Positions 1-37,712 of a stretch of DNA of 37,712 nt are shown here, piece after piece. Made by a program: the position numbers and the translations under genes. The stretch comes from a virus, in the IMG/VR virus record IMGVR_UViG_3300017917_001091, positions 1 to 37,712 of that record; one strand, written 5' to 3'. Position 1 is the stretch's first letter. Each line of letters begins with the position of its first letter. The notes under the pieces were generated by a model. The model was not told where the DNA came from, made no database searches, and worked only from the letters and a program-made list of their open reading frames with translations.

Positions 1-45
1 TCTCTTTTCTTTATTTTCTTTGATTTTATTCCCCCCTCCCCCTTT

Positions 46-58
46 TGTAATTTTTACA
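46..58. repeat. Inverted repeat TGTAA-N3-TTACA
   Basis: This is a perfect 5-base inverted repeat with a three-T centre. The half-site recurs in the larger inverted repeat at 157-188, so both could bind one dimeric regulator. AT-rich DNA makes chance occurrence quite possible. Confidence 0.3.
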
Positions 59-156
59 TTTTTTGGGGATTCGTTGCACTCATATTGTAAAGAGCTTTTA
101 AAGGGTTGTCAAATCATAACACTCAATACCCCATAAAATTCGTTCTATTGTTATCA

Positions 157-188
157 AAATGTAATATTTCAGAAACTACATTACATTT
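157..188. repeat. 9-base perfect inverted repeat, 14-base spacer
   Basis: AAATGTAAT at 157-165 pairs perfectly with ATTACATTT at 180-188. It contains the TGTAA/TTACA half-site also found at 46-58. It may be an operator or a hairpin in a leader RNA. No T-run follows, so it is not a typical terminator. Confidence 0.35.
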
Positions 189-285
189 ATATAACGAGAA
201 ACAAGACTTCATATAGATGTCGTAAGACATATGGGTATGGGGACGTATACTATTCCGCCGCTTTTTCAGCGAGATTTTTAAATTG

Positions 286-318
286 GATTTTTGCGAAATT
301 TTTCAGATTTTTTGCGAA
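286..318. repeat. Tandem direct repeat of GATTTTTGCGAA
   Basis: GATTTTTGCGAA at 286-297 recurs as GATTTTTTGCGAA at 306-318. The TTGCGAA cores are 21 bases apart, about two helical turns. The second copy overlaps where the -35 element of the promoter at 335-343 would lie. The arrangement suits an activator or repressor binding on one face of the helix. No binding protein can be named. Confidence 0.4.
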
Positions 319-334
319 TTTTATTTTTATTTAA

Positions 335-343
335 TGATATAAT
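335..343 (+). promoter_or_regulatory. Extended -10 promoter of first fibre operon
   Basis: TGATATAAT matches the extended -10 consensus (TGnTATAAT) exactly. The ATG at 353 begins 10 bases after the last T, so the transcript would have a leader of only about 2-3 bases. There is no clear -35 element; a direct repeat overlaps its place. Confidence 0.7.
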
Positions 344-352
344 TAGAATGTT

Positions 353-904
353 ATGGCATCACAAATCAAACTCAGAAGGGGCACTGCTGCTCAATGGACT
401 TCTGCAAATCCTGTTCTAGCTCAAGGTGAGGCAGGTTTTGAAACTGATACATATAAACTTAAAATTGGAAACGGCTCATCTGCTTGGACTGCTCTTGCCT
501 ATTTCAATCCTGATCTTTCTGCCTACCTAACACAGTCTTCGGCATCAACGACATATTTAACACAAACTTCAGCTTCAACAACTTATGCAACCAAAACAGA
601 ATTAACTAATCTTATAGATGGTGCTCCAGAAACTTTAAATACGCTAAATGAATTAGCAGCAGCACTAGGTGATAATGCAGACATTCTTAGCCTATATTTA
701 ACAGCAAGTTCTGCTTCAACCACATATGCTACAAAAGCAGAATTAAACAATATTGACGCTTTGCCATCACAAACTGGAAATTCTGGAAAGTATTTGACTA
801 CAGATGGAACAAATGCTTCCTGGTCTACTGTCACTTCTGGTGGCGGAACAACGACTGATTCTGATATAATCAAAGCTGCATTGTTTTTTGGAGGAGGACG
901 TTAA
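353..904 (+). CDS. Tail fibre protein with Mtd-N-like head
   Basis: Predicted tail fibre of 183 residues. The first 50 residues (IKLRRGTAAQW, then LAQGEAGFETDT and KLKIGNGSSAW) match the N-terminal domain pattern of the major tropism determinant and related phage fibres, which attaches the fibre and trimerises it. Next come repeats rich in Ser, Ala and Thr (YLTQSSASTTY, YATK) typical of fibre shafts, a segment with ETLNTLNELAAALGD, then the module LPSQTGN-GKYLTTDGT that recurs in three other proteins here. The C-terminus ends FFGGGR. The start is supported by the promoter close upstream, and no ribosome binding site is visible. The stop overlaps the next ATG (TAATG). Confidence 0.8.
   Translation: MASQIKLRRGTAAQWTSANPVLAQGEAGFETDTYKLKIGNGSSAWTALAYFNPDLSAYLTQSSASTTYLTQTSASTTYATKTELTNLIDGAPETLNTLNELAAALGDNADILSLYLTASSASTTYATKAELNNIDALPSQTGNSGKYLTTDGTNASWSTVTSGGGTTTDSDIIKAALFFGGGR
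872..880 (+). promoter_or_regulatory. Internal extended -10 promoter for 904 gene
   Basis: TGATATAAT lies inside the end of the first fibre gene. A start near 887 would put the very purine-rich site GGAGGAGGA (890-898) at the beginning of the transcript, 5 bases before the ATG at 904. It may let the propeller genes be transcribed separately. The motif could also be coding coincidence (SDII codons). Confidence 0.45.
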
Positions 905-2394
905 TGACTACTAACTATAAGATTTTAGGGCAAGGTATTAATTCACTGTCTATCAATGCTCCAGAAAATGGATCAGTTATATTATCTAAATTAAAAATTA
1001 GAAATACGTCATACCCAACATCTGTTGATGCAATGATTATTGATAGTAACGAGTCTATTATATATTCATCTAGAGTTGATTCTTCATATAAACCATATGG
1101 AGCAACTGGTTCTGAAGGAAATTATCCATTTGTAACAGCAATGAAAGAGGATAGTAACGGGGACCTAATAACTGCTAGTCGCTGGAATTCTGATACAGAT
1201 TTAAGAATATATAAAGTACATCCAAATGGAACACTTATTGGAGGATTTTTCATATCATCATCAAATTCTTCAGTATATTCTATAGATACTCAAAGTGATG
1301 GAAAAATTTTAATTGGTGGATATTTATCAAATATGCAAACAATTACTCAGCCAAGTCAAGCATATAATACTGGAATTTTAAGAATAAATACTGATGGAAC
1401 TATAGACACTACCTTCAATAATACAACACTTAGAACAGCATCTAATCAAGTTGGTCTTGTAAATAAAGTAAAAGTTTTACCAGATGGAAAAATTTTAATT
1501 GGTGGACAATGGGCCACTGTTAATGGAGTATTAAGACCAAATATAGCAAGACTAAATAGTGATGGAACTTTAGACACAACATTTTCACATAGTGCAGGAT
1601 ACACATATGATGGATGTATTGATTTTGATATACAATCAGATGGAAAAATAATTTACTCTGGTCCTATATATGGAACTGGTGGATCCTCATATTTGAATAG
1701 GCTAAACTCAAATGGAAGCTTTGATACATCATTTCTTGTTAGAGATGTTCAAGATATTAATCAGTATACTTATGGGGTAAATTCAACAATTTCAAAAGTA
1801 AAAGTTTTATCAGATGATAAGATTATTATATCTGGTGGATTTACAATTATAGGCTCACTTCAAACTGGATTCCTTGTAAATTATCTTGCTAAATTAAATA
1901 GCGATGGATTTGTTGATAAAAGTTTTAGACCAGATCCTAATGATACTGTTACAGATATAGAAGTTTTATCAGATGGAAAAATCTTTATTATTGGAGGATT
2001 TTCTAGTATATCTGGAAATATTAGTAGATATATGGCAAGATTGAATCCAAGTGGAACTTTTGACAGTAATTTTACTGCTCCAATACTATCAAGAGGTTCT
2101 TTTGGAATAGTAATGAATAAGGTTTTACAAAGTTTATCTGGACATATTTTTGTTTCAGGAAGATTTGATGTAGCTTCTGGTGTAACAACTGGAGGACTAA
2201 TTAAAATTAATGAAAGCATGTCTTCTTTTAATAAAAACTATTTGATTAAAGGAAAAAGTTTAGGATTTGATGGAGAAATTGAAATAGATGGTGGAATTGT
2301 TTTAAATTCTTTGCAATCATTAGCTATTGATACAAGGTCGTATGGTGCAGATAATGTAATAATTCAAGCTTATGGAATAGAGGAGACTGCATAA
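904..2394 (+). CDS. Delta-60 repeat beta-propeller tail protein 1
   Basis: Predicted virion adhesin of 496 residues. The start MTTNYKILGQ resembles the opening of a common small phage structural protein. The middle carries about seven copies of a unit reading roughly DGKILIGG...RINTDGTIDTTF, the delta-60 (DUF5122) pattern, which is expected to fold as a beta-propeller with one blade per unit. The last 70 residues (from about KNYLIKGKSLGF) lack the repeat and may be a beta-rich tip. ATG overlaps the previous stop (TAATG), with GGAGGAGGA upstream. It is followed by a second propeller gene of the same type (2394-3833), which points to duplication. Propellers of this kind are better known in large bacterial surface proteins. 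Binding of a surface glycan is an inference. Confidence 0.75.
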   Translation: MTTNYKILGQGINSLSINAPENGSVILSKLKIRNTSYPTSVDAMIIDSNESIIYSSRVDSSYKPYGATGSEGNYPFVTAMKEDSNGDLITASRWNSDTDLRIYKVHPNGTLIGGFFISSSNSSVYSIDTQSDGKILIGGYLSNMQTITQPSQAYNTGILRINTDGTIDTTFNNTTLRTASNQVGLVNKVKVLPDGKILIGGQWATVNGVLRPNIARLNSDGTLDTTFSHSAGYTYDGCIDFDIQSDGKIIYSGPIYGTGGSSYLNRLNSNGSFDTSFLVRDVQDINQYTYGVNSTISKVKVLSDDKIIISGGFTIIGSLQTGFLVNYLAKLNSDGFVDKSFRPDPNDTVTDIEVLSDGKIFIIGGFSSISGNISRYMARLNPSGTFDSNFTAPILSRGSFGIVMNKVLQSLSGHIFVSGRFDVASGVTTGGLIKINESMSSFNKNYLIKGKSLGFDGEIEIDGGIVLNSLQSLAIDTRSYGADNVIIQAYGIEETA

Positions 2395-3833
2395 TGGCTA
2401 TATCTTATAAACATCTTGCTGAATATTTTTTAACTAGAGGAGAATCTAGTCAATTTAATGGATATTATAATACTGCACTAGATAATATGCCAACAGAATT
2501 TGATAGCGTAAAGCTAGATAGAACATTTTATGCAAGTCAAGATATTGCAAATGTTACATTTTCAATGGCAGAACAAACAGATGGAAAGATATTAGTAGCT
2601 GGACAATTTGGTGGAAATTTAAAAAGACTAACAAGTTCTGGAAGAATAGATACATCATTTAGTCCTACAATCAATAGTACATGTGAGGTTGTTGTTGTTC
2701 AGCCAGATGGAAAGATTTTAGTTGGTGGTCAATTTACTACAGTAAACTCTACAACAAGAAACAGACTAGCTAGATTAAATACAGATGGAACACTAGATAC
2801 AACATTTAATCCGAATGTCAATGGAACTATATATGCGTTAGCAGTACAGTCAGATGGAAAGATATTGGTTGGTGGAGATTTTTCAACAGTTGGTGGTGTA
2901 ACAAAAAACTATTTAGCAAGAATAAATGCTGATGGAACACTAGACACTGGATTTACAACTACAGTTGATTGGAGAGTTTGGGCAATATCTATACAGTCAG
3001 ATGGAAAAATTATAATTGGTGGACAATTTGGTACAGTTAATAGTACATCAATAACTAGACTTGCAAGATTAAATATTGATGGAACGCTAGATACTTCATA
3101 TAATCCAAATGTAAATAATATTGTGTATGCATTAGCAATTCAGCCAGATGGAAAGGTTTTAGTTGGTGGAGGATTTACAGCAGTAAGTTCTACAACAAGA
3201 AATAGAATAGCAAGAATAAATACAGATGGAACGTTAGACACATCTTTTAATCCAAATGTTGGATCAAATGTTTTTGAAATTGCTTTACAGAAAGATGAAA
3301 AGATCGTTATTGCTGGTGGGTTTACTACCGTTGGTGGAATAAATAAAAGTTATATAGCAAGAATTAATAGCGATGGAACTTTGGATAGAAACTTTGATAT
3401 TACTTTAGATACTGGAAATGTAAACTCTTTACTTATACAAAAAGATGGAAGAATTCTTTTTGGTGGAGGATTTAGTAGAGTAGATGGAGAACTTTATGCC
3501 TGGATAGCCAGGTTAAAAGAATCAGTAAATGGTAATCCATATAAGCTTGTATATACTGTTCCAGCAAATACTAGTGTAGTTTTAAAAGATATTTTTGCTA
3601 CTAATCATAATTCTTTTCCAGTATTTTATGATGTAATTATTTTACCAGAACAGGAAACTTTAACTAGAATATCTGAAAAGCATTATTATGTTTGGGATGA
3701 TTTATTGCAAGATAATGATTATAAAAAGATTCCATGCAATATAACTCTATCTGCTGGAGATGAAGTATATGTATACTCGTCTACTGATGAAAATATGTCA
3801 TTCAACATTTTTGGTACAGAAATTACAGAATAG
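2394..3833 (+). CDS. Delta-60 repeat beta-propeller tail protein 2
   Basis: Predicted virion adhesin of 479 residues and paralogue of the preceding gene. Seven delta-60 units can be counted by their DGKILV-GG cores, more regular than in the first copy, so a seven-bladed propeller is likely. Blades run from about residue 55 to 375. The C-terminal 100 residues (from YKLVYTVPANTSV to IFGTEITE) look like a separate beta-sandwich and resemble the N-terminal part of the 904 protein. The ATG overlaps the upstream stop (TAATG) and GAGGAG lies about 10 bases before it, so translation is probably coupled. The DNA repeats are AT-rich with AGA as almost the only arginine codon, as in neighbouring fibre genes. 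Confidence 0.75.
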   Translation: MAISYKHLAEYFLTRGESSQFNGYYNTALDNMPTEFDSVKLDRTFYASQDIANVTFSMAEQTDGKILVAGQFGGNLKRLTSSGRIDTSFSPTINSTCEVVVVQPDGKILVGGQFTTVNSTTRNRLARLNTDGTLDTTFNPNVNGTIYALAVQSDGKILVGGDFSTVGGVTKNYLARINADGTLDTGFTTTVDWRVWAISIQSDGKIIIGGQFGTVNSTSITRLARLNIDGTLDTSYNPNVNNIVYALAIQPDGKVLVGGGFTAVSSTTRNRIARINTDGTLDTSFNPNVGSNVFEIALQKDEKIVIAGGFTTVGGINKSYIARINSDGTLDRNFDITLDTGNVNSLLIQKDGRILFGGGFSRVDGELYAWIARLKESVNGNPYKLVYTVPANTSVVLKDIFATNHNSFPVFYDVIILPEQETLTRISEKHYYVWDDLLQDNDYKKIPCNITLSAGDEVYVYSSTDENMSFNIFGTEITE

Positions 3834-3841
3834 AGGATTCT

Positions 3842-4903
3842 ATGAGGATGTCTCTATATTCACAGGGAGATCTAAGAGTAAATAACCATTATGGATATGG
3901 AAAAACTTTTATAAAAATACAAGACTCATTTAGAAAATATAGATATAATGGTGAGCAAATTCATATAGAGTGGAATAGTCCAAGATCAAAAATTCAAATG
4001 TATTATGGTCCACATCCAGTAGAAGATGCACACTATAGTCATCAATATAAAATACATATGTCTCAACATGAGGCAACCAGAATATTTCCTCATAAAGTAA
4101 AAGCGTATTCAGAAGCTGATGAGGCATGGACAGCAAATAAATGGGGTGCTGAATCAATGATAAATTCTGGAGTTCCAGAGGAAAAAGTTTTTATTTTTGA
4201 ACATGCCCTTGATGCAGAAGAATTTATTCCATTTATGCGAGGTAAGAAAGACAAAATAAGATTTTTACATATTGATTCTGGTTCTCCAAGAAAAAGATCC
4301 GATTTAGTAGAAAAAGCTTTTGACATCCTTTATAAAAAATATGATAATATTGAATTAACTTTAAAATACTCTCATGCCCCACATCTTGGTAAAAGTTGGT
4401 TTGAAGAAGATACGTTAACAACATCTGGAAATTGGGTTAGACCAGGAACTAGGCATATAAATGAAACAATAAGTCAAGAAGAAATGAAGTCATTAATAAA
4501 CTTTCACGATGTACTTGTTTATCCATCAGAAGGTGAAGGATTTGGAATGATTCCATTAGAGGTAATGGCTACTGGTATGCCAGTAATTTCAACACATGAG
4601 TGGTGCTCATATTCAAAATATTTAATAAATGAGGCAATAGAGTCAGAAATAAAAGAGTCAGAAATAGACTGGGGATATCCTAAAATAGGTAGTGGGGTAA
4701 TAGCAAAATTTGATTCAATAGTTGACCGTATGGAATATGCTATAAATAATATAGAAAAGATATCAAATAAATATTATGGTCAGGTTGAAGATATAAAATC
4801 TGAATACACTTGGGAAAATAAAACAAAAGAATTTTTAGACTCATTTATTGGCAGGGTTGGAAAAGATATGTTTAATGGCAATAGTGGTAAAATAATAAGA
4901 TAA
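3842..4903 (+). CDS. GT4-type glycosyltransferase
   Basis: Predicted GT-B glycosyltransferase of 353 residues. The C-terminal half carries YPSEGEGFGMIPLEV (about 227-241), a clear EX7E signature (E232 and E240) of retaining family 4 enzymes, followed by ATGMPVI. The segment FLHIDSGSPRKRSDL near 141-155 fits the start of the nucleotide-sugar domain. It would transfer a sugar from an activated donor; the acceptor is unknown. Lying between adhesin genes, it may glycosylate a tail protein or remodel the host surface glycan. AGAGGA at 3832-3837 precedes two candidate starts, 3842 and 3848; the second has better spacing. No signal peptide or membrane segment is visible, so it is probably cytoplasmic. 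Confidence 0.85.
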   Translation: MRMSLYSQGDLRVNNHYGYGKTFIKIQDSFRKYRYNGEQIHIEWNSPRSKIQMYYGPHPVEDAHYSHQYKIHMSQHEATRIFPHKVKAYSEADEAWTANKWGAESMINSGVPEEKVFIFEHALDAEEFIPFMRGKKDKIRFLHIDSGSPRKRSDLVEKAFDILYKKYDNIELTLKYSHAPHLGKSWFEEDTLTTSGNWVRPGTRHINETISQEEMKSLINFHDVLVYPSEGEGFGMIPLEVMATGMPVISTHEWCSYSKYLINEAIESEIKESEIDWGYPKIGSGVIAKFDSIVDRMEYAINNIEKISNKYYGQVEDIKSEYTWENKTKEFLDSFIGRVGKDMFNGNSGKIIR

Positions 4904-4912
4904 TGATATAAT
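4904..4912 (+). promoter_or_regulatory. Extended -10 promoter overlapping a stop codon
   Basis: TGATATAAT begins directly after the glycosyltransferase stop TAA (4901-4903). The next ATG starts 10 bases after it, so the transcript would be nearly leaderless. The 12-mer TAATGATATAAT is identical at 332-343 and 10307-10318. Confidence 0.7.
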
Positions 4913-4921
4913 ATAGATACT

Positions 4922-5923
4922 ATGGCTACAAATTTCCCCTTATCTGCTTCTATTGGACAAGTATTTGAGGGATATGTTTTTAATGGTACCGCTTGGGAAA
5001 TTCAAGGTCAAGAATGGGACCCAATATATTACGGTCCAACAGCACCAGACTATGCAGAGCCTGGATTCCTTTGGATTGATTCAGACAGTGATGCAACAAT
5101 TTCACTTCAATATGCAGAAATAGTAACAGCATCAGCATCTCAAACACTAACTAATAAAGTAATTAGTGGATCATCAAACTATCTATATGACATCCCACAA
5201 TCAGCAATTACTGGTTTACAACAAACTCTAGACTCACTTAACCCATTTCCATCACAAACTGGTCAAGAAGGAAAATATTTAACAACTGATGGGATTAACC
5301 CATCTTGGCAAGTAATAGATGTAACAGGACCAATATCTGTACATAATAACCAAACAACAAACGTTCATGGAATAGCAGATACGTCATTATTAGCTACAAA
5401 ATCCTATGCAGATAATTCTGCAAGTGTTGCAATTAATAATCTTCTTAATTCTTCAGCAAATTTCACTTCTGATTTATCCACAGATGCTAATTTAACAGTA
5501 GATGGAAATCTAGTAGTTTCTGGATCAGTAACATTTGGAACAGTATCAAACACAGAACTTAAATATTTAGATGGAGTAACGTCATCTATACAAACACAGA
5601 TAGATTCTAAAGAAAATAAATTATATACAATAGAGGCAGAAAAAACAACAGCATATACTGTACAGGCTGGTGATGAAGCAAAACTAACTAGACTTAATGG
5701 TACGTTTACAGTAACAGTACCAGCTGACTCTACATATAATTTTCCAATTGGAACAGAAATAAGTATATTAAATACTGGAACTGGGGTAGTCACAACTGCT
5801 GGTGCAGTTGGTGTTACCTTAAATGGTACTCCTGGATTAAAACTTAGAGCACAGTATTCTGCCGCTAGTTTGGTTAAACTATCTGCAAATAACTGGGTAA
5901 TTCTTGGAGATTTAACCGCATGA
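4922..5923 (+). CDS. Modular tail fibre protein
   Basis: Predicted fibre of 333 residues. It opens with FPLSASIGQVFEGY followed by a WEIQG segment, shared with the short fibre at 10702, and APDYAEPGFLWIDSD. Then come the PSQTGQEGKYLTTDG module, a shaft with NVHGIADTSLLATKSYADNS and LTVDGNLVVSGSVTFG, and a C-terminal domain (about 240-333) with FPIGTEISILNTGTG and TPGLKLRAQYSAASLVKL ending GDLTA. That domain is closely matched at the end of the 24025 protein. Repeated small shaft units suggest a trimeric beta-structured fibre. No ribosome binding site precedes the ATG; the promoter lies 10 bases before it. The stop overlaps the next ATG (ATGA). Confidence 0.8.
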   Translation: MATNFPLSASIGQVFEGYVFNGTAWEIQGQEWDPIYYGPTAPDYAEPGFLWIDSDSDATISLQYAEIVTASASQTLTNKVISGSSNYLYDIPQSAITGLQQTLDSLNPFPSQTGQEGKYLTTDGINPSWQVIDVTGPISVHNNQTTNVHGIADTSLLATKSYADNSASVAINNLLNSSANFTSDLSTDANLTVDGNLVVSGSVTFGTVSNTELKYLDGVTSSIQTQIDSKENKLYTIEAEKTTAYTVQAGDEAKLTRLNGTFTVTVPADSTYNFPIGTEISILNTGTGVVTTAGAVGVTLNGTPGLKLRAQYSAASLVKLSANNWVILGDLTA

Positions 5924-6921
5924 AAAATATTGGTATTAGAGCTGGATCTGTACAAAAAATATTTAATGTTCAATATGTAGTAGTTGCTGGAGGAGCAGGT
6001 GGTGGTGGCTCTACTAGTGGTGGTCCTGGTGGTGGAGGAGGTGCTGGTGGATATAGGTCAAATGTTACAGGAGAGCTTTCTGGTCGCAGTTCTTCAGCAG
6101 AATCAGATATTTCGTTAATGTTAGGATCATCTGCAACAGTTACTGTTGGTGCTGGTGGTCCAGGTGGTGGTGGTGGTGTTATTGGAACTAATGGAGTTGA
6201 TTCTAGATTTTCATCAATAATATCACTTGGTGGCGGTGGTGGTGGTTATGTAAGTTATTCATCTGGTGGTAATGGTGGTTCTGGTGGAGGTGCTGGTGGC
6301 AGTAATACAGTAACAAGATCTGGTGGTTCTGGAACAAGTGGACAAGGTTGGGATGGTTATGCTTCTGGAAATACATATGGTGGTGGCGGTGGAGGTGCTG
6401 GTTCTAGTGGTGGTTTAGCTGGTTCTGGAGTTGCTAGTTATACAAAAGGTGGCAGAGGTTTACAAACATCAATAACTGGGTCAACAATAGCACTAGCTGG
6501 TGGTGGTTGTGCTGGTGCACCAGATAGTCTTGGTGGCTCAGGTGGTGGATCAAATAACGTATATGATACAGTAAATCCTCCTGGTGGTTACACACCACCA
6601 TCTGGTACTAGCATTTTTTATGGTGGTGGTCAAAGCGGAAGCACAAGTGGTGGAGCAGGATCTGGTTCTGAAAATACTGGAGGTGGCGGAGGTGGAGGTA
6701 GTTCTGCTGGTACAAATGGTGGTGGAAATGGTGGCTCTGGAGTTGTTATAATCAGGTATCCAGTAAGTATTCCAAATTTAAAAGTAGGTTCTGGATTAGT
6801 TTATACTAATAGTTCTGGAACTCCAACATCTGGAAATGGCACAGCAGTTAGTCCATCATATACAACTGCAACACATAAAGTTTATAGATTTACATCAGGA
6901 ACAGGAACGGTGACTTTCTAA
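5920..6921 (+). CDS. Glycine-rich adhesin, tail tip candidate
   Basis: Predicted adhesin of 333 residues, extremely rich in glycine in runs such as GGAGGGGSTSGG and TVGAGGPGGGGG. After a short head (MKNIGIRAGSVQKIF) the pattern YVVVAGGAGG...SATVTVGAGG...GSGVVIIRYP fits the glycine-rich domain of phage tail-tip adhesins, thought to form a bundle of polyglycine II helices with variable receptor-binding loops. The last 50 residues (LKVGSGLVYTN to HKVYRFTSGTGTVTF) form a beta domain that may cap the bundle. ATG overlaps the upstream TGA, so it is coupled to the fibre before it, which may serve as its carrier. The head resembles that of the 24708 protein, which also follows a fibre with the GDLTA end. 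Confidence 0.75.
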   Translation: MKNIGIRAGSVQKIFNVQYVVVAGGAGGGGSTSGGPGGGGGAGGYRSNVTGELSGRSSSAESDISLMLGSSATVTVGAGGPGGGGGVIGTNGVDSRFSSIISLGGGGGGYVSYSSGGNGGSGGGAGGSNTVTRSGGSGTSGQGWDGYASGNTYGGGGGGAGSSGGLAGSGVASYTKGGRGLQTSITGSTIALAGGGCAGAPDSLGGSGGGSNNVYDTVNPPGGYTPPSGTSIFYGGGQSGSTSGGAGSGSENTGGGGGGGSSAGTNGGGNGGSGVVIIRYPVSIPNLKVGSGLVYTNSSGTPTSGNGTAVSPSYTTATHKVYRFTSGTGTVTF

Positions 6922-6923
6922 TA

Positions 6924-7331
6924 ATGGCACACTATGCTTTTTTAGATGAAAATAACATTGTAGTTGAAGTTATATCAGGAATTGATGAAACTCAATTAAT
7001 AGAAGACTTATCACCTGAAGAATGGTATGGAAACTTTAGAGGTATGAGATGTATTAGAACATCCTATAATGGTAATATTCGTAAAAACTTTGCTGGTATA
7101 GGATATTATTATGATGAACAAAGAGATGCCTTTATTCCTCCAAAATTGTATAAGTCATGGATTCTAGATGAAGATACATGTTGGTGGGTATCTCCAATTC
7201 CATATCCAAATGATGGAAATCCAAAGGGATATTATTGGAATGAAGAAATTGAAAACTGGTCTGAGAATAATTTTGAGGGATACTATTGGGACGAAGTAAA
7301 TCTAGAATGGGTAAAAATAGAAGAGGAATAA
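6924..7331 (+). CDS. Small tail-associated protein, YYWDE repeats
   Basis: Protein of 135 residues starting MAHYAFLDENNIVVEVI. The block RKNFAGIGYYYDEQRDAFIPP followed by SWILDEDTCWW and several Y/W-rich repeats (GYYWNEEIENW, GYYWDEVNLEW) is a pattern I recognise from small genes next to fibre genes of aquatic phages. Its role is unproven; it may be a minor virion part or an aid to fibre assembly. It is acidic and rich in tyrosine and tryptophan, with no membrane segment. It starts 2 bases after the previous stop with only a weak upstream GGTGA, so it is probably read by re-initiation. Confidence 0.65.
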   Translation: MAHYAFLDENNIVVEVISGIDETQLIEDLSPEEWYGNFRGMRCIRTSYNGNIRKNFAGIGYYYDEQRDAFIPPKLYKSWILDEDTCWWVSPIPYPNDGNPKGYYWNEEIENWSENNFEGYYWDEVNLEWVKIEEE

Positions 7332-7342
7332 AATCTAATTAG

Positions 7343-7351
7343 TGGTAAAAT
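7343..7351 (+). promoter_or_regulatory. Extended -10 promoter, leaderless spacing
   Basis: TGGTAAAAT ends 6 bases before the ATG at 7358, so transcription would start at about the A of the start codon. There is no ribosome binding site between them. Confidence 0.6.
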
Positions 7352-7357
7352 AGTTAA

Positions 7358-7990
7358 ATGGGCAAAAGAGTATATATAAATAATGGATTAAGTTGGGAAG
7401 AATTATTGCCAATAATCCCTGATTTATCTGGATATGCTACAGAAAATTATGTAGACACTCAATTAACTTTATTTGATCCATTTCCATCTCAAACAGGAAA
7501 TGCTGGAAAATATTTAAATACTGATGGATATGGTCAACTATCATGGCAATCAGTAGATTTTACAAATTATGCAACAAAGGCATATGCAGATAACTCTGCT
7601 TCAGTAGCAGCGGCAGCGGTTGTTGATTCTGCCCCTGCAGCACTAAATACATTAAATGAACTAGCAGCAGCTTTGGGGGATGATGCAAATTTTGCAACAA
7701 CAGTAACAAATTCATTATCTCAAAAATTAAATATATCTACAGCATCTTCAACATATCTAACACAGTCAAATGCTTCTACAACATATCTAACACAGTCTAG
7801 TGCTTCTACACAATATGAAAAAAACATTCCATACTCTTCATCTACACCATTAAGTCCATCATCTGGTGATATGTGGGTAGACTCAAGTACAGTTCCGCCA
7901 TCTTTAAAGGTTTATAATGGTTCATCATGGGTTCAATTAGGGGCTGCAGTTGACGATAGTCAAGCAATAATTTCAAATAGGGTTTTCTAA
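7358..7990 (+). CDS. Tail fibre protein
   Basis: Predicted fibre of 210 residues. Its head (MGKRVYINNGLSWEEL) differs from the other fibres. After it come the shared module FPSQTGNAGKYLNTDG-LSWQ, then AYADNSASVA, the segment APAALNTLNELAAALGDD also found in the 353 protein, and shaft repeats YLTQSNASTTYLTQSSAST. The C-terminal part (SPSSGDMWVDSSTVPPSLKVYNG-SW) is a short domain common near fibre ends. The protein looks assembled from parts of its neighbours. The start is set by the promoter 6 bases upstream. Confidence 0.75.
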   Translation: MGKRVYINNGLSWEELLPIIPDLSGYATENYVDTQLTLFDPFPSQTGNAGKYLNTDGYGQLSWQSVDFTNYATKAYADNSASVAAAAVVDSAPAALNTLNELAAALGDDANFATTVTNSLSQKLNISTASSTYLTQSNASTTYLTQSSASTQYEKNIPYSSSTPLSPSSGDMWVDSSTVPPSLKVYNGSSWVQLGAAVDDSQAIISNRVF

Positions 7991-7991
7991 A

Positions 7992-8591
7992 ATGAAAATA
8001 GAAAAATTTCTTCCATCAAAGCCAGTATCGTCATGGCAAAATATAAATCCAGACAGAATACAATACGAAACATTAAATTTTACATTTAGCGGAAATCTTT
8101 CAGTAAGAGGAAATAACTCTAATTTAGTATCTATATTTAAAACTAGCGGAGGATATTCTTGGGATAATCAAGCATATACTGCACAGGGATATAGTGCACC
8201 ATTAACTTTAGAATTTAATAAAAACTGTGCATATTTTGATAATGGAAGGTCTTATGCAATGATTGGATTTAATGCCGATCCAACTGCAAATGCAAGTTAT
8301 GACACATTAGATTATTGTGCATATCCTTATAGGTATGATGTATATAGTGTTCATCATAATGGAAGCCAGGTATCTTTTACAGGACAGTTTGACGTAAATA
8401 AGAAGTTTTATTTAGTTTATGATGGAACAAACATTAAACATTATAATGGATCTACATTACTTTATACTAGTCCTTCTTATACTGTTGGAACTGTTTATAT
8501 AGATAGTTCTTTTTATGCCCCAGTTCCAAATTTTGGTGGATTTAGTAATATTAGATTAACAAGAAATATTTGGAATGGAAGTTCATACTAA
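7992..8591 (+). CDS. Lectin-like tail protein
   Basis: Protein of 199 residues, beta-rich and aromatic. Segments such as GYSWDNQAYTAQGYSAPL, SYAMIGFNADP, FYLVYDGTNIKHYNG and GFSNIRLTRNIW resemble a jelly-roll (concanavalin-like) domain of the kind found in phage receptor-binding proteins. No catalytic motif is visible. It starts 2 bases after the previous stop, with AGGG 9 bases before the ATG as the only ribosome site candidate, and its stop overlaps the next ATG (TAATG). It may be a receptor-binding subunit carried by the fibre upstream. Confidence 0.55.
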   Translation: MKIEKFLPSKPVSSWQNINPDRIQYETLNFTFSGNLSVRGNNSNLVSIFKTSGGYSWDNQAYTAQGYSAPLTLEFNKNCAYFDNGRSYAMIGFNADPTANASYDTLDYCAYPYRYDVYSVHHNGSQVSFTGQFDVNKKFYLVYDGTNIKHYNGSTLLYTSPSYTVGTVYIDSSFYAPVPNFGGFSNIRLTRNIWNGSSY

Positions 8592-10309
8592 TGGATATAA
8601 GAGAGATAAGACCATCATCAAAGGTAGACAATCTTTTTGGATTTTCTCCAGTTGTAGCACAAGGTGGTGCAGAATCAACAATAACATTTAATAATATCTT
8701 ATACAAGATTCACTTATTTACAAATGTTGGATCTGATACTTTTAGAGTTATTGATTCTGGAACAGATGGAAAAGTTGAAGTTTTGGTAGTTGCTGGTGGT
8801 GGCGGTGGAGGAATGGACATGGGTGGCGGTGGTGGCGGTGGTGGTCTTATATCTACCCCATATATTGTCAGATCTGGTGAAAACATATCACTATCTGTAG
8901 GTGCTGGTGGATTAGGTGCACCAGGTGGATCAGAAAGAAGAAGTGATAATGCTGGTCCAAATCCAGGAGGTCACCAGTTTACTGTTTCTGCAACAAATGG
9001 TCAGAATTCTACTTTTGGCAACCTTACAGCAATAGGTGGTGGTTATGGAGGAAGCTCATATTTTGACTACACTCCAAATTATGGCGTAGGTTCATCTGGA
9101 GGGTGTGGTGGTGGAACTAGTGGGTATAGTAATGGAGGAGTAAAAGCAGGTCAAGCAGGTACTTCTGGTCAAGGATTTAGAGGCGGTCAAGGTGGTGGTC
9201 AATATTATTCTGGTGGTGGAGGTGGCACTGGAGAACCAGGCGTTGATTCAACTGGAACCCCACACGGAGGAAATGGAGTTTTAAATAACATATTAGGCTA
9301 TGATCTATATTGGGGTGGTGGAGGTGGTGGGTCTGCATATAGTGCATCAACTGGAGGAAATGGTGGAAGAGGTGGAGGTGGCGGTGGAGCCATAGGAACA
9401 ACATATGGTGGATCTGGATATAATGATGGTCAAAATGGTGGTGGTGGTGGACCAAATCAATGGGCACAAACAAGAGGTGGTAATGGTGGAACAAACACTG
9501 GTGGTGGAGGTGGTGGTGGTTCTCACTATAATGCAAGTAATAGTGGTGGGGATGGTGGAAGTGGAATTGTCATAGTTAGATATCCATTACAAAAGGTAAC
9601 AGATGCATATCCAACAGAAAATTTAAAATTACTTTTAGATGCTGGTGATACTAGATCATATCCAGGATCAGGAACAACTTGGACAGACTTAAGTGGCAAT
9701 GAAAATAATTTTACTATTTTATCAACTGCATATAACAGTAGTGGTGTTAAATATATGGATTTCAATGGAAGTTATGGATGTGCTAAAAAAGTTAATTCAG
9801 ATATGATAATTTATGGACCAGTAACATTTGTTGTCTGGACTAGAATTAAAACATCAACATCTGAATGGAGAACATTGTTAAGAGGACTAAGTTCTGGTCA
9901 AGACCATCAAGTAATTATAGAGGCTGGTGGATATAGAGTTGGAATGTATGATAATGATAGAGGAACTGGATTTAATACAGATGGATACTCTCAAACTTCA
10001 ATTCCTGGATGGAACACAGGTCAGTGGAATATGTTGGTTTGGAGATGGAATCCAGGTGGAGCAAATTATTATACATTGTCACTAAATGGAAGTCCACAAA
10101 CAATTGTTTCAGCAAATACATCAATTAATACAAGATTTAAAACTGGTATATGTTCTATTGGTGCATATAATAATGGAAATCAAAATGATCCATCAAATGC
10201 AAATCAGTATTGGGGAGATATTGCAAAACTATATGGATATAATAGAGTTTTAACAGATGCTGAAGTATTACAAATATTTAATAATGATAGATCAAGATTT
10301 GGAATTTAA
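8591..10309 (+). CDS. Glycine-rich adhesin with LamG-like domain
   Basis: Predicted adhesin of 572 residues. I chose the ATG at 8591, which overlaps the previous stop (TAATG); an in-frame ATG at 8570 lies inside the upstream gene. Residues 65-340 are a glycine-rich domain bounded by VEVLVVAGGGGGG and GSGIVIVRYPL, like the 5920 protein. From about 350 a second domain begins (LKLLLDAGDTRSYPGSG-TWTDLSGN) and ends with YNRVLTDAEVLQIFNND. This is the LamG/concanavalin-like pattern for carbohydrate binding. Joining a polyglycine-type bundle to a lectin-type domain suggests a composite receptor-binding tip. Confidence 0.75.
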   Translation: MDIREIRPSSKVDNLFGFSPVVAQGGAESTITFNNILYKIHLFTNVGSDTFRVIDSGTDGKVEVLVVAGGGGGGMDMGGGGGGGGLISTPYIVRSGENISLSVGAGGLGAPGGSERRSDNAGPNPGGHQFTVSATNGQNSTFGNLTAIGGGYGGSSYFDYTPNYGVGSSGGCGGGTSGYSNGGVKAGQAGTSGQGFRGGQGGGQYYSGGGGGTGEPGVDSTGTPHGGNGVLNNILGYDLYWGGGGGGSAYSASTGGNGGRGGGGGGAIGTTYGGSGYNDGQNGGGGGPNQWAQTRGGNGGTNTGGGGGGGSHYNASNSGGDGGSGIVIVRYPLQKVTDAYPTENLKLLLDAGDTRSYPGSGTTWTDLSGNENNFTILSTAYNSSGVKYMDFNGSYGCAKKVNSDMIIYGPVTFVVWTRIKTSTSEWRTLLRGLSSGQDHQVIIEAGGYRVGMYDNDRGTGFNTDGYSQTSIPGWNTGQWNMLVWRWNPGGANYYTLSLNGSPQTIVSANTSINTRFKTGICSIGAYNNGNQNDPSNANQYWGDIAKLYGYNRVLTDAEVLQIFNNDRSRFGI

Positions 10310-10318
10310 TGATATAAT
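10310..10318 (+). promoter_or_regulatory. Extended -10 promoter after a stop codon
   Basis: TGATATAAT starts directly after TAA (10307-10309). GGAGG follows at 10319-10323 and the ATG is at 10328. The predicted transcript start falls at about 10325, so the GGAGG would mostly be excluded from this RNA and could serve read-through messages only. Confidence 0.65.
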
Positions 10319-10327
10319 GGAGGAACT

Positions 10328-10675
10328 ATGGCAACATTTTCTAAACTAGCACTTTCTGGATCAACCAATGGTAAGCCAATATCAGTTTCTGCATCAGCTA
10401 CCCCTGGAACTATAATTCACACAGCACAGTCTGGAACATCTGGGCTAGATGAAGTATGGCTTTATGCTGTTAATACATCTGCATCAGCAGTAAAACTTAC
10501 AGTAGAATTTGGCGGTACTACAAGTGTTGAAAATATAGAATTAACGCTAACTGGAGAAAGTGGTCTTGTTTTAGTTATTCCAGGACTAGTATTAAATAAT
10601 TCTGAAGTTGTTAGAGCATTTGCTGGAACTGCAAGTGTTATTTCAATTTCAGGATATGTAAATAGAATATCTTAA
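10328..10675 (+). CDS. Small conserved phage structural protein
   Basis: Protein of 115 residues: MATFSKLALSGSTNGKPI, then TPGTIIHTAQSG, DEVWLYAVNTS, and an end reading VIPGLVLNNSEVVRAFAG and ISGYVNRIS. This matches a small beta-sandwich protein often found beside fibre genes in aquatic phages and usually listed as structural or hypothetical. No enzyme motif is present. It probably forms a small virion or fibre-linked part. GGAGG lies before the start, and a promoter just upstream makes it its own unit. Confidence 0.65.
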   Translation: MATFSKLALSGSTNGKPISVSASATPGTIIHTAQSGTSGLDEVWLYAVNTSASAVKLTVEFGGTTSVENIELTLTGESGLVLVIPGLVLNNSEVVRAFAGTASVISISGYVNRIS

Positions 10676-10683
10676 TCTATAAA

Positions 10684-10692
10684 TGGTATAAT
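10684..10692 (+). promoter_or_regulatory. Extended -10 promoter, near-leaderless
   Basis: TGGTATAAT ends 9 bases before the ATG at 10702. No -35 element or ribosome binding site is visible. Confidence 0.7.
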
Positions 10693-10701
10693 TAATATAC
10701 T

Positions 10702-10953
10702 ATGTCTACAATTTTTCCATTATCTGCGTCAGTTGGTCAAATATTTGATGGATATCAATATGATGGCTCTAAATGGTTATTATTAGGATATAAAAATTCA
10801 TTACCTTCCCAGGTTGGAAACGCAGGTAAGTATTTAAGAACTGATGGAGCCACATTATCATGGCAGCCAGTAGATGTCTCAAGTGATTTAGTAATTGATG
10901 GTGGATTTGCTACAGATACATATGAAATTGTTTATGATGGCGGAACGCCTTAA
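10702..10953 (+). CDS. Short fibre-like protein
   Basis: Protein of 83 residues made of known modules: a head FPLSASVGQIFDGYQYDGS as in the 4922 fibre, the LPSQVGNAGKYLRTDGA-LSWQ module, and a tail VIDGGFATDTYEIVYDGGTP. The DGGTP end resembles C-termini of other phage fibre-like proteins. It is far shorter than its paralogues, so it may be a stub carrier, an attachment adaptor, or a trimmed fibre. It overlaps by 4 bases the convergent gene on the other strand. It has its own promoter and no ribosome binding site. Confidence 0.65.
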   Translation: MSTIFPLSASVGQIFDGYQYDGSKWLLLGYKNSLPSQVGNAGKYLRTDGATLSWQPVDVSSDLVIDGGFATDTYEIVYDGGTP

Positions 10954-11162
10954 ATATTACTACTTGCTGATCTTTCATTAATAGAATCAATTTCATTAAT
11001 TACTTCAAAAGACCAAGAATTAATTCCATCTTTAAATTTATTATAATGATGTCCACAAAAATATAATTCACCATTTATACCCTTGGCTAAAATAAATGCC
11101 TGAGCACCACAACGATCACAACGGTCTGCAATTTTTAATATTTTTTCTTTTGTTTCTGTCAT
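10950..11162 (-). CDS. DUF7455-like zinc protein, antisense to operon
   Basis: Protein of 70 residues on the minus strand. RCDRCGAQAFILAK (C15, C18) followed by GELYFCGHHYNK (C36, H38, H39) is the pattern of the small actinobacterial DUF7455 proteins, which likely bind zinc through CxxC and CGHH. Their role is unknown; bacterial versions occur near sigma-factor genes. Here it is one of only two minus-strand genes and is strong evidence for an actinobacterial host. Its ATG lies 10 bases after an extended -10 (TGTTATAAA on the minus strand, 11181-11173). It could be a host-derived regulator of early or late switching, but that is inference. Confidence 0.8.
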   Translation of the reverse strand: MTETKEKILKIADRCDRCGAQAFILAKGINGELYFCGHHYNKFKDGINSWSFEVINEIDSINERSASSNI

Positions 11163-11172
11163 TTTTTCCCCG

Positions 11173-11181
11173 TTTATAACA
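11173..11181 (-). promoter_or_regulatory. Minus-strand extended -10 promoter
   Basis: Read on the minus strand this is TGTTATAAA, 10 bases before the ATG at 11162. It lies 3 bases from the plus-strand extended -10 at 11185-11193, so two RNA polymerases could not bind both at once. Confidence 0.6.
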
Positions 11182-11184
11182 TTA

Positions 11185-11193
11185 TGGTATACT
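11185..11193 (+). promoter_or_regulatory. Plus-strand extended -10 promoter
   Basis: TGGTATACT serves the membrane/coiled-coil gene. It overlaps an in-frame ATG at 11184, which makes that ATG an unlikely start because it would not be transcribed. Confidence 0.65.
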
Positions 11194-11237
11194 TAATTTT
11201 ATATTCTTTAATAGGAGTTTACCATAAAAAAGTGAAT

Positions 11238-11543
11238 ATGTCAATATGGATTATTGAAAACTGGTCCACATTATTATCCATTGGAACTCTTTTATCTGTA
11301 GGATATTTTACAGTTAGAAAATTTGAAAAAATTCTTGGAAAAGATTCAAAGGGTAGAACAATAGCAGATCGTCTAGACAGAGTAGAGCACCAATTATTTC
11401 CAAATGGTGGATCAAGCCTAGCTGATAAGGTAAACTGTTTATCAGATGACCAAGCAGAAATAAAGGCAGATTTAAAAGCAGTAAATAGAGAATTAAAAAC
11501 AGTTCATGACGTACTAATAGCATATATAGCAGATAAGAAATAG
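11238..11543 (+). CDS. Membrane-anchored coiled-coil protein, DUF2746-like
   Basis: Protein of about 101 residues. One membrane segment (WSTLLSIGTLLSVGYFTV) near the N-terminus is followed by a charged helix and the motif EHQLFPNGGSSLADKV, then a predicted coiled coil (DQAEIKADLKAVNRELKTV). The NGGSSL motif after a membrane segment is typical of actinophage DUF2746-type proteins near lysis and tail genes. It may be a holin partner or a tail/lysis accessory; the family function is not established. I chose ATG 11238; GTG 11232 is possible. AGGAG at 11213-11217 is rather far upstream. The in-frame ATG at 11184 overlaps the promoter and is rejected. Confidence 0.6.
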   Translation: MSIWIIENWSTLLSIGTLLSVGYFTVRKFEKILGKDSKGRTIADRLDRVEHQLFPNGGSSLADKVNCLSDDQAEIKADLKAVNRELKTVHDVLIAYIADKK

Positions 11544-11550
11544 AATAGTT

Positions 11551-11559
11551 TGATATAAT
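11551..11559 (+). promoter_or_regulatory. Extended -10 promoter with leader
   Basis: TGATATAAT here is followed by about 25 bases of leader, AGGAG at 11577-11581 and ATG at 11592. Unlike most promoters in the window it serves a conventional Shine-Dalgarno start and may drive the whole second fibre block. Confidence 0.65.
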
Positions 11560-11591
11560 AGGAATATATTTTATGTAGGAGTGCCCAAAAT

Positions 11592-11939
11592 ATGACCCCA
11601 GGGCTTGTAAACTTTGTATGTCCACAAGGTTCAACATTTAAAAGAACTTTGCTATATACAATAGACGATGTTCCTGTAGACTTATCTGGGTATTCTGCAA
11701 GGCTTCAGGTTAGAGAAGCATATTATTCAACAGATCCATTATTAACTCTAGCTACTTCTGGAAGTGGAATTACAATAAGTGGATCAAGTGGTTCAATATC
11801 TCTTTATGTTAGTAACACTACTACAGCAAACTTACCTGCTGGAACACATGTATACGATTTAGAATTAATTAATCCGTCTTCTGAAATAGATAGGCTTATT
11901 GAAGGTAACTGGACTGTTACTCCAGAGGTGACAAGGTAA
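11592..11939 (+). CDS. Small beta-sandwich tail protein (BppU-N-like)
   Basis: Protein of 115 residues. The pattern GSTFKRTLLYTIDDVPVDLSG, ARLQVREAYYSTDP, SGSISLYVS and AGTHVYDLELINP ending GNWTVTPEVTR fits a small beta-sandwich found in phage baseplate or fibre-anchor proteins. It likely links the fibre encoded next to the tail. AGGAG is spaced 10 bases from the ATG, and its stop overlaps the following ATG (TAATG), so the pair is probably made in fixed ratio. Confidence 0.65.
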   Translation: MTPGLVNFVCPQGSTFKRTLLYTIDDVPVDLSGYSARLQVREAYYSTDPLLTLATSGSGITISGSSGSISLYVSNTTTANLPAGTHVYDLELINPSSEIDRLIEGNWTVTPEVTR

Positions 11940-12385
11940 TGTCAGAATTAAAAGTACAAATTGATGAAATTGTAAATAATGTAGTTGTCCAAGAAGAAAC
12001 AGTAGAAGTTACCTTAGGAACATCTGGTCCTCAAGGTGGTAGAGGAACTGGAATTCTTAATGGTACAACTGCTCCAGATTCTAATTTAGGAATTATTGGA
12101 GATTTTTATTTAAATACATCAAACATGAATTTATATGGTCCAAAAACTGAAAGTGGTTGGGGTGATCCAGTTGATTTAGTTGCTAACAACGAACTAGGTC
12201 ATGAACATATCCAAGAAGTTGCTTCATCAGTTTGGACTATAGAACACGGATTAGGTTTTATACCTAATATTACAGTAGTTGATTCAGCAGGAACAGTTGT
12301 TGAGGGGTCATACGACTATCCAGATTCAAATACTGTAGTCTTAACCTTTATTGGGGCATTCTCAGGAAGGGCATTTTTATCTTAA
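11939..12385 (+). CDS. Tail fibre protein with short collagen-like patch
   Basis: Protein of 148 residues. After a beta-rich start comes a short glycine patch (TSGPQGGRGTG), then GTTAPDSNLGIIGDFYLNTS and LYGPK, the usual link between collagen-like neck and fibre head in phage fibres. The C-terminal 60 residues (VWTIEHGLGFIPNITVVDSAG ... FIGAFSGRAFLS as separate pieces) form a compact receptor-binding-type domain seen at ends of many phage fibres; the 480-residue fibre downstream has a related end. GAGGTG lies 14 bases before the ATG. Confidence 0.7.
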   Translation: MSELKVQIDEIVNNVVVQEETVEVTLGTSGPQGGRGTGILNGTTAPDSNLGIIGDFYLNTSNMNLYGPKTESGWGDPVDLVANNELGHEHIQEVASSVWTIEHGLGFIPNITVVDSAGTVVEGSYDYPDSNTVVLTFIGAFSGRAFLS

Positions 12386-12394
12386 AGGGAGGTG
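12385..12394 (+). promoter_or_regulatory. Strong Shine-Dalgarno site
   Basis: AAAGGGAGGT is the best ribosome binding site in the window and lies 10 bases before the ATG at 12405. It suggests that the following fibre is made in large amounts. Confidence 0.7.
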
Positions 12395-12404
12395 AATATA
12401 AAAT

Positions 12405-13847
12405 ATGGCTAGAAAATTTTTAACAAATATTGATTTAAATAGCAATGAATTACGCAATGGTGTTATTCATAATTTGGCTACAGATCCATTAACTGGAACT
12501 GCTGGTCAGCTATACTTCAATACTGTTGATCAAGTACTAAAAGTCTACAATGGAGTAACAAGCACATGGGAAGCCGTTGGTTCTGTTGAATTCATTGGAG
12601 ATGCAGTAGCTAATTTGCTTGACGCAGGTTATGGTATTGAACTAACATACGATGATGGTGCTGATACTCTAACTGTTGCAAATACAGGTGTTGTAAGTCT
12701 AGAAGGAACGACTAATGAAGTTCTTGTTAGTGCTTCTGCAGGTGCAGTTATTCTAAGTCTTCCAGATAATATTCATGTTGATGTTACTGGTGATTTGACT
12801 GGAAATGCAGATACAGCAACTGCACTTGAAACTGCCAGAACTATTAACCTTGCAGGAGCTCTAAGTGGAAGCGTAAGCTTTGATGGAACTTCTGATGTTA
12901 CTATTACTGCAGATATCGTAGCAGATGCAGTGACACTTGGATCAGATACAACTGGTGATTATGTTGCAAGTATTTCTGGATCTGGAGACGGTATTAGCGT
13001 TACTGGTTCTGGAGAAGGTGCTCTTGTAACAATTTCAAATACTGGTGTTACATCTGTATCAGGAACTGAAAATGAAGTTACTGTTAGTGCTTCAGCTGGT
13101 GCTGTAACAATTGGATTACCAGATGATGTAACAATTGGTGGAAATCTAACTGTAACAGGAGATCTAACTGTAAGTGGTAGTGTAACAACTTTAAATACTG
13201 AAACATTACTAGTTGAAGATAACCAAATTACATTAAATAGTAATGTAACTGGAACTCCAACAGTAAATGCAGGTATAGAAGTTGAAAGAGGCGATGAACC
13301 TAACGCAGAACTTATTTGGGATGAAAATGCTAATAAGTGGTCTGCTGGTTTAAGTGGTTCTGTTACTGCTATTTCTCTAGAAGGACATACTCACGTCTCT
13401 ACAGATATTACAGATTTTACTGAAGCTGTAGAAGATGTAGTTGGTGGTCTTGTAGAAAATACAGATACTATATCCTGGAACTATACAGATGGATCTGATA
13501 CACTAGAGGCCAATGTTGTAACGTCTGGAAGCAATTCCTACTTAACAACAGTTGGTGGTGTTGCAGTAGATCTAACAACCTTAGAACCAAAACTTGTTAC
13601 TGACGGATTTGCAAAGAAATATGCAGAACAAAATGGTTCTTTGACATCAGTTGGTGGAGTATGTACATGGACAGTAACTCACAACCTTGGAACAAAAGCT
13701 GTAGGCGTACAAGTTTACGAAGTAGCAGCAGATTATAACCAAGTTGAAGTTGATGTTCAACATACATCTGCATCTGTAGTTACATTAAAGATCAACAGTG
13801 GATCAACAATAGCAGCAGGTACCTACGAAGTTGTAGTTATTGGCTAA
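12405..13847 (+). CDS. Large tail fibre protein
   Basis: Predicted fibre of 480 residues. The head MARKFLTNIDLNSNELRNG and DPLTGTAGQLYFNT are standard for phage fibres and are partly shared with the next gene. The shaft has LTYDDGADTLTVANTGV and repeated VSLEGTTNEVLVSASAG-type units, then a module GDLTVSGSVTTLNTETLLVE with IEVERGDEPNAELIWDE, paralogous to part of the 960-residue fibre. The C-terminus (VCTWTVTHNLGTKAVGVQV to GTYEVVVIG) is a small receptor-binding-type domain. Codons include more CTT and GCA than neighbours, and with the strong ribosome site this fits high expression. It is a good candidate for the main fibre. Confidence 0.8.
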   Translation: MARKFLTNIDLNSNELRNGVIHNLATDPLTGTAGQLYFNTVDQVLKVYNGVTSTWEAVGSVEFIGDAVANLLDAGYGIELTYDDGADTLTVANTGVVSLEGTTNEVLVSASAGAVILSLPDNIHVDVTGDLTGNADTATALETARTINLAGALSGSVSFDGTSDVTITADIVADAVTLGSDTTGDYVASISGSGDGISVTGSGEGALVTISNTGVTSVSGTENEVTVSASAGAVTIGLPDDVTIGGNLTVTGDLTVSGSVTTLNTETLLVEDNQITLNSNVTGTPTVNAGIEVERGDEPNAELIWDENANKWSAGLSGSVTAISLEGHTHVSTDITDFTEAVEDVVGGLVENTDTISWNYTDGSDTLEANVVTSGSNSYLTTVGGVAVDLTTLEPKLVTDGFAKKYAEQNGSLTSVGGVCTWTVTHNLGTKAVGVQVYEVAADYNQVEVDVQHTSASVVTLKINSGSTIAAGTYEVVVIG

Positions 13848-13849
13848 AG

Positions 13850-13855
13850 TATAAT
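13850..13855 (+). promoter_or_regulatory. -10 element before hairpin leader
   Basis: TATAAT lies 2 bases after the previous stop. It lacks the upstream TG found in most other promoters here. A transcript would start near 13862 and carry the hairpin at 13865-13890. Confidence 0.5.
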
Positions 13856-13864
13856 ATAACGTGG

Positions 13865-13890
13865 GGGGCTGGATGAAATACTCCAGCTCC
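13865..13890 (+). promoter_or_regulatory. Leader hairpin before 960-residue fibre
   Basis: GGGGCTGGA (13865-13873) pairs with TCCAGCTCC (13882-13890) through 9 pairs including one G-T, with an 8-base loop. No T-run follows, so it is not a simple terminator. It leaves the ribosome site AAGGA (13901-13905) free. It could stabilise the mRNA or bind a regulator. An 18-codon ORF starts inside it at 13873 and overlaps the fibre start in another frame. Confidence 0.5.
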
Positions 13891-13910
13891 TCATACCAAA
13901 AAGGAATTTT

Positions 13911-16793
13911 ATGGCAAAGAAGTTTTTAACAGGATTAACCCTAGTTAATTTAGATTCAGACCCGTTAACAGGGTCAGAGGGTGAGCTTTACTTTAATACC
14001 TCAGCTTCTGTTGCTAAAATATATAAGGCTGGATCCTGGACAGAATTAGGTGCTGGTTCTGGTAGTGGAAACATTGTTACAGTTGGAAGTACAGAGCCAT
14101 CAAGTCCAAATATTGGTGATGGATGGTACGATAATTCTAATGGATCGTACTATGTTTATGATGGAACGTATTGGGTAGAAATAAGTTCAGTTATAGAAAA
14201 TCCACCACTTTCTCAAGAAGAAGTTCAAGACTATGTATCTACTTTATTTACACATAATAATCATCAAAATATAGATGCAATATACGATGACATAAATAAT
14301 CAAATAGTTCTTTCAGCAAGTGTAAGTGGCGGTGGTGGCGGTGGCGGAACTGGCATAACTATATCTGGAACTGCACCAGAAAACCCACTAGAAGGTGATG
14401 GTTGGTATAATAACGATAATGGTTCTTTTTATCTCTATGATGGTACATACTGGGTAGAAGTAAATGGTATTATTAATGGAATTACTGATGATCAAATACA
14501 AGATGCAGTAGCACCACTTTTTGAACATAGTCAACATACAAATGTTACTGCCACATATGATGATTTAAATAATAAAATAATTTTAAATACAAGTGCATCT
14601 ATTACAAACATAGATTCTATAGTTTATCCAGATTATATTGCATTTGACACTACCCCAGAAACTACTTCAGCATCAGTTGGAACAGTTTATTGGGATTCTG
14701 GTGAAAGTGGGCTAAATGCTCAAATAAATTCAAATATAAATCTAACACTTGGTCAAGAAGTTTATACAACTGTTTATAATGGAGAGGCAACAACTCTTAA
14801 TAAGGGTGAAGTTGTAATGGTAAATGGTGCTTCTGGACAAAGACCAAGAGTAATAAGAGCATATAATACATCTGATGCTGGTTCAGCAAGAACATTTGGT
14901 ATTGTTGCAGAAAATATTGCAAGTGGTGCTGAAGGTGTTGTAGTAACACAGGGTATTGTTAAAAATATAAATACAAATGGATTTAATGAAGGGGATATTC
15001 TTTATCTATCTTCAACACCTGGACAATTAACAACAATAAAGCCAACCGCTCCAAATCACTATGTTTTTGTTGGTATAGTATTAAAGAAAAATGCTGCATC
15101 TGGAAGAATTTATGTAAAACCACAAAATGGATATGAATTAGACGAACTTCATAATGTATCAAATACAAGTCTTCAAAATGATCAGGCATTAGTTTATGAG
15201 TCATCAACATCATTATGGAAAAATAAAAATATTGTAAATTCTATCAGTGGAACTGCAAATCAAATATCAACAAACTCCAATTCTGGAAGTGTAACACTAA
15301 GCCTTCCAAATGAATTAACAATTCCTGGAAATATGGATGTTGTTGGAAATCTCGATGTATTTGGAAATCTTACAGTATCTGGATCAACAACATACTTGAA
15401 TGTTCAAGAACTTTTAGTTGATGATAACATAATTGTTTTAAATCATGAAGTATCTGGAAGTCCATCACTAAATGCTGGTATTGAAATTGAGCGTGGTGAT
15501 GAATCAAATGTATCTATTAGATGGAATGAAACTAGTGATCAATGGGAATATACAAATGATGGCGTAAACTTTAACTCAATTAGTTCTGGTGTATCGCAAA
15601 CAATTTGGCAAAAAACAATATCTTCAGCTAGTGTGACATCACTTTCTGGATTAGATAATAATTCTGTACAGCTATCATATATTCCAGGACTAGAAAATGT
15701 TTATCTTAATGGTGTTAAGTTAGTTCGTGGATTAGACTATGTTGCCACTAGTGGAAGTACAATAACAAATTTATCAGAAATTGTTCCAGGATCTATAGCT
15801 GAAGTAGTAACATATTCAGATTTTAATATTGCAGATACATATACAAAAGGTGAGCTAGATAGTTTAATTCAAAAGACAAACATTAGATGGACTAAAGGAA
15901 TTTCAGCATCAACATCTATTTTAACTGGACTAGACAATAATTCAATAAACTTAGACTATATTCCAAATGCAGAGCAACTATTTATTAATGGTGTTTTACA
16001 GGCAAGAAATGTTGATTATACAGTTCCTTCTAGTGGATCAATAAGCCTAACATCTCCAGTAATAAACGGGGATATTGTAGAAGTTCTTGGAATTAATAGT
16101 TTTAATGTAGCAAACACATATACAAAATCAGAAGTAGATAGCAAGTTATTAAATTATAGAATTGTAACATCTTCTACAAGACCTGCAAATCCATACAATG
16201 GATTAATGATTTATGAAACTGATACAAATATTGTAAGAACTTGGAATGGATCTCAGTGGATTGCATACCACAGACCTGGAGATATAATTGAAAAGGTAAC
16301 TGGTCCTTGTGATGGCGGAACTCAAACAGTAGTTTCTGGAACATATACTTTTCCTAATGTTACTGGACAACAAGATATGAATAGTACATATCAAGATATT
16401 AGTGGGTCAAACATAACATATACTCCACCATTAGGAGCTACAAGGGTGGTATATAAGTTTAATTTTTCAACATACTGGACAAATGCATCACATGCAATAT
16501 CGCATTATAGATTTTATATTGATGGTGTTGAGGTAGTTTACGCAAGACATAATAGATCTGCAACATATCAAGAAAGCAAATATGAATTTTCATGGACAAT
16601 TCCAATTGGTGGATCACCAAACACTAATACTGGTCGTCAAGCAACCTGGACAACTCCAAAAACATTAAAGCTTATGGGTAGATCATATGATGGAAATGCA
16701 AATGATATTAATTTACATGGTACATATTACTGGGATGGTGGTGGAGGAAATGTATTCTCCATGCCAACTCTTACAATTGAGGCGATAGCATAA
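13911..16793 (+). CDS. Very large tail fibre protein
   Basis: Predicted fibre of 960 residues. Head MAKKFLTGLTLVNLDSD with GELYFNTSASVAKIY. Two tandem copies of an about 77-residue unit (GDGWYDNSNGSYYVYDGTYW at 69-88 and its match near 162) lie at 60-136 and 151-227. Next is a segment with YTTVYNGEATTLNKGEVV typical of fibre shafts, then a module LTVSGSTTYLNVQELLVDD also in the 480-residue fibre, and another internal duplication (SGLDNNSVQLSYIPG and TGLDNNSINLDYIPN). The last 150 residues (TYTPPLGATRVVYKFNF is a part) form a beta-rich tip. AAGGA gives a normal start. Internal duplications indicate growth by repeat gain. Confidence 0.8.
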   Translation: MAKKFLTGLTLVNLDSDPLTGSEGELYFNTSASVAKIYKAGSWTELGAGSGSGNIVTVGSTEPSSPNIGDGWYDNSNGSYYVYDGTYWVEISSVIENPPLSQEEVQDYVSTLFTHNNHQNIDAIYDDINNQIVLSASVSGGGGGGGTGITISGTAPENPLEGDGWYNNDNGSFYLYDGTYWVEVNGIINGITDDQIQDAVAPLFEHSQHTNVTATYDDLNNKIILNTSASITNIDSIVYPDYIAFDTTPETTSASVGTVYWDSGESGLNAQINSNINLTLGQEVYTTVYNGEATTLNKGEVVMVNGASGQRPRVIRAYNTSDAGSARTFGIVAENIASGAEGVVVTQGIVKNINTNGFNEGDILYLSSTPGQLTTIKPTAPNHYVFVGIVLKKNAASGRIYVKPQNGYELDELHNVSNTSLQNDQALVYESSTSLWKNKNIVNSISGTANQISTNSNSGSVTLSLPNELTIPGNMDVVGNLDVFGNLTVSGSTTYLNVQELLVDDNIIVLNHEVSGSPSLNAGIEIERGDESNVSIRWNETSDQWEYTNDGVNFNSISSGVSQTIWQKTISSASVTSLSGLDNNSVQLSYIPGLENVYLNGVKLVRGLDYVATSGSTITNLSEIVPGSIAEVVTYSDFNIADTYTKGELDSLIQKTNIRWTKGISASTSILTGLDNNSINLDYIPNAEQLFINGVLQARNVDYTVPSSGSISLTSPVINGDIVEVLGINSFNVANTYTKSEVDSKLLNYRIVTSSTRPANPYNGLMIYETDTNIVRTWNGSQWIAYHRPGDIIEKVTGPCDGGTQTVVSGTYTFPNVTGQQDMNSTYQDISGSNITYTPPLGATRVVYKFNFSTYWTNASHAISHYRFYIDGVEVVYARHNRSATYQESKYEFSWTIPIGGSPNTNTGRQATWTTPKTLKLMGRSYDGNANDINLHGTYYWDGGGGNVFSMPTLTIEAIA

Positions 16794-17464
16794 TGAGTAG
16801 AGCAAGAGATTTATCAAGATTTAGTGGAGATCTAACTGCATCAAGTTCATTATCAGTTCCGTTAACAATAACTGGTGCTACTGGTCAAACAGCAAATTTA
16901 TTAGAATTGAAAAACTCTTCTGGATCTGTAGTTTCTAAAATAAATGGAAATGGATTGTTTGCTAGTCCAGGATCAATAATACAGACTGTTGTAAAAAGAA
17001 CAGACTCACACTTATCTTATACAACTGGAACATCTGCATCAGGTGTTGAATTTACAGACTTAAGAGTATCAATTACTCCAAAATATGCAAACAGTATGAT
17101 ATTAGTGATATTTCAAATGCATGGAGAGGGTGCTTCAACTCACGACTATACAATGAAAATATGGAAAAATGGAGTAGTTCCAGATGGAACATATGCTGGT
17201 TATAATACAACTTCTGGAAATCTTGTATATTCTGGTTTTGCACAACCACTTCCATATGAGGGTGATTATAACAGTACGCCACACACTCAGACAATGCACT
17301 ACCATGATTTTCCAAACACAACAAGCACAATAACTTATGCACCAGGAGTTCAGGATTCATATGGAACAAGCAGAGTTTATTATGTAAATAGAACAGTTGG
17401 ATCACCACAAAATGGATATGAAACTGGTGTAAGTATGACAATAGCAATGGAGATAGCACAATGA
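16793..17464 (+). CDS. Tail fibre tip protein
   Basis: Protein of 223 residues. It starts MSRARDLSRFSGDLTASSSL, a phage fibre head similar in style to the MTKAKNLADF start of the 17796 gene, then TANLLELKNSSGSVVSKING, a common fibre linker. The rest (RVSITPKYANSMILVIFQM, then MKIWKNGV, then VSMTIAMEIAQ) is a beta-sandwich tip domain similar in type to the end of the 960-residue fibre. ATG overlaps the previous stop (TAATG). It probably binds receptor or caps the long fibre. Confidence 0.7.
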   Translation: MSRARDLSRFSGDLTASSSLSVPLTITGATGQTANLLELKNSSGSVVSKINGNGLFASPGSIIQTVVKRTDSHLSYTTGTSASGVEFTDLRVSITPKYANSMILVIFQMHGEGASTHDYTMKIWKNGVVPDGTYAGYNTTSGNLVYSGFAQPLPYEGDYNSTPHTQTMHYHDFPNTTSTITYAPGVQDSYGTSRVYYVNRTVGSPQNGYETGVSMTIAMEIAQ

Positions 17465-17787
17465 TTTATGAATTTATTTATCCAGATATAACGAAGGCAT
17501 TATTTTCTTTAAGACCAAATGCAATGTTTTCAGTAGTTGGAGATACTTATGAAGGGATAAGATGGCATGATGAGAATGAACAAATTCCTTCAAAATATGA
17601 AGTTGAACAAGAACTTGAAAGATTAAAGACAGAGTATGAAAAAATACAATATAAAAAACAAAGATATGAAGAATATCCAGATTTTAGAGAATATTTGGAC
17701 GGAATAGTAAAGGGGGATCAGGTTCAAATAGATGCATATATTGCTGCATGTCAGGCAGTAAAAGAAAAGTATCCAAAGCCTGTATAA
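17461..17787 (+). CDS. Tail-fibre-associated helical protein (XkdW-like)
   Basis: Protein of 108 residues. After a short start (MIYEFIYPDITKALFSLRP) come IRWHDENEQIPSKYEVEQEL and a helical part (ELERLKTEYEKIQYKKQRYEE cut short), ending EYPDFREYLDGIVKGD and YIAACQAVKEKYPKPV. The EYP...YLDGIVKGD...AVKEKYPKP ending is typical of small proteins coded next to phage fibres and sometimes called XkdW-like or chaperones. ATGA overlap with the previous stop indicates coupling. Confidence 0.65.
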   Translation: MIYEFIYPDITKALFSLRPNAMFSVVGDTYEGIRWHDENEQIPSKYEVEQELERLKTEYEKIQYKKQRYEEYPDFREYLDGIVKGDQVQIDAYIAACQAVKEKYPKPV

Positions 17788-17788
17788 T
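17781..17788 (+). promoter_or_regulatory. -10 element overlapping a stop codon
   Basis: TGTATAAT spans the stop TAA at 17785-17787. The next ATG at 17796 follows after 7 bases, giving a leaderless or nearly leaderless message. The TG is directly joined to the hexamer, one base off the usual extended form. Confidence 0.55.
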
Positions 17789-17795
17789 ATAAACT

Positions 17796-19280
17796 ATGAC
17801 TAAAGCAAAAAATCTAGCAGACTTTTCACCAGGAGCAGTTGACATTTCTAGTATAAATGTTACTAAGAATCCAATTTCTCCAAATAGATTTAGTCCTTAT
17901 GTAGATTCTGAAATTACAATTTTTGGAACATTTCCATCATCTACTAGTCAGCCAACTATAGTATTTTCTTTTAGCGGTGGAACATTTTCTGTACCATCTC
18001 AAAGAATATCTTCTTATGATGTTGATAAAATAGTTTTAACTACTGGAGTTAGAGTTTTTCCAGCAAAAGAATTTACATCAGTTACAGTTACATTTGGATC
18101 AGAATCTGGTACATCAAACATAAAATTAATTTCAAGTGCAGCACCATATTATTTAGATTATAGACAAGTAGTCACAATTCCAGCAATGTCAACTCCTGGA
18201 TCATCTGGTTCTGTTACATATTCTGTTTTAAGTGGATCACTACCACCAAACTTTACTTTAAACTCAGATGGAACAATATATGGCTGGTATCAAGAAGCTT
18301 ATACTAATGCAGACTCTATAAGATATACAGCAGTAATTAGAGCAACAGATTCTACTGCAAAAACTTGGGAAGAGACTGTAGAAGTAAATATTAGAATTCC
18401 ATTTTTATATAGACAAGTAATTACAACAGGATACGTTGCTGGTGGGTACAAAGATTCTGTTCCATGGGCAGAAGTAAATAAGATACTACACTCAAATGAT
18501 ACAGCTACAAATCTTGGAGATCTTTTACAAAATACACATAACTATACTTCTGGAGCATGTAATAGAGATCGTGGATTCATATGGGGTGGAGGAGCAATGA
18601 ATCCTGGAAACTATACCTATACTTCAGTATTTAATATGAGAAATGATACAACTTATTCAAAAACTTCTGCAATGGATACGCCAGTAACAGTTGGAGATGC
18701 TGGAACAGTACAAAAAGAGCATACAAAAGCATGGATTGCAAACGGTCTTGGATCATCTGTAGTTCTTAGATATGACCTAGTTACAGAACAAGCTTCTACA
18801 ACATTTGCCTTATCTCATCTACAAAATGATGGAACTGGTGCAGGTGGTGTATTTAGCGAAACAGACGGATGGTTCTGGGCTGATGGTTCTGCCATGAAAC
18901 TAAATTTTGCAACTGAAACACAAACAAATCCAGGTGTAAGAGTTGGTGCACATGGTCAGCAAAAAGGTATGCCATCAAAGGTTGGATATGGTTGGGCTGG
19001 AAATGAGGGGTCTTATAATGGTGGGTATCAATTAAGAAAATTTAATACTGCTACAGAAACTAATGAGACAATTGTTCCAAAGCCAATTGGAAATTCTGGA
19101 GAAGAGAATTTTACAATGGGACAGCATGAGCAATATATGCTTGGCATGTATGATAGTGGTCAAAATAATAGAGCTTGGAAATTTAGCTATACAACAGATG
19201 TTGGATATGAAGGCGGAGCATCAATGCAACCAAAGGGTAAGCCTGGTAGAAGTTCTGGACATGGATATTGGAGAGATTAA
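17796..19280 (+). CDS. Tail adhesin, Ig-like plus propeller-like
   Basis: Protein of 494 residues. Head MTKAKNLADFSPGAVDISS is a known phage fibre start. Residues 25-115 look like an Ig-type beta domain with YVDSEITIFGTFPSS. Residues 125-205 contain SYTVTYSVLSGSLPP-like text (VTYSVLSGSLPPNFTLNSDG), a putative Ig/cadherin-like fold. From about 210, repeated units with GYVAGGY, RGFIWGGG, GWFWADG and YGWAGNEG suggest a kelch-like propeller. It ends GHGYWRD. It has no ribosome binding site but a promoter 7 bases upstream. It probably binds a surface glycan. Confidence 0.65.
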   Translation: MTKAKNLADFSPGAVDISSINVTKNPISPNRFSPYVDSEITIFGTFPSSTSQPTIVFSFSGGTFSVPSQRISSYDVDKIVLTTGVRVFPAKEFTSVTVTFGSESGTSNIKLISSAAPYYLDYRQVVTIPAMSTPGSSGSVTYSVLSGSLPPNFTLNSDGTIYGWYQEAYTNADSIRYTAVIRATDSTAKTWEETVEVNIRIPFLYRQVITTGYVAGGYKDSVPWAEVNKILHSNDTATNLGDLLQNTHNYTSGACNRDRGFIWGGGAMNPGNYTYTSVFNMRNDTTYSKTSAMDTPVTVGDAGTVQKEHTKAWIANGLGSSVVLRYDLVTEQASTTFALSHLQNDGTGAGGVFSETDGWFWADGSAMKLNFATETQTNPGVRVGAHGQQKGMPSKVGYGWAGNEGSYNGGYQLRKFNTATETNETIVPKPIGNSGEENFTMGQHEQYMLGMYDSGQNNRAWKFSYTTDVGYEGGASMQPKGKPGRSSGHGYWRD

Positions 19281-19996
19281 TGAAAGAAATAAGTGTAAAT
19301 ACTAACACTGAAAATTTATCTAATAGAGATATTGATTTTATATCAATGGCTATTAATTCTGAATGGGGTACACCAGATTTTAAAATGCGTCATTTTGTTG
19401 GAGATGCTCAAATTACTCCATTTGCAAAAATGAGACAGTTCATACTTGAGTTAAGATCAAGAGAAGAAATGATTGAAGATCTTGAGGTTGCAACAGAAAA
19501 AAGTTTAGCAATGATAGAGATTGAAAAAGAAAGAATTTCTGAAGAAGTTTCAGAGGCTAAGATAAAATTAATAAATGCAGAAATAAAAAGAATAAAGAAT
19601 GATTATAATCGTACAAGTAGAAGATTAAATGCTGCATATGAAGAAAGAAATAGAGTTTTAAGAATGATTCAAGAAATGTACGATAATGGTGAAGCTTATC
19701 TTTCAGATGGTAGAGAAATAAAAGATATTTTTCATACTCCAGAAGAGGATGAGTTAGAAAAAGAATTATGGACATTAAGACTAGGAAAACAAGCTGCTTT
19801 AGAAATGATTTCTTATGGAAGAATTGGTACTGGAAACATGGATGCAATATCTATGCTAAATGAAGACCAGCAAATTGAAGCAATCAAAGTTGCAATTGGA
19901 TATTCTTCTAAAGTAAATAACTCTCTTGGCTTAATAAATGATGAGGTTCAGTCACAGATAGAACATAATAAAATTTCATTGGAGCTTGAGAAGTAA
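19280..19996 (+). CDS. Coiled-coil protein of unknown function
   Basis: Protein of 238 residues. I use ATG 19280, which overlaps the stop before it (TAATG) and has GGAG 6 bases upstream; an in-frame ATG at 19268 lies within the upstream gene. The middle (about 50-130) is a long charged helix, with FAKMRQFILELRSREEMIED, then IEIEKERISEEVSEAKIKL, consistent with a coiled coil. No catalytic motif or membrane segment is seen. It is the first gene of a tight unit running to 23955. It may be a scaffold or chaperone for the protein after it. Function unrecognised. Confidence 0.6.
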   Translation: MKEISVNTNTENLSNRDIDFISMAINSEWGTPDFKMRHFVGDAQITPFAKMRQFILELRSREEMIEDLEVATEKSLAMIEIEKERISEEVSEAKIKLINAEIKRIKNDYNRTSRRLNAAYEERNRVLRMIQEMYDNGEAYLSDGREIKDIFHTPEEDELEKELWTLRLGKQAALEMISYGRIGTGNMDAISMLNEDQQIEAIKVAIGYSSKVNNSLGLINDEVQSQIEHNKISLELEK

Positions 19997-20718
19997 TGTA
20001 TTTTTTAACAAAAATAGATGATTTAAAACCAATTGGACCAATGAGTCAGTATGGTTATTGGCTATATTATCAAGTAGTTTATGTAGATCCAGAAAATGAA
20101 AGATATGTAGATCTATCTAAAATAAATACAAAAATTATTGATGAAGATGTTGCAAAAGCCTGGAGATTTGCAGGGGTTATAAAAGATTATGTAAGTGTTA
20201 GAAAAAATACCGATCTATATGAACAACTATTTTTATCTTCAAAAGAGCCTAGCGATGATAAAGAATATTATTATCTTACTGATGAAGACAAAGAAAATGG
20301 ATTAAAATTTATGAAAGCCGTTCTTGATTTAGTGGCAAAAGAATACTATGATGTACAGTTTGAAAAATTAAAGAAAAAATCTTCAGTTCTTGAAATGTCA
20401 ACTTGGGAACAACAAAAACAGGAAGCACTTTTATTAAAACAAGATCCACTAGCTGAAGCACCAGTAATATCAATACTGGCTGAAAATAGGGGAATATCAA
20501 AGCAAGAATTTGCTGACCTAGTTTTAGCAAATGTAAATGAATATAACCTAGAATTAGCCAATTTATTATCTAAACAACAAAATATTACCCAGCAAATTAA
20601 GAATTGCCAAACTATGCGTGAATGTGCTATACTAATGCACGATAGATTTGGATACCATGTTGGTGCTGCCTTGGCTGAAGAAGACAACATTGACTATCTT
20701 CCAAAATTTGACCTTTAG
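19996..20718 (+). CDS. Fibre-assembly-chaperone-like protein
   Basis: Protein of 240 residues. The C-terminal half has STWEQQKQEALLLKQDPLAE then PVISILAENRGISKQEFADL and repeated helices, ending DYLPKFDL. The phrase W..Q..EA...D..A..P.I..LA..RGI...EFA resembles tail-assembly proteins of the DUF4376 kind, which help fold phage fibres. The first 130 residues (MYFLTKIDDLKPIGPMSQ onward) are unfamiliar. It starts at a TAATG overlap with GGAG upstream. I would call it a chaperone candidate; a virion part is also possible. Confidence 0.5.
   Translation: MYFLTKIDDLKPIGPMSQYGYWLYYQVVYVDPENERYVDLSKINTKIIDEDVAKAWRFAGVIKDYVSVRKNTDLYEQLFLSSKEPSDDKEYYYLTDEDKENGLKFMKAVLDLVAKEYYDVQFEKLKKKSSVLEMSTWEQQKQEALLLKQDPLAEAPVISILAENRGISKQEFADLVLANVNEYNLELANLLSKQQNITQQIKNCQTMRECAILMHDRFGYHVGAALAEEDNIDYLPKFDL
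20604..20633 (+). promoter_or_regulatory. Possible internal promoter for fusion gene
   Basis: TTGCCA (20604-20609) and TGCTATACT (20625-20633) are 18 bases apart (hexamer to hexamer) inside the preceding gene, about 90 bases before the ATG at 20725. It could transcribe the fusion and permease genes separately. Coding coincidence is possible. Confidence 0.35.
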
Positions 20719-20724
20719 GAAGTA

Positions 20725-22371
20725 ATGTTTAGTGTACCTATTAATCCAAAACTCTCAGAAAAAGAGTTTGGTGAATTTTATACTTTTTTACTAGATTATA
20801 AAGACTGGATTTACGACCTATATTTTACATGCAGAATGCCACCATTTGTACAAGATGCAATGGGGGATGTTTTAGCAACTGAAGAAGATACATTTATTGC
20901 AATAGATACAGCATTAATGATACAAGAAAGAACTGGAATACCAGTATCTGCAGTATTTAATAATATTTATGTAAGACCATCTCAACAAAACTTAGATCTA
21001 TTTATTGAAAATTTTAGACAGTTATATGATGCTGGAATTAAATCTGCAACAATTCCGCACACTCATTGGATAGCGACTGGTCAAATACAAAAAGAGTTTC
21101 CAGAATTATTTATTAAAAATACAATACTTAGAAATGTTACAGAACCAAGAGAAGTTGCTGCACTAGCAGAGGCTGGATTTCATTATGTAAATCTTGATAG
21201 AGATTTGATGAGAGACCAAGAAAAGCTATTAAAGATAAAGAAGGCAAAAGATAAATATGGAATAATGCTGTCTATTCTTGCTAATGAGGGGTGTTTAGGT
21301 GGATGCTCTATGATGGATGAGCACTACCATTTTAATAATACAAGATCTGGAGAAAGTCCGCAATACTTTAATGATCCAATAAGTAGAGTTTCTTGTAAAA
21401 ATTGGGATGCACTTGATCCTGCAGTATATTTAAAGACCGCAAATTTGCCACCTTGGAAAGAGGACTGGGATCAGATGTTTTCTGAATTTGGCATAGATGT
21501 TATAAAAATGCACGGTAGAGAGTCAAAATCAAGACTTCGTGAAACAATGGATATTATAAAAAGATATGCAAATAATCAAGAAATACTATTTGATGGATTT
21601 AATAGTTTTATAGAAGAAACAAATCTAAAAGATAAGCCAATAAATGTATGGCGTAATAAGATTAAGAATTGCAAATTTGAATGCTGGGATTGTGGCTTTT
21701 GTAATAAAATTTATGACGCTAAATATGGAAAACAAGTAAATGATAAAGTTGTTTTTGTAACTCAAGAACTAATTGATTCTGTAAATAAAAACGTTGAAAT
21801 TGATGTTCCAGGGTTTACTAGCCAAAGAGTAATAAACTTATTAAATGCATTAGGAAAGGGTAGTAGCAATTATCTAGAGATTGGTAGTTATCTTGGCTCT
21901 ACGGCCTGTGCAGTGGCTAAAAACAATAATCTGTCAATAACCTGTATAGATAACTGGTCAGAGATAAATCTAAAGCCAAAAGAGAATCAGGTGGAAATTC
22001 CAGAGGCAACAAAAGATAAATTCTTTGAAAATATTACTAGATACATTTCTAATAAAACAAAGTTAAATGTTATAGACTCAGATTTTTCAAAAGTTGATAT
22101 ATCAAACATTTCAAATATAGACTTTTTCTTTTATGATGGTCCAAAAGAACCAGAGGCTGTTTCTTATGCAGTTCAAAAATTTGCCCCAACTTTTGCAAAA
22201 AATGCCATACTTGCATTTGATGATGCAAACTGGTATAATGTAGTTCAAGGTGCTAATGACGGAATCGCCAAAAGCAATCTTAATGTAATCTATTCAAAGA
22301 AAATGTTGAATGAGATAGAGTCAGAAAGGGACTTCTGGAATGGAATTTACATTGTCGTTATTGACAAATAA
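20725..22371 (+). CDS. U32-like Cys-cluster domain fused to methyltransferase
   Basis: Protein of 548 residues with two parts. Residues 1-335 resemble the TIM-barrel of U32-family proteins: VNLDRDLMRDQEKLLKIKKA then LANEGCLGGCSMMDEHYHF. Cysteines at 190, 194, 224, 316, 320, 323 and 326 (the last four in NCKFECWDCGFC) could hold an iron-sulfur cluster, as bacterial UbiU/UbiV and RlhA-type relatives do. Residues 360-548 form a class I methyltransferase-like domain: YLEIGSYLGSTA (motif I), CIDNW, FFFYDGPKEPEA and ILAFDDANW, like the Methyltransf_24 group. Substrate unknown. AGGAA precedes the ATG. The gene overlaps the permease by 32 bases. A proteolytic role is unlikely to be safe to assume from the U32 label. 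Confidence 0.65.
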   Translation: MFSVPINPKLSEKEFGEFYTFLLDYKDWIYDLYFTCRMPPFVQDAMGDVLATEEDTFIAIDTALMIQERTGIPVSAVFNNIYVRPSQQNLDLFIENFRQLYDAGIKSATIPHTHWIATGQIQKEFPELFIKNTILRNVTEPREVAALAEAGFHYVNLDRDLMRDQEKLLKIKKAKDKYGIMLSILANEGCLGGCSMMDEHYHFNNTRSGESPQYFNDPISRVSCKNWDALDPAVYLKTANLPPWKEDWDQMFSEFGIDVIKMHGRESKSRLRETMDIIKRYANNQEILFDGFNSFIEETNLKDKPINVWRNKIKNCKFECWDCGFCNKIYDAKYGKQVNDKVVFVTQELIDSVNKNVEIDVPGFTSQRVINLLNALGKGSSNYLEIGSYLGSTACAVAKNNNLSITCIDNWSEINLKPKENQVEIPEATKDKFFENITRYISNKTKLNVIDSDFSKVDISNISNIDFFFYDGPKEPEAVSYAVQKFAPTFAKNAILAFDDANWYNVVQGANDGIAKSNLNVIYSKKMLNEIESERDFWNGIYIVVIDK

Positions 22372-23257
22372 TCAACAATATCTAATTTTGTTAGCAGTTG
22401 TAATGGGTCTTTCCTTTACCGCTAAAAAAACTCAGATATTTTTACCTGTTTATAGATGGATTTCTACAAAGGTAAAATCAAAAAGAGCATTAGTAGCAAT
22501 TATCTCTACTATATCAGGAATTCTTCCTATTAGTGGTCGTGTTGCTGTTTCTGCAGGTGTACTTGATACAATTGCACCAAAAAATGAAAAAAGAAAGAAG
22601 TTTGGAACAATTGACTATCTTTCAACACACCACTATTACTTTTGGTCTCCGCTAGAGGCAACAGTTTTAGTTCCAATGGCAGCACTAGGAATTACATATT
22701 TTGAATTTATTTCAAGAATATATCCACTTCTTGGCGTAGCATTAATAGTTATTCTTTATTATATTTTTAGTGTATTAAAAGAAGATGATGTTGAACTAGA
22801 CTTTTCTAAAAAAGAGCAGGTATCAACTTGGAAAGAAGATAGGAAACAAATTGCTTCATATGCAAAAACACTTATATTTGTTGCAGCAATTATTGCACTT
22901 GGAAATATTGCAAAGGCAAATTCAGACTATCTAAAATCTATACTAGAAGGATCTCATACAAATGGATTCTTGTTACTTGTTGTAGTTATTGGATTCCTTG
23001 CAAGTTTTGCACTTGGAAGCAGTAGTAAGTTTGCTGGATTTACAGCACTATCAACATCAGTATTTGGAATAGAATATTTACCACTTTTCTTTGCAGTTGA
23101 CTACGCTGGATATATGTTATCCCCAGTTCATAAGTGTCTAGCAATTGGTAAAAGCTATTTTGGTACAGATTTAAAAGAATATTATAAAGCAATATTTGCT
23201 TTAGTAATTCCAATTATTGCAGTATCAATTCTATTACTACTATTTGTCACAACATAA
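22340..23257 (+). CDS. DUF401-like membrane permease
   Basis: Integral membrane protein of 305 residues with about seven hydrophobic segments (roughly 14-28, 50-62, 105-118, 127-145, 176-190, 209-230, 285-303). GILPISGRVAVSAGVLD near 60-76 and GYMLSPVHKCLAIGKSYFG near 257-275 match the conserved parts of the DUF401 family, transporters related to the ion transporter superfamily with unknown substrate. It starts inside the end of the fusion gene (AAAGGG 7 bases before the ATG), so translation is coupled. Such a transporter is unusual among phage tail genes. It may move a small anion or metabolite during infection; a lysis role is less likely given its length and family motifs. Confidence 0.65.
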   Translation: MEFTLSLLTNNQQYLILLAVVMGLSFTAKKTQIFLPVYRWISTKVKSKRALVAIISTISGILPISGRVAVSAGVLDTIAPKNEKRKKFGTIDYLSTHHYYFWSPLEATVLVPMAALGITYFEFISRIYPLLGVALIVILYYIFSVLKEDDVELDFSKKEQVSTWKEDRKQIASYAKTLIFVAAIIALGNIAKANSDYLKSILEGSHTNGFLLLVVVIGFLASFALGSSSKFAGFTALSTSVFGIEYLPLFFAVDYAGYMLSPVHKCLAIGKSYFGTDLKEYYKAIFALVIPIIAVSILLLLFVTT

Positions 23258-23955
23258 TGAAAAAAATAAAGTTTATACCAAATAGTCAGGATGCATACGA
23301 TAAATTAGATGCACCAAAACCAGCATCTAAAAGTGTTCCTGACTGGTATAGACTATCTACCAAATTTATTGGTGGAAAGATGGAAATTAAAGAATATGGT
23401 ATAAATAAAGATTTAAAACTTTGTGTGCCATTCTTTGACTCATTATTAGCTGGGTATCAAATAGAACTAATATGTGACTTAATTGTGAGAAAAAACTCAG
23501 ATGGATCAAGAAGTTTTTCTTGGGCTGAAGAACCAGAGCCAATTGCATTTAGAAGTAGTGATATAGCGAGCACTCTACCAAGACCATATGGTCATACAAA
23601 ACAAATGTACGCATGGAAAACATCATGGGGATTTAAGACACCAAAAGGATATAGTACACTAATAACTCATCCATTTAATAGGTTTGACCTACCATTCATA
23701 ACTACATCTGGAATAATGGATACGGACGAGTACTCTTTAGGCGGAGAAGTTCCATTCTTTTTAAATGAATCTTTTGAAGGAATCATACCAGCTGGTACAC
23801 CAATACTTCAAGCATTACCATTTAAGCGTGATAGCTGGAAGTCTGAAAAAGAAGAATTTAAAGATGGTTGGGTAAAAAGACAGGCATACTTAGTAAATAA
23901 AGTAATCTATGGTGGATATAAAAAACTAATGTGGCATAGAAAATCATATAAATAA
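23257..23955 (+). CDS. DUF6065-like phage protein, copy 1
   Basis: Protein of 232 residues, first of three paralogues. Shared blocks are PAPKPASKSVPDWYR-like text (here PKPASKSVPDWYRLS), CVPFFDSLLAGYQIEL, LPRPYGH, WGFKTPKGYSTLITHPFNR, FDLPFITTSGIMDTD and GIIPAGTPILQALPFKR. These match, as far as I can judge, phage DUF6065-like proteins of unknown function. The pattern suggests a compact beta fold. It has no membrane segment or known active site. ATG overlaps the permease stop (TAATG), so the two are coupled. A structural or metabolic role cannot be told from sequence. Confidence 0.6.
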   Translation: MKKIKFIPNSQDAYDKLDAPKPASKSVPDWYRLSTKFIGGKMEIKEYGINKDLKLCVPFFDSLLAGYQIELICDLIVRKNSDGSRSFSWAEEPEPIAFRSSDIASTLPRPYGHTKQMYAWKTSWGFKTPKGYSTLITHPFNRFDLPFITTSGIMDTDEYSLGGEVPFFLNESFEGIIPAGTPILQALPFKRDSWKSEKEEFKDGWVKRQAYLVNKVIYGGYKKLMWHRKSYK

Positions 23956-23963
23956 AACCAGCA

Positions 23964-23972
23964 TGGTATAAT
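23964..23972 (+). promoter_or_regulatory. Extended -10 promoter for leader ORF and fibre
   Basis: TGGTATAAT lies 17 bases before the ATG of an 11-codon ORF at 23990. A transcript would begin near 23979, about at the start of the AAGGTG ribosome site. Confidence 0.7.
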
Positions 23973-23989
23973 GTTTTAAGGTGATTTCT

Positions 23990-24025
23990 ATGACTTTTTT
24001 GTCTTTGGTTGGTAATGATAAATAA
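23990..24025 (+). CDS. 11-residue leader peptide candidate
   Basis: ATG at 23990 opens an 11-codon ORF reading MTFLSLVGNDK, with AAGGTG at 23978-23983 spaced 6 bases before it. Its stop TAA overlaps the ATG of the next fibre at 24025 (TAATG). The fibre has no ribosome site of its own nearby, so the leader could deliver ribosomes to it. It is too short for a fold. It may instead be the remnant of a deleted gene. Confidence 0.45.
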   Translation: MTFLSLVGNDK

Positions 24026-24708
24026 TGGCAAAACAATTATTAAGTTCCGCTAAAGGTTGGAGTGGATCAATTCCAGTAATTGATACATATATCCCAGAAC
24101 TTGGCGATTCTGCAAATATTGAAGACGCTTTTAAATTATTTATGTATGGACAGATTGAACCTGGTGGAGAAAGCCAAGTACAGTCAACAAGTCTTTATTC
24201 AAGCATTGTTGCAATAAAAACAACTGCTGATGGGGCTAGTGGACTAGTCTCAAGTCATAATTCAGCATCAATAAATGTTCATGGATTATCAGGTGGTGCT
24301 GCGGTTGTTGGAACAACTAGTACACAAACTCTTACAAATAAAACATTAGAAAATCCATTAGTTAGTGGATCTGTAACAGTAACTGGAAATGTTATTGGAC
24401 ATGTTGATATATATAGTAAAACTGCAAACTATACATTGACATTACTAGATGATGGAAGCCTTATACAGATGAATGTTTCTTCTGCAAATACTTTAACTGT
24501 TCCCTTAAACTCTTCTGCAGCATTTCCAATTGGAACACAAATAACAATAGTTCAGTCAGGGTCAGGACAAACTACGATTGGTAAGGAAGACCAAAGCATA
24601 TCTTTAAATGCAACACCAGGACTAAAACTTAGAGCACAATGGTCAACTGCTACATTAATAAAGTTAGGGACAGATTCCTGGTTAGTAACAGGAGACCTAA
24701 CGGCATAA
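24025..24708 (+). CDS. Tail fibre protein
   Basis: Predicted fibre of 227 residues. Head MAKQLLSSAKGWSGSIPVID with YIPELGDSANIEDAFKLF is a known fibre start in aquatic phages. Then SLVSSHNSASINVHGLSG-type shaft, TQTLTNKTLENPLVSGSV, and the C-terminal domain FPIGTQITIVQSGSGQTT, TPGLKLRAQWSTATLIKL and GDLTA, nearly matching the end of the 4922 fibre. Both are followed at once by a tail protein beginning with an NIGI segment, so a two-gene module has been used twice. The start overlaps the stop of the leader ORF. Confidence 0.75.
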   Translation: MAKQLLSSAKGWSGSIPVIDTYIPELGDSANIEDAFKLFMYGQIEPGGESQVQSTSLYSSIVAIKTTADGASGLVSSHNSASINVHGLSGGAAVVGTTSTQTLTNKTLENPLVSGSVTVTGNVIGHVDIYSKTANYTLTLLDDGSLIQMNVSSANTLTVPLNSSAAFPIGTQITIVQSGSGQTTIGKEDQSISLNATPGLKLRAQWSTATLIKLGTDSWLVTGDLTA

Positions 24709-25637
24709 TGAGATTAATAAATATAGGTATTGTTGCTAAAAAGTTTAGAGATACTTTTATAAGACCTAATGAAGTTCTTTCAAGATCATCTGATGGCTCC
24801 TTATGGAATATTGTAAGAGGATCTTGGGAAGTATTGTCAAATAAGCTATCAACATCTAGTGCTCCAAATACATATCCAATTGCTTCAACAAAAACTCCAT
24901 CAGAAAATGTTGACATATCAATAAAGGATGTTTCTCAAGGAGTTACTGCAGCACTATGGATTACAGATAGTGGAAATTGGTGGGGTCTTGGAATAGATAG
25001 AGAATCTCTTACACAATGTGAGACATGCTATAATTATGACTCTTTTATATATTACTATCCTTGTGGAACAACATATGTGCAAAATTGTAATGCATGGTCT
25101 TGTGCATCATGGACATATACTTGTAACTCAAGAACGTGTAATGGAAACTGCAAGTCTTGGACAAATCAGGGTGGAGTCTATAGATGTGCAAACTGGTTTG
25201 GTGCATGTTGTGTATCTACTACAAACTGCACTGGTGGATATAATGTTTGTAATGCTTTTTATACTGCAACAAATACAAATTATTGTCCAGCTGTTGGCTA
25301 TAATATTACTGGAAGTTATCAGTGTAATTGTGTTACAAGCTATCCTCAATATATTAGATTTATACAGTCAGTTGCAAATACAGTATCAGTAGTATCACAA
25401 AATGTAGTTTCTTCTGTAATAGGATCAATAAAGATATTAGTAAGAAAAACTGGTAGTAATTCTGCTACAGTAACAGCAAAAGCCTATTCTGATACAGGGT
25501 TAGTGTCTCAAATAGGCAATGACATAGTATATTTGCCATCAAATATTGCAATAACTCCAAATTATGGTATAATTATAAAACCATCAAGTTATTCGCAAGG
25601 ATCAACCTCTGGTGAAATAGAAATAGAAAGTATCTAG
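24708..25637 (+). CDS. Cysteine-rich tail protein
   Basis: Protein of 309 residues. I use ATG 24708 (TAATG overlap with the fibre); the longer in-frame reading from 24639 lies within that fibre. Residues 25-98 (SDGSLWNIVRGSWEVL then ALWITDSGNWWGLGID) look like half of a concanavalin-like domain. An insert at 104-208 holds 16 cysteines in about 105 residues, including CETC, CC and CNC. After it the beta domain resumes (YIRFIQSV to GEIEIESI). Dense cysteine spacing suggests disulfides or metal binding in an extracellular tip. The head (MRLINIGIVAKKF) resembles the start of the 5920 glycine-rich protein. Confidence 0.65.
   Translation: MRLINIGIVAKKFRDTFIRPNEVLSRSSDGSLWNIVRGSWEVLSNKLSTSSAPNTYPIASTKTPSENVDISIKDVSQGVTAALWITDSGNWWGLGIDRESLTQCETCYNYDSFIYYYPCGTTYVQNCNAWSCASWTYTCNSRTCNGNCKSWTNQGGVYRCANWFGACCVSTTNCTGGYNVCNAFYTATNTNYCPAVGYNITGSYQCNCVTSYPQYIRFIQSVANTVSVVSQNVVSSVIGSIKILVRKTGSNSATVTAKAYSDTGLVSQIGNDIVYLPSNIAITPNYGIIIKPSSYSQGSTSGEIEIESI
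25565..25573 (+). promoter_or_regulatory. Possible internal extended -10 promoter
   Basis: TGGTATAAT lies in the end of the cysteine-rich gene, about 75 bases before the ATG at 25648. It could start a message for the small-protein/DUF6065-like block. It is inside coding sequence, so chance is possible. Confidence 0.4.
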
Positions 25638-25647
25638 GAGATATTAT

Positions 25648-25872
25648 ATGTCACTTCCAGAAGTTCCAGCTTTAGAAACTGTTTCTGCTGCACAAATACA
25701 GCCTTATGATATTGCAGTAATAATTGATAATGTTGTTTATCAATTAATGAATCTTGATGGAAATCAGGCAGCAATATATCTATCACAGCCAACTTTTGTT
25801 CAGGTAGAATATGGCAAGGTAAGAGTTGGTCAAATATATGATCCAACAACAGGAACATTTTCAACACCATAA
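25648..25872 (+). CDS. Small companion protein, copy 1
   Basis: Protein of 74 residues. The core IAVIIDNVVYQLMNLDGNQA, then LSQPTFVQVEYGKVRVGQIY, DPTTGTF matches the 26595 protein. The W/Y-D-G type ending resembles small proteins seen beside phage tail genes. Together with the DUF6065-like gene after it, it forms a pair that is repeated once. TAGGAG sits about 7 bases before the ATG. Function unknown. Confidence 0.6.
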   Translation: MSLPEVPALETVSAAQIQPYDIAVIIDNVVYQLMNLDGNQAAIYLSQPTFVQVEYGKVRVGQIYDPTTGTFSTP

Positions 25873-25890
25873 TAATAGAAAGACATTTTT

Positions 25891-26598
25891 GTGAAAATAA
25901 TAAAATTCTCTTCTGAGTCTTCAAGATATATTGGTGAACCAAGTCCGATAAAAAATATGATTCCAGAATGGTACAGATTAGCTGAATCATTTTATGTGGA
26001 CGAAGAAGATTCTAAAAATGAAGATGGCTCTGAAAAAAGATCAAATGGATTAAAAACTTGTGCACCATTCTTAGACGCACTAATATCTGGTTATGCATTG
26101 GTAACTCCGTTTGATATATTTGTTTCAATTTCTGAAGATGGAGATTTAAAAATTTCTTGGAATGGTCCAAATGATTTAGATGGATTTATTAAAGAAAGAG
26201 ATAAAAGATCTGGGGCAACAATTCCTAGACCAGCAGGTCATTTACCAAATCATCTTATTTGGGCAAATAAGTGGGGGTTTAAGTCTCCAAGAGGATACAG
26301 TATATTGGTTACGCATCCACTAAATAGATTTGATTTACCATTTACAACAATGTCTGGAATAATTGATAGTGATAAGTTTTTTGCTAATGGTAATTTACCA
26401 TTCTTTATTAAAGAAGGATTTTCTGGAATGATTCCAGAGGGCACTCCTATAGCACAGTTAATACCAATAAAAAGAAAAAAATGGATTATGTCAAAAGATC
26501 AATCTTTAGTTGATGAATATCAAAGACAGGGGACATCTGTTAGAAAAAAGGGTCTTAGTTATAAAAATGTTTTATGGCAAAGAAAGGATTATAGATGA
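25891..26598 (+). CDS. DUF6065-like phage protein, copy 2
   Basis: Protein of 235 residues starting at GTG, with the same blocks as copy 1: IPEWYRLAESF, KTCAPFLDALISGY, IPRPAGH, WGFKSPRGYSILVTHPLNR, DLPFTTMSGIIDSD and MIPEGTPIAQLIPIKRKKW. An acidic insert (VDEEDSKNEDGSEKR) follows the WYR block. The ribosome site is weak (AGAAAG). Its stop overlaps the next ATG (ATGA). Function unknown. Confidence 0.6.
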   Translation: MKIIKFSSESSRYIGEPSPIKNMIPEWYRLAESFYVDEEDSKNEDGSEKRSNGLKTCAPFLDALISGYALVTPFDIFVSISEDGDLKISWNGPNDLDGFIKERDKRSGATIPRPAGHLPNHLIWANKWGFKSPRGYSILVTHPLNRFDLPFTTMSGIIDSDKFFANGNLPFFIKEGFSGMIPEGTPIAQLIPIKRKKWIMSKDQSLVDEYQRQGTSVRKKGLSYKNVLWQRKDYR

Positions 26599-26921
26599 CT
26601 AAAGGTATAAGACACAAAGATGGAATTGCCTACTTAAGTACATTTGATTTAATAAAAAGATTTTTTACAAAAAATAAAAAATTTAAAAATAAAAAAGATC
26701 TTCCAAGTTCAAGTGAGGCAACTATTCCAGATGGTATTCATGTAAATCACTTAGCCATAGTTCTTGATGGAGAAGTTCAGGAAGTAATTCGTGCTCAAAA
26801 TAAATTGGCAGCATTGTTTTTAAGTGAACCTTTATTTGTAGAATTTGATCCAAAAGATAAGTATGTGAAAATTGGATGGAAATATGATGGTAAAAACTTT
26901 ATAGAGGTTGAAAATGACTAA
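26595..26921 (+). CDS. Small companion protein, copy 2
   Basis: Protein of 108 residues. A basic N-terminal part (LIKRFFTKNKKFKNKKDL) precedes a core LAIVLDGEVQEVIRAQNKLA, LFLSEPLFVEFDP and IGWKYDGKNFIEV that matches the 25648 protein. It overlaps both neighbours by a few bases, so the three genes are probably translated together. The basic extension, absent from copy 1, may bind nucleic acid or be a later addition. Confidence 0.6.
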   Translation: MTKGIRHKDGIAYLSTFDLIKRFFTKNKKFKNKKDLPSSSEATIPDGIHVNHLAIVLDGEVQEVIRAQNKLAALFLSEPLFVEFDPKDKYVKIGWKYDGKNFIEVEND

Positions 26922-27573
26922 AAAGATAAAGTTTATATCAGAAAAGCCAGAATATAATATTGAGCATCCTGTACCAGCTAGTAGACTTGTTCCAGAATGG
27001 TATAGAAAAATGCCAGGAGAAAAAGATAGGATTGAAACGGTTAAAAAATGCATACCATTTTTAGATGCACTAACTTCTGGATATGCAATAACTTTACCAG
27101 TTGATGTTTATTATAATGATGAGGCTAAGAAGTTTATGTATAACTCACCATTTAAAATTGAATCAGACCATGTGCCATCGCAAACAGAAGATGTTGAAAT
27201 AGATGACTCTTACGACACTATTCCACATAAATGGTTGAACAATTGGAAGATAGAGACTCCAAAAGGTTATAGTTGTTTATTTATTCATCCTTTAGATAGG
27301 ATGGATTTACCATTTTATTCTTTTAGTGGAATTGTTGATACGGACAGACATCCAGTTATTATAAATTTTCCATTTGTAATTAAAAAGGGATTTAATGGAG
27401 TTATTCCTAAAGGCACTCCAATTATTCAAATAATTCCTTTTAAAAGAGAAAGCTGGGAATCAAAGGTAATTGATGATATAGAATATAATGAACCAGTTGA
27501 TCAATTTAAAATAATGAATCCACCTTTCAATACATATAAAAGAAATTGGTGGACCAAGAAGAGTTTTAAGTAG
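26914..27573 (+). CDS. DUF6065-like phage protein, copy 3
   Basis: Protein of 219 residues. I use ATG 26914 with GAGG 6 bases upstream; a TTG at 26908 is in frame. Blocks are PASRLVPEWYRKMPG, KKCIPFLDALTSGYAITLP, TPKGYSCLFIHPLDRMDLPF, SGIVDTD and GVIPKGTPIIQIIPFKRESW. It lacks the RPxGH block seen in the other two copies and is therefore the most diverged. It overlaps the previous gene by 8 bases. Function unknown. Confidence 0.6.
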   Translation: MTKKIKFISEKPEYNIEHPVPASRLVPEWYRKMPGEKDRIETVKKCIPFLDALTSGYAITLPVDVYYNDEAKKFMYNSPFKIESDHVPSQTEDVEIDDSYDTIPHKWLNNWKIETPKGYSCLFIHPLDRMDLPFYSFSGIVDTDRHPVIINFPFVIKKGFNGVIPKGTPIIQIIPFKRESWESKVIDDIEYNEPVDQFKIMNPPFNTYKRNWWTKKSFK

Positions 27574-27579
27574 GTAGTT

Positions 27580-27819
27580 ATGTCAGAGAATAAACCAGCA
27601 AGACCTTGGGATTTATTTAATAAAAATATTAAAAAGGTTGAAGACGATATTCAAAAAGATAGAATGTCAATATGTATTGAATGTCCACATCTAATAAAAC
27701 TAACAAAACAGTGCACAAAGTGTGGCTGTTTTATGGAGGCAAAAACAAGATTGCCTCATGCCACATGTCCAATAGGAAAATGGGGAGAAGTAAAAATAGA
27801 TGCAACTTATAAAGAATAA
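27580..27819 (+). CDS. Small Cys-rich zinc-ribbon protein (DUF6171-like)
   Basis: Protein of 79 residues. ARPWDLFNKNIKKV, then C32, C35, C45, C48, C50 and C63 in an order CIECPHL...QCTKCGCFM...ATCPIGKW. This matches small phage proteins I associate with DUF6171. It likely binds one or two zinc ions. It could be a protein-interaction or DNA-linked factor, but no function is established. AGGT precedes the ATG, 6 bases after the previous stop. Confidence 0.65.
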   Translation: MSENKPARPWDLFNKNIKKVEDDIQKDRMSICIECPHLIKLTKQCTKCGCFMEAKTRLPHATCPIGKWGEVKIDATYKE

Positions 27820-27822
27820 TAT

Positions 27823-27851
27823 TTGACAATTTAAAAGTTTTAATATATAAT
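27823..27851 (+). promoter_or_regulatory. Full-consensus sigma70-type promoter
   Basis: TTGACA (27823-27828), a 17-base spacer and TATAAT (27846-27851) match the consensus exactly. No other promoter in the window has both elements perfect. The transcript would start near 27858 and carry GGAG (27872-27875) before the ATG at 27881. Confidence 0.85.
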
Positions 27852-27880
27852 AACTTTGTGTACTATAGATTGGAGAAAAG

Positions 27881-28198
27881 ATGGTACAGCTAACACCAGA
27901 ACAGAATGCAATGTTGCAGTCTTATGGTCGTTCATTTCTAGGTGCAGTAATTGCACTATATTTAGCAGGTGTAACAGATGCATATCAATATCTTAATGCA
28001 TTTGTTGCAGCAGTAGCACCAGTTGCAATTCGTTACTTTAACAAGAATGATGTTGCATTTGGTAAAATTTCAGGAAATTCAACACCTGAACAAGTTGCTG
28101 AAGAAGTTGTTAAGGCAGTAAAGAGTGTTGCTAAAAAGACACCAGCAAAGAAAGCCCCAGCAAAGAAAGCTACCGCAAAGAAGACAAGCAAAAAGTAA
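27881..28198 (+). CDS. Holin candidate with basic tail
   Basis: Protein of 105 residues. SYGRSFLGAVIALYLAGV (about 14-31) and AFVAAVAPVAIRYFN (about 41-55) form one or two membrane segments, followed by NDVAFGKISG. This layout matches small actinophage and cyanophage proteins called holins. The C-terminus is a run of AKK/PAKK repeats (KTPAKKAPAKKATAKK), strongly basic and like histone H1 tails; such basic ends are common on holins and may touch anionic lipids or DNA. The full-consensus promoter implies strong expression. If a holin, it should time lysis. No lysin is found beside it. The stop overlaps the next ATG. Confidence 0.6.
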   Translation: MVQLTPEQNAMLQSYGRSFLGAVIALYLAGVTDAYQYLNAFVAAVAPVAIRYFNKNDVAFGKISGNSTPEQVAEEVVKAVKSVAKKTPAKKAPAKKATAKKTSKK

Positions 28199-29289
28199 TG
28201 TCTAAGCCAACCGTTTCATTTTTAACTTATGACTGGACATTTGGTGTCAAGCCATTACAACCTAATGGTTGTGCATGGTATAGATGCTACCTTCCAATGA
28301 AGGAGTTATCAAAAAATGGTTGGGAGACTGGTATTGGTATTCCAGGATTTAATCCAGAACATGGTCTTGGAATACTTATACCAGATCAAAAAGCAATTCA
28401 TGGTTGGGAAATAGTAGTATTAAAATTAATAATGCTAGAAAGATTTATTGATCAGGTAAGAATATCAAAAGAACTTGGACAAAAGATAGTTGTTGATATT
28501 GATGATCATATGGAAGGATTAGAAGAAACAAATCTTGCATATAAGACAACTGATCCATCTTCAAATCCAAATAATAATAGAAAGCATTATGTTGCAATTA
28601 TGGATCAAGCAGATGCATTAATTACCTCTACTCCATTCCTATTTGATTTTTACAAAAATAAATATCCAGAAAAGCCTATATTTTTAGTTAGAAATGGTAT
28701 TGATATTGATAGATGGCCAATTCATAATGATCACAAAGGAAGGCTTCCAACGTTTGGATGGGTTGGTGCAACTCCATGGAGATCTGGGGACTTAGAAATA
28801 CTAAATCCGTATTTTGGTCAATTTTTAAGAACTAGACATCTGAAGTTTCATCATGCAGGTTCAATAAAAAATGCTCCAAAGGCATATGTTCAAGCAGGTG
28901 TTGATAAAAATATTTCAAGTGATGAGCCAATGAAGACTATGCTTGGTGTTCCAGAACTATATTCAAAAAAGATTGATGTTGGAATTGTTCCACTTAGAGA
29001 TGTTCCATTTAATCATGCCAAGTCATATTTGAAAGGTATGGAGTATGCAGCAGCTGGAGTTCCATTTATAGCAAGTGGTCTTCCAGAATATAGATTGCTT
29101 GAAGAAGGTGGGGTTGGTAGAACTGCAAATACTCCACAGGAATGGATTGGGCATATGGAAGAATTATTAGATCCAAAAGTAAGAAAAGAAGAAAAAGAAA
29201 AGAATCTTGAGAATCTAAAGAGTAAGTTTTCAATGACTCAGCGTGGTCTTGAATGGGCAGAAGTGCTAGAAAAAATCAAGATGTTATAA
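28198..29289 (+). CDS. Glycosyltransferase, GT-B type
   Basis: Protein of 363 residues. GCAWYRCYLPMKELSKNGWE at 24-43 and a VVDIDDH segment near 98-104 are typical of a phage and bacterial group of family 4-like glycosyltransferases. FLVRNGIDIDRWP (162-174) opens the donor domain, and VGIVPLRDVPFNHAKSYLK with EYAAAGVPFIAS gives the C-terminal donor site. It differs from the 3842 enzyme, with no clear EX7E as there. It starts in a TAATG overlap with the holin candidate, so the two are coupled. Acceptor unknown: teichoic acid, capsule or virion protein. Confidence 0.75.
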   Translation: MSKPTVSFLTYDWTFGVKPLQPNGCAWYRCYLPMKELSKNGWETGIGIPGFNPEHGLGILIPDQKAIHGWEIVVLKLIMLERFIDQVRISKELGQKIVVDIDDHMEGLEETNLAYKTTDPSSNPNNNRKHYVAIMDQADALITSTPFLFDFYKNKYPEKPIFLVRNGIDIDRWPIHNDHKGRLPTFGWVGATPWRSGDLEILNPYFGQFLRTRHLKFHHAGSIKNAPKAYVQAGVDKNISSDEPMKTMLGVPELYSKKIDVGIVPLRDVPFNHAKSYLKGMEYAAAGVPFIASGLPEYRLLEEGGVGRTANTPQEWIGHMEELLDPKVRKEEKEKNLENLKSKFSMTQRGLEWAEVLEKIKML

Positions 29290-29290
29290 T
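29282..29290 (+). promoter_or_regulatory. Extended -10 promoter in end of gene
   Basis: TGTTATAAT includes the glycosyltransferase stop TAA. The ATG at 29297 follows after 6 bases, giving a leaderless message with no ribosome site. Confidence 0.65.
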
Positions 29291-29296
29291 ATAAAT

Positions 29297-29818
29297 ATGG
29301 CAAATATATTTATCAAATATGACGAACTATCTGAAACTACTGGAAAAATATTACAAACTTATATAAGAAATATGACAGTTCATAATGTATCTGTCAAAGA
29401 GCAAAATGCAGACTTTTGTATTAGTTTAAAAATACCTGCATATCCAGCAGAAGAAAGATTTAATGCATATTATTATAATAATCAAGAGGGTCTAGAAGAG
29501 CTTTGCTCAAAGATATATTATCAATGTTCAAAAGCAGAAGTTAAGACAAGACCTCTTTCTAAAAAGTCAATGCCAAGAGAGCAGTATGACGAGCAGTTTA
29601 AATGTCCAACTCTTGTTATTAATTTAACTAATGACTCAAGAGAATTTGATGAAGAAATATATGCAACAATAATTGGTCAAGGAATTGTTTCCTATCTTAA
29701 TCCTGGAACAGTATTTGATACATTTTCAAGTAAGAAAAAGTCTGGGGAAAAAAGATTTATTGATAGAAAGTTTGTTCAAGAGCCAACAAGTAATTCAAAA
29801 TTGTTGTTTAAGAAATAA
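29297..29818 (+). CDS. Unknown protein, possible degenerate amidase fold
   Basis: Protein of 173 residues, not recognised with certainty. The order NADFCISLK, FNAYYYN, then CPTLVINLTNDS and ATIIGQGIVSYL recalls the second half of N-acetylmuramoyl-alanine amidases (Amidase_3), where these read aD.fiSiHaN, G.etyY, P..LvE.gF.sN and iA.ai..gi. The expected metal-binding His and the catalytic Glu are absent, and the start of the domain is not visible. So it could be an inactive wall-binding relative, or the likeness may be chance. No signal peptide or membrane segment. It is convergent with the minus-strand gene (24-base overlap). Confidence 0.5.
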   Translation: MANIFIKYDELSETTGKILQTYIRNMTVHNVSVKEQNADFCISLKIPAYPAEERFNAYYYNNQEGLEELCSKIYYQCSKAEVKTRPLSKKSMPREQYDEQFKCPTLVINLTNDSREFDEEIYATIIGQGIVSYLNPGTVFDTFSSKKKSGEKRFIDRKFVQEPTSNSKLLFKK

Positions 29819-30031
29819 TTCAGCAGCCAAATACTTTTTAATTTTTTGAATTAAGTTGATTCCTGGATAAAAAGTTGTTTTGCAAGATAAACATTGAAAA
29901 TAAACTTTATCATTTTCATCTAATTTAGTTATTATAATATCTGTCTCATTAAGTGGACAGTTAATTTTATCTGCCCTACCTTCATTTACAAGATTAAGAT
30001 AACTATGAACCTCTTGTATAGATATTTCCAT
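29795..30031 (-). CDS. Small Cys-containing protein, antisense
   Basis: Protein of 78 residues on the minus strand. C25 (NCPLNE) and a pair C47/C50 (FQCLSCKTTFYPG) suggest a small zinc ribbon with an incomplete ligand set. The first 20 residues (MEISIQEVHSYLNLVNEG) form a likely helix. AAAGG lies about 9 bases before the ATG, and a minus-strand extended -10 lies at 30080-30072. It is divergent from the reductase gene. Function unknown; a regulator of the neighbouring unit is possible. Confidence 0.6.
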   Translation of the reverse strand: MEISIQEVHSYLNLVNEGRADKINCPLNETDIIITKLDENDKVYFQCLSCKTTFYPGINLIQKIKKYLAAELFLKQQF

Positions 30032-30060
30032 TTGACCAACCTTTAATACTAGTGTAGAAT
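30032..30060 (+). promoter_or_regulatory. Sigma70-type promoter for RNR
   Basis: TTGACC (30032-30037), a 17-base spacer and TAGAAT (30055-30060). The message would start near 30067, with AAAGGG at 30084-30089 before the ATG at 30103. It interlocks with the minus-strand promoter at 30072-30080. Confidence 0.65.
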
Positions 30061-30071
30061 ATAACTATTCT

Positions 30072-30080
30072 ATTTTATCA
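30072..30080 (-). promoter_or_regulatory. Minus-strand extended -10 promoter
   Basis: On the minus strand this reads TGATAAAAT. It would give a leader of about 34 bases with AAAGG before the ATG at 30031. Its transcript crosses the reductase promoter. Confidence 0.55.
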
Positions 30081-30102
30081 GATAAAGGGTGTGCATCACA
30101 TA

Positions 30103-32046
30103 ATGTCGTTTATTGACTCAAACGGATCTATTACAGATCCATATCGTAATTTTATTCATATTTCAAGATATGCTCGTTGGATTGAAAATGAAAATCGTAG
30201 AGAAACCTGGCAGGAAACTGTTGACAGGTATACAAACTTTATGAAAGATCATTTGGTACTAAACTATGGTTATAGTCCAAATGCAAAAATATTCAATGAA
30301 GTAAAAGAAGCTATCTTAAATCATAAGATTATGCCGTCAATGAGAGCATTGATGACTGCAGGTCCAGCATTAGAACGTGATCATATTGCAGCATACAACT
30401 GTTCATTTATTGCAGTTGATAGCCCTCGTGCTTTTGACGAAGCAATGTATATTCTAATGAATGGAACAGGTGTTGGATTTAGCGTTGAGCAAAAATATAC
30501 AAATGCACTTCCAGCAATCTCAGAAGAGTTTCATCCAACAGATACAACAATTGTTGTTGATGACTCAAAGCTTGGTTGGGCCAAGGCATACAAAGAGTTA
30601 ATTGCACTACTTTATCAAGGTCAAATTCCAAACTGGGATATGTCAAAGGTGCGTCCTGCTGGAGCAAGACTAAAAACTTTTGGTGGTCGTGCTTCAGGAC
30701 CAGAGCCATTAAATGATCTATTTAAATTTACAATTGAAACATTTAAAATGGCTGCAGGTCGTAAGTTAAAACCAATTGAAGCACATGACATTATGTGTAA
30801 GATTGGAGAAGTTGTTGTAGTTGGTGGAGTAAGAAGAAGTGCTCTTATTTCTTTATCAAATCTTGATGATTTTGAAATGGCAAAGGCAAAGAGTGGTCAG
30901 TGGTGGGAAGGAAACGGTCAAAGAGCATTAGCAAATAACTCTGCTGTTTACAATACAAAACCAAATACTGCACAGTTCCTTCGTGAGTGGCGTAATCTAT
31001 ACGAATCAAAATCTGGTGAACGTGGTATTTTTAATATGGATAGTGTTCGTAAGCATATTGATAAATTTGGTCGTAGAGATTCTTCGCTAGTTGCAGGTAC
31101 AAATCCTTGTGGAGAAATTTTACTTCGTCCAAACGAATTCTGTAATCTTACAGAGGTTGTAATTGAAGCATCTGACAGCAGAGAAGATCTTCTTGAAAAA
31201 GTAAGACTTGCTACAATTTTGGGAACATGGCAATCAACCCTTACAAACTTTAAGTACATAAGAAAATCATGGAAAGATAACTGTGAAGAAGAAAGACTTC
31301 TTGGCGTATCTTTAACAGGTATCTATGGAAATAAATTAACTGCCACAAACAATGATAGTCTAGTTGATCTATTAAATGACATGAGAGACCTATCAGTTTT
31401 AACAAATAAAAATGAGGCAAAGAATTTAAATATTAATCCTTCAGTATCAATTACCTGTGTAAAGCCGTCAGGAACCGTTTCTCAGCTTACTGGGGTATCT
31501 TCTGGCATCCACCCATGGTATTCAGAATACTACATTAGAAGCGTTAGAGCAGACAATAAGGATCCTCTGACACAGTTCTTAAAAGATTCTGGAGTTCCAT
31601 TTGAACCAGATGTGATGAAGCCAGAAGCTACTACTGTTTTCTACTTCCCAATCAAGGCTCCAAAGAATGCAGTTCTTACAAAAGACTTAACTGCTATTGA
31701 TCACCTTGAAATGTGGAAGACATATAGAACAAACTGGACAGAACATAATCCTTCAGTGACTATCAATGTTCACGAACATGAATGGATGGGTGTTGGTGCA
31801 TGGGTATATGATAACTTTGATTCAATTGGTGGAGTATCTTTCTTACCAGCAGTTGAGCACTCATATAAACAAGCACCATACCAAGAGATTACAAAAGAAG
31901 AGTATGAAGAGTATGTCAAAAAGATGCCTGATACTATTCGTTGGGATATGCTTTCTTTATATGAGACAACAGATGGAACAACTGGAAGCCAAGAACTTTC
32001 TTGTGTTGCTGGATATTGTGAGATTGTAGATATTGCAGGTAACTAA
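30103..32046 (+). CDS. nrdJ: Class II ribonucleotide reductase (B12-dependent)
   Basis: Enzyme of 647 residues that reduces ribonucleotides (probably triphosphates) to deoxyribonucleotides with adenosylcobalamin, feeding phage DNA synthesis. NFIHISRYARW opens the protein; AYNCSF holds the first redox Cys (C100), GTGVGFS follows, GGVRRSALISLSNLDD is typical, and TNPCGEILL carries the radical-site Cys (C336). The end has SCVAGYC with a Cys pair (C634, C639) for re-reduction. All key parts are present, and length is a little under the monomeric type (about 740 in Lactobacillus). I prefer ATG 30103 over GTG 30091, which is too close to AAAGGG. CGT codons for arginine are commoner than in the fibre genes. 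The host or its surroundings must supply cobalamin. Confidence 0.9.
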   Translation: MSFIDSNGSITDPYRNFIHISRYARWIENENRRETWQETVDRYTNFMKDHLVLNYGYSPNAKIFNEVKEAILNHKIMPSMRALMTAGPALERDHIAAYNCSFIAVDSPRAFDEAMYILMNGTGVGFSVEQKYTNALPAISEEFHPTDTTIVVDDSKLGWAKAYKELIALLYQGQIPNWDMSKVRPAGARLKTFGGRASGPEPLNDLFKFTIETFKMAAGRKLKPIEAHDIMCKIGEVVVVGGVRRSALISLSNLDDFEMAKAKSGQWWEGNGQRALANNSAVYNTKPNTAQFLREWRNLYESKSGERGIFNMDSVRKHIDKFGRRDSSLVAGTNPCGEILLRPNEFCNLTEVVIEASDSREDLLEKVRLATILGTWQSTLTNFKYIRKSWKDNCEEERLLGVSLTGIYGNKLTATNNDSLVDLLNDMRDLSVLTNKNEAKNLNINPSVSITCVKPSGTVSQLTGVSSGIHPWYSEYYIRSVRADNKDPLTQFLKDSGVPFEPDVMKPEATTVFYFPIKAPKNAVLTKDLTAIDHLEMWKTYRTNWTEHNPSVTINVHEHEWMGVGAWVYDNFDSIGGVSFLPAVEHSYKQAPYQEITKEEYEEYVKKMPDTIRWDMLSLYETTDGTTGSQELSCVAGYCEIVDIAGN

Positions 32047-32055
32047 GGCTATTTG

Positions 32056-32064
32056 TGATAAAAT
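32056..32064 (+). promoter_or_regulatory. Extended -10 promoter of 1214-residue gene
   Basis: TGATAAAAT lies 10 bases after the reductase stop (TAA 32044-32046). GAGGT at 32071-32075 is 5 bases before the ATG at 32081. The transcript would start at about the ribosome site. Confidence 0.6.
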
Positions 32065-32080
32065 AGTCTAGAGGTACTCC

Positions 32081-35000
32081 ATGTCTTACAAAAGTTCAAA
32101 TCTTTATGCTTCAAAAGTATTTGCTGAGCATCCTTTAGCTTTGTGGGCTATAGATGAGAATGTAAACTTTGTATCATTAATTCCAGAGTCTGAAAAAAAC
32201 ATAACAAATACAAACTGGACACCATATAATGCATCATATTCAGTTTCTTTTAATGCTCCATCTCAAAATCCAATTGAAGACTCTCCAGTATCAAAAATAT
32301 ATAGAACATCGTCATCTATAAGTTACTTGCAAACTCTTTCATCAGTTATACAGTATGAAAGCCTAGATGTATTAAAGGATAGCGTTTGTTTTAACTTAAA
32401 CGTAAACATACCATCAGCTACCCTTGTCTCAAGTATTGTTGTAGGATTTTTGATAGATGGTACAGAATATACAAAAACCTATTCATCACTGTCAAAGGAT
32501 AGGTGGATAAAAATTGAGCATACCGCAGATGTTGTTGAATTTGAAGATATACAGCTATTATTTAAGGTAAACTACGACCCACTTGCTGGTTCTGGGGAGG
32601 AAAACTCTTCAATATATGTTTCTGGTGTTTCAGTTGGACAATGGTCAGAGCCTTTTAATTCTTTTGATACTGGTGTTCAAATTGAAGGACAGCTTCCAGC
32701 AAATATTGCAGAACTAATAGGGGTAAGTCAAAGTACTGTAAATTTTATTAGCTTAGATCAGTATGGTTTTAATAATGGAAATAGTGCTTATGCAGTACAG
32801 TATAATAACAGACTTTTAATTGAGACTACTGGTTTGCCAATGGTTTATGGATCAAGAAATAATATATCTATTTTAGCCAAAGACACCTCTGACCCATTTG
32901 AAGGAGTTTTAAATGCTGGAGAGTATTCAACAGAAAGTTTTGAAGAGATAGTTGATGGGGGAAGTTCAAGTTCATCCTATACTTCAACAATAGATGGAGG
33001 AATCTATTCAACTCTTGAAGAACAGCTCTATGTTCCATCTTTAATTTTTCCAGGAAATGGATTTTTAAATAAATCTGGAATATATTCAAATAGAACTGCA
33101 GAGTTTTGGATGAAGATAAATAATGAGTCTACAATACCTGTAAAAATATTTGGACCACTTGGATCTAATGATGGACTATATGTTGGTGGGGAATTTATAA
33201 CCGTAAAGGTTGGAAAATATGTGAAGTCATACTTTGTTGGACAATGGTATAGACCAATGCTAATACATTTTGGTCAAACATTATCTGAGATATACCTAAT
33301 GATAAATGGAGAAAAGGTAATATCAATTCAAATTGATTCTCTAGATATAGAAACATTTTTGAATTCAGATCAAGACTTCCTAGGATTTTTTGGTCATCAC
33401 AAAACCAATCCATTTGAAATTGACGTATTTTCAGTATTTCCATATATTATTACTGAACAGATTGCAAAAAGAAGATTTGTTTATGGACAAGGGGTAGAGA
33501 GCCAAGATAGTATTATGGCATCTCTTGGTGGAGACTTAACATATGTTGACTTTAAATATTCTGGATATAGCTCAACAATATCTTATCCAGACAGAACACC
33601 ATGGACAAATGGATACTCAAATAACTTAAAGGTTACTTCTAATGGTCTTTCGCTACCAGACTTACCATTACCAGAATTAATTTTTACAGATACCTCAAAT
33701 ACTCTAAGTCAGGGTGAAGCTAGTCTACTATGGTCAGATTTTGAATATAATAATTTTGATATTCAAGATGAGGCTTATCCATTTATATCAATGAGTGCTG
33801 TAAGTAATTTTGAAAATACCGATGGAACTATATACTTTTCAAAAATAAATAAAAATGGATATACAACAAAGTCAATATATTCTATCCTAAAAACTGGGGT
33901 AGACGTAAATAGCTATCAATCAATTCTTTATATTTCTAATAGCATTAATACAAACTATTTTGAAGCAAAGATAGACTCTGGAAGTCTTCAGTATATTTAT
34001 AATAATGACATAATTAAGTCTGTAGAAGTGCTACCAGAATCTGAAATAATTGTTGGCTTTAGTATAGATACAATTGTAGAAAATAATCCAGATACCGCAC
34101 AATTCTTTTCAAACCTTGACAATGTTTCCCTAAACTTTGCAGGAGTTAGTGGTGCCACGTTTACTGGAAAGATATTTTCATTAACATTAAATAATAAATT
34201 CTTTACTGAAAAAAATGCAAATATGTTTGATACTGATGGATTTGCTGTAGTGTCTGAAAATATGTATTCGTATATTGGATCATATACACTGCTGCCAAAA
34301 ATTAGTAATACCACAGTCTATCTTGATGTTGCTGCCAGTGGATATTGGGAGGCCTCAGTTCCAATGACATATTTTGGAAAGTATATAAATATGGAAGATG
34401 GAACAAGGCAATATGATGTAGATTTAATTCAGTTTAATATAGATGTTCCAGATACATTTTATTCAAGAGATACTGATGACTCAATTCAATACCATAATAA
34501 TATGTCAGTTAAAGCATATGTTACACTTCAAGAAAAAGAAGAGGTTGGAACAATTCCATACGTCAACTATACAAATGACGTATTTATTGGAAATTCTAGA
34601 GTGCTAGATTTTGACAACCAGTCTGGATTCAATAATACAAAGTTTGAAATATCTGATGCAACAGTTATATTTCCACCAAAAGATGGTGTTGACTTTAACG
34701 ACTACTATATTACAACGCATCTAATGATTTCTTCAAAAGGTATAAATACTGAAAATCTAACTGTTAAAACAATGTCATTTTCCTCAGCGTCATTTGATGA
34801 AACAGAGCTATATAGAATTGGAACCCCAACTGGAAGAAGTATTAACCCAATTTCAAAGTTAAATGATGAATATGTCTATAAGTCAAAAACGCCAGTATCT
34901 ATAAATCATGAGTCATCATCATACTTATATATTTCAGGAGATAGTGGAGTTTTAACTCTTCCAATGGAAAGTGGTAGTATAGTAAACGGGGTTTCTTTTC

Positions 35001-35725
35001 CAATTAACGAAAATTTAAGATCAGACTTTAAAATGGTTGGTCTTCAGATGTATATGATGTTTAACGAATACGACTACTTCCCTGAAGAAAGGGTAATTGG
35101 AAAATTTTATAATGATGTAAAAGAATACCTTATTTACATAACACCAGAAACTGGACAAAAAAGAGCAAAGATAAGACTATTAGATGCTGAAAATAATCAA
35201 GATGTTGTAGGTGTAAAATTCTTTTTAAATGGCAAAGAGGTGTCAAATCCAATAATAAGACCATTTAAATGGAACTCAATAATTATATCTTTACAGGATA
35301 ATAGTCAATTTGTAGATGATCCAGTTGAGGTTGAAGACAACTCTTTAGCATTCTTTAGAGAAATAAGTCCTGGAAATTTTGAGGGATTTTCTGGACAATT
35401 GGAAATGTATTATGGATTTAGAGTAAACAATGTATCTATATTCTCAGATATAAATGAAGTTAAGATAAACTTAACAATTACAGATGCCTGGGAAGACATT
35501 ATTTCAGGAACTTGGGAAATAACTGATCAAACATGGGCAGAAATATTGAATCAAAACATTATTCCTGTAACCATATTGTCAGTTGATGGAGAAAACATAT
35601 TTAATACTTATGGCGGACTTTCTTACATAATTGGTGACGATAGTGACATACTAAATGTAGATTTTGACAGTGTAAAGATATTAAATGACGCAGAGTGGAA
35701 CACTTTTGAGTACAAACCTATTTAA
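32081..35725 (+). CDS. Very large tail protein with LamG-like domain
   Basis: Protein of 1214 residues, probably a virion tail or baseplate part. The start (SSNLYASKVFAEHPLALWAI) is a pattern seen in long actinophage minor tail proteins. Residues about 337-466 (NRTAEFWMKINNE, YVGGEFITVKVG, WYRPMLIHFGQ, EIDVFSVFPYII) form a LamG-like jelly-roll. The rest is beta-rich with many Ser, Tyr and Asn residues and no repeats obvious by eye. TWEITDQTWAEIL lies near the C-terminus. It is the largest gene of the window, with GAGGT before the ATG. It could be a central fibre or receptor-binding spike. Confidence 0.7.
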   Translation: MSYKSSNLYASKVFAEHPLALWAIDENVNFVSLIPESEKNITNTNWTPYNASYSVSFNAPSQNPIEDSPVSKIYRTSSSISYLQTLSSVIQYESLDVLKDSVCFNLNVNIPSATLVSSIVVGFLIDGTEYTKTYSSLSKDRWIKIEHTADVVEFEDIQLLFKVNYDPLAGSGEENSSIYVSGVSVGQWSEPFNSFDTGVQIEGQLPANIAELIGVSQSTVNFISLDQYGFNNGNSAYAVQYNNRLLIETTGLPMVYGSRNNISILAKDTSDPFEGVLNAGEYSTESFEEIVDGGSSSSSYTSTIDGGIYSTLEEQLYVPSLIFPGNGFLNKSGIYSNRTAEFWMKINNESTIPVKIFGPLGSNDGLYVGGEFITVKVGKYVKSYFVGQWYRPMLIHFGQTLSEIYLMINGEKVISIQIDSLDIETFLNSDQDFLGFFGHHKTNPFEIDVFSVFPYIITEQIAKRRFVYGQGVESQDSIMASLGGDLTYVDFKYSGYSSTISYPDRTPWTNGYSNNLKVTSNGLSLPDLPLPELIFTDTSNTLSQGEASLLWSDFEYNNFDIQDEAYPFISMSAVSNFENTDGTIYFSKINKNGYTTKSIYSILKTGVDVNSYQSILYISNSINTNYFEAKIDSGSLQYIYNNDIIKSVEVLPESEIIVGFSIDTIVENNPDTAQFFSNLDNVSLNFAGVSGATFTGKIFSLTLNNKFFTEKNANMFDTDGFAVVSENMYSYIGSYTLLPKISNTTVYLDVAASGYWEASVPMTYFGKYINMEDGTRQYDVDLIQFNIDVPDTFYSRDTDDSIQYHNNMSVKAYVTLQEKEEVGTIPYVNYTNDVFIGNSRVLDFDNQSGFNNTKFEISDATVIFPPKDGVDFNDYYITTHLMISSKGINTENLTVKTMSFSSASFDETELYRIGTPTGRSINPISKLNDEYVYKSKTPVSINHESSSYLYISGDSGVLTLPMESGSIVNGVSFPINENLRSDFKMVGLQMYMMFNEYDYFPEERVIGKFYNDVKEYLIYITPETGQKRAKIRLLDAENNQDVVGVKFFLNGKEVSNPIIRPFKWNSIIISLQDNSQFVDDPVEVEDNSLAFFREISPGNFEGFSGQLEMYYGFRVNNVSIFSDINEVKINLTITDAWEDIISGTWEITDQTWAEILNQNIIPVTILSVDGENIFNTYGGLSYIIGDDSDILNVDFDSVKILNDAEWNTFEYKPI

Positions 35726-35727
35726 TA

Positions 35728-35736
35728 TGGTATAAT
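35728..35736 (+). promoter_or_regulatory. Extended -10 promoter, leaderless spacing
   Basis: TGGTATAAT ends 6 bases before the ATG at 35743, so the message should start at or next to the start codon. It may drive the head gene block. Confidence 0.7.
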
Positions 35737-35742
35737 CATGTC

Positions 35743-36114
35743 ATGGATTATGAAGATATGATTAAAAAGTTGCCAAACAAGCCAAGAGTAAAAGTAATAG
35801 AGCCAGACGCAGAGTATGGATTATATGTTTGGAAAATGGAAACAGGTAAAATTTTTGGCGATGGAGAGGGAAATTTCATGAACATTCCTGCCAGAAAATA
35901 TGATATTCAAGCAATCAATAGAATTACACAAGCAGCATCTTACTATGGTGCTGGACCAGGAAAGGCAGTCTTTATGGCTGGAGTAACTAGAATTTCTGAT
36001 GAAGAACACTCAGTTCAGGTAGACAGAATGAAGAATGGATTAATTGCATCTGAGTTTGATACAGGTGCTTGGGCAGACGCAGCAAAAGGATTAAAGGTGC
36101 ATGGCGATGACTGA
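35743..36114 (+). CDS. Unknown protein before the portal
   Basis: Protein of 123 residues: LPNKPRVKVIEPDAEYGLYV, then WKMETGKIFGDGEGNFMNIP and AINRITQAASYYGAGPGKAV, ending WADAAKGLKVHGDD. It has no membrane segment or enzyme motif that I recognise. Position next to the portal and an 8-base overlap with it suggest a head or packaging accessory, though the terminase usually found here is absent. Its stop overlaps the portal start. Its leaderless promoter sets it as the first gene of the unit. Confidence 0.55.
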   Translation: MDYEDMIKKLPNKPRVKVIEPDAEYGLYVWKMETGKIFGDGEGNFMNIPARKYDIQAINRITQAASYYGAGPGKAVFMAGVTRISDEEHSVQVDRMKNGLIASEFDTGAWADAAKGLKVHGDD

Positions 36115-37657
36115 AGATAAAACATTTGCAAAATTAGATAGAATGCCAGAAAAGAATGTTGAAAAATTTGACCCATTCTCATCTGACATAGAACTTGTAA
36201 AAAGCTTTGATGGATTAGACGCAAACTTCAAGCGTAGAATCTCAAGAATGAACAAGGCCTATATGGGCCAAGATAATACAGGCTCTAAACAGCTTTTCCC
36301 AGAAAGAGATATTACTACAGCCTATGGTCTTTTTGACGTAGTACTACCACCATATAACTTAGACGAACTTGCATACTTCTACGATAACTCATTTGCTAAC
36401 CACGCTGCAGTTAATGCTAAGGTAGCAAACACTGTTGGTCTTGGTTATAACTTTATTATGTCAGATTCAGTAAAGCAAAGAATTGAAGAAATGGAAGATG
36501 CTGATCAAAGAGCTCGTGCTCAAAGAAAGGTAGAAAGATTAAAGACAGATCTTGCTGAATGGCTAGAGGGATTAAATGATGAAGACACATTTACACATGT
36601 AATTGAAAAGGCTTTTACAGACTATGAGTCAACTGGAAATGGATATATTGAAGTTGGCAGAAAAGTAACTGGAGAGATTGGCTATATTGGTCATATCCCA
36701 GCAACTACAATTCGTGTTCGTAGACTTCGTGATGGGTATGTTCAGATTGTAAATCAAAAGGCAGTATTCTTTAAAAACTTCCAAGATACAAAAACTACAA
36801 ATCCAGTAACAAACGATACAAGGCCAAATGAATTAATTCATATTAAAAAATACAGCCCAAAGAACACATACTATGGCGTTCCAGATTCAGTATCTGCTGC
36901 AACTTCAATGGTTGGAGATCAGTTGGCTGCAAAATATAACATTGATTACTTTGAAAATAAAGCGGTACCAAGATATGTCGTTACACTAAAGGGTGCAAAA
37001 CTTTCTTCAGACTCAGAAGATAAGTTGTTTAGATTCTTACAATCTGGTCTTCGTGGACAAAATCATAGAACATTGTTTATTCCACTTCCTGGAGATACTC
37101 CAGATAATAAAGTTGAATTTAAAATGGAAGCTGTTGAGAATGGAATTCAAGAAGGATCATTTACAAAGTATCGTGAATCAAATACAAACGATATTTTGAT
37201 GGCACATCAGGTTCCAATTTCAAAGGTTGGATCTGGTCAAGGAATGTCCATTGCAGCGGCTTTAGCATCTGATAGAACGTTTAAGGAACAGGTTGCTAGA
37301 CCAGCACAGAAAAACTTAGAAAAAACAATTAATAAGATTATTAAAGAACAAACAGATGTTCTAAAATTTAAGTTTAATGAACTTACATTAACTGACGAAA
37401 ATACGCAAAGTCAGATTGATGAGAGATACCTAAGAGCACAGGTAATTACTCCAAATGATGTAAGACCAAGACTTGGGCTACCTATTACTCCGCAAGGAGA
37501 TAGCCCTGTTGCTATGACCCCTCAACAACGTGCTGAACAGAATGCTCAAATGGCAGGAACTAGAAGAAGAGATCAAGAAAGAACAAATAACGCAACAGAC
37601 TCTACCGCAACTCCAACAGGACGAAATCCTGGTGGAGAAGGCAGGGTACAAGGTTAA
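36107..37657 (+). CDS. Phage portal protein
   Basis: Protein of 516 residues that should form the ring at the head-tail vertex through which DNA passes. YDNSFANHAAVNAKVANTVG, a TDYESTGNGYIEVGR segment, HIKKYSPKNTYYGVPD, YNIDYFENKAVPRYVVTLKG and MAHQVPISKVGSGQGMSIA follow the order of PBSX/HK97-type portals. The C-terminal tail (QRAEQNAQMAGTRRRDQERT) is polar and basic. ATG 36107 is preferred to 36101 because AAAGGTG (36093-36099) is then 7 bases away. CGT is used beside AGA for arginine. Confidence 0.85.
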   Translation: MTEDKTFAKLDRMPEKNVEKFDPFSSDIELVKSFDGLDANFKRRISRMNKAYMGQDNTGSKQLFPERDITTAYGLFDVVLPPYNLDELAYFYDNSFANHAAVNAKVANTVGLGYNFIMSDSVKQRIEEMEDADQRARAQRKVERLKTDLAEWLEGLNDEDTFTHVIEKAFTDYESTGNGYIEVGRKVTGEIGYIGHIPATTIRVRRLRDGYVQIVNQKAVFFKNFQDTKTTNPVTNDTRPNELIHIKKYSPKNTYYGVPDSVSAATSMVGDQLAAKYNIDYFENKAVPRYVVTLKGAKLSSDSEDKLFRFLQSGLRGQNHRTLFIPLPGDTPDNKVEFKMEAVENGIQEGSFTKYRESNTNDILMAHQVPISKVGSGQGMSIAAALASDRTFKEQVARPAQKNLEKTINKIIKEQTDVLKFKFNELTLTDENTQSQIDERYLRAQVITPNDVRPRLGLPITPQGDSPVAMTPQQRAEQNAQMAGTRRRDQERTNNATDSTATPTGRNPGGEGRVQG

Positions 37658-37667
37658 TATAACAATC

Positions 37668-37676
37668 TGATAAAAT
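37668..37676 (+). promoter_or_regulatory. Extended -10 promoter after portal
   Basis: TGATAAAAT lies 10 bases after the portal stop. A second hexamer TATAAT at 37692-37697 sits 9 bases before the ATG at 37707, the near-leaderless spacing seen elsewhere in the window. Either could serve the next gene. Confidence 0.5.
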
Positions 37677-37706
37677 ATAATAAAACACATATATAATAGG
37701 AATGAT

Positions 37707-37712
37707 ATGACA
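37707..37712 (+). CDS. Start of next gene, cut by window end
   Basis: ATGACA begins here, with AGGA at 37698-37701 upstream, and the window ends. An ATG at 37702 in another frame is less well spaced. By phage gene order a head maturation protein or capsid-related gene would be expected, but nothing can be read. Confidence 0.35.

Follow-up and report, generated by a model that had tools for sequence, protein, structure and literature searches.

A reduced phage DUF401 protein with a predicted ion-transporter fold and its pairing with outer-membrane barrels in related phages

The DUF401 gene and its neighbourhood

The window, that is, the whole stretch of DNA analysed here, is an IMG/VR virus record of 37,712 bp that is probably a fragment. 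Its open reading frame at 22340-23257 (ATG at 22340, stop at 23257, 305 amino acids) had been described in the original prediction as a DUF401-like membrane permease encoded among tail genes, and both parts of this description held: the product matches PF04165 with an E value of 1.6e-11 (44.7 bits against a gathering score of 24 bits), relatives of this protein also exceed that threshold, and tail-fibre or structural-type genes flank the locus on both sides. The protein also matches phrog_14035 (E 6e-76). Since dN/dS against relatives is 0.04-0.22, indicating purifying selection rather than a chance reading frame, this is a real gene. The features to which we refer below are the following.

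19268-20718, + strand: c3 and c5, two conserved cassette genes upstream of the enzyme gene, phrog_1409 and phrog_1604 (PHROGs, locus comparison)
20725-22371, + strand: c2, the upstream enzyme, with a C-terminal Methyltransf_24 domain and an N-terminal part without assignment, phrog_1458 (Pfam, PHROGs, locus comparison)
22325-22331, + strand: Shine-Dalgarno-like AAAGGGA, 8 nt 5' of the DUF401 ATG and within the upstream gene (read from the sequence)
22340-23257, + strand: phage DUF401 transporter gene (putative), 305 aa, phrog_14035 (Pfam, PHROGs, AlphaFold2 model, Foldseek)
22481-22573, + strand: predicted re-entrant hairpin 1, residues 48-78, tip LPISGR (model, alignment)
22604-22663, + strand: block GTIDYLSTHHYYFWSPLEAT, residues 89-108 (alignment)
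22964-23065, + strand: predicted re-entrant hairpin 2, residues 209-242, tip GSSSK (model, alignment)
23120-23137, + strand: SPVHKC, residues 261-266, a possible pseudo-repeat of SPLEAT (weak self-match, E 0.15; alignment)
23257-23955, + strand: next gene, a phrog_7084 protein; members of this family frequently neighbour DUF401 in relatives (PHROGs, locus comparison)

The DUF401 frame overlaps the upstream one by 32 nt and the next one, which starts at 23257, by 1 nt. The overlap with the upstream enzyme gene had been taken to imply linked production, a proposal that we abandoned because the overlap is 32, 17 or 1 nt, or even a gap, among close relatives and because other lineages carry another upstream gene. 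The block c3-c5-c2-DUF401 is conserved, with c3-c5-c2 kept as neighbours in most relatives; the conserved linkage of DUF401 in relatives is nevertheless with outer-membrane barrels and not with the upstream enzyme.

Elsewhere in the window, three phrog_7084-type paralogues lie within 4.4 kb (23257-23955, 25891-26598 and 26908-27573), a very cysteine-rich frame at 24639-25637 overlaps the preceding one by 70 nt, and two glycosyltransferase-like genes (3842-4903 and 28198-29289) are found among structural genes. A ribonucleotide reductase of the B12-dependent type is encoded at 30091-32046, while cassette genes of the same phage resemble those of cyanophages.

Predicted fold and relation to other transporters

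An AlphaFold2 model built on 45 phage homologues (pLDDT 82, pTM 0.82) arranges the helices as two pseudo-repeats, each made of a crossing, an arm, a re-entrant hairpin, a broken helix and a crossing. We read the seven hydrophobic segments counted earlier, from the helices of the model and the fold match, as six membrane crossings and a pair of re-entrant helical hairpins. By the distribution of charges, the side of hairpin 1 faces the cytoplasm and the C-terminus is outside. At the sequence level, the internal repeat gives only a weak self-match (E 0.15).

When this model was compared with solved structures using Foldseek, the best PDB matches were VcINDY, TRAP SiaQM, NaDC3, NaCT and Pho90, with probabilities near 1.0, E values from 3e-3 to 0.1, so that even the best lies above a strict 1e-3 line, and a TMq of 0.58-0.66 for VcINDY; all top matches belong to one superfamily, the Ion Transporter superfamily. 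The hallmark of that superfamily, two repeats that each carry a re-entrant hairpin and a broken helix, is present in the model and agrees with the Foldseek matches. A sequence search of solved structures, including a profile search, found no convincing match. Model and matches support a predicted Ion Transporter/DASS elevator fold and, together with the PF04165 score, the transporter nature that had been proposed for this protein. The likeness to DASS proteins (VcINDY) and to TRAP QM subunits lies in the predicted fold, the two hairpins and the elevator-type architecture, whereas sequence similarity is very remote, the window protein has 305 residues against 445-610, and the SNT motifs of DASS sodium/dicarboxylate symporters are absent, the hairpin tips reading LPISGR and GSSSK instead.

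Alignment with a cellular DUF401 protein (COG1906/TIGR00529; Peptoclostridium WP_025436672, 405 aa) showed that the two belong to the same family, with hairpin and SP-H-C positions conserved, at an identity of ~20% for this one cellular protein. Compared with it, all phage versions lack the first ~55 residues (two helices) and the window's clade additionally lacks a two-helix linker, so that PF04165 is not covered in full. The window protein scores 51 bits against TIGR00529 (the AF0261 equivalog), far below the cut-off of 378, which the cellular comparator also misses (114 bits). The protein had been called a complete transporter; by alignment it is instead a reduced member of DUF401 within a phage-specific subfamily. 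The same subfamily includes the phrog_14035 proteins of the Synechococcus phages S-H25, S-CAM4, ACG-2014j and metaG-MbCM1, which are 34-36% identical to the window protein but longer (340-348 aa), since they retain the linker of about two helices; nine records of these four phages carry the gene as 'hypothetical protein'.

Several residues are fixed in the phage subfamily and differ in the cellular homologue, a comparison made between 73-74 phage sequences and one cellular DUF401 protein. Arg67, at the tip of hairpin 1, is invariant in 73 phage sequences and is Gly in the cellular protein; position 230, at the tip of hairpin 2, is Lys or Arg in all 74 and again Gly in the cellular protein; Lys265 is invariant in phage DUF401 proteins and replaced by Leu. 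Within the block GTIDYLSTHHYYFWSPLEAT, His97/98 and Glu106 are invariant, Glu106 being Ala in the cellular homologue. Both motif blocks quoted in the original prediction lie where the phage family is strongly conserved. Since the basic residues Arg67, Lys/Arg230 and Lys265 sit at or near both hairpin tips, the substrate of the phage carrier is probably small and anionic. To our knowledge, DUF401/COG1906 has no known substrate, and we located no transport assay of any DUF401 protein in the literature. As modelled, the conserved elevator core is reduced, which weighs somewhat against a working carrier of this small size. Although a multi-pass phage membrane protein encoded near structural genes could also suggest a lysis or holin-like protein, no holin or lysis family was matched in Pfam or PHROGs and the charged transporter core is conserved, making such a role extremely improbable.

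A search of IMG/VR with two conserved motifs recovered ~394 contigs with relatives. In a pattern-limited scan, none of the cellular contigs carrying the phage DUF401 motifs encodes a relative, which argues, within the limits of that scan, that the subfamily is old and phage-borne. Within the same limits, the gene is not a recent capture from the host, a possibility that the original prediction had raised for checking; the one cellular homologue compared is also distant. Cellular genes with the phage motifs were sought without success by such pattern-limited scans, as were cellular genes for the barrel introduced below.

Outer-membrane barrels beside DUF401 in related phages

In two relatives (L036 and L038), DUF401 is continuous in frame with an outer-membrane-type barrel, and the last DUF401 helix has the features of a signal peptide (in L036, MIKFYKTIGTFTFLILLSGIFSSAVNA/EE). 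A C-terminus outside the cytoplasmic membrane is consistent with such a C-terminal fusion through a last helix that serves as a signal peptide. In both genes (L036, 920-2554; L038, 6236-7858), translation might also begin at an internal in-frame Met before the last helix, giving a barrel precursor of its own in which that helix would be the signal peptide. Other relatives, including L035 and L085, encode the barrel in an adjoining gene of its own, complete with a signal peptide.

Searching for this main barrel family independently of DUF401 gave 80 loci, many of them near-copies (31 barrel-bearing DUF401 rows are left at <92% identity), and DUF401 was adjacent or fused in 74 of them (71 adjacent, 3 fused). 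The barrel precedes DUF401 in 63 of the 71 adjacent loci and follows it in 8, with a 13-nt overlap of the two genes common to ~60 loci. Two more of the 80 carry DUF401 ~2.3 kb away and four lack it; three of these four end at a contig edge, and the other (L148) lies on a 119-kb contig. The pair is kept in L100, L101, L102 and L160 despite differing surrounding genes.

Other outer-membrane partners were also found. A second, shorter and unrelated barrel (c27, DUF2490-like) immediately follows DUF401 in 14 of 15 loci, and the remaining locus lies at a contig end. In 8/8 loci, all of one lineage, the gene for a 597-aa TonB-receptor-like protein immediately precedes DUF401; in L083, this protein gives a weak plug-domain match (E 0.014, below the cut-off). 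This L083 protein (6217-8010) shows, by eye, a Bacteroidetes-style signal peptide and a TonB box. A porin-like protein in L046 (c70, 10279-11301; signal peptide, C-terminal KYKF, no Pfam match), encoded two genes after DUF401, occurs in too few loci to be counted as a further partner.

Pairing with the main barrel is distributed over deep DUF401 clades. Explaining the barrel label on the DUF401 tree takes 6 changes, of which strong branches force at least 3, indicating that phages have acquired or lost this partner repeatedly. No barrel was found in the window or in longer contigs of its clade, the main family is absent from three cyanophage genomes searched, which carry DUF401, and at many marine DUF401 loci no outer-membrane partner was recognised in the vicinity. 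Since complete cyanophages infect double-membrane hosts and many marine loci show no recognised partner, the barrel is not obligatory; in phages of double-membrane hosts that lack it, host porins may serve, or a partner may have escaped recognition.

DUF401 without a barrel in cyanophages, in the window's clade and in many marine phages would also fit a lone organic-acid permease, carried as an auxiliary metabolic gene of the usual kind, with its adjacency to barrels reflecting lineage-specific packing without functional coupling, and short overlaps are indeed normal in phage gene packing. This explanation appears distinctly improbable to us, considering that the barrel family almost never occurs without DUF401, that the gene order flips and one lineage has both as a single fused gene, and that the pair persists when other neighbours change, with an unrelated barrel showing the same tie.

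The model of the main barrel (pLDDT 89) has 12 strands, and its fold matches are FapF (the best), NanC, a COG4313 channel and KdgM. The partner barrel of relatives shares a predicted fold with these 12-strand channels but differs from them in being phage-only, in its TonB-box-like N-terminus and in its tie to DUF401; it is absent from the window. A TonB-box-like segment, such as LDEVVVTA, follows the signal peptide in most members, as judged by eye rather than by a statistic. The family does not have the make-up of TonB-dependent receptors (plug and 22-strand barrel), as there is no PF07715 match and the model has 12 strands. Relatives were found neither in a pattern-limited scan of cellular genomes nor in the isolate-phage collection.

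Since the barrel carries a TonB-box-like sequence, we infer that transport would be inward. The opposite direction, in which carrier and outer-membrane channel would expel a product made during infection such as a bilin or a halogenated tryptophan, could draw on the best fold match, FapF, being a secretion channel, and on the enzymes found beside DUF401 in some lineages, among them heme oxygenase with bilin reductase and tryptophan halogenase. We nevertheless hold export to be unlikely: the neighbouring enzymes vary by lineage, most bilin-reductase cassettes lack DUF401, TonB drives uptake in known systems, and most of the DASS and TRAP relatives import their substrates.

In some marine phages, among them L052 (9037-10337), L044 and L062, DUF401 is immediately followed by genes for heme oxygenase and ferredoxin-dependent bilin reductase. 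A heme or iron theme for DUF401 was dismissed by a control, since only 10 of 80 bilin reductase loci have DUF401 nearby and the association is thus incidental. Also beside DUF401, in marine contigs, are a tryptophan halogenase (L053, 5233-6789) and an IMP dehydrogenase/GMP reductase (L061, 6829-7992).

Host contrast and a candidate route across the envelope

The gene whiB is an actinobacteriophage marker (PMC6802176). Of the 13 contigs in the window's clade, 6 carry it, among them all five that reach at least 57 kb, as against 0 of 22 other DUF401 phage records of up to 251 kb; barrel-bearing phages carry no whiB. The window itself has no whiB but clusters within the clade of the whiB-bearing contigs (support 97-99), and its ribonucleotide reductase is nearest to those of Streptomyces phages, at 63%. 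These indirect lines of evidence support the view that the window's clade consists of phages of actinobacterial, single-membrane hosts, in keeping with the host that had been proposed. Among the long records, 5 have whiB and no barrel and 13 have a barrel and no whiB (Fisher p 1e-4), a contrast that involves one clade and so amounts to one evolutionary contrast, not many independent events. A cyanobacterial host for the window, suggested by the isolate matches, was rejected, since psbA occurs in cyanophages only (0 of 22 non-isolate contigs tested) and whiB is found in the window's clade.

Altogether, we consider it likely that phage DUF401 proteins are DASS/TRAP-like carriers that act with a phage outer-membrane channel in double-membrane hosts and alone in actinophages. 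The window gene product would be a minimal secondary carrier of the Ion Transporter superfamily in the cytoplasmic membrane, with two hairpin-bearing half-repeats and its C-terminus outside, which during infection would carry a small and probably anionic substrate through the membrane by an elevator-type motion. Many phages that infect double-membrane hosts would use this carrier as one half of a two-gene module, fused in one lineage; with an outer-membrane channel encoded by the phage as the other half, the module would span the entire envelope. The actinophage clade of the window, with hosts that would lack an outer membrane, has the carrier alone. We also lean, if only slightly, towards a broader proposal, namely a phage two-membrane system made of a DUF401 carrier and a dedicated channel, for which unrelated channels were recruited several times and the channel is absent for single-membrane hosts.

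Receptor-altering morons are well documented in phages and DUF401 genes lie near tail-fibre-type genes, so the same genes might instead remodel the envelope against superinfection, blocking or masking receptors, with the DUF401 fold not used for transport. We find this very improbable, because the hairpin and near-tip residues of the transporter core are strictly conserved and because a receptor blocker would need no conserved elevator carrier beside several unrelated barrels.

Phages carry metabolic enzymes and single transport parts; keyword matching in the open-access literature found no report of a phage carrier with its own outer-membrane channel. If our reading of a carrier working with such a channel is true, it would describe a virus-encoded trans-envelope importer and provide a first functional setting for the uncharacterised DUF401 family. 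Phage DUF401 genes are small, have closely tied partners and also occur as a single-gene fusion, which makes their function directly testable, and the contrast between actinophages and phages of double-membrane hosts offers a natural experiment on the role of the outer-membrane half. Viruses that encode both such a carrier and its outer-membrane channel would in effect be re-plumbing the entire envelope of the infected cell.
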